A stretch of DNA of 64,000 nt, taken from assembly GCF_003032475.1 (NCBI RefSeq), contig NZ_CP028369.1, positions 2,728,001 through 2,792,000 on the forward strand, written 5' to 3'. The DNA comes from Streptomyces sp. P3. Lineage in GTDB: Bacteria > Actinomycetota > Actinomycetes > Streptomycetales > Streptomycetaceae. Positions within the stretch are counted from its first letter, which is position 1, and every line of letters begins with the position of its first letter. The translations under genes were made by a program, and so were the position numbers. Under the pieces are notes generated by a model. It saw only the letters and a program-made list of their open reading frames with translations. It had not been told where the DNA came from and made no database searches. Shown here in pieces: positions 1 through 64,000 of this stretch.

Positions 1-1229
1 AGGATCCGGCGCCCGTCCAGGAGCGAGCGGTACAGCGCCGCCCGTTCCTCCAGCGAGTCCGGGATCGCCGACTCCGCGGTGCCGAGGGCGCGCAGGAAGG
101 CGCCGAGGACGGTCTCCGGCTCCGCCGCCCGCGCCCCGGCGCCCTGCAGGTCGACGTACAGCTGACCGTCGGGGAAGACCGGGCGGGCCCGGTGCGCCAC
201 GTGCACCGCGAGGGTCGTCTTGCCCACGCCGCCGATGCCCGCCAGCGCCGACACGGCCATCACCCCGCCGGCGCCGCCGCCGCCGGCCTCCGCCAGCACC
301 TCGCTCAGTTCCGCCACGAAGGCCGCCCGGCCGGTGAAGTCCGGCACGTTCGCCGGGAGTTGCGCGGGGCGCACCCGCACCACCGCCGGTTCCGCCGCGG
401 CCGCCGTCGGCTCCGCCAGCTCCGGATCGGCCTGGAGGATGCGGCGCTGCAACTCCCGCAGTCCCGCCCGCGGGTCCACGCCCAGCTCCTCCGCCAGCAG
501 CCGCCGGGTGTCCGCGTAGACCGCCAGCGCCTCCGCCTGCCGGCCGCTGCGGTACAGCGCCAGCATCAGCAGTTCGCGCAGCCGCTCGCGCAGCGGGTAG
601 GCGGCCGTCAGCGCGGTCAGCTCCGACACGGCCTCGGTGTGGCAGCCCTGCTCCAGGTCCATGTCCAGGCGGGATTCCAGCAGCCCCAGCCGCCACTCCT
701 CCAGACGCACGCGCTGCGCCTCCGCGTAGGGCCCGGGGACGCCGGCCAGCGTCTCGCCGTCCCAGAGGCCGAGCGCCCGGTTCAGGGTCTCGCGGGCCCG
801 GCACAGGTCCCCGGCCGCCCTCGCCTTGTCGGCCTCCGCCGCGAACTCCTGTGCCACCGCCAGGTCCAGGGCACCCTCGCCCAGCCCGCGCACGGCGTAG
901 CCGCCCGACTCGCTCACCAGGGTGCCCGGGTCCAGCGTCTTGCGCAGCCGTGAGGCGTACGTCCGCACCGCGGCCAGCGCCTGCGAGGGCGGATCCTCGC
1001 CCCACAGCGCGTCGATCAGCTCGCCGGCCGTCGCGGTACGGCCCTCGCGCAGCAACAGGGCGGCCAGCAGCGCGCGTTGCTGGGGACCGCCGGTGGCCAG
1101 CTGTTCCTCGCCGCGCCGGGCGCGCACCGGGCCGAGCACATCGAAGCGCAGCGCGGCCGGCTCCTCGGCCGCGCCGGAGCGCCTCTGCTGCGGCACACGC
1201 GGGCCGCCGTGCTCTGCGCGGTCGTCCAT
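1..1229 (-). CDS. SARP/AfsR-type transcriptional regulator (C-terminus beyond window)
   Basis: A minus-strand reading frame opens at an ATG at 1229 behind an AAGGGGAG ribosome-binding site and runs off the left edge, giving 409 visible codons. The N-terminus reads as an OmpR-like winged helix (LRFDVLGPVRARRG, then RALLAALLLREGR) followed by a bacterial transcriptional activation domain. A P-loop GIGGVGKTTL at about residue 331 begins an NB-ARC/STAND ATPase module. This order is that of AfsR-class Streptomyces antibiotic regulatory proteins, which activate secondary-metabolite genes. A C-terminal TPR or WD40 sensor would be expected outside the window. No target cluster is visible here, so its pathway is unknown. 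Confidence 0.9.
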   Translation of the reverse strand, partial: MDDRAEHGGPRVPQQRRSGAAEEPAALRFDVLGPVRARRGEEQLATGGPQQRALLAALLLREGRTATAGELIDALWGEDPPSQALAAVRTYASRLRKTLDPGTLVSESGGYAVRGLGEGALDLAVAQEFAAEADKARAAGDLCRARETLNRALGLWDGETLAGVPGPYAEAQRVRLEEWRLGLLESRLDMDLEQGCHTEAVSELTALTAAYPLRERLRELLMLALYRSGRQAEALAVYADTRRLLAEELGVDPRAGLRELQRRILQADPELAEPTAAAAEPAVVRVRPAQLPANVPDFTGRAAFVAELSEVLAEAGGGGAGGVMAVSALAGIGGVGKTTLAVHVAHRARPVFPDGQLYVDLQGAGARAAEPETVLGAFLRALGTAESAIPDSLEERAALYRSLLDGRRI

Positions 1230-1405
1230 CAAGGGCTCCCCTTAGGCATCCGAAGTACCGAGGTCCAGTTTGCCCTGTCCATGCCGGAAGCGTCAGTCGC
1301 GCGTGACGCCGATCACAGAGTGCTGCACGGGAGTTCACGGACCTCGCACAGTCGTGGGGGCACACATCCGGCCACGGCCGGCCGACGGCGGTGCCCGCAC
1401 GCTAG

Positions 1406-1434
1406 CTGACGCACCGTCAGATCGGCGCTACCGT
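1406..1434 (+). promoter_or_regulatory. Operator CTGAC-N5-GTCAG overlapping a promoter
   Basis: The palindrome CTGACGCACCGTCAG lies at 1406-1420. Its left arm CTGACG is placed as a -35 element, 17 bases upstream of a TACCGT -10 at 1429-1434. Transcription would then begin next to the ATG at 1442, giving a leaderless message. A repressor bound here would cover the -35. The same CTGAC-N5-GTCAG pattern recurs at 4433, 4493 and 18303. Palindromes of this size are typical of TetR-family sites; the regulator itself is not identified. Confidence 0.6.
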
Positions 1435-1441
1435 GCCTTCC

Positions 1442-2719
1442 ATGGACTCCTCACCCGCCGCGTCGCCTGCCACCACGCCCGTCGCCGCCTCACCCGTCGC
1501 CGCGCCGCTCCCTCGGATCATCTCCGTCGACGACCACACCGTGGAGCCGAGCACCGTCTGGCAGGACCGCCTGCCGAAGAAGTACCTGGACACCGGACCC
1601 CGTGTCGTCCGTGCCCCGCTGAAGGAGATGACCTTCCTCGGCGGCCGCTTCAAGCCCGTCATGGGCGATCCCGGCGACGACGGGCCGATCGGCGACTGGT
1701 GGGTCTACGAGGACCTGCACCGCCCGCTCACCCGCCTCGACACCGCCGTCGGATTCAGCCGGGACGAGATCAAGCTGGAGGTCATCACCTACGAGCAGAT
1801 GCGCCCGGGCTCGTACGACGTCCCCTCCCGGCTCGCCGACATGGACGTCAACCACGTCCAGTCCGCCCTGTGCTTCCCCACCTTCCCGCGCTTTTGCGGC
1901 CAGACCTTCACCGAGGCCGCCGACCGTGAGCTGGGCCTGCTGTGCGTGCGCGCCTACAACGACTGGACGGTGGAGGAGTGGTGCGGCCCGCAGGCGGCGG
2001 GGCGGCTGATCCCGCTCACCCTGGTCCCGCTGTGGGACGCCGAGCTGGCGGCCGCGGAGGTCCGGCGCAACGCCGCCCGCGGGGTGCGCGCGGTCGCCTT
2101 CTCCGAGATACCCCCGCACCTCGGCCTGCCCTCCGTGCACACCGACCACTGGGACCCCTTCCTCGCCGCCTGCGACGAGACCGGCACGGTCGTCGCCATG
2201 CACATCGGCTCCAGCAGCCGTATGCCGTCCACCTCGGAGGACGCCCCGCCCGCCGTCGGCTCCACCATCACCTTCGCCAACTGCTGCTTCTCGATGGTCG
2301 ACTGGCTGATGAGCGGCAAGTTCGAGCGCTTCCCGAACCTGAAGGTGATGTACGCGGAGGGCCAGATCGGCTGGATCCCCTACATCCTGGAGCGCGCCGA
2401 CGTGGTGTGGGAGGAGAACCGCGGCTGGGGCGGGGTCGCCGACAAGGTCCACCGGCCGCCGTCCGAGCTCTTCGCCGACCACGTCTACGGCTGCTTCTTC
2501 GACGATGCCTTCGGGCTGCGCAACCTCGACTCCGTCGGCGTCGGCAACGTCCTCTACGAGACCGACTACCCGCACTCCGACTCCACCTGGCCCAAGTCGC
2601 GGGAGGTCGGCGAGGCGCAGATGGGGCACCTGCCCCCGGACGTGGTGGAGCGGATCGTGCGGGGCAACGCGATCGAGCTGCTGGGGCTGACCGAGGACGG
2701 CCTGTGGAGCCCCCGGTGA
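1442..2719 (+). CDS. Amidohydrolase family (amidohydrolase_2 / ACMSD-like) metal-dependent hydrolase
   Basis: This 425-residue protein belongs to the amidohydrolase_2 group of TIM-barrel hydrolases and decarboxylases, common in actinobacterial ring and side-chain catabolism. Visible signatures are the opening ISVDDHTVEP (where many relatives carry an HxH metal pair), AMHIGSS with a barrel histidine, and YETDYPHSDSTWP near the C-terminus with the catalytic Asp. The first ligand pair looks degenerate (DDHTVEP), so decarboxylase or non-hydrolytic chemistry is possible. ATG 1442 was chosen over GTG 1433 because the promoter geometry predicts a leaderless transcript starting there. It is the first gene of a three-gene operon and overlaps the next gene by four bases (GTGA). 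Confidence 0.85.
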   Translation: MDSSPAASPATTPVAASPVAAPLPRIISVDDHTVEPSTVWQDRLPKKYLDTGPRVVRAPLKEMTFLGGRFKPVMGDPGDDGPIGDWWVYEDLHRPLTRLDTAVGFSRDEIKLEVITYEQMRPGSYDVPSRLADMDVNHVQSALCFPTFPRFCGQTFTEAADRELGLLCVRAYNDWTVEEWCGPQAAGRLIPLTLVPLWDAELAAAEVRRNAARGVRAVAFSEIPPHLGLPSVHTDHWDPFLAACDETGTVVAMHIGSSSRMPSTSEDAPPAVGSTITFANCCFSMVDWLMSGKFERFPNLKVMYAEGQIGWIPYILERADVVWEENRGWGGVADKVHRPPSELFADHVYGCFFDDAFGLRNLDSVGVGNVLYETDYPHSDSTWPKSREVGEAQMGHLPPDVVERIVRGNAIELLGLTEDGLWSPR

Positions 2720-3636
2720 GCCTCGCGTACGGCATCCAGCTCCCGGTCCAGTCCCAGTCCACGATGTACGCCGAACCGTGGGAGGCCGACGCCGGGCCCG
2801 CCGACCTCGTCGAGATCGCCCGGGCCGCCGACCGGGCCGGCTTCGCCTACGTCGCCGCCTGCGACCACGTGGCGATCCCGCGCCGGCTGGCCGAGGCCAT
2901 GAGCACGGTCTGGTACGACCCCGTGGCCACCCTCGCCCACCTCGCGGCCGTGACGACGCGCGTCCGCCTGCTCAGCCACGTCGCCGTCGTCGGCCTGCGC
3001 CACCCCCTCGTCACGGCCAAGCAGTACGCGACCCTCGACCACCTCAGCGGGGGCCGGCTGGTCCTCGGGGTCGGCGCGGGGCACGTGCGGGAGGAGTTCG
3101 AGGCGCTGGGCGCCGACTTCGAGCGGCGCGGCACGGTCCTGGACGAGACGATCGACGCCCTGCGCGTCGCCCTCGGGCCGGACGAGTTCCCCTCCCACCA
3201 CGGGAAGGCGTACGACTTCGAGGGGCTCGGGCAGCGGCCCCGCCCCGCGCAGGCCCGCGTCCCCGTGTGGGTGGGCGGCTCCTCCCCGGCCGCCGTGCGC
3301 CGCGCCGCGCTCCGGGGCGACGGCTGGCTGCCCCAGGGCGACCCGCGGGACCGGCTGTCCGCACAGATCGAGCGGATCCGGCGGCTGCGCGCCGAGGCCG
3401 GCGTCGAGGAGCCGTTCACCGTCGGCGCCATCACCGAGCCCCTGTACGTCGGCACGCCGTCCTGGAACGTCGGCCGCCGCACCCTCACCGGGCCCCCGCA
3501 GGCCCTCGCCGCGTCGCTGAGCGCCTACCCGCGGATGGGCGTCGACCAGATCCAGGTCCGGTTCCGCTGCCGCGGCCGCTCCGAACTCATCGACCAGATC
3601 AGCGCGTTCGGGGCCGAGGTCGCCCCGCACCTGTGA
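2716..3636 (+). CDS. LLM-class, probably F420-dependent, oxidoreductase
   Basis: A 306-residue bacterial luciferase-like protein. It starts at a GTG that overlaps the upstream TGA (GTGA), so translation is coupled to the amidohydrolase. The sequence shows the usual TIM-barrel landmarks: LVEIARAADRAGFAYVAACDHV, LRHPLVTAKQYATLDHLSGGRLVLGVGAGH and VPVWVGGSSPAAVRRA. These resemble the TIGR03619-type branch, many of whose members use F420 rather than FMN. FbiC is encoded 8 kb downstream. The substrate is unknown; the neighbours (hydrolase, SDR) suggest sequential oxidation of an alicyclic or aliphatic compound. Confidence 0.85.
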   Translation: MSLAYGIQLPVQSQSTMYAEPWEADAGPADLVEIARAADRAGFAYVAACDHVAIPRRLAEAMSTVWYDPVATLAHLAAVTTRVRLLSHVAVVGLRHPLVTAKQYATLDHLSGGRLVLGVGAGHVREEFEALGADFERRGTVLDETIDALRVALGPDEFPSHHGKAYDFEGLGQRPRPAQARVPVWVGGSSPAAVRRAALRGDGWLPQGDPRDRLSAQIERIRRLRAEAGVEEPFTVGAITEPLYVGTPSWNVGRRTLTGPPQALAASLSAYPRMGVDQIQVRFRCRGRSELIDQISAFGAEVAPHL

Positions 3637-3659
3637 ACCCGACGTCACGGAGGACAGCC

Positions 3660-4436
3660 ATGGGCAAGGGCAAGCTGGACGGGCGCGTCGTCATCGTCAC
3701 CGGAGCCGCACGCGGCCAGGGCGAACAGGAGGCGCGGCTCTTCGCCGAGGAGGGGGCGCGGGTGGTCGTCGCCGACGTCCTTCAGGAACAGGGCCGGGCG
3801 CTCGCCGAGGAGATCGACGCCCTGTACGTCCCGCTCGACGTCGGCAGCGAGGAGGCCTGGCGGTCGGCCGTGCGTGCCGCGCAGCAGGCGTACGGGCACA
3901 TCGACGGCCTGGTCAACAACGCCGGAATCCTGCGCTTCAACGCGCTCACCGACACCCCCCTCGACGAGTTCATGCAGGTCGTGAAGGTCAACCAGGTCGG
4001 CTGCTTCCTCGGCGTCAAGACGGTCGCGCCGGTGATGTCCGACGGGGGCACGATCGTCAACACGGCCTCGTACACCGCGGTGACCGGGATGGCGGCGGTG
4101 GGCGCGTACGCGGCCACCAAGCACGCGATCCTCGGGCTCACCCGGGTCGCCGCGCTGGAACTCGCGCCGCGGGGCATCCGGGTCAACGCCGTGTGCCCGG
4201 GCGCGGTCGACACCGCGATGTCCAACCCCTCGCTGCTGGACCCGGACGCGGATCAGGAGGAGAGCGCGAAGGCCATCGACGGGCTGTACCGCAAGCTCGT
4301 GCCGCTGGGCCGGATCGGCCGCCCGGAGGAGGTGGCCCGCCTCGCGCTGTTCCTCACCTCGGAGGACTCCTCCTACATCACCGGGCAGCCGTTCGTGATC
4401 GACGGGGGATGGCTCGCCGGCGTCACCATCATCTGA
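3660..4436 (+). CDS. Short-chain dehydrogenase/reductase (SDR)
   Basis: A 258-residue classical SDR preceded by a strong GGAGG site in ACGGAGGACAGCC. The NAD(P)-binding motif is TGAARGQGE near the N-terminus, followed by NNAG, catalytic Ser137, and Tyr150 with Lys154 in YAATK. The C-terminus GQPFVIDGGWLAG is typical. An Asp in VVVADV after the second beta strand suggests preference for NAD. It is the third gene of the operon. Its stop codon lies inside the CTGAC-N5-GTCAG site at 4433, so the end of this gene and the control region of the next operon are fused. Confidence 0.93.
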   Translation: MGKGKLDGRVVIVTGAARGQGEQEARLFAEEGARVVVADVLQEQGRALAEEIDALYVPLDVGSEEAWRSAVRAAQQAYGHIDGLVNNAGILRFNALTDTPLDEFMQVVKVNQVGCFLGVKTVAPVMSDGGTIVNTASYTAVTGMAAVGAYAATKHAILGLTRVAALELAPRGIRVNAVCPGAVDTAMSNPSLLDPDADQEESAKAIDGLYRKLVPLGRIGRPEEVARLALFLTSEDSSYITGQPFVIDGGWLAGVTII

Positions 4437-4447
4437 CTGTACGTCAG
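4433..4447. promoter_or_regulatory. Operator CTGAC-N5-GTCAG (copy 2)
   Basis: CTGACTGTACGTCAG begins one base before the stop codon of the SDR gene and lies 46 bases before copy 3. The centres of the two sites are exactly 60 bases apart, close to an integral number of helical turns, which would suit cooperative or looped binding upstream of the second operon. Confidence 0.55.
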
Positions 4448-4492
4448 CTATTGACCCTCCTCGCGGGTGGTGCGACAGTCGGGCCAGCTGAT

Positions 4493-4507
4493 CTGACGGA
4501 CCGTCAG
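4493..4507. promoter_or_regulatory. Operator CTGAC-N5-GTCAG (copy 3)
   Basis: CTGACGGACCGTCAG, within the longer palindrome TCTGACGGACCGTCAGA, lies 42 bases upstream of the TTG start of the second LLM gene. As in copy 1 the left arm could act as a -35 with a weak ATCCGT -10 at 4514-4519. It is almost identical to copies 1 and 4. Confidence 0.6.
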
Positions 4508-4549
4508 AATCAGATCCGTGGACTTCAGAACCGGGGATGGTGAACCTCC

Positions 4550-5668
4550 TTGGAATTCGGGCTCTTTGTACAGGGATACGTGGGCAAGCGCGCCGAGACC
4601 GATCCGCTCGCCGAGCACAAGGCGCTGATGGAGGAGACCGAGTACGTCATCCAGGCGGACAGGGCCGGGTTCAAGTACGCCTGGGCGTCCGAGCACCACT
4701 TCCTGGAGGAGTACTCGCACCTCTCCGCCAACGACGTCTTCCTCGGCTACCTCGCCCACGCGACCGACCGCATCCACCTCGGCTCGGGCATCTTCAACCC
4801 GCTGGCCCAGGTCAACCACCCGGTGAAGGTCGCCGAGAAGGTCGCCATGCTCGACCACCTCAGCGAGAACCGCTTCGAGTTCGGCAGCGGACGCGGCGCC
4901 GGCTCGCACGAGATCCTCGGCTTCCTCCCCGGCATCACCGACATGAACCACACGAAGGAGATCTGGGAGGAGACCATCGCCGAGTTCCCCAAGATGTGGC
5001 TCCAGGACGAGTACGAGGGCTTCCAGGGCAAGCACTGGCAGCTCCCGCCGCGCAAGATCCTGCCGAAGCCGTACGGGAAGTCGCACCCGGCGATGTGGTA
5101 CGCGGCGGGGTCGCCGCCCTCGTACGCGATGGCCGCCCGCAAGGGCCTCGGCGTGCTGGGCTTCAGCATCCAGAAGGTCTCCGACATGGAATGGGTGCTG
5201 GAGCAGTACAAGACGGCCGTCGTGAACGCCGAGCCGATCGGGGACTTCGTCAACGACAACGTGATGGTGACGACGACGGCGATCTGCGCGCCCACCCACG
5301 ACGAGGCTATCCGGATCGCCGTCGAGGGCGAACTGCACTACCTGCCCTCGCTGGTGTTCCGCTACCACGACACCTTCCCGCGCCCCGAGGGCTTCCCGGT
5401 CTGGCCGGAGACCCTGCCGGAGTACAACGCCGAGTTCGTCGAGCTGCTCATCGAGGAGGAGCTGCTGATCTGCGGCGATCCCGACGAGGTGACGCGGCAG
5501 TGCAAGCGGTGGGAACAGGCGGGCGCGGACCAGCTGTCCTTCGGGCTGCCGGTGGGGGTGCCCAGGGAGGAGACGCTGCAGACGATCCGGCTGATCGGGG
5601 AGCACGTCATCCCGAAGATCGACACGGATCCCGTGCACCGCACCACGCGGTTCCGGCAGGGCGCGTAG
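4550..5668 (+). CDS. LLM-class flavin-dependent oxidoreductase
   Basis: A 372-residue luciferase-like monooxygenase or dehydrogenase starting at TTG 4550; no better in-frame start matches the conserved N-terminus MEFGLFVQGYVG. Family landmarks are YAWASEHHFLEEYSHLS, HLGSGIFNPLAQVNHPVKVAEKVAMLDHLS and FEFGSGRGAGSHE. The long C-terminal region and EHHF motif resemble the FMN-using branch more than the short F420 branch, but the cofactor cannot be decided from sequence alone. It opens the second operon directly downstream of operators 2 and 3. Confidence 0.85.
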   Translation: MEFGLFVQGYVGKRAETDPLAEHKALMEETEYVIQADRAGFKYAWASEHHFLEEYSHLSANDVFLGYLAHATDRIHLGSGIFNPLAQVNHPVKVAEKVAMLDHLSENRFEFGSGRGAGSHEILGFLPGITDMNHTKEIWEETIAEFPKMWLQDEYEGFQGKHWQLPPRKILPKPYGKSHPAMWYAAGSPPSYAMAARKGLGVLGFSIQKVSDMEWVLEQYKTAVVNAEPIGDFVNDNVMVTTTAICAPTHDEAIRIAVEGELHYLPSLVFRYHDTFPRPEGFPVWPETLPEYNAEFVELLIEEELLICGDPDEVTRQCKRWEQAGADQLSFGLPVGVPREETLQTIRLIGEHVIPKIDTDPVHRTTRFRQGA

Positions 5669-5722
5669 CCGCTGTCGGCGGACCGGCGGGGCGCGTACGC
5701 GCCGTAGGTGTGCGGGCCGTTC

Positions 5723-5772
5723 GGCGGTCGCGAGCCCGTCGTGGCCGGTCGTGCAGTTCCCCGCGCCCCTGA
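5723..5772. repeat. Streptomyces-type intergenic repeat (GCAGTTCCCCGCGCCCC element)
   Basis: The 141-base gap between the LLM gene and the next hydrolase contains GTGGCCGGTCGTGCAGTTCC running into CCGCGCCCCTGA. From general knowledge of Streptomyces genomes this resembles a very abundant intergenic element (reverse complement GGGGCGCGGGGAACTGC). A single copy is seen here. Its role is unknown. Confidence 0.5.
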
Positions 5773-5809
5773 GCGGTGCTGCCCGCAACGGAGTTGAGGA
5801 GGAGCTCTC

Positions 5810-7540
5810 ATGCTCGATCACGTCATCAAGGGAGCGACCGTCGTCGACGGGACCGGTGCGCCCGCCTTCACGGCCGACGTCGGCATCCGGGACGGGCGGA
5901 TCGCCTTCGTCGGTGAGGTCGCCGAGGAGGCCCGGACGTCCGAGGACGCGGCCGGCCTCGTCCTCGCCCCCGGGTTCGTCGATCCGCACACCCACTACGA
6001 CGCCCAGCTGTTCTGGGACCCGTACGCCACCCCGTCCCTGAACCACGGGGTGACCACGGTCGCGGCCGGGAACTGCGGCTTCACCCTTGCGCCGCTCAAC
6101 CCGGCCCGCCCCGGGGACGCCGACTACACCCGCCGCATGATGTCCAAGGTGGAGGGCATGTCGCTGGTCGCCCTCGAGGAGGGCGCGCCCTGGAACTGGA
6201 ACGGCTTCGGGGAGTACCTGGACGCCCTGGAGGGACGGATCGCCGTCAACGCCGGCTTCATGGTGGGGCACTGCGCGCTGCGGCGGTACGTGATGGGCCC
6301 GGACGCGGTGGGCGGACAGCCCGACGAGGCGCAGCTGGCGGAGATCGTCCGGCTGCTGCACGACGCCATGGACGCCGGCGCCTGGGGATTCTCCACCACG
6401 CAGTCCTCGACCCACTCCGACGGGGACGGGCGGCCCGTGGCCTCCCGGCACGCCCGGCCCGAGGAACTGCTCGCGCTGTCCCGGGCGGTGGGCGAGCACG
6501 AGGGAACACAGATCGAGGCGATCGTCGCGGGCTGCCTCGACCAGTTCAGCGACGCCGAGATCGAGCTGTTCGCGGAGATGAGCGCAGCCGCCGGACGCCC
6601 CCTGAACTGGAACGTCCTCACCGTCGACGCGGCCGTGCCGGAACGGGTGCCCCGACAGCTCATGGCGAGCGAACGCGCGCGCAAGGCGGGCGGCAGGGTG
6701 GTGGCGCTCACCATGCCGATCCTCACGCCGATGAACATGTCGCTGGGCACGTTCTGCGCGCTGAACCTGATCCCGGGGTGGGGGCCGGTCCTCGCCCTGC
6801 CGGTCCCGCAGCGCATCGAGCAACTGCGCGACCCGGCCGTGCGGGCGGAGATGCTGCGGCGGGCGGACTCGAAGGAGGCGGGCGTCTTCCGGCGGCTGAG
6901 CGACTTCGGGCGGTACGTCATCGGCGACACCTACAGCGAGGCCAACGCGGGACTCACCGGCCGGGTGGTACGGGACATCGCCGCAGAACGCGGCCTGGAC
7001 CCCTTCGCCTGCCTGGTCGAGATCTGCGCCGCCGACGGGCTGCGCACCGTCCTGTGGCCGATGCCGACGGACAACGACAGCGACTCGTGGGCCCTGCGGG
7101 CGGAGGTCTGGAACCACGAGGACGTCCTGCTCGGCGGTTCCGACGCGGGCGCGCACCTGGACCGCATGTGCGGGGCGCCCTACACCACCCGCTTCCTCGG
7201 CGACTGTCTGCGCGGCCGGAAGCTGGCCGGTCTGGAACAGGCCGTGAAGATGCTGACGGACGACCCGGCGAGGCTGTTCGGGCTGCGGGAGCGGGGCCGG
7301 ATCCAGGAGGGCTTCCATGCCGACCTCGTCCTGTTCGACCCGGAGCGGATCGACGCGGGCAAGGCCACTTTGGTGCACGACCTGCCGGGTGACAGTCCGC
7401 GGCTGGACTCCAAGGCCCTCGGGGTGCGCGCGGTGTGGGTGAACGGCGTGGCGGCCATCCGCGACGACGTGGTGACGGGCGCCGTGCCGGGACGTGTGCT
7501 GCGCTCGGGGCGGGACACGAGGACGGTGAGCACCAGGTGA
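5810..7540 (+). CDS. N-acyl-D-amino-acid deacylase-like amidohydrolase (amidohydrolase_3)
   Basis: A 576-residue cytoplasmic metallo-hydrolase with GAGGAGGAG upstream of the ATG. It starts with a composite beta domain (LDHVIKGATVVDGTGAPAFTADVGIRDGRIAFVGE) and enters the barrel with VDPHTHYDAQLFWDP, the HxH metal motif. GFSTTQSSTHSDGDGRPVASR and GGSDAGAHLDRMCGAPYTT, with the late Asp, follow. This is the arrangement of the D-aminoacylase/DAN family, but actinobacterial members in catabolic clusters often act on other amides or cyclic substrates, so the substrate is open. The stop overlaps the start of the aldehyde dehydrogenase by four bases. Confidence 0.85.
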   Translation: MLDHVIKGATVVDGTGAPAFTADVGIRDGRIAFVGEVAEEARTSEDAAGLVLAPGFVDPHTHYDAQLFWDPYATPSLNHGVTTVAAGNCGFTLAPLNPARPGDADYTRRMMSKVEGMSLVALEEGAPWNWNGFGEYLDALEGRIAVNAGFMVGHCALRRYVMGPDAVGGQPDEAQLAEIVRLLHDAMDAGAWGFSTTQSSTHSDGDGRPVASRHARPEELLALSRAVGEHEGTQIEAIVAGCLDQFSDAEIELFAEMSAAAGRPLNWNVLTVDAAVPERVPRQLMASERARKAGGRVVALTMPILTPMNMSLGTFCALNLIPGWGPVLALPVPQRIEQLRDPAVRAEMLRRADSKEAGVFRRLSDFGRYVIGDTYSEANAGLTGRVVRDIAAERGLDPFACLVEICAADGLRTVLWPMPTDNDSDSWALRAEVWNHEDVLLGGSDAGAHLDRMCGAPYTTRFLGDCLRGRKLAGLEQAVKMLTDDPARLFGLRERGRIQEGFHADLVLFDPERIDAGKATLVHDLPGDSPRLDSKALGVRAVWVNGVAAIRDDVVTGAVPGRVLRSGRDTRTVSTR

Positions 7541-9012
7541 ACGACGCGCAGGGACCGGTCGTCGGTGAAGCGCAGCGGCTGTTCGTCGGCGGGGACTGGG
7601 TCGAGCCCCACGGCGGACACTACGAGGTCCTCGACCCGGCGACCGAGCGGACCGTCGGCCGGGCGCCTGAGGCTTCGCCGGATCAGGTGCGCGAGGCCTG
7701 CGCGGCGGCCCGCGAGGCCCTCGGACCGTGGTCGCGCACCCCGCCGGAGGAGCGGGCGGCGGTGCTGGCCCGGGCGGCCGACCTCATCCGGGCCCGGCTG
7801 CTGCCGTACGCCGGACTCGCGCAGGCGGAGACCGGCGCCACCACTGCTACGGCGCGCGCGATGCAGGTCGGGGTGGCCGTGGCGCGGTTCCGCCGGTACG
7901 CGCGTGTGGAGCCCGCCGAGTGGCCGATCGCACCGCAGATCAACGAGGCCGGACCGATGGGGAGGGCGGGCGTGATGGGGGCGCTCGCCGTGCGCCAGCC
8001 GGTCGGCGTCGTCGCCTGCGTCACCTCGTACAACAACCCGTGGGCGAACCCGGCGGGGAAGGTCGCGCCCGCCCTCGCGATGGGCAACACGGTGGTCGTG
8101 AAGCCGGCCCCGCAGGACCCCCTGTCCGTCTACCGGATGGCGGAGGCGCTGGAGGAGGCGGGCGTCCCGCGCGGTGTGGTCAACGTCGTCTCCGGGCGCG
8201 CGGTCGCGGTCGGCGAGACGGCGGTGTCCTCGCCGGACGTCGACATGGTGAGCTTCACCGGCTCGACGGCCGTCGGACAGCGCATCGCCGAGGCGTGCGG
8301 CCGGGACATGCGGCGTCAGCTGATGGAGCTGGGCGGGAAGGGCGCCGCGGTCGTCCTCGACGACGCGGACCTCGCGTCGGCGGTGGCCGGCATCGGTACC
8401 ACCTTCTCCTTCTACAGCGGCCAGATCTGCACCGCCCCGACGCGGGTGCTGGCGCAGCGCGGGGTGTACGACCGGCTGGTGGAACAACTGGCGCTGTACG
8501 CAGGCCGGTTGAAGGTCGGTGATCCGAGGGCGGCGGACACGGTGGTCGGACCGGTGATCTCGGCCGCGCACCGGGACCGGGTGGAGTCGTACGTCGAACT
8601 GGGGCGCAAGGAGGGCGCGGTGGTCGTCGCGGGCGGCGAACGCCCGCCGCCGGAACGCGGGTTCTACGTCGCCCCGACCGTCCTCGCCGACTGCACGAAC
8701 GACATGCGGGCGGTGCGCGAGGAGATCTTCGGCCCCGTGGTGACGGTCGTCCCGTTCGACGACGAGGAGGAGGGCGTCGCCCTCGCCAACGACAGCGACT
8801 ACGGCCTCATCGACTACGTCTGGTCGGCGGACGTGGCCCGTGCCTTCCGGGTGGCCCGCCGGCTGCGGTCGGGCGGCGTCGGCGTCAACACCGTGGGCCG
8901 CAACATGGAGGCACCGTTCGGCGGGTTCAAGAAGAGCGGCGTGGGCCGCGACGTCGGCTCGTACGCGCTGCACGCCTACAGCGAGGTGCAGGCCATCGTC
9001 TGGCCGGGCTGA
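7537..9012 (+). CDS. NAD(P)-dependent aldehyde dehydrogenase
   Basis: A 491-residue ALDH superfamily enzyme. GTG 7537 overlaps the previous TGA (GTGA), so it is translationally coupled; more upstream in-frame starts would lie inside the previous gene. Motifs: FTGSTAVGQ cofactor loop, catalytic Glu264 in MELGGKG, catalytic Cys298 in GQICTAPTR, EEIFGPVVTVVPFD, and PFGGFKKSGVGRD near the end. Length is standard. As last gene of the second operon it probably oxidises an aldehyde released earlier in the pathway to a carboxylate. Confidence 0.93.
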   Translation: MNDAQGPVVGEAQRLFVGGDWVEPHGGHYEVLDPATERTVGRAPEASPDQVREACAAAREALGPWSRTPPEERAAVLARAADLIRARLLPYAGLAQAETGATTATARAMQVGVAVARFRRYARVEPAEWPIAPQINEAGPMGRAGVMGALAVRQPVGVVACVTSYNNPWANPAGKVAPALAMGNTVVVKPAPQDPLSVYRMAEALEEAGVPRGVVNVVSGRAVAVGETAVSSPDVDMVSFTGSTAVGQRIAEACGRDMRRQLMELGGKGAAVVLDDADLASAVAGIGTTFSFYSGQICTAPTRVLAQRGVYDRLVEQLALYAGRLKVGDPRAADTVVGPVISAAHRDRVESYVELGRKEGAVVVAGGERPPPERGFYVAPTVLADCTNDMRAVREEIFGPVVTVVPFDDEEEGVALANDSDYGLIDYVWSADVARAFRVARRLRSGGVGVNTVGRNMEAPFGGFKKSGVGRDVGSYALHAYSEVQAIVWPG

Positions 9013-9198
9013 GCCCGATGCGGGGCGCGGGCAACCGTGTTGGGTTCAAAGGGAGTTGAGATTCCCTCCGGGCGGTTCGATGATGTGTGAACACGGCATC
9101 GAAAGCCGACGGGGACTGCCGGTTTCCGGCAGTGCGTCACGTGGCGCACGGGGGCGAGGATCCTCGCAGCGAACGCCACACAACGGAGGAACACACTC

Positions 9199-9981
9199 AT
9201 GCGACAGCATCGCGCCGCTCTGCTCGTCACGGCCACCGCTCTGGCCCCGGCCCTGCTCTTCACCACCCCGGCGTTCGCCACCGGCACGGCGACGACCACG
9301 GCGGCGTCGGCGGCGGCCGCGACGAGCCCCGCGGCGACGACCGACACGCCCGTGGACGAGATGTCGCTGGACGACCTCCGCGTCGCGGTCGTGCGCATCC
9401 TCGGCGACAAGGCCTCCGGCAAGGCGGTGGTCCGGGAGGCCAACCGGGCCCTGGACGCCGGCACCGCGGACGCGCTGCGCGCGTTCCTGAAGACCGGGTT
9501 CCGTCTCGCCCGGGCCGAGGACGACCGGGTGGCCGTCGCCCGCATCCTGGGCGACAAGGCTTCCGGCAAGGCGGTGGTGCGGGAGGCCAACAGGGCGCTG
9601 GACGCCGGTACGCCGGAGGCGCTGCGCGCGTTCCTGGAGACCGGGTTCCGTCTCGCCCGGGCCGAGGACGACCGGGTGGCCGTCGCCCGCATCCTGGGCG
9701 ACAAGGCTTCCGGCAAGGCGGTGGTGCGGGAGGCCAACAGGGCGCTGGACGCCGGTACGCCGGAGGCGCTGCGCGCGTTCCTGGAGACCGGGTTCCGTCT
9801 CGCCCGGGCCGAGGACGACCGGGTCGCCGTCGCCCGCATCCTGGCCGACCCGACCATCAGCAAGGCCCTGCGCGCCGCGGCCGAGAAGGCCATCGACGGC
9901 ACGCCGGAGGAACTGCGCCACTTCCTGGAGGTCGGCCAGTACGAGGCCAAGGTCAAGGCCAAGGCCAAGGCCAAGCGCTGA
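9199..9981 (+). CDS. Secreted ALF-repeat protein
   Basis: A 260-residue exported protein with GGAGGA upstream of the ATG. The N-terminus MRQHRAALLVTATALAPALL ending near AFA is a signal peptide. After an Ala/Thr-rich stretch come four 49-residue helical units of the form EDDRVAVARILGDKASGKA, then VVREANRALDAGTPEALRAF and LETGFRLARA. These match the ALF (Ala-Leu-Phe) repeats found in actinobacterial secreted proteins. The two middle units are identical. The protein ends in a Lys-rich tail (KVKAKAKAKAKR), which could bind anionic cell-wall polymers. It is not obviously part of the catabolic operon and is followed by its own terminator. Confidence 0.85.
   Translation: MRQHRAALLVTATALAPALLFTTPAFATGTATTTAASAAAATSPAATTDTPVDEMSLDDLRVAVVRILGDKASGKAVVREANRALDAGTADALRAFLKTGFRLARAEDDRVAVARILGDKASGKAVVREANRALDAGTPEALRAFLETGFRLARAEDDRVAVARILGDKASGKAVVREANRALDAGTPEALRAFLETGFRLARAEDDRVAVARILADPTISKALRAAAEKAIDGTPEELRHFLEVGQYEAKVKAKAKAKR
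9514..9807 (+). repeat. Tandem 147-bp repeat inside the ALF gene
   Basis: Two adjacent 147-base units (9514-9660 and 9661-9807) appear identical at the nucleotide level, including synonymous positions. The flanking units (from about 9367 and from 9808) are diverged. This implies very recent duplication or gene conversion within the coding sequence. 147 is a multiple of three, so copy-number change keeps the frame. Confidence 0.9.
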
Positions 9982-9986
9982 CGCCC

Positions 9987-10031
9987 GAGCCGGTGCGCCC
10001 GAGGCTCCCCGGGCCTCGGGCGCACCGGCTC
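9987..10031 (+). terminator. Intrinsic terminator-like hairpin
   Basis: A perfect 19-bp stem (GAGCCGGTGCGCCCGAGGC pairing with its complement) and 7-base loop begins six bases after the ALF gene stop. No T-tract follows, as is usual in Streptomyces. It should isolate the ALF gene from the LLM gene downstream. Confidence 0.85.
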
Positions 10032-10052
10032 CGTACGTCCGCAGCGGTAATG

Positions 10053-10064
10053 CCGACCAGTCGG
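10053..10064. promoter_or_regulatory. Short palindrome CCGAC-N2-GTCGG upstream of LLM gene
   Basis: CCGACCAGTCGG in the 113-base leader of the third LLM gene resembles the half-sites of many TetR-family operators. It differs from the CTGAC-N5-GTCAG sites of the neighbouring operons, so this gene may be controlled separately. Confidence 0.35.
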
Positions 10065-10177
10065 TATGGACAGTTGCCGTGCCGCCCGGTACAGATGGGG
10101 ATCGCACCCGCACGCCCGGGGGTCGCCACCCCGCGACGACGCCGTCGACAGAGCCGCACGCAGCGAAAGGCCCGCCC

Positions 10178-11047
10178 ATGCGCATCGCCGTCACGATCTT
10201 CCTCACCGACGAGACGATCACCCCCGTCCGCCTCGCCCGTGAGCTGGAGCAGCGCGGGTTCGCCGGGCTCTACCTGCCCGAGCACACGCACATCCCCGTC
10301 GAGCGCACCACCCCCTACCCCGCCGGCGGCGACCTGCCCCGCGAGTACGGCCGCACCCTCGATCCGTTCGTCGCGCTCGGGCAGGCGGCGGCGGTCACAC
10401 AGACGCTGGGCCTGGGCACCGGCATCACGCTCGTCGCCCAGCACGACCCGATCGACCTGGCCAAGCAGATCGCGACCGTCGACCATCTCTCCGGCGGCCG
10501 GTTCACCCTGGGCCTCGGCTACGGCTGGAACGTGGAGGAGGCCGCCGACCACGGGGTGCAGTGGCGGACACGGCGCGAACTGGTCCGGGACCGGATGCGG
10601 CTGATGCAGGCACTGTGGGCGGACGAGCCGACGGCGTACGAGGGCGAGTACGCAAGCGTGCGGGCCAGCTCCGCGTACCCCAAGCCCGTGCAGAAGCCGC
10701 GCGGACCGGTCGTCGGCCCCCGCACGCTCGTCGGCGGGGCCGCCGGGCCGAAGCTGTTCTCGCACATCTGCGAGTACGCCGACGGCTGGCTGCCGATCGG
10801 CGGCCGCGGCCTCTCCGAGTCGCTGCCCGTCCTGCGGACCGCCTGGGCGGACGCCGGCCGCGACCCGTCCGCCCTCCAGGTCGTGCCGTACGCCGTCCAT
10901 CCGTCCCCGGGCAAGCTCGCCCACTACGCCGAGCTCGGCATCGACGAGGTCGTGGTCCAGCTCCCGCCCGCCGGTGAGGCGGAGGTGCTCGGCCTCCTCG
11001 ACGGGTACGGCGCGTACCTCACCGACGCCAGCGGCGCCGTGCGATGA
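10178..11047 (+). CDS. F420-dependent LLM-class oxidoreductase (TIGR03619-like)
   Basis: A 289-residue luciferase-fold protein with a GAAAGG site upstream. Key segments: IAVTIFLTDETITPVRLARE, YLPEHTHIPV, LAKQIATVDHLSGGRFTLGL followed by GYGWNVEEA, and VQLPPAGEAEVLGLLDGYG at the end. The short length and the GxGxGWNxEE signature fit the F420-dependent TIGR03619 family. It sits immediately upstream of fbiC with 64 bases between, on the same strand, so the two may be cotranscribed. Confidence 0.88.
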   Translation: MRIAVTIFLTDETITPVRLARELEQRGFAGLYLPEHTHIPVERTTPYPAGGDLPREYGRTLDPFVALGQAAAVTQTLGLGTGITLVAQHDPIDLAKQIATVDHLSGGRFTLGLGYGWNVEEAADHGVQWRTRRELVRDRMRLMQALWADEPTAYEGEYASVRASSAYPKPVQKPRGPVVGPRTLVGGAAGPKLFSHICEYADGWLPIGGRGLSESLPVLRTAWADAGRDPSALQVVPYAVHPSPGKLAHYAELGIDEVVVQLPPAGEAEVLGLLDGYGAYLTDASGAVR

Positions 11048-11111
11048 CCTCGCGCGAGGGACGGGCCGGGCGTCCCGTCGGCTGTGATCAGCCCGAACGT
11101 ATCCTCAAAGG

Positions 11112-13727
11112 ATGACGACTCCCGAGAGCTCCGGTACCGGCCCCGGCCCCGTCCCGGGCACGAGCCCCGGCCCCACCGAGAACTCCCTGCGTCGCGCCCT
11201 CAAACGCGCCCGGGACGGCGTCGCCCTCGACGTCGGCGAGGCGGCCGTCCTGCTCCAGGCGCGCGGCGAGGCCCTCCAGGACCTCGCCGCGTCGGCCGCC
11301 CGGGTGCGGGACGCCGGCCTGGCGGCGGCCGGCCGGCCCGGGGTCATCACGTACTCGAAGAGCGTCTTCATCCCGCTGACCCGGCTGTGCCGGGACAAGT
11401 GCCACTACTGCACGTTCGTCACCGTCCCGGGCAAGCTCCGCCGCGCCGGGCACGGCATGTTCATGTCCCCCGACGAGGTGCTCGACATCGCCCGCAAGGG
11501 TGCGGCCCTCGGCTGCAAGGAAGCCCTCATCACCCTCGGCGACAAGCCGGAGGAGCGGTGGCCCGAGGCCCGGGAATGGCTCGACGCGCACGGCTACGAC
11601 GACACCATCGCCTATGTGCGCGCCGTCTCCGTCCGCATCCTCGAGGAGACGGGGCTGCTCCCGCACCTCAACCCGGGCGTGATGTCCTGGACCGACTTCC
11701 AGCGGCTCAAGCCCGTCGCACCCTCCATGGGCATGATGCTGGAGACCACCGCCACCCGGCTGTGGTCCGAGCCCGGCGGTCCGCACCACGGCTCACCCGA
11801 CAAGGAACCGGCGGTCCGCCTGCGCGTGCTGGAGGACGCGGGCCGTTCCTCCGTCCCCTTCACGTCCGGGATCCTGATCGGCATCGGCGAGACGTACGAG
11901 GAGCGGGCCGAGTCGCTGTTCGCGCTGCGCAAGGTCTCCCGCGCCTACCACGGCATCCAGGAACTGATCATCCAGAACTTCCGCGCCAAGCCGGACACCG
12001 CGATGCGCGGCATGCCGGACGCCGAACTCGACGAGCTGGTCGCGACCGTGGCCGTGGCCCGGCACATCATGGGCCCGTCCGCCTGCCTCCAGGCCCCGCC
12101 CAACCTCGTCGACAGCGAGTACGAGCGGCTGATCGGCGCGGGCATCGACGACTGGGGCGGGGTCTCCCCGCTCACCATCGACCACGTCAACCCCGAGCGG
12201 CCCTGGCCGCAGATCGAGGAGCTGGCCGCGAAGTCCGCGGCGGCCGGCTTCACCCTGCGCGAACGCCTCTGCGCCTACCCGGAGTTCGTGCGGCGCGGCG
12301 AGCCCTGGCTGGACCCGCGGCTGCTCCCGCACGTGCGCGCGCTGGCCGACCCGGAGACCGGGCTCGCCCTGCCGGACGCCGTCGTCGAGGGGCGTCCGTG
12401 GCAGGAGCCGGAGGAGGCGTTCGTGGCGTCCGGGCGTACGGATCTGCACGCCTCGATCGACACCGAGGGCCGCACCTCCGACCGGCGCGACGACTTCGAC
12501 GAGGTGTACGGCGACTGGGGCGCGCTGCGCGAGGCCGCCGCCCCCGGCATGACGCCCGAACGCATCGACACCGATGTGCGCCAGGCGCTGCGCACGGCCG
12601 CCGACGACCCCACGAAGCTCACCGACGGCGAGGCGCTCGCCCTGCTGCACGCGGACGGCCCGGCCCTGGACGCCGTCTGCCGCATAGCGGACGACGTCCG
12701 CCGCTCGGCGGTCGGCGACGACGTCACCTACATCGTCACGCGGAACATCAACTTCACCAACGTCTGCTACACCGGCTGCCGTTTCTGCGCCTTCGCACAG
12801 CGCCGCACCGACGCCGACGCGTACACGCTCTCCCTCGACCAGGTCGCCGACCGCGCCGAGCAGGCCTGGGAGCTGGGCGCGGTGGAGGTCTGCATGCAGG
12901 GCGGCATCCACCCGGATCTGCCCGGCACGGCGTACTTCGACATCGCGAAGGCGGTCAAGGCCCGTGTCCCCGGCATGCATGTGCACGCCTTCTCGCCGAT
13001 GGAGGTGGTCAACGGCGCGACCCGCACCGGTCTGTCGGTACGCGAGTGGCTGACGGCGGCGAAGGAGGCGGGCCTCGACTCGATCCCCGGAACGGCGGCG
13101 GAGATCCTCGACGACGAGGTCCGCTGGATCCTGACCAAGGGCAAGCTGCCGGCGGCGACCTGGATCGAGGTCGTCACGACCGCCCACGAACTCGGCATCC
13201 GGTCGTCCTCGACGATGATGTACGGCCATGTCGACCAGCCCCGGCACTGGCTCGGGCACCTGCGCACCCTGGCCGGGATCCAGCAACGCACCGGCGGGTT
13301 CACGGAGTTCGTCACCCTGCCGTTCATCCACACCAACGCGCCGGTGTACCTGGCGGGCATCTCCCGTCCGGGCCCGACCGTGCGGGACAACCGGGCGGTC
13401 ACGGCGATGGCCCGGCTGCTGCTGCACCCGCACATCCCCAACATCCAGACCAGCTGGGTGAAGCTGGGTACGGACGGCGCGGCGGAGATGCTGCGCTCGG
13501 GGGCGAACGACCTGGGCGGCACGCTGATGGAGGAGACGATCTCGCGGATGGCGGGCTCGTCCTACGGCTCGTACAAGTCCGTCAAGGACCTGATCGCCGT
13601 GGCCGAGGAGGCGGGCCGTCCGGCGAAGCCGCGCACGACGCTGTACGGCGAGGTGCCCGAGGAGCGGCAGCGGGCCGCCGCGGCGTCGGACGGGCACCTG
13701 CCGGAACTGCTGCCCGTGCTCGACTGA
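11112..13727 (+). CDS. fbiC: Bifunctional FO synthase (7,8-didemethyl-8-hydroxy-5-deazariboflavin synthase)
   Basis: An 871-residue fusion of the two radical-SAM halves that other organisms encode as CofG and CofH. The N-terminal half carries the iron-sulphur motif Cys93-x3-Cys97-x2-Cys100 (CRDKCHYC) and the C-terminal half carries Cys552-x3-Cys556-x2-Cys559 (CYTGCRFC). Together they condense tyrosine with a flavin-pathway uracil intermediate to make FO, the deazaflavin core of coenzyme F420. Length and architecture match actinobacterial FbiC. Its place beside LLM oxidoreductases is consistent with cofactor supply, although the enzyme serves the whole cell. Confidence 0.97.
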
Positions 13728-13805
13728 GGGACGGTCCTACAGGATCCCCACAGTACGATGATCGGAACCCCTCGTGGTCGGGGGGTCCCGTAGCTGAGGA
13801 GATGC

Positions 13806-14393
13806 GTGCCCGTGCCTGCCCGACGGCTTCCCTCCTGGGCCTGGGTCACCGGCCTGACCGCCGGTGCGATCGCCGCGGTCGTCGTGCTGACGGCACAGGC
13901 CGAGAACGGTCCGCACCCGAAGGCGTCGGCGGCGAAGAAGCCGCACGCCTCGGCGTCCGCGAACGTGAGTCCGCCGGCCTCGCCGAAGCCGTCCGCCTCG
14001 TCGCAGGCGGCCGGGGCACCCGCGAAGTCGGGCACGGGCCGCAGGGTCGTCTACTCCCTGGGGCAGCACCGCGTCTGGCTGGTCGACGCCGACGACACGG
14101 CCCGGCGCAGTTTCACGGTCTGGCCCGGCACGGTGAATCCGGTCGTCGGCAGCTACACGGTGTCGCTCCGCAAGGACGCCCTCAAGGGATCCGACGGCGT
14201 GCAGATCGAGCACGTCATGTACTTCACCGTCGCCTCGGGCGTCAACATCGCCTTCTCCAACGCCGTCGACGGCTCCTCACCGCCCCCGGCCGCCGCCGGT
14301 GCGCAGACCGGCGGCATCCGGATGGCCAAGGCGGACGGGACGGCGCTGTGGGCGTTCGGCGAGACGGGGACGAAGGTCAGGGTCGTCGAGTAG
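13806..14393 (+). CDS. Membrane-anchored protein with possible degenerate L,D-transpeptidase-like domain
   Basis: A 195-residue protein beginning at GTG 13806 behind TGAGGAG. A single N-terminal membrane segment (WAWVTGLTAGAIAAVVVLT) is followed by an Ala/Ser/Pro/Lys-rich wall-spanning linker to about residue 75, then a compact domain starting RRVVYSLGQHRVWLVDADDT. The pattern RVWLVD, SFTVWPGTVNPVVGSYTVS resembles the front of YkuD/L,D-transpeptidase domains, but no SHGC catalytic cysteine is present. An inactive or unrelated beta-sheet domain is possible. A -10-like TACGAT lies about 50 bases upstream, so it probably has its own promoter. Confidence 0.7.
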   Translation: MPVPARRLPSWAWVTGLTAGAIAAVVVLTAQAENGPHPKASAAKKPHASASANVSPPASPKPSASSQAAGAPAKSGTGRRVVYSLGQHRVWLVDADDTARRSFTVWPGTVNPVVGSYTVSLRKDALKGSDGVQIEHVMYFTVASGVNIAFSNAVDGSSPPPAAAGAQTGGIRMAKADGTALWAFGETGTKVRVVE

Positions 14394-14593
14394 GACGGGT
14401 CCAGCAGCCCGCGCTCACCCTCGGGAGCCGTCCCGCCCGGACGCGGTCGTGCACAGTCGGTCGCCGGCGCTCCACAACCTCACCGGGTCTCCGTCACCCC
14501 TCCACCCGTCGGCCGTCGCACCGGCCGGGAACCCGGCGGTGTTCGATTACAGTGACGGACGTCGTACGTACGGACGGTGGCCGGGAGGACTAG

Positions 14594-15718
14594 GTGGGTG
14601 CGACTGCCGGGCCCGTCTGGGGCCGCGCCGAACAGCAGGACTTCCGCAGCAGGGTGCGCGGCACGCTGCTGGGCGCGGCCGTCGGCGACGCGCTCGGCGC
14701 GCCCGTCGACGGGCTGGGTCTCGAGGAGATCCGGCAGGGACACGGGCCCGAGGGCGTGGTCGACCTGATGTCCGCCTACGGGCGGCGCGGCGCGGTCACC
14801 CACCTCACCCAGCTGACCCTGTTCACGGTGGACGGTCTGATCCGCGCCCATGTACGGCGGGACACCGGCGCCTGGCACCCGCCGACGGATCTGCACCGGG
14901 CGTATCTGCGCTGGGCGGCCACCCAGCGCGACTGGGGGCCCGACCTGCGGCGCAAGGACGACGGCTGGCTCGCCCGCGAGGAGTGGCTGTACGCCCGCCG
15001 TGATCCGACCCGCACCCTGCTGCTCGGGCTGGGCGACGACGTGATGGGCACCCTCGAATCGCCCAAGAGCCCCGGCGCGGCCGGTCCGGAGGTCGTGCCG
15101 CGCTCGGTGCCGTTCGGACTGCTCGTCGGCTGGGAGCCGCAGCTCGTCGCGCAGCTCGCCGTCGAGTGCGCGGCCCAGACGCACGGCCACCCCGCGGCGT
15201 ATCTCGCGGCGGGCGCGTACGCCGTCACCGTGCACGCGCTGGCGCGCGGCGAGAGCCTGGACGGCGCGGCGCAGCGGGCGCTCGCGCTGCTGGCGGCGAG
15301 GCCGGGGCACGAGCCGGTGTCGGAGGCGCTGCGACGCGCGCTGGAGGCCGTGCGGCAGGGGCCGCCGGGTCCGGCGCGGGTGGAGGAGCTGGCGGGGGCG
15401 GGGACCGCGGCGGCGGTGCTGTCCGGCGCGGTCTACTGCGCGCTGGCCGCCGAGGACGTCCGGCACGGGCTGCGGCTCGCCGTGAACCACGGCGCCCCCT
15501 CGGGCCCGACCGCGGCGCTCGCCGGCGGTCTGCTCGGCGCCCTGCACGGCGAGACGGCCCTCCCGCCGGCCTGGCTGGCCGAGCTGGAGGGCCGTCCCAC
15601 GATCCTGGAACTCGCCGACGACTTCGCCATGGAGATGACCCAGGGTCCCGCCCTGCACGGCCCCTCGGGGGCTTCACCGGGATGGCTGACCAGGTATCCG
15701 AGGGACGGGCAGGGTTGA
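14594..15718 (+). CDS. ADP-ribosylglycohydrolase-family protein lacking the metal ligands
   Basis: A 374-residue all-helical ADP-ribosyl-hydrolase fold protein starting at GTG 14594 after GGGAGGACTAG. The fold signature FRSRVRGTLLGAAVGDALGA is intact. Active relatives have T-D-D-T-Q in the first metal motif and S-G-D-S-D-S-T in the second. Here these read THLTQLT (residues 69-75) and NHGAPSGPTA (298-307), so all four metal-binding aspartates appear replaced. The protein is otherwise full length and in frame, so it looks like a conserved pseudoenzyme that may bind ADP-ribosylated ligands rather than cleave them. Confidence 0.85.
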   Translation: MGATAGPVWGRAEQQDFRSRVRGTLLGAAVGDALGAPVDGLGLEEIRQGHGPEGVVDLMSAYGRRGAVTHLTQLTLFTVDGLIRAHVRRDTGAWHPPTDLHRAYLRWAATQRDWGPDLRRKDDGWLAREEWLYARRDPTRTLLLGLGDDVMGTLESPKSPGAAGPEVVPRSVPFGLLVGWEPQLVAQLAVECAAQTHGHPAAYLAAGAYAVTVHALARGESLDGAAQRALALLAARPGHEPVSEALRRALEAVRQGPPGPARVEELAGAGTAAAVLSGAVYCALAAEDVRHGLRLAVNHGAPSGPTAALAGGLLGALHGETALPPAWLAELEGRPTILELADDFAMEMTQGPALHGPSGASPGWLTRYPRDGQG

Positions 15719-15764
15719 GGGCGGGGCCGGCTCGTGGTGCGGGCCGGCTCGTGGTACGGGTTCC

Positions 15765-17363
15765 TCAGACGCCCCCGGAGGGTGCGCCCCCGGACGGGCT
15801 GATGAGTTTCCCTTCCACCGTGTCCCGCGGCTCCGGCAGCGCCGCCGCACCCCCCGAGTCCCCGTCCCCGTCCGTGTTGATGGTCTCGATGATCGCGAGG
15901 CGCTCCGGGGTGTCCTCGGGCTTGACGAACCCGATGACGATGTAGAGGACCAGCGACACGGCCAGCGGGATCGACACCTGGTACTGGAGCGGCACGCCGC
16001 CGTCGACGTTCGAGTCGATCGGGTAGTTGACCAGCCAGAAGGCCAGCAGACCCATCGACCAGCTGCCCAGCGCCGCGGTGGGACCGGAGCGGCGGAAGGG
16101 GCGCAGCAGACCCAGCATCATCGGGATCGCCATCGGGCCCATCAGGCCGGCGACCCACTTGATGACGACGGTGATGATGTCCTTGAAGGCGGGGGAGTTG
16201 ACCTGGGTGGCCGCCGCCATGGACAGACCGAGGAACACGACGGTCGTCACACGCGCCGCGATCAGCCCCGAACGCTGGTTCCACTCCCGTGCCCTGGCCC
16301 AGATGACGGGGGCGCAGTCCCGGGTGAAGACCGCGGCGATGGCGTTGGCGTCGGAGGAGCACATCGCCATCGTGTGGGAGAAGAAGCCGACGATGACGAG
16401 TCCCAGCAGGCCGTGCGGCAGCAGTTGCTCGGTCATCAGGGCGTAGGAGTCGGAGCCGTCCGGCTTGTTCGACGTCACCAGCAGCGGGGACATCCACATC
16501 GGGAAGAACAGCACCAGCGGCCAGACCAGCCACAGCGCGGCCGACAGCCGTGCGGAGCGCTCGGCCTCCTTCGGGCCGGAGGTGGCCATGTACCGCTGGG
16601 CCTGGTTCAGCATGCCGCCGTTGTACTCGAAGAGCTTGATGAAGAGGAACGCGAGCAGGAACACCGTGCCGTACTGGGCGACCAGCGGCTTGTCGTGGCC
16701 CTGGAGCGCCGGCTGGTCCCAGGCGTCGAGGAACCCGATGCCCTTGTCGTTCAGCTTCAGCACGACGGCGACGAACATCGCGATGCCGGCCAGCAACTGG
16801 ATGACGAACTGGCCGAGTTCGGTCAACGCGTCCGCCCACAGGCCGCCGATGGTGCAGTAGACGGCGGTGATCGCGCCCGTGATGAGGATGCCCTGGTTGA
16901 GGGAGATCCCGGTGAAGACCGACAACAGGGTGGCGATGGCAGCCCACTTGGCGCCCACGTCCACGATCTTCAGCAGCATCCCGGACCAGGCGAGCGCCTG
17001 CTGGGTCTTCAGGTCGTAGCGGTTCTTCAGGTACTCCAGCGGGGAAGCCACATGGAGCCGCGACCGCAGCCGGTTGATGCGCGGCGCGAACAGCTTCGAG
17101 CCGATCGCGATGCCCAGTGCGATGGGGAAGGACCAGGTGACGAAGGAGGTGACGCCGTAGGTGTAGGCGATGCCCGCGTACCCGGTGAACATCACCGCGC
17201 TGTAGCCCGACATGTGGTGCGAGATGCCGGACAGCCACCAGGGCATCCTGCCGCCGGCGGTGAAGAAGTCGCTCACGTCGTCGACGCGTTTGTGCGACCA
17301 GACGCCGATCGCGACCATCACGCCGAAATAGCCGATGAGCACGGCCCAGTCGAGACCGTTCAT
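15765..17363 (-). CDS. Sodium:solute symporter (SSS family)
   Basis: A 532-residue polytopic membrane protein. ATG 17363 was chosen because GGGAGGG lies upstream and the first membrane helix (LDWAVLIGYFGVMVAIGVWS) starts there; the frame extends 40 codons further without good signals. The SSS pattern SDFFTAGGRMPWWLSGISHH is present, followed by about 12 more hydrophobic segments. The C-terminus is hydrophilic. Relatives move monosaccharides, carboxylates or amino acids with sodium. It lies between the catabolic operons and an SDR gene on the same strand, so uptake of the pathway substrate is a reasonable guess. Confidence 0.88.
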   Translation of the reverse strand: MNGLDWAVLIGYFGVMVAIGVWSHKRVDDVSDFFTAGGRMPWWLSGISHHMSGYSAVMFTGYAGIAYTYGVTSFVTWSFPIALGIAIGSKLFAPRINRLRSRLHVASPLEYLKNRYDLKTQQALAWSGMLLKIVDVGAKWAAIATLLSVFTGISLNQGILITGAITAVYCTIGGLWADALTELGQFVIQLLAGIAMFVAVVLKLNDKGIGFLDAWDQPALQGHDKPLVAQYGTVFLLAFLFIKLFEYNGGMLNQAQRYMATSGPKEAERSARLSAALWLVWPLVLFFPMWMSPLLVTSNKPDGSDSYALMTEQLLPHGLLGLVIVGFFSHTMAMCSSDANAIAAVFTRDCAPVIWARAREWNQRSGLIAARVTTVVFLGLSMAAATQVNSPAFKDIITVVIKWVAGLMGPMAIPMMLGLLRPFRRSGPTAALGSWSMGLLAFWLVNYPIDSNVDGGVPLQYQVSIPLAVSLVLYIVIGFVKPEDTPERLAIIETINTDGDGDSGGAAALPEPRDTVEGKLISPSGGAPSGGV

Positions 17364-17489
17364 GTGCGCCCTCCCAGGGATCAGCCCGGCGCTCATCGTG
17401 GGCGCTGGCGCGTGGACACGACAAGTAACCGTGTGGTCAAAGGGAGGTAAAAGAATTCGGTATGTTGTCTTGCGTTCATCCATGTGAAC

Positions 17490-18275
17490 TCAGCGCATCA
17501 GCTCCCCGGCGTTGACCAGCAACGACTGTCCGGTGATGGCCCGCGCCCGGTCCGACGCCAGGAACACCGCCGCATCCGCCACGTCCCCGTCGGTGGCGAG
17601 CTCCGGCAACGCCATCCGTCCCGTGAGCCTCCCCAGCACCTCCTCCTCGGGAACCCCCTCGGTCTGCGCGGTGAACTGCACGTACGCCTGCACCGGCGGC
17701 CCCCACATCCACCCCGGCAGTACCGTGTTGACCCGGATCCGGTGCGGCCCGAGCTCCCGCGCCAGCGAGTACATCGCGCTCGTCAGCGCCCCCTTCGAGG
17801 CCGCGTACGCCGCCTGCCGCACCTGCGAGGGCGCCGCCACGGCCGACTGCGTCCCGATGAACACGACCGACCCGCCCCGCTCCTTCAGCGCGGGCAGACA
17901 GGCCCGCGTCATCCGCAGCGTGCCCAGCAGGTTGACGTCCAGCACCGACTGCCACGTCGCGAAGTCGGCGTCCTCGACCCCGCCGAAGTACGAGTCCCAG
18001 GCCGCCACGTTCACCACCGCGTCGATCCCCCCGAACCGTTCCCGCGCCAGACCGGCCAGCGCCTCGCAGCTTCGCTCGTCGGTGATGTCGGCGACCCGGT
18101 ACGCGGTGCGCGCCCCGGCCGGATCGATCTCGGCCGCGCTCTTCGCGAGGTTCGCCTCGGTCCGCGCACCGAGCACGGCGTTCCCGCCGTCCCGCACGAC
18201 CGCGGCGGCCACCTGGTGACCGAGCCCGGCGCCGACCCCCGACACGACGACGGTCCTGCCCTGGAGCGATGACAT
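17490..18275 (-). CDS. Short-chain dehydrogenase/reductase (SDR)
   Basis: A 261-residue classical SDR. The dinucleotide motif is SGVGAGLG (usual form TGxxxGxG), followed by NVAAW in place of NNAG, Ser144, Tyr157 and Lys161 in YAASK, and the C-terminus GQSLLVNAGELMR. The ATG follows a GGGAGG site. It is divergent from the EthD-like gene with a shared 75-base control region that contains operator copy 4, so it probably belongs to the same regulon as the 1.4-9 kb operons. Confidence 0.92.
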   Translation of the reverse strand: MSSLQGRTVVVSGVGAGLGHQVAAAVVRDGGNAVLGARTEANLAKSAAEIDPAGARTAYRVADITDERSCEALAGLARERFGGIDAVVNVAAWDSYFGGVEDADFATWQSVLDVNLLGTLRMTRACLPALKERGGSVVFIGTQSAVAAPSQVRQAAYAASKGALTSAMYSLARELGPHRIRVNTVLPGWMWGPPVQAYVQFTAQTEGVPEEEVLGRLTGRMALPELATDGDVADAAVFLASDRARAITGQSLLVNAGELMR

Positions 18276-18302
18276 GGGGCCTCCCTGCCTCTGGCGCTCT
18301 AT

Positions 18303-18317
18303 CTGACGGAGCGTCAG
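18303..18317. promoter_or_regulatory. Operator CTGAC-N5-GTCAG (copy 4)
   Basis: CTGACGGAGCGTCAG sits in the divergent region between the SDR (minus) and the EthD-like gene (plus). It is a perfect match in both arms to the sites at 1406 and 4493 and lies 17 kb from the first, which is the main support for a shared regulon. Confidence 0.6.
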
Positions 18318-18350
18318 AGTATGGGCCAGTCACCGAGGATGGGGAAGAGC

Positions 18351-19202
18351 ATGAGCGAGGAGACGCACGACGACACGCACAGCGACACGTACGCCGAACT
18401 GGCCGCCGTCGGCCCCTACGGGGTACGCCCGGGCCACGCCCTGATCACCATGGTCGAACCGCACCCGGGCCACGAGTACGCCTACAACCGCTGGTACGAG
18501 GACGACCACTACTACGCCGGCGCGATGGCCATGCCCTGGATGTACGCGGGCCGCAGATGGGTGGCGACCCGCGACCTGCAACTGCTCCGCTACCCCGAGA
18601 AGTCGGCGGTCGCCCAGCCCGTCACCGCCGGCTGCTACCTCTCCACCTACTGGATCACCGACGGACGCCACGGCGACCACATGAAGTGGACCGTCGCCAT
18701 CAACAAACGCCTCAACCGGGACGCCCGCGTCTACCACGACCGCACCCACGTGTTCACCGCGTTCCAGGACCACGCGACGACGGTCTACCGGGACGGCGCG
18801 GCGGGCCCGAGGGACTACCACGCCCTCGACCACCCCTACGCGGGCCTCGTCGTGGAGGTGATCGACGCCGACTCCGCGCAGCAGCGCGCCGAACTCCTGC
18901 GCTGGCTGGGCGCCCGCCACCTCCCCCGGCGGCTGGCCGGCTCCCCGGCCGCCATGGTCACCGTCTTCCGCCCCACCCCGCTCCCCGGCGACCGCATGAC
19001 CTACGTCAAGCAGGTCGAGGGCGTCGACACCCGGCTGACCCTCCTGTGGTTCCTGGAGGCGGCCCCCGGCGACTGCTGGGACCCCTTCTTCACCGGCCTG
19101 GAGGAGGCGGTGGCGGAGTCCGGCCTCGGGCGCGTGGAGCTGGTCGCGCCGTTCATCCCGACGGTGCCGGGCACCGACCGGTACGTGGACCGGCTGCGGT
19201 GA
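18351..19202 (+). CDS. EthD-like / dimeric alpha-beta barrel-type protein
   Basis: A 283-residue soluble protein of no firmly recognised family. ATG 18351 is preceded by GGGGAAG, better than ATG 18321, which abuts the operator. The segment VEPHPGHEYAYNRWYEDDHY resembles the NxWYxxxH signature of EthD and related ferredoxin-like dimers that assist degradation pathways. A second similar half (MTYVKQVEGVDTRLTLLWFL) suggests an internal duplication. Conserved aromatic and His residues cluster in the first half. It converges with the next gene with no spacing: its stop ends at 19202 and the neighbour's begins at 19203. Confidence 0.7.
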   Translation: MSEETHDDTHSDTYAELAAVGPYGVRPGHALITMVEPHPGHEYAYNRWYEDDHYYAGAMAMPWMYAGRRWVATRDLQLLRYPEKSAVAQPVTAGCYLSTYWITDGRHGDHMKWTVAINKRLNRDARVYHDRTHVFTAFQDHATTVYRDGAAGPRDYHALDHPYAGLVVEVIDADSAQQRAELLRWLGARHLPRRLAGSPAAMVTVFRPTPLPGDRMTYVKQVEGVDTRLTLLWFLEAAPGDCWDPFFTGLEEAVAESGLGRVELVAPFIPTVPGTDRYVDRLR

Positions 19203-21149
19203 TCACTGCTGGTCCTTCAGCTCGTCCGGGCACGGCGTCCCCCGGGGCAGCTGGTAGGGCGCGGCCAGCCGGTAGGTGCCCGCCCTCGGCGCGAGCAGCA
19301 CCGTCCACTTGTCGCCGTCCGCGTCCTCCGCCGTCTCGAACAGGCACCCGTTGACGTTGTCGAACGTCTTCGGCTCGCCGTCGGACCGGTCCTTGGACTC
19401 CTGCGTCTCCTGCGGCGGCTTCAGGCTCTTGCCCTGCGCGTCCACCACGCTCAGCCACGGCGAGTACGGGATCCGGATCAGGATCCGCCCCGCCCTCTTC
19501 ACGTCGATCGTCATCTCGCCCTGCTCGGCCCGCTGCACCACCGCGTTCGGCTCGGCGAGCGGGGCGGGATCGACGACCCGGAACAGCTGCCAGTTGGCGT
19601 CGCCCCAGATCTGCTCCAGATACGGCAGCCCCCGCTGCACCAGCTGCCGCTCCCGCTCACCGCCGTCCCCGTCCAGCGCCTCCTTGGGGACCACGACGAA
19701 GTGCACCGCCCACCGCTGCAGCCAGTCGTGGTAGTTCGCGGAGTTGAGGGTGTCGTCGTAGAAGAGCGGGTTGCGCTCCATGTCGGCCTGGCGGTTCCAG
19801 CCGCGGGCGAGGTTGACGTACGGCGCGAGCGCGGACGCCTCGCGGTGCGAGCGGGCCGGGACGACCTCCACCCGGCCCTTCTCCGCGCCGACCCCCTGCA
19901 GTTCGTTGACGAGCGGCGCCAGCTCGCGTGCCCAGGAGGCCGCCGGGGTCGTCCGCACGACGTCGTCGACCGACTTGAAGCCGATCCAGCCCACGAACGT
20001 CAGCGACGACAGGACGATCACGTACCACTTGCGGCTGCGCGGTACGGCGAACGGCAGCGCCGCCATCAGCACCACGCCCGTGAACATCATCGCGAGCCGC
20101 GTGATGTTGGACCCGATCTGCGAGCTGATCAGCCACACCATCAGCACCCCGAGCCCGTACACCGCCGCCGTGATCCGCACCGTCCTCCAGTCGCGCGGGA
20201 CGACGGCGAAGACGACCAGCGCCGACAGCAGCGGCAGCGACGCCGAGCCGATGGACATCGGCTGGGTGCCGGAGAACGGGAACAGCCAGGCCGAGAGGGC
20301 GACGACCACCGTCGGGGCCAGTCCGAGCGCCCACGCGCCCGGCCGCCGCTTCTGCAGGAACATCGCGACGGCGACTATGCCGACGAAGAGCCCGGCCACC
20401 GGCGAACCCATGGTGGCGAGCGCGGCGAGCGGCGCGGCGCACAGCGCCTTCGCCCACCGTTTGTAGCGCCAGCGGTGCGGCCAGCAGAACACGACGGCGA
20501 CCGCGCCCAGCGCGAACATGTTGCCGAGGCCGAACGTCACCCGGCCGGAGGCGGCGTTGCACAGCAGGGCGAAGATCCCCGCGAGCGCGGGCCACACCGG
20601 GTTCTTCACCGGCCGGCAGCGCAGCAGGATCAGGGTGAGCAGCCCGGCCGAGATCGTCCCGGCGATCATCATCGTCGTCCGGACACCGAGCAGGGACATC
20701 AGGTACGGCGACACCATGCTGTACGACACCGGGTGCATGCCGCCGTACCAGGCGAGGTTGTACGCGGAGTCGGGATGCCGGCCCACGAACTCGGCCCAGG
20801 CGTCCTGCGCGGCGAGGTCGCCGCCACTGTTCGCGAACGTGAAGAACCAGACGAGGTGCAGGACGCCGGACAGTGCCGTCATGGAGAGCACGAGATGGCG
20901 GCCGAGAGGCCCGCCGAGACGCGTGCCGACCCGGTCGAGGGCGCCGCGCACCCGGGACGTCCCGCGCGCGGACTCCGTACGGCTCTGCGGAGCGCTGTCC
21001 GGGACCCGGTCCTGCCCGAGGTCTACCATCGCGCCGTCCGCCGGGTCACGGTCGTGCTCGCCCGACTGGGGTGCGGGCACCCTGGTGCGCGAGCCGGCGT
21101 CCCGGTCCGGACCGGCGTCGTCGGCGCGTGTCGGCTCCGCAGTGGCCAC
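19203..21149 (-). CDS. Large polytopic membrane protein (GT-C-like topology)
   Basis: A 648-residue integral membrane protein. GTG 21149 was selected because GGGGAGTG lies upstream and the frame before it is Arg/Lys-rich. After a charged cytoplasmic N-terminus of about 75 residues come roughly ten hydrophobic helices from LVLSMTALSGVLHLVWFFTF onward, then a C-terminal extracytoplasmic region of about 230 residues. A long loop with DLAAQDAWAEF after the first helix and a soluble C-terminal domain are reminiscent of GT-C glycosyltransferases, which use polyprenyl-linked sugars, but no catalytic motif is certain. Function is therefore only suggested. Confidence 0.75.
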   Translation of the reverse strand: MATAEPTRADDAGPDRDAGSRTRVPAPQSGEHDRDPADGAMVDLGQDRVPDSAPQSRTESARGTSRVRGALDRVGTRLGGPLGRHLVLSMTALSGVLHLVWFFTFANSGGDLAAQDAWAEFVGRHPDSAYNLAWYGGMHPVSYSMVSPYLMSLLGVRTTMMIAGTISAGLLTLILLRCRPVKNPVWPALAGIFALLCNAASGRVTFGLGNMFALGAVAVVFCWPHRWRYKRWAKALCAAPLAALATMGSPVAGLFVGIVAVAMFLQKRRPGAWALGLAPTVVVALSAWLFPFSGTQPMSIGSASLPLLSALVVFAVVPRDWRTVRITAAVYGLGVLMVWLISSQIGSNITRLAMMFTGVVLMAALPFAVPRSRKWYVIVLSSLTFVGWIGFKSVDDVVRTTPAASWARELAPLVNELQGVGAEKGRVEVVPARSHREASALAPYVNLARGWNRQADMERNPLFYDDTLNSANYHDWLQRWAVHFVVVPKEALDGDGGERERQLVQRGLPYLEQIWGDANWQLFRVVDPAPLAEPNAVVQRAEQGEMTIDVKRAGRILIRIPYSPWLSVVDAQGKSLKPPQETQESKDRSDGEPKTFDNVNGCLFETAEDADGDKWTVLLAPRAGTYRLAAPYQLPRGTPCPDELKDQQ

Positions 21150-21261
21150 CTGAAGGCACTCCCCGTGTCCCGTCTTCTTTTCTCGGCCGCGTACCGTTCG
21201 CGTCCGCTTCACGGCTACGCCCTTGCGACCGGCGGCCTGTCCCGTTTCGCGACGCTAGCAC

Positions 21262-21293
21262 GCACCCCGCCGGGCGGCTGCCCGACGGGGTGC
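21262..21293 (-). terminator. Terminator hairpin after the D,D-carboxypeptidase gene
   Basis: GCACCCCG, CCGGGC, a GGCT loop, then GCCCG-A-CGGGGTGC form a strong stem with one bulge. It lies just downstream of the stop of the minus-strand carboxypeptidase gene and upstream of the start of the next gene. Confidence 0.75.
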
Positions 21294-21320
21294 GGAAGGC
21301 GTGCGGACGGGCGTCGCGGG

Positions 21321-24014
21321 TCAGCCGACGCGGGTCAGCTTGTCCGAGAAGCCCGGCTCGGCCAGGTCCGTCTGCAGGGCGACCGGCACCTTCACCGCGC
21401 TGCTGGAGCCGTCGCCGACGGTGAGCGTGCCCACCGGGGTGCCGGCCTTGGCCGTGTGCGGCACCTCGCCGGCGGTGAACGACAGCTTCACCGTCATGCC
21501 CGCCCAGCCGGCCGTCGAGACGTCCTCGGTGATGACGACGGGCGTGTGGCCGCCGAGCCTGTCGTCCACGTACCCGACGACGTCGCCCTTCTTCAGGATC
21601 TTCGCCGAGGTGAGCGCGTCCTCGGCGGCGAGCAGCGCCGTCTTGCTGACCGCGTTGACCGTGGCGAGGATCTTCTGCTTGTGCTGGCCGAGGATCGCGC
21701 CGACCAGGATCACCGACTTCCCGTCGACCTTCTTGCGGGAGGCGAAGAGCAGGTTGCCGCCGGCCGCGGTGGTACTGCCGGTCTTGATGCCGATCGCGCC
21801 GATCTTGAACGGCAGCTCGTTGTAGTTGTTCCAGTACTTGCCGGTCGGGTCGGTCCAGCTCGCCGCGCTGGAGATGGCGACCAGGGCGGGCATCTTCACG
21901 AACGCCCGGCCGAGCTTCACCTGGTCCTCGGCCGTGGAGACGGTGGTCTCCTTCAGGCCCGAGGGGTCGGTGTACGTCGTGTTCGTCATCCCCAGTTCCC
22001 TGGCGGTGGCGTTCATCTTCTTCACGAACGCCGCCTCCGAGCCCGCGTCCCAGCGCGCGAGCAGCCGCGCGATGTTGTTGGCGGAGGGGATGATGACGGC
22101 CGACAGGGCCTGCTTCTCGGTGAGCCTGTCGCCGGCTTTGACGGTGTTGAGCGTCGACTCGTCGCCGGTGACGTCGTAGCCGCCCTCCTTCTCCGCCGTC
22201 GCGTCGACCTCGATCTGCGGGCCTTCCTCCCCGGCCTTCATCGGGTGGTCCTTGGCGATGATGTACGCGGTCATGGTCTTGGCGACGGAACCGATGGCCA
22301 CGGGAGTCTGCTTGCCGAAACTGCCCATCGTGCCGACTCCGTCGGCGTCCATCCAGCCCTGTCCCTCGTTCGGCCAGGGCAACTGCGTCCGGCCGCCCTC
22401 GAAGGTGTACGAGCTCTTCGCGGTCAGCGTGAGCGCGGTCGCCGGCAGCGGCCGCATGGCCTGCACGATCGCAAACACGAGGACCAGCAGGAGGACCAGC
22501 GGCGTCCAGATCTTGAGCCGCCGTCCGAGGGTGCGCAGCGGGGTCGGCGGGGGCGGCGGGGTGTTCGTCAGCTCGGCCAGCAGGTCCAGCGGCGGCTTCG
22601 GCGGCAGCGGCTGCTGCGTGGTCCGCTCGGGGCCGACCTGCGGGACGAACGCGGTGACGTCGGCGGGCGTCTGGGCGGCGGGCTTCGGCGGGCGGGGCTC
22701 GTCGAGCGGCTTGAGCGCGACGAACTTGCTCGTCCGCTCGGCCGGCGCCGTGGGCTTCTCGTCGGCGGTGCCGGTCTTCCCGGCGGTGTCGGCCGGGGCG
22801 GCGGTGTCGGTCGCGTCGGCCTTCTCCCCGCCCGGGCGGGGCTTGACGTCGCCGAGCTTCAGCATGGTGGTCGGCTGGTCGACGGCGGGCTTGGGCCGGG
22901 GGGTCTTGAAGACGGCGGTGGGCTGGTCGACGGGGGAGCGGTCGGCCCTGGCGTCCTCGGGCCCGGCGTCGGGCTTCCCCGCCTTCTCGGGCTCGCCGGC
23001 GTCCGACGCCCACTTCGGCGCGCGCTTGGCGGCCGGTCCCGCCCCGGCCTCGTCCTCCACCACGGCGGACGAGGCGGACGCGGCCGACTCGTCCGCGTTC
23101 TCGGGCCGCGCGTCCTCGGGCTCGTCGGTGACGTCGGTGTCCGGTCGCTCGTCGGTGTCCTCGGGCCGCCTGTCCTCGGGCTCGTCGGTGACGTCGGTGC
23201 CCGGTCGCTCGTCGGACTTCGCGGCGGCGCTCTCCACACGCACGTCGTCGTCGGAGGCGGCATCCGCGTCGTCGTCCGGGGCATCGTCCGAGACGGCATC
23301 CGCGTCGTCGTCCGAGACGGCATCCGAGACGGCATCCGAGGTCGCGCCCGCGGGTTCGTCCACGGGTTCGTCCGCTTCCCCGTCGGCCGAGTCGGCCGTG
23401 AGGGCCGTGGGGGCGCCCTCGGGGCTCTTGCCGTCCGCCGTGGCGACCCACTGGGCGACAGCCGCCCGCAGACGGTCCTCGCCGCCCTCGGGAGCCTCGC
23501 CGGGAGCCCCGGCGGCGTCCTCGGTCCCGTCGTCGCCCTCAGGGGCGTCCCTGGTGCCGTCGGCGCTCTCCCCGGCCGCTGCGGCCGTCCCGGCACCCTT
23601 CGTGTCACCGGAGTCGCCCGAGGCGTTCTCGGCGGCCTCAGGCTCCGCTTCCGGCTCCGTCTCCGCTTCCGGCTCCGCGGACCCGTTCCCGCCGCCCTCG
23701 GAAGCGTCGGTCCCGGAGGCGTCGGAGGCATCGGAGGCTTCGGCGTCGGTCTCCGCGGCTTCGGCCTTCGCGGACCCGGGCTCCTCGGGCTCCTCGGCCT
23801 CCTCGGTCTTCAGATCCCGTACCGAGAACACCCGCGTCGCCGTGTCCACGCCGCCGCCGCGGGCCGGCGAGGGCTCGCTGTCCCGCGCCACCGCGACCCG
23901 CGGATCGCGGATCTCGCGAGATTCCCGTGCCTCGGGAACCGTGTCCGCGCTCCCCGACGTCGGTTCTGCCGACGACTCGCGCTGCTTCGACCTGTCGGGG
24001 GACTCGCCCGCCAC
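21321..24014 (-). CDS. D-alanyl-D-alanine carboxypeptidase with long acidic cytoplasmic extension
   Basis: An 897-residue protein; GTG 24014 follows an AGGAGG site. The C-terminal 330 residues form a peptidase S11 (penicillin-binding protein 5-like) domain with Ser576-x-x-Lys579 (SVAK), Ser644-x-Asn646 (SANN) and Lys744-Thr-Gly (KTGS), so the catalytic set is complete. It trims the terminal D-Ala of wall peptides. A membrane helix (WTPLVLLLVLVFAIVQAM) near residue 490 anchors it. The 490 residues before that are low-complexity, rich in Glu, Asp, Ala, Pro and Ser, and would lie in the cytoplasm. Typical relatives are about 400 residues and have a signal peptide instead. The extension holds an imperfect tandem repeat (TDVTDEPEDRRPE / TDVTDEPEDARPE). 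Confidence 0.9.
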   Translation of the reverse strand: MAGESPDRSKQRESSAEPTSGSADTVPEARESREIRDPRVAVARDSEPSPARGGGVDTATRVFSVRDLKTEEAEEPEEPGSAKAEAAETDAEASDASDASGTDASEGGGNGSAEPEAETEPEAEPEAAENASGDSGDTKGAGTAAAAGESADGTRDAPEGDDGTEDAAGAPGEAPEGGEDRLRAAVAQWVATADGKSPEGAPTALTADSADGEADEPVDEPAGATSDAVSDAVSDDDADAVSDDAPDDDADAASDDDVRVESAAAKSDERPGTDVTDEPEDRRPEDTDERPDTDVTDEPEDARPENADESAASASSAVVEDEAGAGPAAKRAPKWASDAGEPEKAGKPDAGPEDARADRSPVDQPTAVFKTPRPKPAVDQPTTMLKLGDVKPRPGGEKADATDTAAPADTAGKTGTADEKPTAPAERTSKFVALKPLDEPRPPKPAAQTPADVTAFVPQVGPERTTQQPLPPKPPLDLLAELTNTPPPPPTPLRTLGRRLKIWTPLVLLLVLVFAIVQAMRPLPATALTLTAKSSYTFEGGRTQLPWPNEGQGWMDADGVGTMGSFGKQTPVAIGSVAKTMTAYIIAKDHPMKAGEEGPQIEVDATAEKEGGYDVTGDESTLNTVKAGDRLTEKQALSAVIIPSANNIARLLARWDAGSEAAFVKKMNATARELGMTNTTYTDPSGLKETTVSTAEDQVKLGRAFVKMPALVAISSAASWTDPTGKYWNNYNELPFKIGAIGIKTGSTTAAGGNLLFASRKKVDGKSVILVGAILGQHKQKILATVNAVSKTALLAAEDALTSAKILKKGDVVGYVDDRLGGHTPVVITEDVSTAGWAGMTVKLSFTAGEVPHTAKAGTPVGTLTVGDGSSSAVKVPVALQTDLAEPGFSDKLTRVG

Positions 24015-24201
24015 CGATGCCTCCTCGTGTGCCCGCACGCCGTCAGCGCGCCTGCCGAACCGTGAACAGCCCGCCCCGGACCCGCCTCGCGGCGTTGCCC
24101 GAACCATGTACCAGTGTCCTGTGTAGAGCGCTTGGCTCCTGCGGTAGACGAGAACGACATACCTACTGGTTCCACTACAAACAGGTCACGCACCCTCGAC
24201 A

Positions 24202-24235
24202 GATGAATGTGAGAGGGGTCACCCTGTCATTCATC
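24202..24235. promoter_or_regulatory. 34-bp inverted repeat upstream of the GPP34 gene
   Basis: GATGAATG (24202-24209) pairs perfectly with CATTCATC (24228-24235). The intervening sequence contains a second nested dyad, AGGG-GTCA-CCCT. The structure ends 5 bases before the ribosome-binding site of the GPP34 gene. It could be an operator or a leader hairpin affecting translation. Confidence 0.5.
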
Positions 24236-24252
24236 CACGCGGGGAGGCATGG

Positions 24253-25008
24253 ATGGGCAGGAGCCGCAGAACGATTCCGGAAGAGCTTCTTCTGCTGGCG
24301 TTGGACCCGACCACGGGTACCACCGCACAGCCGCAGTCGCTCGACCTTGGTCTGGCCGGAGCGCAGCTAGTGGAGCTGGCGCTGGCCGGGCGGATAGCCC
24401 CTGACGGGGATCGTATCGCCGTGGTGTCCCCACGGCCGACTGGAGACCCAACGCTGGACTGCGCGTTGGAGTTGCTGCGAAGGCGTGGCGCTCCCGTACG
24501 GGCTGTCCACTGGATCGGCGGGCCGCGTCTCGGGCTACGCCAGATCTACCTCTCGCATCTGGAGCGGTGCGGCATGGTGCATGCCGTGGCGGGTCAGATG
24601 TGCGGAGTACTGCCGACGACTCGCTACCAGGCGACGGACACCGACATCAGCCGGGAGATCAAGGCCCGGCTGGACTCCGCGATCCGCACCGGCGTGCCGC
24701 CGGACCCGCGGACCGCGGCGCTCGCCGCACTGGCGCACGCGGTCGGCCTCGGCAAGCACCTGTATCCGGGCAACGAGGGACGCTCGTCCCGTTCCCGGTT
24801 GCGGGACCTGATCAGGCACGACCCCATGGGCGGCCTCGTGGCGCACGCCGTGATGGACGTCCAGAACGGCGCGGCGGCACAGCCGCGCCGCAACCAGGCG
24901 CCCCCCGGCCGGCAGGCCGGACCGGGAGCCAGGCCCGCTCCGGAACCCGCCCGTGGCGTTCCGGCGCAGCCGCACCGCAACCCCATGGCGCGTGTGGTGG
25001 CCCTCTGA
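24253..25008 (+). CDS. GPP34 (GOLPH3/Vps74-like) family protein
   Basis: A 251-residue protein with GGGGAGG five bases upstream of the ATG. The N-terminal region RRTIPEELLLLALDPTTGT, then LGLAGAQLVELALAGRI and RPTGDPTLDCALELL, is the GPP34 pattern. Eukaryotic members bind phosphatidylinositol-4-phosphate at Golgi membranes; many actinobacteria carry paralogues of unknown role, presumably peripheral membrane proteins. The last 45 residues are a Pro/Gln/Arg-rich disordered tail. No operon partner is apparent. Confidence 0.9.
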   Translation: MGRSRRTIPEELLLLALDPTTGTTAQPQSLDLGLAGAQLVELALAGRIAPDGDRIAVVSPRPTGDPTLDCALELLRRRGAPVRAVHWIGGPRLGLRQIYLSHLERCGMVHAVAGQMCGVLPTTRYQATDTDISREIKARLDSAIRTGVPPDPRTAALAALAHAVGLGKHLYPGNEGRSSRSRLRDLIRHDPMGGLVAHAVMDVQNGAAAQPRRNQAPPGRQAGPGARPAPEPARGVPAQPHRNPMARVVAL

Positions 25009-25247
25009 GCCGTCAGACCTGAGACCTGTTCGGGAGCCGACGCGGCCCGCGCGGGGCGGTGCATCTGCCGCCCCGCGCGGACGTGTGTCGGGAGACGGCG
25101 GCAATCCTTCGGGGCCCGGTCCGAACCGGCGCGCAGCGGCCGCATATCCACCGTTTTCCAGCGGTGGAAAGCGCCTTGGTGGCAGTCTGCTGAACAGCAG
25201 ATACGCAAAGTGTTTGAGACAGACACGCAGCCGGAGGTGCACGTCCC

Positions 25248-26105
25248 GTGGCGTCCAATGTCAATCCCACCGTCAGACGACGCCGGTTGGGCCAGGAGCT
25301 GCGCCGGCTCCGTGAGCTCAAGGGCATGACGGCCGAAGAGGTCGCCGAGCGCCTGCTGGTGTCCCAGTCCAAGATCAGCCGGCTGGAGAACGGCCGTCGC
25401 AGCATCAGCCAGCGCGACGTCCGCGACCTGTGCGGGGTGTACGAGGTCGAGGACCAGCGGATGGTCGACTCGCTGATGGAGATGGCCAAGGACTCCCGCC
25501 AGCAGGGCTGGTGGCATGCCTTCGGCGACGTCCCGTACAGCGTCTACATCGGTCTGGAGACGGACGCGGCGAGCCTGCGCGTCTACGACCCCCAGGTGGT
25601 GCCCGGGCTGCTGCAGACCCGTCAGTACGCGGAGGCGCTGATCTCGGGCGCGCTGCCGGAGACCGCGCAGACGGAGATCGACAAGCGGGTGCAGGTGCGC
25701 ATGCGCCGGCAGGAACGGGTCTCGTCGGGCGAGAACCCGCTGCGGCTGTGGAGCGTCATGGACGAGTCGGCGCTCCGGCGGGTCGTCGGCGGCCGCGAGT
25801 TGATGCGGGACCAGTTGGAACACCTCGTCGAGCAGTCCCAGTTGCCGCATGTCACGGTCCAGGTGATCCCGTTCGAGATGGGTGCGCATCCGGGCCTCAA
25901 CGGCCAGTACGCCATCCTCGAGTTCCCCGACACGGCCGACTCCAGCGTCGTCTACATCGAGGGCGTCACCAGCGACCTCTATCTGGAGAAGCCGAACGAC
26001 GTGCAGAAGTACAGCGTGATGTACGAGCACCTGCGCGCCCAGGCTCTGAACGTGGAGCAGTCCCGCCAGTTCATCGCCGACATCGCCAAGGGGTATGTGC
26101 GGTGA
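25248..26105 (+). CDS. XRE-family HTH regulator with DUF5753 sensor domain
   Basis: A 285-residue protein beginning at GTG 25248 behind CCGGAGGTG. Residues 10-65 form a Cro/CI helix-turn-helix (LGQELRRLRELKGMTAEEVA, then VSQSKISRLENGRRSISQRD). The remainder, with YDPQVVPGLLQTRQYAEALI and YAILEFPDTADSSVVYIEG, is the DUF5753 domain. Streptomyces encode dozens of such regulators, usually beside a short DUF397 gene as here; known pairs such as the WhiJ type act in development and antibiotic control. Specific target unknown. Confidence 0.92.
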   Translation: MASNVNPTVRRRRLGQELRRLRELKGMTAEEVAERLLVSQSKISRLENGRRSISQRDVRDLCGVYEVEDQRMVDSLMEMAKDSRQQGWWHAFGDVPYSVYIGLETDAASLRVYDPQVVPGLLQTRQYAEALISGALPETAQTEIDKRVQVRMRRQERVSSGENPLRLWSVMDESALRRVVGGRELMRDQLEHLVEQSQLPHVTVQVIPFEMGAHPGLNGQYAILEFPDTADSSVVYIEGVTSDLYLEKPNDVQKYSVMYEHLRAQALNVEQSRQFIADIAKGYVR

Positions 26106-26292
26106 GGTCCAGCGGGAAGTGGCGCATGATACGCGTTAACCCCACCGGTATGGAAGTTTCCACTGGAATATGTCATCCGGTCGAGTGAATAGTCGCTTCG
26201 TCAGTCGATGTTGGCGAGTAGCGTCGATCACGCCATCAAGCAACAAGGTTGGCGTGAAGACAGCAACTCAACAACTGCACTCCGGAGCAAAA

Positions 26293-26484
26293 ATGGCAAT
26301 TCGTCAGGGCAACGCGCACACGTGGACCAAGTCCTCCTACTCCACGGGCAACGGTGCGTGCGTCGAGGTCAAGTCGCCCGCCGTACAGGCCCTGTTCGTC
26401 CGCGACTCCAAGGTCCAGGACGGCCCGACCCTGGTCTTCCCCGCCGACGCGTGGAGCGACTTCGTGGCGTCGGTCAAGGCGTAG
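26293..26484 (+). CDS. DUF397 protein (partner of XRE-DUF5753 regulator)
   Basis: A 63-residue protein with CCGGAG before the ATG. The sequence HTWTKSSYSTGNGACVEVKS, with VRDSKVQDGPTLVFPADAW after, is the DUF397 signature. DUF397 proteins are thought to act with the adjacent XRE regulator in an antitoxin-like or anti-regulator relation. The 187-base gap from the regulator suggests its own promoter. A longer reading from ATG 26170 lacks family similarity and was not chosen. Confidence 0.88.
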   Translation: MAIRQGNAHTWTKSSYSTGNGACVEVKSPAVQALFVRDSKVQDGPTLVFPADAWSDFVASVKA

Positions 26485-26542
26485 GGCGGAGGACTTCCTG
26501 ACCCTCAGCCGGATACCGAACACAACTGCAGAAGAACCACCC

Positions 26543-26587
26543 ACGGGCCCTCTCGTCCAGATCGCCGTCCTAGCCGAGGGGGCCCGT
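26543..26587. terminator. Bidirectional terminator-like hairpin
   Basis: ACGGGCCCTCTCG and CGAGGGGGCCCGT pair across a 19-base loop with one small bulge. It lies between the DUF397 gene (plus) and the glutathione peroxidase gene (minus), two convergent genes, and could serve both. Confidence 0.65.
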
Positions 26588-26619
26588 CGCATGCCCGGGC
26601 GGCCCGGCCGCCCGCCCGC

Positions 26620-27123
26620 TCAGCCCAGGCGGCTCTCGATCTCCGCGACCACCTCGGGGGCCTCCGGCTCGGTCTGCGGGGAGAACCGGGCTACCACGGA
26701 GCCGTCCCGGCCGATCAGGAACTTCTCGAAGTTCCAGCGGACGTCACCGGTGTGGCCCTCGCCGTCCGCGAACCCGACGAGCCGCTCGTACAGCGGGTGC
26801 CGGCTGTCGCCGTTGACCTCGACCTTCTCGGTCAGCGGGAAGCTCACGCCGTAGGTTGCCGAGCAGAACTCCGCGATCTCCTCGGCGCTGCCGGGCTCCT
26901 GCCCCAGGAACTGGTTGCAGGGCACGCCGAGGACGGTGAAGCCCTGCCCGGCGTACCGCTCCTGGAGCCGCTCCAGGCCGCTGTACTGCGGAGTCAGGCC
27001 GCACTTGGAGGCCACGTTCACCACCAGCACGACCTGGCCCGTGTACTGCGAGAGCTCCGCGGAGCCGCCCTTGAGGGCGTCGATCTGGACGTCGAGGGGA
27101 GAGGTACCGGCATCAGTAGTCAT
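26620..27123 (-). CDS. Glutathione peroxidase family thiol peroxidase
   Basis: A 167-residue cytoplasmic peroxidase. The peroxidatic cysteine is Cys41 in NVASKCGLT (cysteine, not selenocysteine), with the family segments VLGVPCNQFLGQEPGSAEEI and WNFEKFLIGRDG carrying the Gln and Trp-Asn of the active site. Actinobacteria lack glutathione, so thioredoxin or mycothiol-linked reductants are the likely partners. It reduces hydrogen peroxide and lipid hydroperoxides. Its start is 28 bases from the stop of the upstream regulator gene on the same strand, so cotranscription is possible. Confidence 0.95.
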   Translation of the reverse strand: MTTDAGTSPLDVQIDALKGGSAELSQYTGQVVLVVNVASKCGLTPQYSGLERLQERYAGQGFTVLGVPCNQFLGQEPGSAEEIAEFCSATYGVSFPLTEKVEVNGDSRHPLYERLVGFADGEGHTGDVRWNFEKFLIGRDGSVVARFSPQTEPEAPEVVAEIESRLG

Positions 27124-27150
27124 GCTCCGGATGCTAGGGCGTGGAGAGGT

Positions 27151-28134
27151 TCACCGGCCGACCCGCCCCCCGGCGGCCTTGGCCAGGGCGTCTCCCGCCG
27201 CCGTCCGCGAGTACAGCACCGACCGCCCCGCGCGCCGCCGCTGCACCAGGCCCGCGTCCAGCAGCACCCGCAGATGGCGGCCCACGGAGCCGAGGCCCTG
27301 GCCGGTCAGGGCGACCAGCTGGGTGGTGCTCAGCGGGCCTGCGAGCAGCACCAGCACCGCGGCGCGGGCCGGGCCCAGCAGCGCGCCGAGCGCGGCCGGC
27401 GCGGCACGGGAGCGGTCGCGGCGGTCCTCGGCGAGCACGCCGGTGCACGGGTAGACGACGGCGTACCGCTCCCGCTCCTCCCACGACACCCAGCCGGCCT
27501 TCGGCGTGACCGGCACGAACAGCAGCTCGGCCCCGGAGATCTCGCGGGGCGGATACTCGTGCAGGTTCACCTGGAAGCGGCTCTCGCCGAGCCAGCGCGT
27601 CCCCGGCCGCAACGAGTCCAGCACGGCCGCCCAGCCGCCTCGGCTGACCTGCGCCGTCCGCGCGCCCACGTCGGCCTCCAGGACGCGCCGGCGGCGCTCC
27701 CAGTCCGGCCGTACGGCCGTCTCCCACACGTGTTCCAGCAGCGCGGCCGCCCGCTCGGGCAGGTCGTCCCGGTCCAGGGCGGCGGGCAGCGGCCCGGCCA
27801 GTGACATCCGCAGATGGGCCCGGGCGTCCGCCGGGTCCGCCGACCGCACCCGCGCGACGCCCTCCTCGAAGCTCTCGCCGTCCCTCGGCGTGGGCGTGAG
27901 GAAATCGGCGATCCATTTCCGCCCGAACCCCGCCCGCACCAGCAGCGCCGTCACCGGGTCGGCGGCCAGCGCGGCCCGGTAGCCGGGGAGGTGGGCGTGC
28001 AGCCACTCCCGCTCGCCGGGATGGTGCCCGACGCCCGCGTGCAGCAGCTTCAGACTCGCGAAGGTCTCGGAGAGCGACGAGATCACGAACCGACTGCCCG
28101 CCAGGGTGTCCGCGTTCACCTGCCACCAGCCCAC
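27151..28134 (-). CDS. ArsR-like winged-helix regulator (DUF5937 type)
   Basis: A 327-residue protein with GTG 28134 chosen because GGAGG lies six bases upstream. The first 230 residues resemble the DUF5937 domain (FVISSLSETFASLKLL, YPPREISGAELLFVPV). The last 80 form an ArsR winged helix (ARAAVLVLLAGPLSTTQLVA, then GSVGRHLRVLLDAGLVQRRR, RSVLYSRTAAGDAL). No metal-binding Cys pair is visible, so a small-molecule or no ligand is more likely than a metal. It is divergent from an MFS transporter with 137 bases between, the usual layout for a pump and its repressor. Confidence 0.85.
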   Translation of the reverse strand: MGWWQVNADTLAGSRFVISSLSETFASLKLLHAGVGHHPGEREWLHAHLPGYRAALAADPVTALLVRAGFGRKWIADFLTPTPRDGESFEEGVARVRSADPADARAHLRMSLAGPLPAALDRDDLPERAAALLEHVWETAVRPDWERRRRVLEADVGARTAQVSRGGWAAVLDSLRPGTRWLGESRFQVNLHEYPPREISGAELLFVPVTPKAGWVSWEERERYAVVYPCTGVLAEDRRDRSRAAPAALGALLGPARAAVLVLLAGPLSTTQLVALTGQGLGSVGRHLRVLLDAGLVQRRRAGRSVLYSRTAAGDALAKAAGGRVGR

Positions 28135-28271
28135 GCCGCCCCTCCGTCCTTCCGCCGTCAAGCCGTCCCGCCGGCAAGACGTCCAGCCGTCAAGTCGTCC
28201 CGTCCCGGACGACCTTTCGCACGACCGCGAAACAATAACCGGACCGCTCGCGGCCGTCCGAGACTCCGCGC

Positions 28272-29462
28272 ATGCCCCGATACCGACCGCTGTTCCGCAC
28301 CCCGGAGTTCACCCCCCTCTTCCTCTCCTCCGCCGCGCACACCGCCGCCTCGACGGTGGGCGGGCTGGCGCTCGGCACGCTGGTCTACCGGGCTACCGAC
28401 TCGCCGCTGCTGTCGGCGATGAGCATGTTCGGTCCCTCGCTCGCCCAGGTGCTCGGCGCGACGCTGCTCCTCTCCGGTTCCGACCGGCTGCCCCCGAGGG
28501 CGACGCTGGCGGGGATCTCGCTCGGGTTCGCCGTCACCACCGTCGTCCTGGCCGCCCCGGGCCTGCCGGTCCCCGGCGTCCTCGCCGTCGTCCTGCTGCA
28601 GGGGCTGATCGCCTCGCTCGGCGGCGGGGTCCGCTGGGGGCTGCTGAACGAGATCCTCACCAAGGACGGATATCTGCCCGGGCGTTCGCTGTTCAACATC
28701 CTGAGCGGGCTGACGCAGATCGCCGGATACGCGGTCGGCGGCATCCTGGTGTCGGCGCTCTCCGCGCGCCGGACCCTGCTGCTCGCCGCCCTGCTCTACG
28801 CCGTCGCCGCCGCGGTCGCCCGGCTGGGGCTGACCGCCCGCCCGCCGCGCGCCGCCGGACGTCCCTCCGCCGCAGCGACCCGGCGCACCAACGCCGTCCT
28901 GTGGTCCTCCCGCCCCCGCCGCCTCACCTACCTGGGGCTGTGGCTGCCCAACGGTCTGGTCGTCGGCTGCGAGGCCCTGTTCGTGCCGTACGCCCCGGGC
29001 GCGGCGGGCACGCTGTTCGCCTGCGCCGCGCTGGGAATGCTGGTCGGCGACGTGACGATCGGCAGGCTGGTCCCGGCGACGGTGCGCACCCGGCTGGCGA
29101 CCCCGCTGCTGCTCCTGCTGGCCGCGCCCTACGCCCTGTTCGCCCTGCATCCCGCTCTTCCGCTCGCCGCCGCCTGCGCCGCCCTCGCCTCGGTCGGTTT
29201 CGGCGCGAGCCTGGTCCAGCAGGAACGGCTGATGGCACTCACCCCGCCCGAACTCAGCGGCCACGCCCTGGGGCTGCACTCGTCCGGGATGCTCACCATG
29301 CAGGGCGTGAGCGCGGCCCTGGCGGGCACGGCGGCCCAACTCACCTCGCCGGGCACGGCGATGACGGCGATGGCCCTGACGTCGGTCGCGGTGACCCTGG
29401 CGCTGCACGGAGCGGGGCGAGCCGGCGAACGGCTCACGGCCCGCACGGGCCCGGTCGGGTGA
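28272..29462 (+). CDS. MFS transporter
   Basis: A 396-residue, 12-helix major facilitator without ribosome-binding site of note. The N-terminal half begins RYRPLFRTPEFTPLFLSSAA, common to small actinobacterial exporters; the loop between halves is around residue 190 (RPPRAAGRPSAAATRRTN). Divergent from the ArsR-like regulator, which probably represses it. The substrate is unknown; drug or metabolite export is the family norm. Confidence 0.88.
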   Translation: MPRYRPLFRTPEFTPLFLSSAAHTAASTVGGLALGTLVYRATDSPLLSAMSMFGPSLAQVLGATLLLSGSDRLPPRATLAGISLGFAVTTVVLAAPGLPVPGVLAVVLLQGLIASLGGGVRWGLLNEILTKDGYLPGRSLFNILSGLTQIAGYAVGGILVSALSARRTLLLAALLYAVAAAVARLGLTARPPRAAGRPSAAATRRTNAVLWSSRPRRLTYLGLWLPNGLVVGCEALFVPYAPGAAGTLFACAALGMLVGDVTIGRLVPATVRTRLATPLLLLLAAPYALFALHPALPLAAACAALASVGFGASLVQQERLMALTPPELSGHALGLHSSGMLTMQGVSAALAGTAAQLTSPGTAMTAMALTSVAVTLALHGAGRAGERLTARTGPVG

Positions 29463-29469
29463 GCGCGCC

Positions 29470-30036
29470 TCAGCCGTGGGCGTGGGTGTGGGCGACGGCG
29501 TGGCCCTTGCCACGGGCGATCATCCACTTGTTCACCGGCGTCGTGATCAGGAAGGCCACCGCGAAGCCGCCGAGGAGGGCCGCCCAGAACAGCCCGTCCG
29601 ACAGCTGCGCGTCCATCGCTCCCGGCGTGAAGGCGACGATCGCGTTGTCGACCAGCTCCATCACGGCGATCGAGACGGTGTCGGCGGCCAGCGCCACCTT
29701 GACGGCGGCCCGCAGGTCCAGTCCCGCCCGGCGCACCGAGAGCAGGGTCAGGGAGTAGCCGAACAGGAACGCGAGCAGGATCGCGACGACCATGGTCGGC
29801 ACATTGCCCCAGCCGAGGGCGGTGCCGACGACCATGCCGAGGATCTCGCCGACGGCGCACCCGGTCAGGCAGTGCAGCGTCGCCGTCACGGCCATGGCCC
29901 AGGAGGCGTGGCCGCGGTGCTGCTCGGGCCGCCGGCCGGGCTGCCGGGGACGTCCGGCCGGCTCGTGCCCGCCGGAGTGGTCGTGTCGGTGGGTCCGGTC
30001 GTGCTCCGCGTGCGCTTGGTGCTCGTCGTGAGACAT
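29470..30036 (-). CDS. DUF4396 membrane protein with His-rich ends, copper-linked
   Basis: A 188-residue protein. The cytoplasmic or surface N-terminus is His-rich (HDEHQAHAEHDRTHRHDHSG) and the C-terminus ends AVAHTHAHG. Between them about four membrane helices carry the DUF4396 core WAMAVTATLHCLTGCAVGEI, with a conserved HCxxGC. The histidines and paired cysteines suggest metal binding. The start codon lies nine bases from a CsoR-type copper operator and six bases from a TATACA -10, so the transcript is probably leaderless and copper-inducible. The function of DUF4396 is not established. Confidence 0.8.
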   Translation of the reverse strand: MSHDEHQAHAEHDRTHRHDHSGGHEPAGRPRQPGRRPEQHRGHASWAMAVTATLHCLTGCAVGEILGMVVGTALGWGNVPTMVVAILLAFLFGYSLTLLSVRRAGLDLRAAVKVALAADTVSIAVMELVDNAIVAFTPGAMDAQLSDGLFWAALLGGFAVAFLITTPVNKWMIARGKGHAVAHTHAHG

Positions 30037-30045
30037 ACGTCCTGT

Positions 30046-30062
30046 ATACCCCTGGGGGGTAT
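30046..30062 (-). promoter_or_regulatory. CsoR-type operator ATACCCC-N3-GGGGTAT
   Basis: ATACCCCTGGGGGGTAT is a perfect 7-bp-arm palindrome with a 3-base centre. The C-rich/G-rich pattern is that of Cu(I)-sensing CsoR-family sites. On the minus strand it overlaps the -10 TATACA of the DUF4396 gene, where binding would block RNA polymerase. No csoR gene is in the window. Confidence 0.7.
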
Positions 30063-30654
30063 CAAGGGCAAGCCGTGCGGGCTCCCGTCGCGGTACTCGG
30101 CGCCCGTACCGGGGCCCCGGGGTACTCGGCGCCCGTACGGGGCCCGCCCGCCGCGACCGCCGACGGTGGGGCGCGACACGGGGAGGCTGCGCCGGCCGAG
30201 CGCCGGTCGGCAGGCCTGCGAAAGGCGGCTCCGCGCAGTGCCCCGTGGAATGCTCCCGGTGGAGCCACCGCCGCCCTCTTCCCCCGCGCTCACGTGCGAG
30301 GTGTCCTGGTCTGTGCGGGTCGCGCCAGGAAGGCAGCGAACAGGCCGACGACAGCGCGGTCCGGCCGGTTGGTACGAGCACACGACGCGGTTCACCGGCC
30401 GCCAGGCCTTCTCGTGGTCACCACGTCGCCGTCGCGATCGGCTCCCTGCTGTGCGCCGGGCGTGTGCGACGGCCTCTGCGCTGGGCGACGGAGCCGAGCG
30501 CACACCGGGCCTTCCGGCGCGACGGCGTCGCCCGGGAGCCGCGGTCAGGCCGCGGCGTGACGGACCCGCTGCTGGTCAGGCGGGAGCAGCACCCCGGAAT
30601 CTCGTCCTCCGGCAGTTCTCGGGGCGTCCGAAAGCGATTTTAAACACCTTCGGA
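30063..30654. other. Intergenic stretch without a supported gene
   Basis: No reading frame here shows a recognisable family, good start signals or consistent codon bias in one frame. It contains an 18-base direct repeat, GGTACTCGGCGCCCGTAC, at 30092-30109 and 30121-30138, separated by the short palindrome CGGGGCCCCGG. The rest is unremarkable. Confidence 0.6.
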
Positions 30655-30737
30655 GAACGTTTTCGTTCGCCCCGTTGACACCTTGCGCACCCCCTTTTAG
30701 TGTCGCGCCAGCATTCTGACCAGGTGACGAAATTTCG
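30655..30737 (+). promoter_or_regulatory. Strong housekeeping-type promoter with flanking dyads
   Basis: TTGACA at 30675-30680 and TAGTGT at 30698-30703 are separated by exactly 17 bases, close to the consensus for the principal sigma factor. The dyad GAACG-TTTT-CGTTC (30655-30668) lies just upstream of the -35 and the palindrome CGAAATTTCG (30728-30737) lies about 20 bases past the start point. This looks like a regulated, strong promoter. The gene it once served is reduced to a stub. Confidence 0.75.
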
Positions 30738-30758
30738 AACGTTTGAGAGGCAAGTGCC

Positions 30759-30920
30759 CTGCACATCACCGGAGTCAGCACACTCGTGACCGGAAACCGG
30801 TGGCACAGCCTGAGGTATTTACAGGTGCGTACCGGCAAACCGGTGAGTGGAGCGGGCGAAATCCGCGTGCGTGGCCACGCGGAGGCGCCGTTCGGTGATC
30901 TGCGGACCACCGGGGCGTCC
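30759..30920 (+). pseudogene. Remnant of an enolase-superfamily (mandelate racemase-like) gene, N-terminal stub
   Basis: About 54 codons read LHITGVSTLVTGNRWHSL, then RYLQVRTGKPVSGAGEIRVR and GHAEAPFGDLR. This matches the first strands of the mandelate racemase/galactonate dehydratase N-terminal domain (pattern: xITxVxTxVVGxxW, xxVxTxxGLTGxGE, xHTxALxxxL). A GAGAGG site lies 8 bases upstream of the first codon, which is CTG where ATG is expected. After residue 54 similarity stops and the frame becomes random Arg/Pro-rich sequence; the barrel domain with the catalytic residues is gone. The preserved promoter and ribosome site show it was once a real gene. Confidence 0.6.
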
Positions 30921-31378
30921 GAAATCCGCCCCGGGCGACCCCCCGGGCGGTCCGCCCCTCGCCGCCCTCGCACCGTTCGTGTTCCTCGCGTCTCTGACGC
31001 CCTCCGGCCGACTCCCGCGAGATCCGCCTGCCGCCCACGGCTGTCGGATCCGGCGCACCACGATCCCCGACGACCTCGGCGGCCGCGTGTGCCCGCGAGG
31101 ACGGCGAGCACCCCGCCGGCGCCGCACCGCGCCACCCGAAGTCCTTACGCCCGGCGTCGAGGCCGGGCCGGGTGCGCGCCGGACACCCGCCCGTGCGGCG
31201 CCCCCGCTCCGCAACCCGTTCCCGCACCCCTTCCGGGAACGGGTGCGGCGCGCCCGGCCCGCGCGCGATCCGCTCGCCGACTCCTCCTCGGCCCGCCGCC
31301 CCACAGCTTCCTTCCCCACCGACGGCTGACACTCCGTCACTCACCCCCCTCAACGACGAGAAACTAGGAACGATCGCC

Positions 31379-32470
31379 ATGCGCAACCGAAGAGCCTTCC
31401 TCGCCGCCATGACGGGAGTCGCCTCCCTGTCCCTCTCCCTGTCCGCCTGCGGCGAGACCAGCAGCAGCGGGGACAAGTCCAAGGGCGGCACCATCGGCAT
31501 CGCGATGCCGACCCAGGCCTCCGAGCGCTGGCTGACCGACGGAAAGAGCGTCGTCAAGGACCTGAAGGGCTACGGCTACCAGACCCAGCTGGTCTACGGG
31601 CAGGACAACCCCAAGACGCAGGTCTCCCAGATCGAGGCGCTGATCAAGCAGGGCGTGGACGCCCTGATCATCGCGGCCATCGACAACAAGTCGCTGAACG
31701 GCGTGCTCGAGCAGGCCGCCGCCGCGAAAATACCGGTGATCTCCTACGACCGGCTCATCCTCGGCACCGCCAACGTCGACTACTACGTCTCCTTCGACAA
31801 CGAGCAGGTCGGCCGGCTGCAGGCCCTTTACATCATCGACAAGCTCGGCCTGGAGGACGGAAAGGGACCGTTCAACATCGAGATCTTCGCCGGTTCTCCC
31901 GACGACAACAACACCCAGTACTTCTTCGAGGGCGCGATGCACCTTCTGCAGCCGTACCTGGACAACAAGCAGTTGATCGTCCAGTCCGGCCAGACCGCGC
32001 TCAAGGAGGTCACCACCCTGCGCTGGGACGGCCCCACCGCGCGAAAGCGCATGAACGACATCCTCGCCGACTCGTACGGGAGCAAGAAGGTCGACGCGGT
32101 CCTGTCGCCGTACGACGGCATCTCCATCGGCGTCCTGAACGCGCTGAAGGCGGACGGCTACGGCTCCAACAGCAAGCCGCTGCCGGTCATCACCGGTCAG
32201 GACGCGGAACTGGCGTCGATCAAGTCGATCATCGCGGGCGGGCAGTCGCAGACCGTGTACAAGGACGTCCGCCAACTCGCCTCCGCGGCAGCCGACATGG
32301 CCAACGACATCCTCACCGGCAAGACGCCGAAGGTGAACAACAGGCTGGGCTACAAGAACGGCGTCAAGGCCGTGTCCGCCTACCTGCTGCAGCCGACCAG
32401 CGTCGACAAGAGCAACTACAACTACGTGCTGGTCGCGGGGGGTTACTACACCGCCGCCGAACTCAAGTAA
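31379..32470 (+). CDS. ChvE-like monosaccharide-binding lipoprotein (ABC importer)
   Basis: A 363-residue periplasmic-binding-protein I fold lipoprotein. The signal peptide ends in the lipobox LSACGE. Family segments: KGGTIGIAMPTQASERWLTD, NPKTQVSQIEALIKQGVDAL, IAAIDNKSLNGVLEQA and LPVITGQDAELASIKSIIAG. These match the ChvE/multiple monosaccharide-binding group. In other genomes such genes are followed by an ATPase and permease (mmsA/gguA, mmsB/gguB), but here a 62-residue membrane protein follows, so the binding protein is orphaned. The ATG has a weak AGGA site; the 460 bases upstream hold no other gene. Confidence 0.92.
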   Translation: MRNRRAFLAAMTGVASLSLSLSACGETSSSGDKSKGGTIGIAMPTQASERWLTDGKSVVKDLKGYGYQTQLVYGQDNPKTQVSQIEALIKQGVDALIIAAIDNKSLNGVLEQAAAAKIPVISYDRLILGTANVDYYVSFDNEQVGRLQALYIIDKLGLEDGKGPFNIEIFAGSPDDNNTQYFFEGAMHLLQPYLDNKQLIVQSGQTALKEVTTLRWDGPTARKRMNDILADSYGSKKVDAVLSPYDGISIGVLNALKADGYGSNSKPLPVITGQDAELASIKSIIAGGQSQTVYKDVRQLASAAADMANDILTGKTPKVNNRLGYKNGVKAVSAYLLQPTSVDKSNYNYVLVAGGYYTAAELK

Positions 32471-32596
32471 CCGTACGGGGCGGCCGTCCGACGGGCCCGG
32501 ACGCGAGCCGGCGCCCGGCCTCGGCGGTCGGTCGGCCACGGGCCACGAGAACAGGCGCGCGGGCCATGGCCACGGGGGATGGGGGAGGGGGAACGA

Positions 32597-32785
32597 GTGG
32601 GGAAGGAGCGGCGCCACGCGGCGGACGCGGCGGATCTCGTCGTGGCCGGCTGCGGGTGGCTCCTGACGGTGACCGTCGTCGCCCTGCCGGGACTCCTCCT
32701 GGACGACGGGCCCCTGACGGCGTACCTGGTCGTGGTGGGCGGCGTGATCGGCCTCCTGTGGGCCCGCAGCAGGCTGCACCGCTGA
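32597..32785 (+). CDS. Small hydrophobic membrane protein
   Basis: A 62-residue protein from GTG 32597 with a strong GGGGGAGGGGG six bases upstream. Two predicted membrane helices (LVVAGCGWLLTVTVVALPG and LTAYLVVVGGVIGLLWA) with a short acidic loop LLDDGP. No family recognised. It is too short for a transport component on its own. Confidence 0.55.
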   Translation: MGKERRHAADAADLVVAGCGWLLTVTVVALPGLLLDDGPLTAYLVVVGGVIGLLWARSRLHR

Positions 32786-32881
32786 CGGCGCGCCGGCGGG
32801 GCTGGCCCGACCCTGAGCGGCATCCGGCATCCCCTTCAGGGAACGCGCCCGCGTCCGTCCCCTCCGGCGTCGCCCGGATGC

Positions 32882-33367
32882 TCAGTGACCGGAGGCGGGG
32901 AGGCCGGCGGAGCCCGGGGGCCGCGCCGGACCCTGGCCGCTCAGGACCAGTTCCTTGGCCCGGCGGAACTCCTCGTCCGTGAGGTCGCCGCGGGCGCGGA
33001 TCTCGGACAGCCGGGCGAGCTCGTCGACGCTGCCGGGCCCGCCCCCTGCCGCGGTCTGCCTGACGTAGGCCCTGAACTCCTCCTGCTGCGCACGCGCCTG
33101 CGTGATCTCCCGGCGGCCCATGTTCTTCCCGCGGGCCATCACGTAGACGAACACGCCCAGGAACGGCAGGACGATGCAGAACGCCAGCCAGCCGGCTTTC
33201 GCCCAGCCGCTCAGGTCGTCGTCGCGGAAGATGTCGCCGATGATCCGGAAGAGCAGCACGAACCACATGACCCACAGGAAGAGCCAGAGCACGCTCCAGA
33301 AGACGCTCAGCAGGGGAAAGTCGTACGCCAGATAGGTCTGCGCGCTGTGCTGACCGATGTCACTCAT
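32882..33367 (-). CDS. Membrane protein with PLDc_N and SHOCT-type C-terminal segment
   Basis: A 161-residue protein; ATG 33367 follows GGAGGG. Two helices (FWSVLWLFLWVMWFVLLFRI and AGWLAFCIVLPFLGVFVYVM) with a short loop form a phospholipase-D nuclease N-terminal-like hairpin. A coiled linker follows, then a SHOCT motif (VDELARLSEIRARGDLTDEE, FRRAKELVL). SHOCT segments are short oligomerisation motifs common in actinobacterial membrane proteins of unknown function. Confidence 0.85.
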   Translation of the reverse strand: MSDIGQHSAQTYLAYDFPLLSVFWSVLWLFLWVMWFVLLFRIIGDIFRDDDLSGWAKAGWLAFCIVLPFLGVFVYVMARGKNMGRREITQARAQQEEFRAYVRQTAAGGGPGSVDELARLSEIRARGDLTDEEFRRAKELVLSGQGPARPPGSAGLPASGH

Positions 33368-34424
33368 GTCGCCCTCCGTTCCGGGCGCCCGCCCGGGAGG
33401 CCCGGGCATCCGGTCCGGTGCCCGGCTTCAGCGTGCGCACGGCGAGGGCGGGGCGGCCTCACCCGGGGCGGGTGAGCATGCGGTCCGGCCCGTGAGCGCC
33501 CCGATGCCGGACGGGGGTTGCCGCGCCGCAGGCGAGCACCGCAGGCTCCGGCGGGCGGCGCGCCCCGGTTCCCCGCTTCACCCGCCGCGGGTGAGACGCC
33601 GGCGACCGTGGCGTTGTCGAAAGGGACACCGGCCGTGGCGTCGTCGAAGAGGCGCCGCCGCCCCGGCTGCCGGCCGACGCGAACTCCTGGTCGGCCGTGC
33701 CGAGCACGCGTGCTGATCCACGGCCCGGCCGTCCCGGGGCCCGGACAGCTGTTTCCGGTCGCCGCACGGCCCGGGAGGACTGCCGGCCGGCCGCCCCACC
33801 GCCCTTGGGCGGCCAGTACGGACCCACGATTCGGCCCCATACCGGCCATCACCCCCGCACCCCGGCCCGCCGTGTGATCGGATCGGCCCGTAGCCGTAGC
33901 CGTAGCCGTAGCCGTAGCCGTAGCCGTAGCCGTAGCCGTAGCCGTAGGCAGTGGCCCGGGGAGGGCCGCGGGGGAGGGGGAACCTTGATGTGCGCCGTCG
34001 CGGGAGAGACGACACGGCCGGGTCCGCAATGCGGCAGCCCGACGCGGACACCAGGTCGACACCACCGGCCCACCCACCTGCGGCGCGCCGGCCTGCTCGG
34101 CGGGAAACGCGGGTCGGCCGCGGTGATGCCGCAGGTCCGTCGGACCGAGCGGATCGCGGCGGGACCCGCCCCGGCCCGCACCGTGGTGGCCCGGCGCCCT
34201 CCGCGCGACGGCCTCGCGGACCGAGGCCGTCCGACGATGAGGCGACGCTCGGTGGCCGACCCGGCAAGCCCGGCATCGCACCATGCCCACCGCTGATGCC
34301 CGCCGGTGATCAGGACGGCGCGTCCTCGTGCCGTTCGTGCCCGGCCTGCCGGCTTCCCAGCGGACCCGTTCACAGCAAACGCGCGTCGGCTCTGTCCGGA
34401 CCCGTCGCGAAGGGAGACAGTCAC
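33368..34424. other. Intergenic region, about 1 kb, no supported gene
   Basis: Open frames are present on both strands but none shows a family match or ribosome-binding site, and they run through the hexanucleotide array at 33890. The region looks non-coding or anciently decayed. The only clear structure is the GTAGCC array. Confidence 0.6.
33890..33943. repeat. Hexanucleotide microsatellite (GTAGCC)9
   Basis: Nine perfect tandem GTAGCC units followed by one imperfect GTAGGC. Microsatellites of this length are rare in Streptomyces and prone to slippage. Being hexameric, it would not shift any frame if translated, but no gene is supported across it. Confidence 0.95.
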
Positions 34425-35147
34425 GTGGACACCCTCTCGGTAACGCTGGTCTCGGCGTTGACCTCAGGCACCATCTCCGCAGGCCTCGTGTTGCTGACCG
34501 GTCGGCAGCAACGGGGGGACAACCGTCGGACGCAGCGCGAGCTCCACAACACGTCGTACCTCAATCCCCTCAGGTGGCACACCGCCGAAGTGCACCACCG
34601 GCTCTCCCTCTACGCCACGGCTGCCGACCGGCACGGCTCGTATCGGCCTGCGCAGGTTCTCGGCGAACCGCGGGAGATCGACGACCGGAGCGAAGCCTGG
34701 TTCGCCGGAGAGGGCGTCCCGCTGGTCTCCAGCGTCTGGATGACCGCGTGCCTGTTCGCCCAGATGACTCGCACCCGGCACGACATACCGTTCCTGCGTT
34801 TGCCGGGGAAGGACGACACGAGACTGGCCGCCCTGATCCTGAAGGTCCACGTGGCTTTCGCCGCCTGCGACGTCTACTACGCGACACAGTCCAGCATCGG
34901 CACCGACGTCATCCTCGAACCCGAAGGGCGACTCAGGAGCTACCGGGAGTTCTGCGATCTCCTCCGGCAACCGGATCGCAGGGTGTGGGTCGATCCCCTC
35001 ATCTGGTTCCATCTCGCCGTCGCCAACGGCGAGCGCCGTCCCGACCTCCGGCGTGTCCTGGACGCCGTCCAGGAACTGTCCGGGTTTCTCGACGAGAGCC
35101 TCGCCGGCGGCGCGTCTCTGCGAGCACGCTGGGACGCCGAGCGCTAG
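34425..35147 (+). CDS. Hypothetical membrane-anchored protein
   Basis: A 240-residue protein from GTG 34425 with AGGGAGA upstream. One N-terminal hydrophobic segment (LSVTLVSALTSGTISAGLVLL) is followed by a basic stretch (GRQQRGDNRRTQRE) and an alpha-helical domain of about 200 residues. No recognised family. The next gene has the same outline (one helix, then a basic QRRHQREQ stretch, then helices), and the two may be distant relatives or functional partners. Confidence 0.7.
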   Translation: MDTLSVTLVSALTSGTISAGLVLLTGRQQRGDNRRTQRELHNTSYLNPLRWHTAEVHHRLSLYATAADRHGSYRPAQVLGEPREIDDRSEAWFAGEGVPLVSSVWMTACLFAQMTRTRHDIPFLRLPGKDDTRLAALILKVHVAFAACDVYYATQSSIGTDVILEPEGRLRSYREFCDLLRQPDRRVWVDPLIWFHLAVANGERRPDLRRVLDAVQELSGFLDESLAGGASLRARWDAER

Positions 35148-35293
35148 AGCAGGTCGCGAGGGCCGGTCCGTGACGAAGCCGGCGGGTGGCCTCCGTCCCG
35201 GGAGGTCGCGACTTCCGGGATGCCGTCCAACGACACGTCCAACAGACGAGGTTCGCCCGATTACCTGAAACCGTATGTGCCCATAACTCTCTT

Positions 35294-35830
35294 ATGGACG
35301 CATCTGTGGTGGGGGTGTTCGGGGCTGTGGTCGGAGCCCTCGGCGGTCTGGGCGGCGGTTGGATATCAGTCAACGGCCAGAGGCGTCACCAGCGTGAACA
35401 ACTCCTGGAGGAGCGATCAAAGCGGGTCCACGATGCGCGCATCGAAGCCTACGCTGCCTACATGTCAGCAGTCCGCGTCCTCAACGGAGTGCTGTGGAAG
35501 CTCTTCGACGAGCTGACGGCGCCAAGGACATCGCCCGATACCTGGCGGGACTGCCTGTTCGAGATGCACCAGAGCTGGGTGGACCTCAGTGCCACGGCGT
35601 CACGGGTATGCATGATCGGCCCGACCAGGGTGTCGACCGAGGCAGAGCTGTTGCATGACGCTATGCGGGCATGGCACGTACTCTGCGCCGAATGGGCACG
35701 CGACTCCATACGGGCTGGTTCCGTACGTGGAGATCAGCAGGCCCGGTTCCGAGAGGCGGCAGACGCGAAGCGGGTGCAGATAGGTGTGTTTCAGGAAACC
35801 GCCAGACGTGCACTGGGCACCGACACCTGA
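35294..35830 (+). CDS. Hypothetical membrane-anchored helical protein
   Basis: A 178-residue protein with ATG 35294. No ribosome-binding site is visible and CATAAC lies about ten bases upstream, so a leaderless transcript is likely. The N-terminus (VVGVFGAVVGALGGLGGGWI) is a membrane helix, then QRRHQREQLLEERSKRVHDA begins a long helical region. This outline recurs in many Streptomyces hypothetical proteins, often near mobile DNA. No function can be assigned. Confidence 0.7.
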   Translation: MDASVVGVFGAVVGALGGLGGGWISVNGQRRHQREQLLEERSKRVHDARIEAYAAYMSAVRVLNGVLWKLFDELTAPRTSPDTWRDCLFEMHQSWVDLSATASRVCMIGPTRVSTEAELLHDAMRAWHVLCAEWARDSIRAGSVRGDQQARFREAADAKRVQIGVFQETARRALGTDT

Positions 35831-36011
35831 CGCTGCGGCGTTTCGGAGGCTTCCCGGGCCGGCGGAGTCGTCTGCCTGAGCTCGCAGACTCCTGACGGCC
35901 GAGTCGTGGCCATCGGGGCGCGGTGATCGGCCCGGCCCGGCCGGCGGCCCCACGACGTCATCCCCGGAAACCGGTGGGCTCGCCGGTCCTTGGGTCCGTA
36001 CGATTCCCCCG

Positions 36012-36094
36012 GCCATGAGTCGTTCAGCGGCCCAGGACGTCGCACGGGGGTTCGCCCCTACGCGGAAACCCCGGTTCGAATCCGGGCCATGGCC
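36012..36094 (+). pseudogene. Degenerate tRNA-Glu-like sequence
   Basis: 83 bases with a canonical T-arm (CCCGG-TTCGAAT-CCGGG), an acceptor stem with six of seven pairs (GCCATGA against CCATGGC), and a D-arm region CAGCGGCCCAGGACG very like bacterial tRNA-Glu. The anticodon arm is abnormal: GGGG-GTTCG-CCCC replaces a 5-bp stem and 7-base loop, although a TTC (Glu) triplet is central and U33 is absent. It is unlikely to be a functional tRNA; a decayed copy or an att-derived remnant is more plausible. Confidence 0.5.
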
Positions 36095-36188
36095 ACCCTC
36101 CGCCCGCCCGGCGCGCACTCCACCTGACACCGTGCCCGCCGACGGGCCCCTGACGCCGGACGGGCGAATCCTGACGGGGCTCTGACGC

Positions 36189-38144
36189 TCAGCCCGTGTG
36201 GACCCGGGGGCGGCGCGCGCGGTCGGGTTCCGCCTCACGCAGCACCTCTCGCGTGACCGGGGCGACCTCGCCCTGGCCGAAGAGGAAGAAGCGCAGGAAG
36301 TTGTGGAAGGGGCTGCCCTCGGTCCACTCGAAGTACATGTGCGGGGTGCACCCGGTCGTGTCGCGGACGTGGAGGAGCAGTGCGGCGAGGGCGTTGGGGA
36401 TGGAGGAGGACTCCAGGGTCAGCACGCGGTAGCGGTTGTGCAGGATCTCGCCGCGCACGGTCAGGCCGGCCTCGAATTCCGACGGGTCGAGCACGGTGAC
36501 CTCGACGAAGACGAAGTCCTCCTGCTCCGGCATGTCGTTGTCCGCCCGGATCTGCTCGATCTTGTCGCGGTACTCGGACTTGTCCCGGCTGCCCGGCTCG
36601 TTGGCGATGAACCGTATCTTCCGGCTGGACATGTCCCGGACGAATCGTTCCGCCATGTCGTCGAGCGTCACGCTGGTCACGCGCAGTTCGAAGGCACGGG
36701 CCAGTCGGGAGAGGAGGGAGACGAGGACGATGCCGGCGATGAAGCAGGCGCCGATCTTGACGCCGTCGGGGCGTTCCACCACGTTCGCGACCGTCACGTA
36801 CAGGAGGACCGCCGAGACGGTCGCGAAGCCGATGGTCCAGCCCCGCTGCCCGGCTTTGCGGGCGGCGATGGTCACGGCGATCGCCGCCGAGGACATCAGG
36901 ACCAGGACGCCGGTGGCGTAGGCGCCGCCCTGGGCGTCGACGTCGGCGTCGAAGATCCAGGTGACGAGGAAGGCGACCAGGGTGAAGACGATGACCATGG
37001 GGCGCACGGCGCGGGCCCAGTGCGGGGCCATGCCGTAGCGGGGCAGGTAGCGGGGCATCAGGTTGAGCAGTCCCGCCATCGCGGAGGCGCCGGCGAACCA
37101 CAGGATGGCGATCGTCGAGACGTCGTAGACCGTGCCGAAGGCGTTGCCCAGGTACTCGTGGGCGAGGTAGGCCAGGGCACGACCGTTGGCCCGGCCGCCG
37201 TTCTCGAACTCCTTCTCCGGGATCAGCCAGGTGGTGATGAAGCTGGTGGCGACCAGGAAGACGCTCATGATCAGGGCAGCCGCCGTCAGCAGCTTCTTGG
37301 TGTCCCGGATGCGGCCCGCCGGCTGGTCCTCGGTGTCGTCCGGGTCGCCCTGGACGTGCGGCATGACGGCGACGCCGGTCTCGAAGCCGGAGAGGCCGAG
37401 CGCCAGCTTCGGGAAGACGAGCAGGGACACACCGATCATCGCGAGGACGTTGCCGTGTTCGGCGGTCAGGGCGCTGGTCCAGTCGGTGACGACGTGCCCT
37501 TCGGTGAGTACGTGCCACATGCCGACGATCACGACCACGACGTTGAGCGCGAGGTAGGCCGCCACCAGGGCCACCGCGACGCCGATCGCCTCCAGGAAGC
37601 CCTTGAGGAACACCGCGCCGAGCAGTGCCACGAGGACCAGCGTGATGAGCATCTGCCTGCCGTGCAGAGTGCTTTGCAGGTGCGGGTTCTCGACCAGGTG
37701 GGTGGAGGCGTCCGCCGCGGACAGGGTGATCGTGATGAGGAAGTCGGTCGCGGCGAACCCGAGCAGGGTCAGGACGAACAGCTTGCCCTTCCAGAAGGAC
37801 AGCAGCCGTTCCAGCATGGCGATCGAGCCCTCGCCGTGCGGGCTCTCCTCGGCCACCCGCCGGTAGACCGGTAGGGCGCCGGCCAGGGTGACGACCACGA
37901 GCACGATGGTGGCGACGGGGGAGAGAAGCCCGGCCGCCAGGGCCGCGATGCCGGGCTGGTAGCCCAGGGTCGAGAAGTAGTCGACGCCGGTGAGACACAT
38001 GACCCGCCACCAGCGCTGGCCCTTGTGCGGGGGTTCCGGCTCGGCGTGCGGTCCGGTGTGACCCCCGGGCTTGCCCATGTCGGACAGGCCCTGCAACATC
38101 CACGTCCGTATCCGGGTCGGAGGCGGGTGTTCCGTGGTGGCCAT
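36189..38144 (-). CDS. APC-superfamily permease with cytoplasmic C-terminal domain
   Basis: A 651-residue transporter; ATG 38144 has AGGGGAG upstream. Twelve membrane helices start at residue 65 with [20 protein letters not shown], a motif shared with APC amino-acid permeases, and [14 protein letters not shown]. The last 190 residues (from [14 protein letters not shown]) are soluble and resemble an amino-acid/cation permease accessory domain. Neighbouring kdpB remains hint at a potassium-related setting, and K+ or amino-acid transport are both possible. The IS element lies 344 bases upstream of its start. Confidence 0.85.
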
Positions 38145-38484
38145 CGGCGTGCTCCCCTGACGTGCGGCTCGGCGTGTGGTTTCGGCCATCACGCGGACGG
38201 CGGAACCAGCGTATGCAGCGAGTGACGTGAGGGCCTGTGGATGAGCCGTCCGAGGGCGTCAATCTTCCGTTAAGAACGGCCCCGCGGTGCGGGCAGCGCA
38301 TCAGGACGGTGAGGTCGTCGGCGGGTGGGCACCGGCTGAGCCGTTCAGGGGGTGGGACGGGCGGCCGATCAGGAGCGGACACCCCGGGTGACGTCCTGCG
38401 GCGTCTCCGTTTCGGGCGGCCTGCCCACCGGTCCCGGTCGGGGGCCGTAAGAGACCCCGTCAAAGGTGCGGGGGCCGCCGTACG

Positions 38485-39606
38485 CTAGTGTCCTGCGCCA
38501 GAGATCCGTCGGCAGAAGCGGGCAAGGGAGTCGAGGATCTCTTGGGCTGTCTTGGTCCAGATGAACGGCTTGGGTTCTTTGTTCCAGTCCTTGACCCATG
38601 CCCGAATGTCGGCTTCGAGGGCCTGGATGTTCTTGTGTGCGCCGCGGCGGATCATCTGGTGGGCCAGGTAGCCGAACCACCGCTCGACCTGGTTGATCCA
38701 GGAGGAGCCGGTCGGGGTGAAGTGCAGCTCGAACCTGGGGTGTTTGGCCAGCCAGGCCTTGATCGCGGGAGTCTTGTGAGTGCCGTAATTGTCCACGATC
38801 AAGTGGACCTGCAGGTGCGCGGGCACCTCCTTGTCGATCCGGATCAGGAACTTCTTGAACTCCACGGCCCGATGCCGACGGTGCAGGGCACTGATCACCT
38901 CGCCGGTGGCGACATCGAACGCGGCGAACAAGGTGGTCAGGCCGTTGCGGACGTAGTCGTGAGTACGCCGCTCGGGCATGCCCGGCATTATCGGCAGCAC
39001 CGGCTGCGACCGGTCCAGGGCCTGGATCTGCGACTTCTCGTCCACCGAGAGGACCACCGCACCCTCGGGCGGGTTGAAGTACAGACCCACGACGTCGTAG
39101 ACCTTCTCCACGAACAACGGATCCGTCGACAGCTTGAACGTGTCCGCCAGATGCGGCTTGAGCTGGAACTTCCGCCAGATCCGGCCGACCGTGGACTTCG
39201 ACAGGCCGCTGTGCTCCGCCATCGACTTCCGCGACCAGTGGGTGGCGTTCTTCGGGATCTCCTCCAGCGTCGTGACCACGACCGCCTCCACCTGGTCGAC
39301 GCTGATGGTGGGCGGCCGGCCCGGCCGGGGCTCGTCGACCAGGCCGTCCAGCCGCTCCGCCAAAAACCGCCGCCGCCACTTACGGACGGTGTCGGCGGCC
39401 ACCCGCAACTCGCGGGCGACCACGACGATTGGCGGTACCTCCGGACCAGCGCACGCCAGCACAATCCGCGCCCGCAAGGCCACGGCCTGGGCCGATGTCG
39501 CCCTACGCGTCCACCGCTCCAACTCCGCCCGCTCGTCATCAGACAGCAGCAACGGTTCCAGCTTCGGGCCCCGACGAGGAACTGACGCACCAGCAGCAGA
39601 AGTCAC
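38485..39606 (-). CDS. IS630-family transposase
   Basis: 373 residues from GTG 39606 (TTG 39624 is an alternative six codons earlier). An N-terminal helix-turn-helix pair ([20 protein letters not shown] and [12 protein letters not shown]) precedes a DDE nuclease core: [21 protein letters not shown] and [14 protein letters not shown] carry the Asp, Asp and Glu. It looks intact. The stop codon is not inside the element: the reading frame leaves the IS and TAG is formed from the duplicated TA plus the next flanking base. Confidence 0.93.
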
Positions 39607-39641
39607 ACAACTACTAACGATCAACTACTGGCGCAGGACAC
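38488..39641. mobile_element. IS630-family insertion sequence
   Basis: A 1154-bp element bounded by inverted repeats GTGTCCTGCGCCAG at both ends and flanked by the TA dinucleotide duplication (38486-38487 and 39642-39643) that is typical of IS630/Tc1-type elements. It carries one transposase gene on the minus strand. It sits directly against a kdpB fragment on its right side. Confidence 0.92.
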
Positions 39642-39643
39642 TA

Positions 39644-39946
39644 GCCGCCGACCGCATCTCCGAGGCCGGCGGCACCCCGCTGCTCGTCGCCCTCGAAGAC
39701 TCGCGCGGGGCACGGGTGCTCGGCGTCATCCACCTCAAGGACGTCGTCAAGGACGGCATGCGGGAGCGGTTCGACGAGCTGCGCCGCATGGGCATCAGGA
39801 CCGTCATGATCACGGGCGACAACCCGCTGACGGCCAAGGCGATCGCGGAGGAGGCCGGAGTCGACGACTTCCTCGCCGAGGCGACCCCCGAGGACAGGAT
39901 GGCGCTCATCAAGCGGGAACAGGCCGGAGGCAAGCTCGTCGCGATG
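39644..39946 (+). pseudogene. kdpB: kdpB fragment (potassium-transporting P-type ATPase subunit B)
   Basis: About 101 codons of Kdp[21 protein letters not shown], then [39 protein letters not shown] and [20 protein letters not shown], ending GGKLVAM. The TGDN nucleotide-binding motif is present. The phosphorylation-site half is missing on the left, where the IS abuts, and the DGTNDAPAL motif expected right after LVAM is replaced by unrelated residues. No kdpA, kdpC or kdpDE is in the window, so the system is lost here. Confidence 0.85.
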
Positions 39947-40260
39947 GAAAGCCGATCGCTCTTCGCGGCCCGCCTGGGCGTCGGCGGCCCGGGATGAATC
40001 CTGGTGCCGTCAACTCCCCCAGCCATCAAGCAGATCGCCCCGAACAGCTCCCCGTGCCCCATGGCCCGACGTACGACAGGAAGGCGCCCGCCCATGACCC
40101 GGGTGCCGGTGATGACGCCGAAGACGCCCTTGACGGAGCCGAGTCCCTGGAGCCCTTCACCGACGGGCGAACCTTCTACCGGCGCCGGGCCGGCTCATCC
40201 TTGGCGGCATCCTGCACGACTCCCCGCCATCCCCGCGCACGGCGTGTGTGCCGCAAGCGC
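39947..40260. other. Scar region after kdpB fragment
   Basis: No supported gene. On the minus strand one frame reads GVFGVITGTRVMGGRLPVV, followed by RRAMGHGELFGAICLMAG, which looks protein-like but is not recognised. It is probably decayed coding sequence from rearrangement of the kdp region. Confidence 0.4.
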
Positions 40261-40295
40261 AGGAGCCCTCTCGTCCGCTGGACGAAAGGACTCCT
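40261..40295 (-). terminator. Terminator-like hairpin after the M23 gene
   Basis: AGGAG, an imperfect arm, CGTCC-GCT-GGACG, then AAAGGACTCCT form a long stem with two mismatches, about 80 bases downstream of the stop of the minus-strand M23 peptidase gene. Confidence 0.65.
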
Positions 40296-40373
40296 GACCT
40301 GGTGTTTCTCTGTGCGGGGGACGCGGACCGGGAAAGCGGCAGCGCCTCGGCCGTCGGCCCGGCCGGCGTCCGG

Positions 40374-41642
40374 TCAGAACTTCAGCACCTCGCGGTCGAG
40401 CGGATACCGCGCACGGTGGCGGCCGTCGTACGGCGAGGGCGTGATCGGCAGAACGCCGGTCGGCTGAAGGCCCAGGTTGTCGTCCCAGATCCGGGGTTCG
40501 ACGTGCCCGACGACGCGGAAGCGCCGGAAGGTGAACGGCGGACTGTCGGTCGGGAAGAAGTGCGCGGTGGTCATCACCTGGAAGTGCAGGTGCGGCGTGG
40601 TGGAGTTGCCGCTGTTGCCGATCAGCCCGAGGACCTGGCCGGTTTCGACCCGGTCGCCCTTGCGGACCCTGAGCGAGCCGGGCTTCATGTGGGCGTAGAG
40701 CAGATAGCGGCCCGGCGCGACCTGCACGGTGACGTGGTTGCCGACGGTGTCCTCGATCGGCGGGACGGGCGGCGTGAGGGGCGGTGTGTTGTCCGCGATT
40801 CCGTCCTGGACCTCCACCACTCTGCCGCCGGCCGAGGCCACGACCGGCTGACGGTAGCTCAGGTAGCTGGTGAGCTGTGCGGGGTCGCCTTCCCAGGTCT
40901 GCCCTTGGTCGCCGACCCGGTACCAGTCGATCGCGAAGCGCTGCGGCACATAGAAGCGGCCGTTGATCGGGGCGAGGCCGCGCCGGTGGTGGGTGTTGCC
41001 GCAGCACGACTCGCTGGAGTACCAAGTGCCGGGGCGGACCGGCGGGTTCAGGTTCAACGGCGGGATACCGGAGGTCCGGGTGGCCTGCACCGTCTCCTCG
41101 AAGGGGGAGGGGCCGGAAGGGGCCAGGACCGCACCCGAGAGACGGTGTTCGAGGACCCTGGGGGCCGGCCGACCGCGGTCGAGGGCCAGGTCCAGCCAGA
41201 TGATCCACTGCTGGGAGCCCTGGATGACGGTCGGCGTCGGCGCCGGGGGCGGCGGGGTGTACCCGTCCGCTCCCGGCAGGGGGTCGCCCACCGGATTGGC
41301 GGCCTCGGCCAGCGCCTGCCCGGTCAGCGTGCCGACGACCCGGTGCGTGCGGGCGTCGCGGACGTCGACACGGTCGAGCCGCACCGACGTGCCGGTGGAC
41401 AGGGCGCTCGTGGTGAGCAGCTCGTACGAGATGTGCGTCCTGCCGTCCGTGGCGACGAACGGCGTCGGCTCGGTCAGCACTGCCGCTGTCAACGGCGTGA
41501 ACTGCGCGCCGGGCGGCGGAGTGGCCGCGCCGGCTCCGTGTCCCGCTGAGGCCACCAGCATGCCGGCCGTGAGCACGGCAGCGACGAGCCCGCGAAGTAG
41601 CGGGCTGCGGCCAGTGCGGTTGCGTGGGTCGCGCTCTGCCAT
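40374..41642 (-). CDS. Secreted M23-family metallopeptidase
   Basis: A 422-residue exported protein. The N-terminus (SPLLRGLVAAVLTAGMLVAS to GAGA) is a signal peptide. The central 200 residues have no recognised family. The C-terminal LytM domain has the zinc-binding pattern: His in CGNTHHRRG preceding FAIDWYRVG, YLLYAHMKPGSLRVRKGDRV, and TPHLHFQVM (HxH). Such enzymes cleave peptidoglycan cross-bridges or act as activators. A region of Pro repeats (YTPPPPAPTPT) separates the halves. It is monocistronic, with a weak AAGAG site. Confidence 0.88.
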   Translation of the reverse strand: MAERDPRNRTGRSPLLRGLVAAVLTAGMLVASAGHGAGAATPPPGAQFTPLTAAVLTEPTPFVATDGRTHISYELLTTSALSTGTSVRLDRVDVRDARTHRVVGTLTGQALAEAANPVGDPLPGADGYTPPPPAPTPTVIQGSQQWIIWLDLALDRGRPAPRVLEHRLSGAVLAPSGPSPFEETVQATRTSGIPPLNLNPPVRPGTWYSSESCCGNTHHRRGLAPINGRFYVPQRFAIDWYRVGDQGQTWEGDPAQLTSYLSYRQPVVASAGGRVVEVQDGIADNTPPLTPPVPPIEDTVGNHVTVQVAPGRYLLYAHMKPGSLRVRKGDRVETGQVLGLIGNSGNSTTPHLHFQVMTTAHFFPTDSPPFTFRRFRVVGHVEPRIWDDNLGLQPTGVLPITPSPYDGRHRARYPLDREVLKF

Positions 41643-42005
41643 TGCGCTCTTTCATTCGTCGGATCCGGGGCCGTGAAGGACACCGGCACGCCCCGCGCCG
41701 AGGCGCACGCCCATGTAATCCGGCGGCACGCCGCCCGGGGCGCAGGGCGCGGGAGGCAGGTGCCGAACTACACCCGTCCAGCCGCAGCGACCACAAGGTC
41801 CTCGCCGGCCTGCGAGGTGTCCCGGCTGGGCCCGTCAAAGGTGGACGAGGATCCACTCGGCCTCGACCTCGACGACCGCGCCTTCCAGGGGAGGCGTCCG
41901 GGTCGTGGCGCTGCCGCGCTGCCGAACATATGGCCTTGATCGCTCTTTCCCGCTGCGCCGCGATTTCGTAGGGTCCGATCATTCGAGAACGGCTCTGGGG
42001 GGCGG

Positions 42006-42350
42006 GTGGCTGTTCCTGTGGCGCGGAGTCGTGTTCTGCGCGTGATCCGCGGCGTGGGTTCGTTCCTGAAGGAATTCCTGACGGAGCTCGTCGGTGAGGC
42101 GATTCTGTCGGTCATTGTCTGCCTCGCCGTGGCCGGTCTGGCTCTGGCGTTCGTCTGGGGGTGGGAGCGCAGCCCGCTCGTCACCGGCGGTGCAGGTGGT
42201 GCCCTGCTGGCCTTCCTCGTCCATGGCGGCTGGGAGCTGCTTCGTCCCTCGAAGCCAGGGCGGCGCGGGCGACTGGCCGGCGCGGCGGCCGCCACGTTCG
42301 GCGTGGCGGTCGTATTCATCACCTACGCATGGTCGTGCAATTGCTCCTGA
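42006..42350 (+). CDS. Small integral membrane protein
   Basis: A 114-residue protein from GTG 42006. Three hydrophobic segments: ILSVIVCLAVAGLALAFVWG, LVTGGAGGALLAFLVHGGW and LAGAAAATFGVAVVFITYAW. It has a basic loop (RPSKPGRRGR) and ends in SCNCS. A TAGGGT -10 lies at 41969-41974. No family recognised. Confidence 0.6.
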   Translation: MAVPVARSRVLRVIRGVGSFLKEFLTELVGEAILSVIVCLAVAGLALAFVWGWERSPLVTGGAGGALLAFLVHGGWELLRPSKPGRRGRLAGAAAATFGVAVVFITYAWSCNCS

Positions 42351-42533
42351 GCAGTCAGGGCACAGACGAGCCTGACCGTCGCCCCGCCGGGCGCGGACCC
42401 CTTCGTCCCGGAGCAACTCGCCGGAGCGGGGGCGCCGGCGTAAACCGGGCGATGCCCGTATCTCCAGGAGACGCCTGGGCTGTTTCGAAGCGCCGGCCGG
42501 CATGCCCGGCATCGGCACGCCGTCAGGCAGGCC

Positions 42534-42965
42534 CTACTCGTTCCCGCCCCGGGGCGGCCACCCGATGACGCCTTCCGCTCGAACATCGCGCAGGGACGCT
42601 CCCTCGAACCGGGCACCGGTGACGTCGGTCAGCCCGAGCGGGTGCACGCCGGTGTTCACGCTTGCGAACCTGGCATCGCTCAGATCGGTGTCGCGAAGGT
42701 CAGCACCCCGTAGATCGCATCCGGCCAGGCTGACCTCGCGCAGTGAAGCCCCGCGCAGGTCTGCGCCGCTGAGGTCGCAGAACGTGAACCAGCACCCGTC
42801 CAGGGTGGCGTGGCGTAGATCGGTCCCGACGAACGAGCAGCGGGTGAAGCGCAGTTGCGACGTGCGAGCGGAAGCGAGGTTCTGGCTGGTGAAGTCCTCA
42901 CCCTTCACAGCCGTATAGCGGTGCAGCGTGGCAAGCCGTTGTCTCGCGGTCAGTGGCGTGGTCAT
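42534..42965 (-). CDS. Pentapeptide repeat protein
   Basis: A 143-residue protein from ATG 42965. After a 25-residue N-terminus come pentapeptide A(D/N)Lxx-type repeats: FTSQNLASARTSQLRFTRCS, TFCDLSGADLRGASLREVSL, AGCDLRGADLRDTDLSDARF. These fold into a right-handed quadrilateral beta-helix; in some bacteria such proteins mimic DNA and shield gyrase, but most have unknown roles. It borders the mobile region to its right. Confidence 0.88.
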   Translation of the reverse strand: MTTPLTARQRLATLHRYTAVKGEDFTSQNLASARTSQLRFTRCSFVGTDLRHATLDGCWFTFCDLSGADLRGASLREVSLAGCDLRGADLRDTDLSDARFASVNTGVHPLGLTDVTGARFEGASLRDVRAEGVIGWPPRGGNE

Positions 42966-43084
42966 GTGTGCCAGCGTGTCAGCCGGGTCGGTGGCCGTCG
43001 CCCGGATATCCGACAGTTCGTCGTCCACCGGCCGATCGCACCGGGCCGGGCTGGTCCGGCAACGGGTGCGGCCACCGGCCACCG

Positions 43085-43262
43085 GTGCGTGACGACCGCA
43101 TCGTCCATGCCGTCGAGAACGGTCAACTCATCGTGCGGGTCCTGGCCGTCGGCAACCGCCGCGAGACCTACCGTCAGGTTCCGTAGGAGCCTGGCAGAGC
43201 GGGCCGGAATGACTCAGCCCCACCTCTCCCGGATGGAGGGCGGCGACCGCGCCAGCCCGCCT
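43085..43262 (+). pseudogene. Remnant of a RelE toxin / XRE antitoxin pair
   Basis: GTG 43085 opens 33 codons reading VRDDRIVHAVENGQLIVRVL, AVGNRRETYRQVP, the C-terminal strands of a RelE-type toxin. The next bases, in another frame, read SLAERAGMTQPHLSRMEGGD, nearly the same as the helix-turn-helix of the intact antitoxin at 47702 (LAERAGMTQPQVSRMEGGD). Both genes are truncated: the toxin has no N-terminus and the antitoxin stops at a junction near 43250 with phage-derived sequence. Confidence 0.75.
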
Positions 43263-43315
43263 TCGAGGGCGCGGCGGTGTTCGGCGAACTCCAGGGCGAT
43301 CTCTCTGTCGAGCAT
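43250..43315 (-). pseudogene. 5' stub of a phage-type gene
   Basis: ATG 43315 behind AGGAGCAGCAGACGCC reads MLDREIALEFAEHRRALEGG and then meets the antitoxin remnant. The good start signals and sensible protein show it was a real gene placed after the holin-like gene. The rest is deleted. Confidence 0.5.
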
Positions 43316-43333
43316 GGCGTCTGCTGCTCCTGA

Positions 43334-43606
43334 TCAGTTGATGGCGGTGGAGGCGGGGTCGCTCCTGGCCGGAAGCCACGAAGCCGTACCGGCGCGACCG
43401 AGCACGGAGCCGACGGCGCCCTTGACCACGGCGAGGTGCGGGAATCACGGCGATTGCCGCGGACTGAAGCGCGGACAGGGTGACGACGTTGGTCGTGCCG
43501 GACGCGACGAGGAGGCGAGGAACACCTCGACGTACGTCAGCACGACGCGCTCGGCGATGTCGGCGATGTCGGCGAGGAGCTTGGGAATTCCGGTGGGTGC
43601 GGTCAT
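43334..43606 (-). pseudogene. Frameshifted phage holin-like gene
   Basis: ATG 43606 reads MTAPTGIPKLLADIADIAER, VVLTYVEVFLA, after which the frame fails. In the next frame TTNVVTLSALQSAAIAVIPA continues, and after a second shift LAVVKGAVGSVLGRAGTASW, LPARSDPASTAIN ends at 43334. Read together this is the small membrane holin-like protein found after lysins in Streptomyces phages. Two frameshifts inactivate it. Confidence 0.7.
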
Positions 43607-43634
43607 GGGGGGAGGAATCCTCTCGACGCGTGGA

Positions 43635-43930
43635 TCAGGGCTTGGGGACGCGGAGCTTGGCCCGGCTGGTCGGGCCAGGGATGCCGTCGGCGTCGTCGCC
43701 GGGGTAGCCGAGCTTGCGCTGCCAGGCCGCGTAGGAGCGGCGATCGGCCTCGGTCCAGGAGGCGCCGGGCCCCTTGCTGTAGTTGCCGCAGCCCTCGGCG
43801 ACGAGCCGCTTGCCCATCGCGTGATCAGAGCCGAGCGGTGGCCGGTACGGAAGTAGCCGGCGCCGGGGAACGGCGCGTACTTGGGCTCGTCCTCCGGCGA
43901 AGGGCTGCTCGCCGGCTTTCCGCTGAGGTG
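43635..43930 (-). pseudogene. Frameshifted 3' end of a phage endolysin / peptidoglycan-binding protein
   Basis: One frame reads EDEPKYAPFPGAGYFRTGHR, SALIT; a frame one base away continues MGKRLVAEGCGNYSKGPGAS, WTEADRRSYAAWQRKLGYPG, DDADGIPGPTSRAKLRVPKP. The second part is the usual C-terminal wall-binding module of Streptomyces phage lysins. A single lost base between ACG and CGATG explains the break (expected ITAMGKR). The catalytic N-terminal domain is absent. Confidence 0.75.
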
Positions 43931-44000
43931 ACGAGCGGCCGCCCCGGGTGCCACCGCCGCGTACGAGCCAGTGGTTCCCCGGCGAGCGGGCCCGCGGAAC

Positions 44001-44249
44001 TCACGGGGCGGAGGACGTGGTCTGTGTCGGCGTCCGTGAGTCGCCGCCCGTCGCCGCCGGGGGTGAGAACGCGAACAGGGCCACCAACGCGGCGACCACC
44101 GTCCCCCAGACGCAGATCGCGCCCACGAGATCGCGCGCATGCGGGCCGCCGCCCGTCGCGGCCTGGTCCCTGAGGCGGTATACGGCCACCGCCGCCGCCG
44201 TCGCGACCAGCAGGATCAGGACTGCTGTGCCGTCCATTCGCAGTGTCAT
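44001..44249 (-). CDS. Small membrane protein next to the phage lysis remnant
   Basis: An 82-residue protein from ATG 44249 with GAAGG upstream. Helices TAVLILLVATAAAVAVYRL and LVGAICVWGTVVAALVALFAF are separated by a basic loop. It ends in a Thr/Ser-rich tail. It lies upstream of the lysin and holin remnants on the same strand and may be a phage or integrative-element gene; it is the only intact frame of that group. Confidence 0.6.
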   Translation of the reverse strand: MTLRMDGTAVLILLVATAAAVAVYRLRDQAATGGGPHARDLVGAICVWGTVVAALVALFAFSPPAATGGDSRTPTQTTSSAP

Positions 44250-44898
44250 TGCCGGGCCTTCCGAGGATCGGGGCCTGCCCGCCGGCGTCCGGTGAGGATT
44301 CCGGGCGGGAAGGCGCGACCGATGTGCTGCGTCGTGGCCTCGGATCGTGGGACGTAAGGGGCCGGACAGCCGCCGTGCAAGCATCCTGACATCCCGTTTT
44401 CACGGTCCGGGGGATTCTCAACTGCCGTCAGTCGCCTGTGAGTTCAGGAGTACCTGACGTATGAGGTCAGAGTAGGGGATTCTCCCGGAGCCTCGTCATG
44501 AGCCGTATGTGTACAAACCCGCGGGTCGCACTTTGACGTTTTGCACAAGTCGGTCGGCGCGGGCGACCAGTGCGTCAGGTTCCGGTGCGGCGCGGTGCGT
44601 CCCTGCCCGATGTCCGCTCCGCCCCCGGCCCCCGTGCCACGCGGTGCCGGGGCTCGGCCCCGCCCAGGTGCCTCACGCCCCGTTCGGCGGACTGACTGTC
44701 CACCGCTACCCCTCCTGGCGCATCTCGTATAGACGAGTGGATGGGAACGTACCTGTGAGCACCATCCGTGTTGAGACCTCCGCCGCGACCTTCACGCGGG
44801 TGGCGGCTGACGCAGGGTTGCGGGTGGTCCGGCTGCACGTCGCGTGGCGCGGCTGCGCCACGCTGCTGACGGCGGCCGGCGTCGCGCCTTTGACCTGG
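44250..44898. other. Intergenic region without a supported gene
   Basis: No family-like frame or good start signals were found. The stretch separates phage remnants from the leftmost tRNA-derived repeat and shows ordinary high GC. Confidence 0.5.
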
Positions 44899-44940
44899 TG
44901 CCCCCGGCAGGATTCGAACCTGCGACCCCCGCTTCAGGAG
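44899..44940 (-). repeat. tRNA-Arg(CCT) 3'-half fragment (att-like, outermost)
   Basis: 42 bases match the 3' half of the tRNA at 48243-48315 with two mismatches. Similarity stops exactly at the GGAG (CTCC on the tRNA strand) of the anticodon loop, as in the copy at 47061. This is the expected footprint of a tyrosine-recombinase att site. Confidence 0.8.
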
Positions 44941-45060
44941 TGGGACCGGATCCTTGCCGGGGGGTGCCTCGCGCTGCCGCGCGGTGCTGTTTCCCCTGGT
45001 CAGAACCGCACGGCGAGCCACTTGATCCGGCTCATGCCGCCCCGTATCGGGCTGTCCGCT

Positions 45061-45142
45061 CACGCATCGCTCACGCATCGCTCACGCATCGCTCACGCAT
45101 CGCTCACGCATCGCTCACGCATCGCTCACGCATCGCTCACGC
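45061..45142. repeat. 11-bp tandem repeat (CACGCATCGCT)7
   Basis: Seven perfect copies of CACGCATCGCT and a partial eighth. The unit resembles CGCTCACGCAAACGG, the start of the long direct repeats flanking the toxin-antitoxin islet at 46971 and 48152. There are no spacers, so this is not a CRISPR array. Confidence 0.95.
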
Positions 45143-45172
45143 GCTGCCGGCTGCCGAGCAGCGCATAGCCAG

Positions 45173-45739
45173 TCAGACCTGCCCGAGGTCGATCTCCACC
45201 GGGAAGGGGGCCACTACCTTGAGGACGCCGGTGAAAACGTCTCCGTCCCGGTAGGTCTTCGTTGCGGGGTCGAGAACGTAGGTGTACACGAGAGGAACGC
45301 CTGTCGCGGCCTGCTCGATCCGCCAGTGGAAGCCGATGCCCGCCTTGGCGTACTGGTCGACCTTCACGATCCGGTCGGTGGTCTCCGAGCCCGGCGACAC
45401 CACCTCCGCGACCAGCAGCACGTGCTCAGGGCGGGTGGGGGTGACATCGATCGTGTCTGCGCGGTACACGACGACGTCCGGGCGGCGATTGGTGAGCGGA
45501 ACGTCCTGAAGCCGGACGTCGAAGTCGGTGTCGGCGTTCCACTCCGGGCCGGCGGCGGCATCCAGGGCGTTCGCCAGAATGCGGGCCGGCCGGTTGTGTC
45601 GCTTGGACGCGCTCGGGCTCACGACGACCATCCCGTCCACGATCTCGATGCCGGCGCACTGTTCCTCGGACCAGGAGTCGTACTCCTGCGCCGTGATCTG
45701 CTCATGCATCCACGCCGGGGCCACCATCTCGGCCGTCAT
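45173..45739 (-). CDS. Uma2-family (restriction-endonuclease-like) protein
   Basis: A 188-residue protein; ATG 45739 follows GGGAGGTG. The PD-(D/E)xK-type core is visible: GIEIVDGMVVVSPSASKRHN, TNRRPDVVVYRADTID (Asp), then VLLVAEVVSPGSETTDRIVK, VDQYAKAGI (Glu and downstream Lys). These match the Uma2/DUF820 family, widespread in Streptomyces and cyanobacteria; function unproven, a nuclease role is inferred from fold. Confidence 0.9.
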   Translation of the reverse strand: MTAEMVAPAWMHEQITAQEYDSWSEEQCAGIEIVDGMVVVSPSASKRHNRPARILANALDAAAGPEWNADTDFDVRLQDVPLTNRRPDVVVYRADTIDVTPTRPEHVLLVAEVVSPGSETTDRIVKVDQYAKAGIGFHWRIEQAATGVPLVYTYVLDPATKTYRDGDVFTGVLKVVAPFPVEIDLGQV

Positions 45740-46063
45740 GAAGCACCTCCCGGACACTGTGCTGCGGGCTCGCTCCCGCTGGGTTCTGCGTACGGTCTGC
45801 CACCCGTCCGGCATGCTGACCTCGCTCACGCCCTCCCCGTCGGTGACTAGTGGCCTACTCCGGAGAGGGCGGCAGCGGCCGGCCCGGCGAGTCCCGGCAA
45901 AACGGGAGAGGACGCCGCCACCTCGCCGACGTCCTCGAAGTCCTGAAGGTACAGGTGCTTGCGCAGTCGTCGCCCCGGTACGTCACACCCTCCAGCGCAC
46001 CGCGGCGGAACCCGTCGCATCGACCGCAGGTAACGGAGGATCCCATCGGCGCACGGTCAGCGG

Positions 46064-46561
46064 TCAGTCGGGGGAGCCGGTGAGTCGTCGGAGTGAGGTG
46101 CGGCGGCGTTTCGTCAGACCTTCTCGACTCGCACGGAGTGTCCCGCGAGGAGTTGAGCCATGTCGTCCGGTGTCGGACGTGAAGACGGTTGCCTCAGCTC
46201 CCTGCCCGGCTTCCCGCCCTGCCACAGCCGCCAGGATGGCGTCGATGGCGTACTTGTGACCATGCAGACCGGCTGCCTTCAGCATGTCGCGCGCCATGGC
46301 GATCATCTGGTCGTCCGTGTGTACGACGCGGATCCGGGACAGTGTCCAGTTCCACAGCGCCTGCTTCGACGTTTCGCGAGGGTCCCATGCTTCCAAGGTC
46401 GTGAGCGCCGACGTGACGATCGGGATGTCGAGCCGCGGAGCCGTTTTGATCAGCGCGGCCATCTCCCGATCGCCGTGAACCGACTTGGAGAGGGCCTCGG
46501 AGTCGAACACGAAAACGCGCTGTCGCGGCCGGTGCAGTTTCGCTCGGACGGTGCGGCTCAC
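46064..46561 (-). pseudogene. VapC-type PIN-domain toxin with frameshifted C-terminus
   Basis: 165 codons from GTG 46561, which overlaps the antitoxin stop (GTGA). The four acidic residues of PIN ribonucleases are present: Asp20 (FVFDSEAL), Glu57 (LTTLEAW), Asp107 (YAIDAIL) and Asp130 (VFTSD). Just after Asp130 the frame shifts. In the neighbouring frame the expected ending PDDMAQLLAGHSVRVEKV is found, stopping at 46114. The present reading adds 35 unrelated residues. The toxin may be inactive, or active with a changed tail, since the catalytic set lies before the shift. Confidence 0.8.
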
Positions 46562-46824
46562 GGGGCCTCGTCTGAATGCGAGTGCTGCTCGTCGTGCCAG
46601 CTGTCAATCGCGGCGATACGGTCCAGCGCTGCTTGCTGCTCGTCGTCCGTCACGGCGCCGTGCTCTTCTTCGAGGCGTTCAGCCAACTCGCGCAGTCGGT
46701 CCATGGCGTCCTGATGAGCGGCGGCGGCCGCAATGTAACTGGACACCCCGCGCGCATCGACGCGTTCCTTGATCGATTCCACCAGCTCTTCCGGCACGGT
46801 GATAGTGATCTTCCGAGTTGCCAT
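46558..46824 (-). CDS. Ribbon-helix-helix antitoxin (VapB-like)
   Basis: An 88-residue protein. MATRKITITVPEELVESIKE is an N-terminal ribbon-helix-helix; the rest is a helical, acidic toxin-binding tail ending HDEQHSHSDEAP. The start ATG is inside the palindrome at 46820-46838, so no ribosome-binding site exists and the message is probably leaderless. It overlaps the toxin by four bases. Confidence 0.85.
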   Translation of the reverse strand: MATRKITITVPEELVESIKERVDARGVSSYIAAAAAHQDAMDRLRELAERLEEEHGAVTDDEQQAALDRIAAIDSWHDEQHSHSDEAP

Positions 46825-46838
46825 ACTTCAAATATGGC
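46820..46838 (-). promoter_or_regulatory. Autoregulatory palindrome overlapping the antitoxin start
   Basis: GCCATACTTCAAATATGGC has 6-bp arms (GCCATA/TATGGC). It contains the antitoxin start codon. Upstream lies an array of four GGTGT pentamers. Ribbon-helix-helix antitoxins commonly bind such palindromes to repress their own operon. Confidence 0.6.
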
Positions 46839-46970
46839 ATGTCTGGTGTGGTGTGGTGTGGTGTGGGTGGCGCCTCGGCTGCCGCTTCACGCTTTGCCCG
46901 GGAAGGCCGGAGTCAGGGCGTGAGGGGCGTAGAGACCTTGCGGTGCGCGTGGGTACCTGGTGATTCGCCC

Positions 46971-47102
46971 GCTCACGCAAACGGCCCCGGACGAGGAGTC
47001 CGAGGCCGAGCAAAACCCCTCCCTGGTGGATAAACCCCAGGTCAGAGCGGTAACGCGTTGTGCCCCCGGCAGGATTCGAATCTGCGACACCCGCTTTAGG
47101 AG
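46971..47102. repeat. Left copy of the long direct repeat, including tRNA-Arg 3' half
   Basis: GCTCACGCAAACGGCCCCGG opens a 132-base segment that matches 48152-48284 with interruptions. Its last 42 bases (47061-47102) equal the 3' half of tRNA-Arg(CCT) with one mismatch and stop at the anticodon loop. It is the left boundary of the toxin-antitoxin islet. Confidence 0.85.
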
Positions 47103-47333
47103 TTTTCCCTGATCAAGGCTGTGACCTGCGGAAACATTGGCGATGTGGTGCCTGGCCTGCGAAAACACCCCTCCGTGGTTCTCACGAGGTTTCCCGGCCT
47201 CGTGTGTGCTGAATCCGTTCCGGGCCGGCCACGAGGTGGACGACCTCGCGGGCGCGGCGCGACCAGGGAGGGCGCAGGCTGCGAGCCTGTGGAGACTTGC
47301 GCTATGCAATTGAAGGTATATACCGTTGATTGC

Positions 47334-47702
47334 ATGACGGAGCGGTGGGAGATCGAGATCGAAGCCGAAGTGAGGGATTGGCTTGAGCTGCTTCCGTTCC
47401 GCCTCTACCGGCGTGTGGAGGACAAGACGGACCGTCTCTTGGACGAGCCGACGACTCTCGGTGAGCCGTACTCGCGGCACCTGGGCGGCAAGCTGCGTGA
47501 ACTGCGCTTCGAACTGGACGGCGAGGCCGTGCGCATCCCGTACTGGCTCGCTCCCGGGCAGCGGATTGTTCTGCTGACAGTGTTCCGCAAGACGAGGATG
47601 CGCGAGGCGGCGGAAGTCGAGCGTGCGCAGCAGGCCCAGAAGGTCTGCGAAGCCGAGCACGGTCGAGCCGAGCACACCTACGATCGCCGCAAGGAGAGTT
47701 GA
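47334..47702 (+). CDS. RelE/HigB-type toxin
   Basis: A 122-residue protein of the phage-derived Gp49-like HigB/RelE group: WEIEIEAEVRDWLELLPFRL, LGEPYSRHLGGKLRELRFEL, YWLAPGQRIVLLTVFRKTRM. The LRELRF and VFRKT segments carry the basic residues typical of ribosome-dependent mRNA interferases. ATG 47334 was chosen because a TACCGT -10 and the palindrome GGTATATACC lie just before, fitting a leaderless start; ATG 47304 is ten codons earlier. The stop overlaps the antitoxin ATG. Confidence 0.85.
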   Translation: MTERWEIEIEAEVRDWLELLPFRLYRRVEDKTDRLLDEPTTLGEPYSRHLGGKLRELRFELDGEAVRIPYWLAPGQRIVLLTVFRKTRMREAAEVERAQQAQKVCEAEHGRAEHTYDRRKES

Positions 47703-48025
47703 TGAATCACAGCACGTGGAGGACGCGCCGGGCCCGGCAGCTTGCGGGTGAGACGGTGGAGTACGACCAGGAGTACGTCGACGCGCGGCTGGCCGGCGAT
47801 CTCGGGCAGGCGGTCTACGACCGTCGGATCGAGCTTGGCCTGTCCCAGGCTGAACTGGCCGAGCGGGCTGGGATGACGCAGCCTCAGGTGTCCCGGATGG
47901 AGGGCGGTGACACTGTGCCCACTCTCCCGCTGCTGCGACGCCTGGCCAAGGCCCTGGACGGCACCCTGAACGTGGCCATCGACGAGGGTGACTCCCACGT
48001 CACCTTCACCCCACACGCCGCCTGA
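47702..48025 (+). CDS. XRE-family antitoxin (HigA-like)
   Basis: A 107-residue antitoxin with AAGGAG upstream; its ATG shares one base with the toxin stop. The helix-turn-helix is in LGLSQAELAERAGMTQPQVS, RMEGGDTVPTLPLLRRLAKA. Toxin-first order is that of HigBA-type modules. The remnant at 43188 is a close relative, so a second copy once existed 4.5 kb away. Confidence 0.9.
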   Translation: MNHSTWRTRRARQLAGETVEYDQEYVDARLAGDLGQAVYDRRIELGLSQAELAERAGMTQPQVSRMEGGDTVPTLPLLRRLAKALDGTLNVAIDEGDSHVTFTPHAA

Positions 48026-48151
48026 AACCGTCCTGGCCGGGGCCGTCGAGGGCATCGTCGACCTGAGTCAGTGAGTGTCGCGGATGCCTCGCCGATGAGG
48101 TTGACCGGGCGAGCATGCCGCCGCCGAAGCTCTCGACGAAGAAGTCCTTTC

Positions 48152-48284
48152 GCTCACGCAAACGGCCCCGGATGAGGATCGCGAGGCCGAGCGGAGGGCT
48201 GACCTGGGGGGGGAAACCCCAGGTCAGCTGCTTGATGTGTTGTGCCCCCGGCAGGATTCGAACCTGCGACACCCGCTTTAGGAG
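48152..48284. repeat. Right copy of the long direct repeat, including tRNA-Arg 3' half
   Basis: Right partner of the repeat at 46971. It contains the palindrome CTGACCTGGGGGGGAAACCC, AGGTCAG between the flanking segment and the tRNA, a probable transcription terminator for the tRNA, and continues into the intact tRNA gene. Confidence 0.85.
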
Positions 48285-48315
48285 AGCGGTGCTCTATCCC
48301 CTGAGCTACGAAGGC
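48243..48315 (-). tRNA. tRNA-Arg (anticodon CCT)
   Basis: 73 bases fold as a full cloverleaf. Acceptor GCCTTCG pairs with CGGGGGC with two G-T pairs; D-arm GCTCAGGGGATAGAGC; anticodon stem CCGCT/AGCGG around loop CTCCTAA with anticodon CCT; T-arm GCAGG-TTCGAAT-CCTGC. It reads AGG codons. The 3' end CCA is not encoded. It is the integration target whose 3' half is repeated at 47061 and 44899. Confidence 0.97.
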
Positions 48316-48522
48316 AGGGGCTTGTGGGTTACCTGTTGAGGATCCTTGGGGTGGATCTTCGACCTGTAGTACAAGCCCGCTGGTCAGACCCGGTGCGACG
48401 CTTTCCGCTCTGTTGCCTGAGCGGACGGCGCGGCGTACCGATGACCGACCAGGGACAGCCTAGCGGATGTGCTCCGCGGAGCGTCGTCGGTATGGGGGCG
48501 GAGGGTTTTCGCCGGCGTCCCC

Positions 48523-48640
48523 GCGCCTCCCGGCGTTCCCGCGCCTCCCGGCGTTCCCGCGCCTCCCGGCGTTCCCGCGCCTCCCGGCGTTCCCGCGCCT
48601 CCCGGCGTCCCCGCGCCTCCCGGCGTACCGGCGTCCCCGC
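48523..48640. repeat. 18-bp tandem repeat (GCGCCTCCCGGCGTTCCC)
   Basis: Four perfect units from 48523, a fifth with one change, then degenerate copies. It lies between the tRNA and the glycosidase terminator and is probably non-coding. Confidence 0.9.
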
Positions 48641-48664
48641 GCCTCTCGGCGTACCGGCGTACCG

Positions 48665-48698
48665 GCGCCTCCCGCCGGCCGGGGCCGGCGGGAGGCGC
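48665..48698 (-). terminator. Perfect 16-bp-stem terminator of the glycosidase gene
   Basis: GCGCCTCCCGCCGGCC, a GG loop, then its exact complement, ending six bases from the minus-strand glycosidase stop codon. Confidence 0.85.
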
Positions 48699-48704
48699 GG
48701 GCGG

Positions 48705-51700
48705 TCATGACTTGCCGAGCAGGCGCCAGATCTGGTTCTTCTTGGTGGTCAGGGTGCTGCCGGTGTCGCAGGTCCACTGGTGGACGAGGGCGCCGGGGGC
48801 GGTGGAGATGGTGCTGACGTCGACGCACTTGCCGCTGTGTACGGCGACGAGCTGGTAGTCGTGGCTGTTGCCGAGGGCGGTCACCGGGCGGAGGGTGAAC
48901 CGCTGGTTGGCGGCGCCGGTGCACGTCCACTGCTGGACGGCGGCGCCGTTGACGGTGGAGACCTGGGAGATGTCGAGGCACTTGCCGCCGGCGTGGTTGA
49001 CGACGGTGTAGGTGTCGGTGGCGCCGCTGACGGGGTGGAAGTCGAAGATCTGCTCCTGTCCGCCGGTGCAGGTGTTCTGCTGGTACTGGGTGCCGTCGGA
49101 GGTGGACTGGGCGGGGTCCTCGAGGCAGAGCGAGCTGTGCTGGGCGACGGCCGTGGAGGAGAAGCCGGTCGCGGCGCCGATGTGCAGGTTCTGCGGGGCG
49201 AAGGAGACCTCGTCCAGGTGGGGCGCCGAGCTGGAGCGCATGGGCTGTCCGATGTCGCTGCCGCCGCCGGAGTAGACGACGCCGATGGTCGTGCCGTCGT
49301 AGTTGTAGAGCTGTGAGGCGGTGAACTTCACCGTGTTGGCGCCCTGGGCCAGGGTCACCGGGACGGTGTGGGTGCCGAACTGGTTCCAGTGCAGGGTGCT
49401 GGCGAAGTTGACGCGGGTGGCGGTGCCGCCGTTGACGCTGACGTCGGCGTGCTCGGCGTACAGGTCGGGGTTGTAGTGGTTGGAGGGCAGTTCCTCGGCG
49501 TTGGCGTACCGCATGGTCATGGCGTAGGTGCCGGCCGTGGGCGCGTTGACTGCGAGGGTGAGGGAGTTGGCGGTTCCGTTGCCGATGCCGGTGACGACGC
49601 CGCCGTCGGCCTGGGTGTAGGTGGTGTCGGTGGCCGCGGTGCCGGTGAGGGTGCCGTTCTCGGCCTGGTAGGTGACGACGTTGCCGGTGGTGACGGCGTC
49701 GCCGGCGCCGAACGGGGTGACGGCCAGGTCGTCCAGGGTCAGGGTGCCGCTGGTGCCGGTGACCGCGACCTTGTTGATGCCGGCGGTCAGGTGGACCCGG
49801 TTGGTGGAGGTGGACCAGGCGCTGGTCGTCGTGCCGGAGAGGATCTGGTCGTCGGCGGCCTTGCCGTTGACGGTGAGGCCGGCCCGGCCGGTGTTGCGGT
49901 AGCGGGCTGTCAGGTCGGCGTAGCCGTCCTGCGCGGAGTAGACCCAGAAGGTCGCGGACCTGCCGGAGGTGAGGTTGACCGCGCCCGCGCCGGACTGGCC
50001 CTGGGAGGCGTAGGTGGCGGTGCCGCTGTCGGAGAGCGTCGCCTGCTCGGCCTCGTAGAGCGTGGTGCCCTGGACGGCGGCGTCCTTGTACCTCAGGTCG
50101 ATCTTGTCGATGATGGCGTCGCCGGCGGTCTTCGCTCCGTTGTCGCCGGTGGTGGCGAGGGTGATGGTGTGGCTGCCGGCGGTGAGGTGCACGATGGTGT
50201 CGCTGTGCCCCCAGACCACCCACTGGAAGCCGACGGGTATGTCGATCCTGGCCGAGGCTCCGCCGTCGACCCGCGCGTACACGTTCGTCGGGCCCTTGAC
50301 GTCGGCGTCCTTGGCGTAGCTGTTGCCGAACACCGACAGGTCGTAGTCGCCGGTGGTGGGGACGGAGACGGGGAAGGAGATCACCGTGGTCGAGCCGGTG
50401 CGCAGACCGCCGACGTCCTTGGTGCCCGAGGTGGCGAACTTACCGACGTTGCCGGTCGTGCCCTCGGTGTTGATGTTGTAGCCGCTGCCACTGAGGGTGG
50501 CGTTCTCGGCCTCGTACGTGCCCGTCCAGGTGCTGTCGGAGGCCGTGGCGCTGCCGGTGCCGCCCGGGGAGACGATCACCTGGTACGCGGACATCGCGTC
50601 GAGGGTGAGCGGGAGGGTGATCGAGCCGTCGGAGCCCACGGCGACGTCGGCGTCGGAGAGCCGGGTCGGGGTGGCGGCCGCGCCGACGTAGCCGCTGTAG
50701 CGGTCCTGGAACACGCTGACGTGCACGGTGCTGCCGAAGACCGCGGGGTCGATGTTCTTGATCACCGTGCTGGAGGCACCGCTGGTGCCGCCGCCGGCGA
50801 GGATGACGCGGGCCTGCTTCTTGGCCGTGTCGAGGCTCGCCACGCCCTGGAGGGTGTACGCGGCATTGGCCTCGGTGCTGGTGACCTTGACGGTGCTGCC
50901 GCCCTTCATGGAGCTGTACCAGTTGTACAGCCACCACTGGGCGTTGGGGGTGTTCTGGGCGGCGGCCGAGTCGCCGAGGTTGCCGTTGATGTTCCAGTAC
51001 GGCAGGTTGCCGTCGACCTTCTCGTCCTCGATGGCCGCGATCCACTGGACCATCTGGCCGGGGTCGGTCAGGTGGTAGCGGTGGGCGTACTCGTTGAGGT
51101 TGACGGTGATCGGGGAGGTGATCCCCGCGGCGGACTCCACCGCGCGGTAGGAGTTGACGGTGTTGCGCACGTCGGCCGGGCTGCCCAGGGTGTGCCAGGT
51201 CACCACGTCGGGCAGGCAGTTGTTGGCCTTGCAGTAGGTGAGGAAGCCGCTGAGGGAGGAGCTGGTGTAGCTGGAGGTGTTGGGTCCGGCCAGCCGTGCT
51301 GCGGGCCAGAGGCCCTTGATGAAGTTGTAGGTCTGGCGCCACTCGGCGTTGAAGTTGGCCAGCGCGGTCGAATTGGTGCGCATGCCACTGAACCAGTTCA
51401 GGTCGGGCTCGTTGTAGGGGATGAAGACGATGTGGCTCGCGTAGGGGCTGGCCTTCGCCTGCTCGACCTGGGTCTTCATGTTCGCCTGGTATTCCGCGTA
51501 GCTCGCGCGCTCGTACGTGTTGCGGTACACGTCCGTCATGTAGATGAACACGTCGCCGCCGCCGCTGTCGACGAAGGGCTTGGCGATCTCCAGCGCGTCC
51601 GAGCCGGGGTGCTGCTGTCCGTCCTGGTACTTGGTGTTGGTGGTCGTCAGCCCCATCCCCTCGATGAGGTTGTTCGTCGGCACGTCCGGCCCGTACAGGC

Positions 51701-51899
51701 CGTACAGCGCCCCGGAGGCGCCGCCGCGGAAGGCTCCGGTGGTGGTGCCGAGGTCGACAGTGAGGGTGGGGGTGGCGGCGGAGGCCGGCGTCGCCGTCAC
51801 GCTGGTGACGCCGGCGATGACGGTCAGCGGGAGCAGCGTCCTGGTGATGCCGTGGAGAAGGCGTCTCTTGGCCGAGCGCCTTTGCCCGAGTCGTGGCAT
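48705..51899 (-). CDS. Secreted clan GH-A glycoside hydrolase with CBM35-like and ricin-type domains
   Basis: A 1064-residue exported enzyme. Signal peptide ends near ATPASA. Residues 45-460 resemble a GH39-like TIM barrel: VFIPYNEPDLNWF has the acid/base Glu after Asn, and ITVNLNEYAHRYHLTD has the probable nucleophile Glu. Three beta-sandwich modules starting YEAENATLSGSGYN, YEAEQATLSDSGTATYA and YQAENGTLTGT look like CBM35/CBM6 domains. A C-terminal ricin B (CBM13) domain has repeats GGKCLDISQVSTVNGAAVQQ, WTC and GKCVDVSTISTAPGALVHQW. Polysaccharide substrate unknown. It is the last gene of the sugar locus. Confidence 0.88.
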   Translation of the reverse strand: MPRLGQRRSAKRRLLHGITRTLLPLTVIAGVTSVTATPASAATPTLTVDLGTTTGAFRGGASGALYGLYGPDVPTNNLIEGMGLTTTNTKYQDGQQHPGSDALEIAKPFVDSGGGDVFIYMTDVYRNTYERASYAEYQANMKTQVEQAKASPYASHIVFIPYNEPDLNWFSGMRTNSTALANFNAEWRQTYNFIKGLWPAARLAGPNTSSYTSSSLSGFLTYCKANNCLPDVVTWHTLGSPADVRNTVNSYRAVESAAGITSPITVNLNEYAHRYHLTDPGQMVQWIAAIEDEKVDGNLPYWNINGNLGDSAAAQNTPNAQWWLYNWYSSMKGGSTVKVTSTEANAAYTLQGVASLDTAKKQARVILAGGGTSGASSTVIKNIDPAVFGSTVHVSVFQDRYSGYVGAAATPTRLSDADVAVGSDGSITLPLTLDAMSAYQVIVSPGGTGSATASDSTWTGTYEAENATLSGSGYNINTEGTTGNVGKFATSGTKDVGGLRTGSTTVISFPVSVPTTGDYDLSVFGNSYAKDADVKGPTNVYARVDGGASARIDIPVGFQWVVWGHSDTIVHLTAGSHTITLATTGDNGAKTAGDAIIDKIDLRYKDAAVQGTTLYEAEQATLSDSGTATYASQGQSGAGAVNLTSGRSATFWVYSAQDGYADLTARYRNTGRAGLTVNGKAADDQILSGTTTSAWSTSTNRVHLTAGINKVAVTGTSGTLTLDDLAVTPFGAGDAVTTGNVVTYQAENGTLTGTAATDTTYTQADGGVVTGIGNGTANSLTLAVNAPTAGTYAMTMRYANAEELPSNHYNPDLYAEHADVSVNGGTATRVNFASTLHWNQFGTHTVPVTLAQGANTVKFTASQLYNYDGTTIGVVYSGGGSDIGQPMRSSSAPHLDEVSFAPQNLHIGAATGFSSTAVAQHSSLCLEDPAQSTSDGTQYQQNTCTGGQEQIFDFHPVSGATDTYTVVNHAGGKCLDISQVSTVNGAAVQQWTCTGAANQRFTLRPVTALGNSHDYQLVAVHSGKCVDVSTISTAPGALVHQWTCDTGSTLTTKKNQIWRLLGKS

Positions 51900-51983
51900 G
51901 TGCTTACGTCCCTTCAGGGATTGGGCTGGATGTTGCTGTGCCGGCCCCCGTGCCGGACGTGTGGGTGGGTCGTCGCTCGTGGT

Positions 51984-53768
51984 TCAGACGACGGTGGCGG
52001 CGCTCTCGGAGGTCCTGGCGTCGCCGCTGCGGCGTTCGTGGTCGCGGGCGAGGAGGAGGTAGCTGCTCGCGGTCCAGGTGTAGGCGCGGTCGCGCAGTCC
52101 CTCGCCGGTCAGGGCGTCGAAGTTCTCGGCGAATCCCGAGGCCTCGCACAGTGCGCGGAAGCGGGCGCTGATCTCGTCCGCGAGGCGGGTGTGCCCGGCG
52201 CGGCGCAGGCCGTCCTCGATCAGGACGGTGGCGGGGGCCCAGATGGGGCCGCGCCAGTAGCCGTCGGGCTCGTAGTGAGGGGAGGCGGGGTGTTCGGTGG
52301 CCAGGCCGAACGCGGTGAGATGGGCCTCGATCCGTTCGGCCAGCCGGTCGCGGACCGCGTGGGGCAGACGGTCGCCGAGCACGATCGGCATCAGGTCCAG
52401 CAGACTGGCGCTGGGGGTGCGGGCCCCACCGTGGGCGGGGCGGCTCAGGAACCTTTCGCCGTCCCACAGTTCGTCGAGCAGGGCCGCCTGCAGGGCGTCG
52501 GCGGTGGCGGTGCGGAGACCGGCGTCCTCGTGGAAGCCCAGTTCGTCGGCCAGCCGGGCCAGTTCGTCGAGTTGGAGGACCAGCAGGGCGGTGAGTTCGG
52601 CGGTGACGGCGAGACGTCCGGGGTCGAAGGTGGTGGCGTTGTCCCAGCCGCTGTCGTTGCCGTGCTGGTAGTGGGGCATTGCGGCGCCGGGTGCGCGCCG
52701 CGCGGTGAGCCAGAAGTCCGTCCAGCGGGTGAGCCGTTCGTACGCCTCGGTCAGCTGCGCCCGGGTGAGCGGCTCGGGGAGCCGTCGGCGCAGGTGACCG
52801 AAGGCCCAGCCGTGGATGGGCGGTTTGACGAAGTTGTAGAGCACCTCGGAGTGGGTGACGGAGTCGGGGAGCGCGCCGCTGTCGTCCTGGTGGTCGAAGG
52901 GCAGGGAGAACTGGTCCCAGGCCAGCTCGGGGCAACCGGGGGCCAGAGCAAGGGCGTTGAAGCAGTGGTCCCAGCTCCACACCTTGTCCATCCAGTGCTT
53001 GGACATCAGCACGGCGGGCCGGGTCACCAGACCGGCCGGGAGCACGGTCGCCGACCACACCACGTAGGCGGCGAGTTCGGCGGCCGGGGTGGCGGCCGAG
53101 CTCCAGGGGGCGACCGTGTCGGCGAAGCGGGCGAACAGTTCCCGCGCGGCCTCCCGGACCTCGTCGAACGTCGCGGAGGAGTGGAAGGGCACTCGCGCGG
53201 TGCCGAGTTCCTCGACCGCGACCTCCCACGAGCCGTCGGCTCCGGCGGTGACCGTGAGACCGCGGTCGCCGGCGCCCAGCGCCTGGGAGCCGGAGACCGC
53301 GGTGACCGTGCCCGACAGCACGGTGATCCGGTAACGGCGGCCGGTCTCGTAGGAGGTGAACACGTGCGCGTCGTCCACCGGGTCGCGGTAGAAGTAGGTC
53401 CCGCCGAACGGTGTCAGGGCCTGCGCCGCCGCGGTGACCCGCAGGTCCAGTCCCCGGCCGTGCACGCGCACGGTGTCCGGCGACTCGTAGGCGAGGTCCA
53501 CGCGCCCGGCCGCGCCGGTCCAGCCGAGCAGGCCCGGCGTCGCCTCGACGGCGGTCTCCGCCCGCCCGCCCGTCGCCGCGTCGAGGGGGACGAGGCGCAG
53601 GACGGCGTGCATGCCGTTCTGGTGCGAGACGAGATGGAGGTCCTCGGCGCGCGTCCGCTCCGACAGCACGGGGGAGACGCCGAACCAGGAACCGTGCGTG
53701 CTGAAGGGTATGTCGTGGACGGAGAAGGCCGGGCCGGCCGGTGCGGCGGTCATGGAGGCGGCACTCAT
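51984..53768 (-). CDS. MGH1/GH63-like intracellular glycosidase
   Basis: A 594-residue (alpha/alpha)6-barrel protein without signal peptide. The pattern LMSKHWMDKVWSWDHCFNAL with an Asp in WSWDHCF, and the late YWRGPIWAPATVLIEDGLR, are those of the MGH1-like/GH63 glucosidase-trehalase group. ATG 53768 or ATG 53753 (both in frame) may start it; neither has a strong ribosome site. It probably acts on the imported oligosaccharide. The 200 bases upstream hold GGTCCGT-type short repeats and no gene. Confidence 0.85.
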   Translation of the reverse strand: MSAASMTAAPAGPAFSVHDIPFSTHGSWFGVSPVLSERTRAEDLHLVSHQNGMHAVLRLVPLDAATGGRAETAVEATPGLLGWTGAAGRVDLAYESPDTVRVHGRGLDLRVTAAAQALTPFGGTYFYRDPVDDAHVFTSYETGRRYRITVLSGTVTAVSGSQALGAGDRGLTVTAGADGSWEVAVEELGTARVPFHSSATFDEVREAARELFARFADTVAPWSSAATPAAELAAYVVWSATVLPAGLVTRPAVLMSKHWMDKVWSWDHCFNALALAPGCPELAWDQFSLPFDHQDDSGALPDSVTHSEVLYNFVKPPIHGWAFGHLRRRLPEPLTRAQLTEAYERLTRWTDFWLTARRAPGAAMPHYQHGNDSGWDNATTFDPGRLAVTAELTALLVLQLDELARLADELGFHEDAGLRTATADALQAALLDELWDGERFLSRPAHGGARTPSASLLDLMPIVLGDRLPHAVRDRLAERIEAHLTAFGLATEHPASPHYEPDGYWRGPIWAPATVLIEDGLRRAGHTRLADEISARFRALCEASGFAENFDALTGEGLRDRAYTWTASSYLLLARDHERRSGDARTSESAATVV

Positions 53769-53968
53769 TTCTTGTGCGGGGGTGGTCGGCGGTTCGCGGT
53801 CCGTGGTCCGTGGTCCGTGGTCCGCGGTTCGCTCCGCAGGACGGGGCGACGGTGCTCGCGCGACGGCTCGGGGGTGCGCGGTGGCACGGGTGCCGCGGGG
53901 CGACAGGGCGACCCGCCGGGGTGGGGTGCGGGACGGCACGGGTGGTGCCGGTGCGGTCGGCGCCGGTG

Positions 53969-54811
53969 TCAGTCCTTGACGGCGCCCGCGGTCACGCCTG
54001 CGGCGACGTACCGCTGGGCCAGGACGAGGATGACCGCGGCCGGCAGCGAGGCCACGACGGCGGTGGCCATGATGGCGTTCCACTGCTGGTTGTTGTTGCC
54101 GATGTAGTGGTAGATGCCGAGGGTGATCGGCTCGTGGGCGCCGCCGTTGACGAGGGTGCTGGCGAAGACGAAGTCGGACCAGGACCACAGGAAGGCGAAC
54201 AGGGACACCGTGACGACGGAGTTGCGGCTCATCGGCAGGACGATCGACCGGAAGGTGCGCAGCGGGCCGGCTCCGTCCGTCTTCGCGGCCTGCAGCAGCT
54301 CGCCGGGGATGCCGGACATGAACGCGGTGAAGATGAGGACGGCGAACGGGACGGCCAGCGTCGAGTCGGCGACGATCAGGCCGGGTACCGACTGGAGCAT
54401 GCCGAGCTGCAGGTAGATGGCGTAGAAGCCCATCGCCATGATGATGCCGGGGATCATCTGCGCGGCCAGCAGGACGAAGCCCAGGATCCCGCGGCCGCGC
54501 GGGCGCAGTTTGGCCAGCGCGTAGCCGGCGGGCGCGGCCAGTGCGACGGTCAGGGCCACCGTGCCGAGGCCGATGACGAGGCTGGTGCCGAGGTAGGGCA
54601 GTTGCTGGTCGACGACGGCCCGGTAGCCCTCCAGGGTCACGTGGGTGGGGAACAGGTCCGGCGGGCTCTTGCGCATGTCCTGGTCGCGGGTGAAGGACAC
54701 GTTGAGCATCCAGTAGACCGGGAAGAGCATGACCGCGGTCAGCAGCAGGCCGACGGCCGTCTTCACCCAGGTGCGGCGGCGACGGTTCGGGACCGTCCGT
54801 GCGTGCGTCAT
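53969..54811 (-). CDS. Carbohydrate ABC transporter permease (MalG-like)
   Basis: A 280-residue permease with six helices. The EAA loop reads PGELLQAAKTDGAGPLRTFR, SIVLPM, where the ATPase docks. Start ATG overlaps the preceding permease stop by four bases (ATGA). It pairs with the MalF-like subunit. No ATPase is encoded nearby, so a shared ATPase such as MsiK is presumed, as is usual in Streptomyces. Confidence 0.93.
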   Translation of the reverse strand: MTHARTVPNRRRRTWVKTAVGLLLTAVMLFPVYWMLNVSFTRDQDMRKSPPDLFPTHVTLEGYRAVVDQQLPYLGTSLVIGLGTVALTVALAAPAGYALAKLRPRGRGILGFVLLAAQMIPGIIMAMGFYAIYLQLGMLQSVPGLIVADSTLAVPFAVLIFTAFMSGIPGELLQAAKTDGAGPLRTFRSIVLPMSRNSVVTVSLFAFLWSWSDFVFASTLVNGGAHEPITLGIYHYIGNNNQQWNAIMATAVVASLPAAVILVLAQRYVAAGVTAGAVKD

Positions 54812-55803
54812 GACAGTGCCTGCTTTCGCTGGACCCTGACGTGGATCAGGCCGAAGGCCAGGGCGGCGACGACCAGCAGGTTGCCGACGGCCGCTCCGGG
54901 GCCGAAGGAGGGCAGCAGGTTGCCGAAGCCGAGTTGGTAGGACCAGGTGGCGAAGGTGGTGGACGAGTCGGCCGGGCCGCCCTTGGTCATGATCCAGATG
55001 ATGTCGAAGACCTTGAGCGTGTAGACGAGGCCCAGCAGCAGGGTGATCGCGGACACCGGCCGCAGCAGGGGGAAGGTGATGCGCCAGAAGCGCTGCCAGG
55101 CGTTCGCTCCGTCGAGCGCGGCCGCCTCGTACAGACCGGCGGGGATGGACTGCAGGCCGCTGTAGAGCACGACCAGGTTGAACGGGACGCCGATCCAGAT
55201 GTTCGCGATGATCACCGAGGCCAGCGACCAGGACGGCGAGGTCAGCCAGTTCACCGGGCCGATCCCGACGGCGTGCAGGGCGGCGTTGACGATGCCGGAG
55301 TCGCTGTTGAGCATCCACGACCAGGTCGACGCCGACACGATGAGCGGCAGCAGCCACGGCACCAGGAACAGCGCGCGCAGGGTGGCGGAGAGCCGGAAGT
55401 GCTGGTTGAAGAAGACGGCGAGCGCCAGGCCGATCGCGTACTGGAAGACCAGACACACGGCGGTGAACACCGCTGTGTGCAGCAGCGCGGGAGCGAACGT
55501 CGGGTCGTCGAAGACGGTCCGGTAGTTGGCCAGGCCCGTGAACGGCGCGTCGCCCCGGACGAAGGAACGGACGGTGTAGTGGCGCAGGCTCAGGTCGATG
55601 TTGCGGTAGAGCGGATAGGCGTAGAAGAGGACGAGGTAGAGGGTCACCGGGGTGAGGAACGCCCAGGCGGTCCACTGAGGGGAGGCGGGACGGCGCCGGG
55701 CCGGGGGGCGGTCCGGGATGCGGGCCGGGGGCGGGGCGGCGGTCGCCGCCCCGTTCCGGTCGCGCACCGGCCGGCGGTCCGGCGACGTTGTCGTGTGCTT
55801 CAT
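54808..55803 (-). CDS. Carbohydrate ABC transporter permease (MalF-like)
   Basis: A 331-residue permease: a Pro/Arg-rich N-terminus to residue 42, then six helices from WTAWAFLTPVTLYLVLFYAY. EAA loop: PAGLYEAAALDGANAWQRFW, RITFPLL. Its start lies 19 bases after the binding-protein gene stop, consistent with one transcript. Confidence 0.93.
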   Translation of the reverse strand: MKHTTTSPDRRPVRDRNGAATAAPPPARIPDRPPARRRPASPQWTAWAFLTPVTLYLVLFYAYPLYRNIDLSLRHYTVRSFVRGDAPFTGLANYRTVFDDPTFAPALLHTAVFTAVCLVFQYAIGLALAVFFNQHFRLSATLRALFLVPWLLPLIVSASTWSWMLNSDSGIVNAALHAVGIGPVNWLTSPSWSLASVIIANIWIGVPFNLVVLYSGLQSIPAGLYEAAALDGANAWQRFWRITFPLLRPVSAITLLLGLVYTLKVFDIIWIMTKGGPADSSTTFATWSYQLGFGNLLPSFGPGAAVGNLLVVAALAFGLIHVRVQRKQALS

Positions 55804-55822
55804 CGGCTGGCCGGGGTCCTGG

Positions 55823-57067
55823 TCACTTGGCGGCGGACTGGGCTGCGGTCAGCGCGTCCTTCGGGGACGCGGACCCGCTGAGGGCGGACTGCACCGCCTT
55901 CCACAACTGCTCCGAGATCTTGGGGTACTTGGTGCCCAGGTCGTCGCTGGTGCGTCCCTTGGCGGCGTGCACCGCGTCGACCCACGGCTTGAGCCCGGGG
56001 TCGGCCGCGACCTGCTTGTCCTGGACCTCGGCGGTGGGAGCCACGTAGGACAGCGTCGTGTCGGTGGCGAGCAGGTTCTGGCTGCTGCTCAGGCAGGACA
56101 CCAGCTTCTGGGTGGTGGCGTAGCGGCCGGTGTCGTCCTGCACCGGGACGGTGACGAACTCACCGCCCGTCGGGGCCGCGGCGTCGCCCCCGGTGGCGGC
56201 GGGCACGGGGATGACGCCGTAGTCGAAGCCGGCCTTCGCGGCGTTGCCGAGCTGCCAGGTGCCGTTCTCCGCGAACGCGTAGTCGCCGGTCGCGAACTCC
56301 TGCCAGCTGGTCGTCTGGGTGTTGTTGATCACCGAGTTGGGGGCGTAGCCCTTGTCCAGCCAGCCCTTCCACAGCGACAGCGCGGAGACCGCCTGGCCGG
56401 AGTCGAGCGCGGTCAGCTGGGCTCCGGAGCCCCAGTACCAGGGCAGGAACTGGAAGCTGCCCTCCTCCGTGCCGATCGCGGAGAACGTGATGCCCTTCTT
56501 GCCCGCTCCCTTGACCTTCGCGAGCGCCGCCGTCAGGGACTTCCAGTCCTTGACCGAGGAGATGTCCACCCCGGCCGCCTTCAGGACCGCCTTGTTGTAG
56601 TACAGGGCGAGGGTGTTGGCGCCGATGGGCGTGCCGTAGATCTTGCCCTTCAGCTGGCCGGCCGCGATCAGGTTGCGGTCCACGCCCGAGACGGCCAGCT
56701 TGTTCTCCTCGGTCGAGGTCAGCACGCCCGCCTCCGCCAGCGTCGACACCACCGGGTTGTCGACGATGAGGAAGTCCGCGGAGTTGCCCTGCTGCGCCGC
56801 CAGCAGCGCCTTGTTCGTGAGGTCACTTGTGTCGAACGCGGTCCGCTTGATCTTCACGCCGGCCTCGGTGCCGCAGCCGTCCAGCAGCTTCGCCCACGCC
56901 GAGCTCTTGTCGAACTGGGGGTAGGGGTCCCAGATGGTGAACGTGCCGCCGTCCGAGGCCTTCGTGGACGTGTCGCTCGCTCCGGAGGAGCACGCGGTGG
57001 CGCCGGCGGTGACGGCGACGACGGTCAGGACTGCGGCGGTGAGACGCCGTCCGGCGGATCTGTTCAT
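55823..57067 (-). CDS. ABC transporter sugar-binding lipoprotein
   Basis: A 414-residue extracellular solute-binding protein (family 1). The signal peptide ends at a lipobox ATACSS, so it is lipid-anchored. The fold is evident from GGTFTIWDPYPQFDKSSAWA, DFLIVDNPVVSTLAEAG, and VLKAAGVDISSVKDWKSLTA. It is the first transport gene after lacI and delivers the sugar to the two permeases. A 297-base leader upstream holds a LacI-like site and four hairpins. Confidence 0.93.
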   Translation of the reverse strand: MNRSAGRRLTAAVLTVVAVTAGATACSSGASDTSTKASDGGTFTIWDPYPQFDKSSAWAKLLDGCGTEAGVKIKRTAFDTSDLTNKALLAAQQGNSADFLIVDNPVVSTLAEAGVLTSTEENKLAVSGVDRNLIAAGQLKGKIYGTPIGANTLALYYNKAVLKAAGVDISSVKDWKSLTAALAKVKGAGKKGITFSAIGTEEGSFQFLPWYWGSGAQLTALDSGQAVSALSLWKGWLDKGYAPNSVINNTQTTSWQEFATGDYAFAENGTWQLGNAAKAGFDYGVIPVPAATGGDAAAPTGGEFVTVPVQDDTGRYATTQKLVSCLSSSQNLLATDTTLSYVAPTAEVQDKQVAADPGLKPWVDAVHAAKGRTSDDLGTKYPKISEQLWKAVQSALSGSASPKDALTAAQSAAK

Positions 57068-57088
57068 GGCGTGTCCTCAAGGGTTTTC

Positions 57089-57174
57089 GGCACGGATGTG
57101 CCCTGGGATCGGCACGGATGTGCCCGGGGGATCGGCACGACGTGGGTGTGCCGTGAAGGCGGCACGGGTGTGCC
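57089..57174. repeat. Four GGCAC-N-GTGCC dyads in the binding-protein leader
   Basis: GGCACGGATGTGCC at 57089 and 57111, an extended GGCAC-N9-GTGCC at 57134-57152, and GGCACGGGTGTGCC at 57161. Each can form a 5-bp hairpin. They end 22 bases before the start codon of the minus-strand binding-protein gene. Confidence 0.75.
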
Positions 57175-57206
57175 AGGAGAGGGGTGATCGGGGGCCGCCG
57201 GGTTCG

Positions 57207-57219
57207 TCGAACCGGGTCG
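57207..57219. promoter_or_regulatory. Imperfect LacI-family operator upstream of the transport operon
   Basis: TCGAACCGGGTCG differs from the consensus TCGAACCGGTTCGA of this locus at one core position. It lies 140 bases upstream of the binding-protein start and is probably the site through which LacI controls the operon. Confidence 0.6.
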
Positions 57220-57363
57220 GTGAGGTGTGCAGTCGGGCGGTGCGGAAGGTGGGGACGGGCGGGAAGGGAGCGAGGGAGTCAGGGAGCGACCGGGGGAGAG
57301 GGGCCGGGGTGCGGCGGGGACGCCTGGGCGCCTGGGGCGCCGGGGAGCCGCCCCCGGTGACGG

Positions 57364-58437
57364 CTAGGGGTGCGTGGAGGAGGCGGCGGGGTCCTCGCCC
57401 GGCTCGGCGGGAGCGGCTCCGGCGGGGGTGTCGCCGGCGGGCGCGGTGCTGGCCCGCAGCGAGATCGGCGGGGCGAGCAGGTGGTGCCGGGCCGGTGTGT
57501 CGGGATGGTCGAGCCGTTCGACCAGCAGGTCGACGGCGAGGCGGCCCATCTGTTCCGCCGGCACGTCGGCCGCGGTGAGCTGCGGGGTCACCGTCTCCGC
57601 CCACCTTCCGGCCACGACCCCGGTGACGGAGAAGTCGCGCGGCACATGGCGGCCGGCCTGCGCCAGCCCTCGGTAGAGGCCGCCGAGCGCGGCCTCGTTG
57701 AGCGTGACCAGCGCCGTGGTGGCGGGGTCGTCGTGCAGGATCCGCTCCAGGCAGGCGAGGCCAGAGGCGGCGTCGTCCCCGCAGCAGTACGTTTTGACGG
57801 TGAGGCCGCGTTCCGCCGCGGCCTTGGTGAACCCGTCGAGGCCTCGGTGGGCCGATTCGTAGCCGGCCCGCAGCAGTTGCTCGGGCCGGTTGACGAAGGC
57901 GACCCTGCGATGACCCAGGTCCGCGAGGTGGTGCACGCAGGCCGCCGCCAGCGCCGTGTGGTCCAGGCCCACCCACCAGCTGCCCTGCGGGTGCGCGGTG
58001 CGGCCGATGGCGACGGAGGGGAAGTCCAGCGCGGTGAGATGGTCGAGCCGGTCGTCCTGCAGCCGGATCTCCATCAGGATCGCGCCGTCGACCCGCCGTT
58101 CGCCCAGCAGACGCTGGAACGAGCGGTCGCTGTCCATGCCGCTCGGTGAGAGCAGCACGTCGTAGTCGTGGGCCGCGGCGGCCTCCGTCACGCTGCCGAT
58201 GAAGTCCAGCTGCATGCCGGTGTAGTGGTTGCCGGCGGGCGGGAAGACCAGACCGATGGTGTTGGTCCGGCCGTTGGCCAGGGCCCGCGCACTCGCGTTG
58301 GGCTGGTAGCCCAGCTCGTCGATGACCTGCTGGATCTTGTCGCGGGTCTCCTCGGACACGGGGCGCTTCCCGCTGAGGGCGTACGACACGGTGCTCCGCG
58401 AGACACCGGCCTGCTTGGCGATCTCACCGATGTTCAC
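57364..58437 (-). CDS. LacI-family transcriptional repressor
   Basis: A 357-residue regulator from GTG 58437 with AAGGAG upstream. N-terminal helix-turn-helix NIGEIAKQAGVSRSTVSYAL and hinge YQPNASARALANGRTN precede a sugar-binding domain (TIGLVFPPAGNHYTGMQLDF, RVDGAILMEIR, DLGHRRVAFVNRP). It should release the TCGAACCGGTTCGA sites when the sugar or derivative binds. The C-terminal 25 residues are Ala/Pro-rich and extra. Confidence 0.95.
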   Translation of the reverse strand: MNIGEIAKQAGVSRSTVSYALSGKRPVSEETRDKIQQVIDELGYQPNASARALANGRTNTIGLVFPPAGNHYTGMQLDFIGSVTEAAAAHDYDVLLSPSGMDSDRSFQRLLGERRVDGAILMEIRLQDDRLDHLTALDFPSVAIGRTAHPQGSWWVGLDHTALAAACVHHLADLGHRRVAFVNRPEQLLRAGYESAHRGLDGFTKAAAERGLTVKTYCCGDDAASGLACLERILHDDPATTALVTLNEAALGGLYRGLAQAGRHVPRDFSVTGVVAGRWAETVTPQLTAADVPAEQMGRLAVDLLVERLDHPDTPARHHLLAPPISLRASTAPAGDTPAGAAPAEPGEDPAASSTHP

Positions 58438-58458
58438 GGGACTCCTTGCCGGGGTTGA

Positions 58459-58560
58459 TCGAACCGGTTCGACTGTTCCGGGGAGCGACATCGGCCGGGT
58501 GGCCGATCGTCGAACCGGTTCGCGTGAAGTGAAGGTAGGAGCAACCCGGACGGGTGTCAA
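58459..58560 (-). promoter_or_regulatory. lacI promoter with two LacI operators
   Basis: On the minus strand TTGACA (58555-58560) and TACCTT (58532-58537) are spaced by exactly 17 bases. Operators TCGAACCGGTTCG (58510-58522) at the start point and TCGAACCGGTTCGA (58459-58472) in the leader indicate autorepression. Confidence 0.85.
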
Positions 58561-58910
58561 CGTTTCGCGCCGGATTTCTCGTAACGCCCTGGAAACGCCG
58601 GCGGGTGTGGGTGCGCGGCGTGACCCGAGGGTGCACGGACCCGCCTGTCACCGGTCCGCGGGGGTGATGTGCCGGAAGAAAAGCCCTCGTCACGCGGGGT
58701 GACCGGCCCTGTCGGCGTGAGGGATCGACTCCGGGTCGCCTCGGGACGATCTCGGCCTCGACGGGCGGGACGGTCCTCGGGGTCGACCTCGGTACGGGCC
58801 TCTGGGGCCGCCCCGGGAGTGGCCGCGGGGCCGGAGGAGGGTGACGGAGGGCCGGCGTCGGCGTGACCGGGAGGGCGGAGGGGTCTGTGGAAGGGGTGAC
58901 GCGCGGAGCG

Positions 58911-58955
58911 TTGTCGGCTGGTTTCTCCGGTGTTAGGTTCATCGAACCGGTTCGA
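58911..58955 (+). promoter_or_regulatory. Orphan rightward promoter with LacI operator
   Basis: TTGTCG (58911-58916) and TAGGTT (58934-58939) with 17-base spacing form a good promoter; the perfect operator TCGAACCGGTTCGA occupies 58942-58955, over the start point. Downstream an ATG at 58959 starts MSRVVVPAEKPIGSRFD but no known gene, and the next real gene is on the opposite strand. Confidence 0.65.
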
Positions 58956-59006
58956 CGAATGTCGAGGGTCGTCGTTCCTGCCGAGAAGCCGATCGGGAGC
59001 AGATTC

Positions 59007-59036
59007 GATCGGATCAGAGCAGATCGGATCAGAGCA
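59007..59036. repeat. Direct repeat of GATCGGATCAGAGCA
   Basis: Two perfect 15-base copies and a partial third, in the vestigial frame after the orphan promoter. Confidence 0.85.
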
Positions 59037-59142
59037 GATCGGATCGGATGGCCATGGTTCGGAGGAATCGGTTCCGAGGAATCGGTTCAACTCAGGCCAT
59101 CGGTGCGGAGTTGTCGGATCGGAGCGGAGGCGACGAGGGCGG

Positions 59143-60771
59143 TCAGGTCAGAGGGACGTGGGTGAAGCGGGCTGCAGTGTGGAGGTCGGCCTCGATGCGT
59201 GAGGCCGTCGACCGCAGGGCGGGGAGGATGTCCCGCACGCATTCCTCGGCCGTACGGCGGGCGACATGGGTGGCCGCGTTCAGGGCGGCGACCGTGCGGC
59301 CCGCACGGTCGCGGATCGGGACGGCGATCGCGCGCACCCCCTGTTCGAGTTCCTCGTCCGCCAGGGCGTACGCCGAGGCGGGGTCCGTGGGCGCGGCCAG
59401 CAGCACGCGGCCCATCGATGTCGCGTGGGCGGGGAGTTGTGTGCCGACGCCGACGTCCACGCTCATGACGTGGTTCGCGGCGGTGCGCGCGGTGTACCGG
59501 ATCTCCTCGCGCGACTCGGTCAGCACCGCCAGCGACGTCGTCTCCCGGATGTCGCCCGCCAGCGCCGCCATGTGCGGAGCCGCGATCCGGGGGAGCGAGG
59601 TGCGGGAGAGCGGCGGGAAGCCGAGGGCGAGGACCCGTGGGGTGAGGGCGAACGTGCGGGGAGTGGACGGCGTCACCAGGCCCAGGTGTTGGTAGGTGAT
59701 CAGCGCCCGGCGGGCGGTCGCCCGTGCGAGCCCGGTCGCCTTCGCGACGTCTGCGAGGGTGAGTTCGGCCCTGCCCTCGCCGAACGCCGTGAGGACGGTC
59801 AGGCCCCGGGCGAGGGACTCGATGAACTCGCGGCCCAGTTCCTGCTTGGACGCCCCCGTCCAGATGGCCAGCCCCGCGGGCGGCGGCCCGGACTCCGCGG
59901 CCGGCGCCCGACGCAGGTCGTCCTCCATCGCCGCGACAGCCGCCCTCAGCCGCGGGAGCAGGGTGGCGCGCAGATCCGCCGCCGTGTGCCGGCTCGTGTG
60001 GCTGACGACGCTCGCCACGCACGCGATCCGGCCGGTGCCCGGGTCGCGGACCGGGACGGACACGGCCACCAGGCCCGCTTCGATCAACTGGTCGTCCAGG
60101 GCGCAGTCCTCGTCCGCGGCAAGGGCCGTCCGGCGGGCGAAGCCGTCGTCGTCCGAGAGCGCGGGGGGTGGTGGCGGGACGGCCGGGAAGGCCCGGTCGT
60201 CCGGGTCCGCCGTGCGGCGGGCGCGCCAGGACCGCCACTCCTCGTCGGTCCACTCGGTGGCGAACAGCGGTCCCGGCGCGGTGCGTTCGGCCGGCAGCAG
60301 GTCGCCGATGCGGAAGCTCAGGGACATCGCGCGGCGGCGGGTCGCCTGGTGGACGAAGCGGATGCCGTCGCCGTCGGCGACCGCCAGGGACACCGACTCG
60401 TCGAGTTCGTCGGCCAGAGCGTCCGCGGACGCTGACAGCAGCGCCGGCAGGCGCAGCGCGGCCAGATAGGCGTTGCCGAGTTCCATGACGCGGGGGGCCA
60501 GCACGGCGTCCCGGCCGTCGAGGCGGACGTATCCCATGCGGGCGAGGGTCGCGACGATCCGGTCGACCGTCGAACGCGCCAGACCGGTGCTGCGCTCCAG
60601 TTCACTCGGACTCACCGTGCCGCCGGCGTCGGTCAGTTGCCGCAGCACGGCGACCCCGCGGATCAGCGGCGTGACCGCCTCCGCCGGAGCGGGCGCGGCG
60701 GCCTGCGGAGGCGGGGCGGGCGCGGCGGCCCCGGGCGGCGTGGCGGGCGCTGGCGTCCTGGTCGCGGGCAT
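59143..60771 (-). CDS. Double-length IclR-family regulator
   Basis: A 542-residue protein with two complete IclR modules in tandem. Module 1 (about 35-290): LIRGVAVLRQLTDAGGTVSP and GLARSTVDRIVATLARMGYV, then an effector domain with FVHQATRRRAMSLSFRIGDL. Module 2 (about 318-540): SLARGLTVLTAFGEGRAELT and TGLARATARRALITYQHLGL, then AANHVMSVDVGVGTQLPAHA. The second resembles PcaR/PcaU-type regulators of aromatic catabolism. Single-module IclR proteins are about 250 residues, so this is a fusion or duplication. No adjacent target operon is obvious. Confidence 0.9.
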   Translation of the reverse strand: MPATRTPAPATPPGAAAPAPPPQAAAPAPAEAVTPLIRGVAVLRQLTDAGGTVSPSELERSTGLARSTVDRIVATLARMGYVRLDGRDAVLAPRVMELGNAYLAALRLPALLSASADALADELDESVSLAVADGDGIRFVHQATRRRAMSLSFRIGDLLPAERTAPGPLFATEWTDEEWRSWRARRTADPDDRAFPAVPPPPPALSDDDGFARRTALAADEDCALDDQLIEAGLVAVSVPVRDPGTGRIACVASVVSHTSRHTAADLRATLLPRLRAAVAAMEDDLRRAPAAESGPPPAGLAIWTGASKQELGREFIESLARGLTVLTAFGEGRAELTLADVAKATGLARATARRALITYQHLGLVTPSTPRTFALTPRVLALGFPPLSRTSLPRIAAPHMAALAGDIRETTSLAVLTESREEIRYTARTAANHVMSVDVGVGTQLPAHATSMGRVLLAAPTDPASAYALADEELEQGVRAIAVPIRDRAGRTVAALNAATHVARRTAEECVRDILPALRSTASRIEADLHTAARFTHVPLT

Positions 60772-61060
60772 GCGGTGGATTCTCCGATACGGGCGGTACG
60801 GCGGTACGGCGGTACGGGGGTGCTCTGGGGGGTGCGGCGTCGGCCCCGGGAACGGGTCGGGGGACGGAGGAAGGGGGACGGAGGAAGGGGGTCGGGGGAA
60901 GGGGGTCGAGGGTCGGGGGACGGGGGAATTGGGGACCGGGGGCGCTTCGGGGCGGCGAGGCGGCCTGTCTGCTGCCCTTGCGGTTGCCGCCCTACGTTAG
61001 CCCCGGGGCCGTCCCCGGACCGCCCGAGTCACCCGGGGGCTCTGGTCCGGTCCGCCCTGC

Positions 61061-62374
61061 CTACCGTCGGGTCACCCGCACCCGGTACCCGTCCTCGGGG
61101 CCCGCCTCCGTGACCGAGATCCGGATGCCCCTCTTCGGGTCCTTGAAGGTCTCGCCCGGGGTGAAGGGGGCGTCGGAGAGCTCGGCGTGGACGTTGGGGC
61201 TGCGGGTGCAGCCGCCGCTGTCGGGGCGGGAGTCGTAGACCGTCACCGGACCCATGCCGGTGTCGACGCCGGCGTTCACCTTGTAGATGAGGACGCCCGG
61301 GCGGCACACCGCCTCGTCGTTCCCGCCGCGTGCGCGTGCTTCGACGGCGTACCCGGTGCGGTCGGTGAGCGGGACGAAGACGAGTTTCGGGCCGCCCGCG
61401 CGCGCGAGGGGCGTCAGCCGGTGCTCCGTCGTGCCCGGCGTCGCCGCGCAGGAGATCTGGGAGGCGTCCAGCCAGCCCAGCTTCCACTTGTGCCAGCCGA
61501 GCAGGTCGTTGTTGGCCCCCCAGTCCTCGCTCATGATGTCCCAGTGTCCGACGGCTCCGCCGCCCTCCTGGGTGTAGAGGTCGGGCAGGCCGAAGACATG
61601 CCCGTTCTCATGGGGCAGGACCCGGTAGCCGGTCCGGTCGTAGGAGCCGGATCCGTCGTCCTGGCGGGAGTACACGAAGGAGGCGTTGGCCACCGACACC
61701 CCGTCGGCGACCGGTGCCTCCGCGTTCCCCGCGAACGTCACCGACAGGACCGTGTCCAGCGCGGAGGGGCCCGCGTTCGGGGTGATGAGCACGTTCAGGA
61801 GGTCGTAGTCGCGGAAGTCCACCGTCGGGTCCGCGGCGCCCACGATGTCCTGGACGAGTTCGCGGTAGCCGGGTTCGAACGGCGCGCCGCGCTCTATGCC
61901 GTACGCGTGGAACGACTTGGGCATGCGCAGCCAGTGCCGCACGGGCGTCTCGGCGCGGTAGTCGAGACGGCCGTAGGAAGCCGTGCGGAACCACTGCTCG
62001 GTCTGCGGGAAGAACTCGCGGTAGCGGCTCAGGGCGCTGCCCCGGCCGGGCGCGTCGGAGAAGTCGATCATGAGGGTGAGGGCGCGGACGACGCCGGTGG
62101 AGCGGGAGTAACCGCCTGCGGTGGGCAGACCTTCGGACATCTGCACGGACGTGCCCCCGCTGATCATGCAGGGGGCGAGGGCGGCGGTGCGGGCCACGGC
62201 GAGGGGGGCGGCGCCGGCCGTCGTCGAGCCGGGGTCCGGGGCGAGGTGTCCGCTGCCGGCGGACGAGCTGAGGGCGAGCGTCAGGACGGTGACGGAGACG
62301 ACTGCGGCGGCGCGGCGCGTGCGTATCCGGCGGCGGCGAAGGTCCCGGGCAGTGCGCGCGGCCTGCGGCTGCAT
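61061..62374 (-). CDS. Secreted M6-family metalloprotease
   Basis: A 437-residue exported zinc protease; ATG 62374 chosen with GAAAGG upstream. Signal peptide with RRAAAVVSVTVLTLALSSSA. The zinc site is HENGH (VLPHENGHVFGLPDLYT), a form of HExxH followed by the M6 (immune inhibitor A-like) GLPDLY motif. Upstream segments include LTLMIDFSDAPGRG and QWFRTASYGRLDY. The C-terminal 110 residues form a beta-rich domain. It probably digests extracellular protein. Confidence 0.88.
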   Translation of the reverse strand: MQPQAARTARDLRRRRIRTRRAAAVVSVTVLTLALSSSAGSGHLAPDPGSTTAGAAPLAVARTAALAPCMISGGTSVQMSEGLPTAGGYSRSTGVVRALTLMIDFSDAPGRGSALSRYREFFPQTEQWFRTASYGRLDYRAETPVRHWLRMPKSFHAYGIERGAPFEPGYRELVQDIVGAADPTVDFRDYDLLNVLITPNAGPSALDTVLSVTFAGNAEAPVADGVSVANASFVYSRQDDGSGSYDRTGYRVLPHENGHVFGLPDLYTQEGGGAVGHWDIMSEDWGANNDLLGWHKWKLGWLDASQISCAATPGTTEHRLTPLARAGGPKLVFVPLTDRTGYAVEARARGGNDEAVCRPGVLIYKVNAGVDTGMGPVTVYDSRPDSGGCTRSPNVHAELSDAPFTPGETFKDPKRGIRISVTEAGPEDGYRVRVTRR

Positions 62375-62760
62375 GGGGGGCCTTTCGCTCCGGGCAGCCA
62401 CCGGTCGCCGGCTGCGTCCTGATCACCTCCTGATCACCCTCTTTGAGGGCGCACGCGGGCGCGCGCTGGAAGAGACCGATCGTGGGTTACCGGCTGGTAC
62501 GGCATTGCGGCGGGAGCGAGGCGGGGCAAGGCGAGGAGCGGTGCGGACTTCCGCGGGGGAGTCTGCCGAGGTGATCGCGCGGGGAGTCTGCCGGGGTGAT
62601 CAGGGGAGCCGTGCGGCGAGCCGCTGCCGGGGAGGCCGACTGCCCGGGGGCTCGTGGCCCGGGATCACGGCGGGCGCCGGGAGGTCGAGGGGGTGCGGAG
62701 TCGAGTGCGACGGGCCTGTGGTCCAGGTCACACCGAAAACTTCTGGATCCGGGAAATAAC

Positions 62761-62817
62761 CGGGGACGCCGTCCCCGTTTAGCTAGGTGTCCGAGTGAAA
62801 CGGGGATTCGTTCCCCG
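62761..62817. promoter_or_regulatory. Two palindromes flanking the TetR-gene promoter
   Basis: CGGGGAC-GCC-GTCCCCG (62761-62777) and CGGGGA-TTCGT-TCCCCG (62801-62817), both 17 bp, share half-site CGGGGA. A TAGCTAGGTGT stretch with a likely -10 lies between. This suits autoregulation by the adjacent TetR protein. Confidence 0.6.
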
Positions 62818-62880
62818 GATCGCAGCCACAGACGTCCGTGACGCCTCTCGCGTCACACGAGCCTCAGACAGGAGTGCGCC

Positions 62881-63531
62881 GTGCAGACCGCGACCGCGAT
62901 CCCCGTAGAGCGCAAGGCGACCCGGCCTCGCGCCGACGCCCTGCGCAACCGGGAGCGGATCGTCTCCGCCGCCCGCGAGATGTTCACCGAGTTCGGCCCC
63001 GACGTGCCGCTCGACGAGATCGCCCGCCGGGCCGGCGTGGGCAACGCCACGGTGTACCGCAACTTCCCCGACCGGGACGCGCTGGTCCGCGAGGTCGTCT
63101 GCTCGGTGCTGGACCGCACGGTCCGGGCCGGACAGACCGCCCTCGCCGAGACCGGTGACGCGTTCGAGGCGCTGGAGCGCTTCGTGCACGTCTCCGCGGA
63201 CGAGCGGATCAGCGCGCTGTGCCCGATGATCTCCAGCACCTTCGACGAGCACCACCCCGACCTCGAGGCCGCCCGCGAACGGTGTGAGCGGATCATCGAG
63301 GAGGTCATGGACCGTGCGAGGGCGGCCGGGCAGCTCAGGCCCGACGTCGGCGTGGGGGACGTGATGATCGCGGTGGCCCAGCTCAGTCGGCCCCCGGCCG
63401 GCACGGCCTGCCCGAGCGCCGACCGCTTCGTCCATCGACACCTGCAGCTGTTCCTGGACGGACTGCGGGCTCCCGCCCCCTCCGTGTTGCCGGGAGCGGC
63501 CGTGACCATGGAGGACCTGCGCCAGTGCTGA
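62881..63531 (+). CDS. TetR-family transcriptional regulator
   Basis: A 216-residue protein from GTG 62881 with AGGAG upstream. The helix-turn-helix is in RERIVSAAREMFTEFGPDVP, LDEIARRAGVGNATVYRNFP. The C-terminal ligand domain is typical of regulators beside efflux pumps. An MFS pump gene follows 252 bases downstream on the same strand. Confidence 0.95.
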   Translation: MQTATAIPVERKATRPRADALRNRERIVSAAREMFTEFGPDVPLDEIARRAGVGNATVYRNFPDRDALVREVVCSVLDRTVRAGQTALAETGDAFEALERFVHVSADERISALCPMISSTFDEHHPDLEAARERCERIIEEVMDRARAAGQLRPDVGVGDVMIAVAQLSRPPAGTACPSADRFVHRHLQLFLDGLRAPAPSVLPGAAVTMEDLRQC

Positions 63532-63783
63532 GCGGCTGGTCCCTCCCTGACCGATTGGTTTCCCGTAGCGCAGCAGCAGTCACCACGTCAGCAGTCACCA
63601 CGCCCGAAGTCGCCGCCGAACACTCACCACCGAGAACTCGTCACCGGCCGTCACACAAGCGGGCGACCGGACGTCAGTGAAGGGACGCGGCCTCGACGCT
63701 CAGCCTCCTCTTCATCGCCGTTCATGCCTTTACGTCAGATTCTTCCGTTTTTTCCGTCACGAAGTCCCGAAGCGGGTATTCCC

Positions 63784-64000
63784 ATGTCTGAAACAGCCCA
63801 GAAGGCCTCGGCCCCGTCCTCCGGCAAGGGGGGCGGGCCGGACGCCAACCGCTGGAAAGCGCTGGCCTTCATCGCCCTCGCCCAGCTGATGGTCGTCCTC
63901 GACGCGACCATCGTGAACATCGCGATGCCCTCCGCCCAGCAGGACCTGGGCATCTCCGACGGCAACCGGCAGTGGATCGTCACCGCCTACGCCCTCGCCT
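63784..64000 (+). CDS. EmrB/QacA-type MFS efflux transporter (cut by window end)
   Basis: 72 codons of the N-terminus are visible. WKALAFIALAQLMVVLDATI, VNIAMPSAQQDLG is the hallmark first helix and DHA2 motif of 14-helix drug:proton antiporters. No strong ribosome site is seen before the ATG. The upstream TetR gene probably controls it. Confidence 0.9.
   Translation, partial: MSETAQKASAPSSGKGGGPDANRWKALAFIALAQLMVVLDATIVNIAMPSAQQDLGISDGNRQWIVTAYALA

Follow-up and report, generated by a model that had tools for sequence, protein, structure and literature searches.

The window, a stretch of 64,000 nucleotides from Streptomyces sp. P3, contains a single tRNA gene detected by ARAGORN, an intact tRNA-Arg(CCT) on the minus strand (48242–48315), which anchors the array described here and is referred to as T. 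A 43-nt core (copy 1, 48242–48284) spans its 3' half, starting at nucleotide 32 in the anticodon loop and running to the 3' end, and two further cores were located on the same strand by sequence matching, at 47060–47102 (copy 2) and at 44898–44940 (copy 3, 2 mismatches, 95% over 43 nt). An 18-nt piece of the core, searched with up to 3 mismatches, gave 3 matches against 0.06 expected, which rules out chance. Along the tRNA direction, the order of parts is T, F', HigA, HigB, Eend, core, F, RHH, PIN, Uma2, Rep, core, and an integrase fragment. Core copy 3 was absent from an earlier sequence-only reading of this DNA, and its position indicates that a second unit lies directly downstream of the HigBA unit. 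The locus thus comprises two consecutive units, T-F'-HigBA-Eend-core followed by F-RHH/PIN-Uma2-Rep-core, with the integrase fragment after the third core.

The first two cores belong to longer direct repeats. A search against the own genome placed the copies at 46970–47102 and 48151–48284 (133–134 bp, 81% identity over 134 nt, E 2e-29), so that the boundaries given by the sequence-only reading (46971–47102 and 48152–48284) were accurate to within 1–2 bp. An ungapped alignment breaks the pair in two, with 85% identity over 78 nt and 75% over 69 nt. The composition of the repeat was also recognized in that reading as a tRNA half with about 90 bases of flank; we find the 43-nt core, the 3' half of tRNA-Arg(CCU), together with a segment of ~90 bp past the 3' end of the tRNA, designated F.

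Unit 1 begins with F', the right-hand copy of this segment (48151–48241, minus strand), which contains a terminator-like hairpin. It is followed by a junction segment delimited by flank comparison (48026–48150) and by two plus-strand genes convergent to T, encoding a HigA-type antitoxin with an HTH_3 domain (47702–48025, 52.7 bits) and a HigB-type toxin matching PF05973 (Gp49/HigB; 47304–47702, 46 bits, cut-off 23.9). PF05973 is a member of the RelE/ParE superfamily (clan). The arrangement of a PF05973 toxin gene followed by an HTH antitoxin gene is that of HigBA, and the toxin and antitoxin functions are predicted from these matches. No other genes were found between the two core copies, in agreement with the earlier description of an islet encoding a toxin and an antitoxin alone. 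The conserved segment Eend (47103–47240, minus strand), recognized by its recurrence across genomes, lies directly before core copy 2, which closes the unit.

Unit 2 starts with the left copy, F (46970–47059), and all of its parts lie on the minus strand. A ribbon-helix-helix (RHH) protein, the probable antitoxin (46558–46824), and a PIN-domain protein, the probable toxin (46064–46561), probably form a second toxin-antitoxin pair. Their matches fall just under the Pfam cut-offs (19.7 bits against 20.5, and 18.4 bits against 23.6), and a relative of the PIN protein in genome G168 passes at 24.1. The next gene belongs to the Uma2 family (45173–45829, 61.7 bits), and the end segment Rep (44941–45172) adjoins core copy 3, which closes the unit. 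The fragment beyond it (44740–44888, plus strand) is similar to the 3' part of the AICE tyrosine-integrase gene located beside T in G040 and G020.

Several features surround the array. A large CBM35/ricin-lectin gene is situated just upstream of T (48705–51899) and also adjoins T in G013, and a GC-rich 18-bp tandem repeat occupies 48512–48680 between the two. No core (≤8 mismatches) was present at any of 34 loci with relatives of the gene upstream of T on the other contigs scanned. Beyond core copy 3, about 3 kb (41700–44700) shows little coding signal by codon composition and may be decayed element DNA. The genes at 19203, 21321, and 25248 (19203–26105) are inverted in both order and direction with respect to T when several relatives, L089 among them, are taken as the reference, whereas those at 18321 and 17490 keep both.

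The core as an attachment site and its copies in Streptomyces

Phage RP3, in its annotated attP core, and phage VWB, in its annotated attP, both carry the 43-nt core without a single mismatch, and this core is described as a proven phage attachment core (PMC13346255, partial text). The two phages share this core with the window array, but their arms bear no similarity to F, Eend, or Rep except for short chance matches, and the VWB integrase is 26–32% identical to the array integrases. Agreement with the tRNA stops 5' of nucleotide 32 at 85 non-tRNA copies of the core, defining a sharp core edge at this nucleotide. At position 6 of the core (tRNA nucleotide 37, beside the anticodon), 18 of 85 non-tRNA cores (≤4 mismatches) carry a different base, as does no intact tRNA gene among those counted; the variation could mark the side of crossover or selection on the tRNA.

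At least one core (≤3 mismatches) is present in 376 of 392 Streptomyces genomes, the own genome included. Two or more copies were counted in 191 of the 392, three or more in 79, four or more in 32, and five or more in 15, and the reversed-pattern control gave 0 in the same table. In some complete chromosomes the copies cluster on one strand, as in G418 (8 of 9 in 48 kb), G143 (7 in 53 kb), G256 (5 in 31 kb), and G162 (5 in 24 kb), while six copies are dispersed over both strands in G346.

We considered tRNA-Arg(CCU) as an exceptional duplication site and rejected this on the basis of a specificity control, in which the tRNA-Arg(CCG) half was also often duplicated. Among 35 genomes, 7 of which had been chosen for many CCU copies, the CCG half occurs at least twice in 15 and at least three times in 2, against 19 and 12 for the CCU half; with those 7 and the own genome removed (n = 27), the counts are 10 and 2 for CCG and 11 and 4 for CCU. 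Stacking as such is therefore general. In the own genome, the 3' half of a tRNA-Arg(CCG) (G000:C1 620889, 634993, and 641016; L003, L006, and L008) recurs 14 kb downstream and, as a partial copy, 20 kb downstream. The two downstream copies share the next ~60 bp, a pattern of tRNA half plus start module at another tRNA.

Modules at the unit ends and recurrence of units across species

The flanks of 126 core sites (35 T and 91 others) were compared, drawn from 50 joined segments that represent 61 of 78 fetched loci plus the window. Of the 17 loci omitted, 12 have T and lack a second core within the fetched stretch, and the remaining 5 are HigBA loci without a core. Arrays were chosen for many cores or for HigBA/Eend matches, and homologous core sites are not independent of each other.

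The sequence-only reading held that the flank of the tRNA had been duplicated along with the tRNA half. Instead, an F-like segment lies directly after 36 of the 126 core sites (34 by a stricter adjacency rule) and after six successive cores of one array in G143, identifying F as a start module. Duplication of a native host flank was rejected once F proved to be such a repeated module. Tandem duplication of the tRNA half and its flank followed by deletion, which had also been proposed, would account for two direct repeats of exactly this composition, yet we consider it highly improbable. The two F copies share 81% identity, and in each other's list of 35 relatives they take places 24 and 30, where a recent duplicate would come first; F moreover has several relatives in other species and opens many unrelated units. 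With a partial match set aside (G143 30911, ~46 nt, top-ranked for both copies), the left F is 94% identical to the F after T in G023 and F' is 88% identical to one in G007. The repeat that reads as a duplicated flank is the common start of successive units. Other units open with other hairpins, and at 83 of the 126 sites none of 30 shuffles folds as stably as the first 60 nt. Fold z-scores are −5.2 for window F', −2.7 for the left F, and −6.3 for the HigBA start in G228, and the start modules probably act as terminators of the restored tRNA.

The opposite ends of the units also recur. Among the matches listed, Eend is found in at least 29 genomes, mostly without HigBA; where both coordinates are listed (19 cases), it lies directly against a core in 17. 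Eend precedes 31 of the 91 non-tRNA cores and Rep precedes 14, and both are end modules of units. The motif GCGTGAGCG occurs in 96 forward and 11 reverse copies in 948 kb of segments; 63 of the forward copies and none of the reverse ones lie ≤200 nt from a core, a zone of ~5% of bases. In the window, it is present at the far ends of F' (one copy) and F and as eight copies every 11 bp in Rep (45057–45142), making it a candidate arm-type integrase site.

The islet had been expected to be lacking from some strains or its repeat to occur elsewhere, and the wider comparison bears this out. Among the matches listed, HigBA-like DNA (≥79% identity over ≥333 nt) is found in at least 16 of 391 other genomes, and core-F repeats are present in other species. 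In 10 of the 16 genomes, a core or T is located ≤1 kb upstream of HigBA in the tRNA direction, HigBA following T in G228, G044, and G392 and a non-tRNA core in G317, G180, G022, and G284. The other 6 have no core within the ~19-kb stretches fetched around HigBA, so HigBA also occurs outside arrays. HigBA relatives lacking a nearby tRNA core lie at L141, L142, L143, L136, L137, and L146, and L142 contains two HigBA-like matches 5 kb apart.

Whole units and parts of units recur with different neighbours. G180 and G317 share a PIN unit of 1.26 kb that matches at 92% along 1263 nt, beginning at the core edge and running slightly beyond the next core, and upstream of it the two genomes have 117 bp of Eend alone in common. 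The start of window unit 2 is found again in G162, where the similarity (84% over 1003 nt) sets in immediately behind the core. Uma2 recurs together with Rep and a core in G143, G256, G408, G049, and G007, at varying positions relative to F. In G162, a 2.6-kb unit and a core are located between T and an integrase element that directly follows T in G418 (87% over 925 nt), and the two species represent the site in occupied and in empty form.

Among 215 site pairs between genomes with downstream homology, the homology begins ≤10 nt from the core in 79 and further off in 136, and 68 of the 79 show no adjacent upstream similarity. These breakpoints bear on whether RecA-dependent recombination between repeated cores and arms, rather than an integrase, shuffles the units. 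The 43-nt cores and arms of 75–95% identity do form direct repeats on which RecA could act, and unit 1, which appears chimeric, has a junction outside the core. However, homology breaks many times at the core edge although the arms past it are also similar, and the core is the proven phage attachment core noted above. We therefore regard recombination by RecA as possible but rather unlikely.

The chimeric reading of unit 1 comes from its start. Where HigBA stands close behind T or a core elsewhere, the spacer is 31–74 bp with a different hairpin, whereas the window spacer from T to HigBA measures 212 bp and consists of F' and a segment (48030–48126) that has a 78% match in G160 alone among the site flanks compared. 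Since the usual HigBA start hairpin is absent and F' is in its stead, F' would have taken the place of that hairpin.

A search of relatives for an empty site yielded no two genomes whose difference was precisely the islet. Judged by the upstream side, the nearest relative is G013 (95.7% over 1642 bp). It possesses T, yet across 13 kb it lacks F, HigBA, and a second core and shows no more than a 41-nt Eend-like piece, and it is for this reason uninformative as an empty site. Genomes with T followed directly by F were rejected as empty sites, as Rep-core occurs further on in G023 and G388. In the plasmid and phage collections, no record covered ≥80% of the islet.

Cargo, integrases, and the origin of the units

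The cargo of unit 1 appears to be maintained. The ratio omega is 0.05–0.15 for HigB in 9 genome comparisons and 0.04–0.15 for HigA in 13, with 0.64 in a fourteenth (G180), which indicates purifying selection on the coding sequences of HigBA. Of 16 other HigBA loci, 7 have a toxin frame of full length and without gaps, and 13 have such an antitoxin frame. Seven of 12 units shorter than 1.6 kb carry a toxin gene, 2 of the 7 being typed by DNA similarity to Pfam-tested units, and this share is a biased estimate of enrichment because the arrays were chosen for many cores or HigBA/Eend matches.

Candidate helper machinery is encoded in related arrays. Tyrosine integrase genes are located beside T or a core in G040, G023, and G418. 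The element beside T in G040 carries a PF00589 gene and an FtsK-type transfer gene, the latter marking it as AICE-like, and the window fragment beside core 3 resembles this type of integrase. In G023, the integrase gene follows F and is in two overlapping frames. A search of the own genome yielded no close relative of three array integrases, the best matches reaching 33%, 44%, and 47% identity (the third interrupted by 2 stop codons), which suggests that the window units are now stranded; they may be immobile relics. Integrases of 39–88% identity have been reported to share one tRNA-Arg site (PMC9513070, partial text), so a helper integrase for the window units may still exist.

Taking these observations together, we think it likely that the window holds two CIME-like units, att-bounded and integrase-less, in a tRNA-anchored accretion array, the first unit being chimeric. 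The earlier view of a non-autonomous, att-bounded islet is borne out to this extent: unit 1 has a core at each end that matches phage attP cores, and a toxin and an antitoxin as the sole genes found. In this reading, Streptomyces AICEs and phages insert themselves by tyrosine recombinase into the 3' half of tRNA-Arg(CCU), and every insertion leaves one core copy and brings a fresh tRNA 3' half to which a terminator-like start module is joined. A series of insertions and losses would then have produced the two small integrase-less units and the integrase fragment at the third core, in an order of events that we infer from the present arrangement. As both attachment arms and cores are kept, the units should be movable by the integrase of another element with the same target, or should travel with such an element after it has inserted next to them, as for a CIME. 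Loss of the unit would be counter-selected by the toxin-antitoxin pair, a presumed addiction role.

A competing explanation, to which we assign somewhat less than even weight, is a passive graveyard in which the units are deletion leftovers of an autonomous AICE, IME, or prophage, nothing small has moved, and shared units were inherited or travelled within larger elements. The integrase fragment at 44740–44888, the lack of a close integrase relative in the own genome, and the toxin frame being intact less often than the antitoxin frame (7 against 13 of 16 loci) fit such decay, and AICE decay and remnants are on record (PMC9513070, partial text). On the other hand, the same minimal units recur between species with different neighbours, and the low omega of the toxin in all 9 comparisons argues against mere leftovers.

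Relation to known elements and significance

A CIME is an element that has lost its integration and transfer genes and kept attL and attR (PMC5704250, partial text). Each window unit is bounded by cores, and no integration or transfer genes were found in units 1 and 2 by ORF and Pfam analysis. Like CIMEs in ICE-CIME accretion, the units have att sites at both ends and are stacked in tandem at one tRNA. The likeness is one of anatomy, and units of the window type differ in measuring 1.0–2.2 kb, in carrying a toxin-antitoxin pair, and in being recurrent and reshuffled in several species. Start and end modules are common to the window and to integrase-bearing elements in G023 and G388-like arrays, and no parent of unit 1 was identified. 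Neither unit is an AICE, as the integrase, replication, and traB-type transfer genes of such elements were found in neither, the integrase fragment lying beyond the third core.

Array architecture at a target of this type has precedents. AICEs and defective AICEs accrete at a Streptomyces tRNA-Arg gene with a remnant kept (PMC9513070, partial text), AICEs Sav3708 and Sav3728 lie in tandem at a tRNA-Arg, and the Frankia element Fean6303 has three repeats reaching beyond tRNA-Arg (both PMC3218068, partial text). The window shares with these the tRNA-Arg target type, several elements between identical direct repeats, a remnant at the site and, with Fean6303, repeats that run past the tRNA end. 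The accreted elements described there carry at least traB or are one remnant, whereas the window units consist of a toxin-antitoxin pair and ends. In a literature search covering part of the literature, none of the titles and abstract openings listed dealt with arrays at a tRNA whose units hold nothing but a toxin-antitoxin pair. CIMEs and accretion at tRNA-Arg are already known; what looks new is the variant with minimal toxin-antitoxin units that recur in several species.

Integron cassette arrays work alike in outline: their cassettes are small, bear a promoter or a toxin-antitoxin pair, each end in a recombination site, and line up in one direction. The window site differs in being a tRNA 3' half with flanking arms, and no IntI was noticed there. 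We tentatively raise the idea, itself rather doubtful, that in Streptomyces the tRNA-Arg(CCU) 3'-half arrays serve as a cassette platform resembling an integron. Minimal cassettes, in many cases toxin-antitoxin pairs, with a start module (their own tRNA terminator), an end module, and a core would circulate singly between species and be inserted, excised, and reordered by the integrases of an AICE or phage sharing the target.

The array may also matter for genetic tools, as VWB-type integrative vectors target this tRNA-Arg core (PMC13346255, partial text) and about half of the sampled genomes (191/392) carry extra core copies, half-sites that might act as attB. If units this small move, the tRNA gene is a shared cassette port at which two short ends suffice and no integrase of their own is needed, and the toxin-antitoxin pairs would keep the stack from loss. 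Tiny gene cassettes may thus spread by using the machinery of larger mobile elements.
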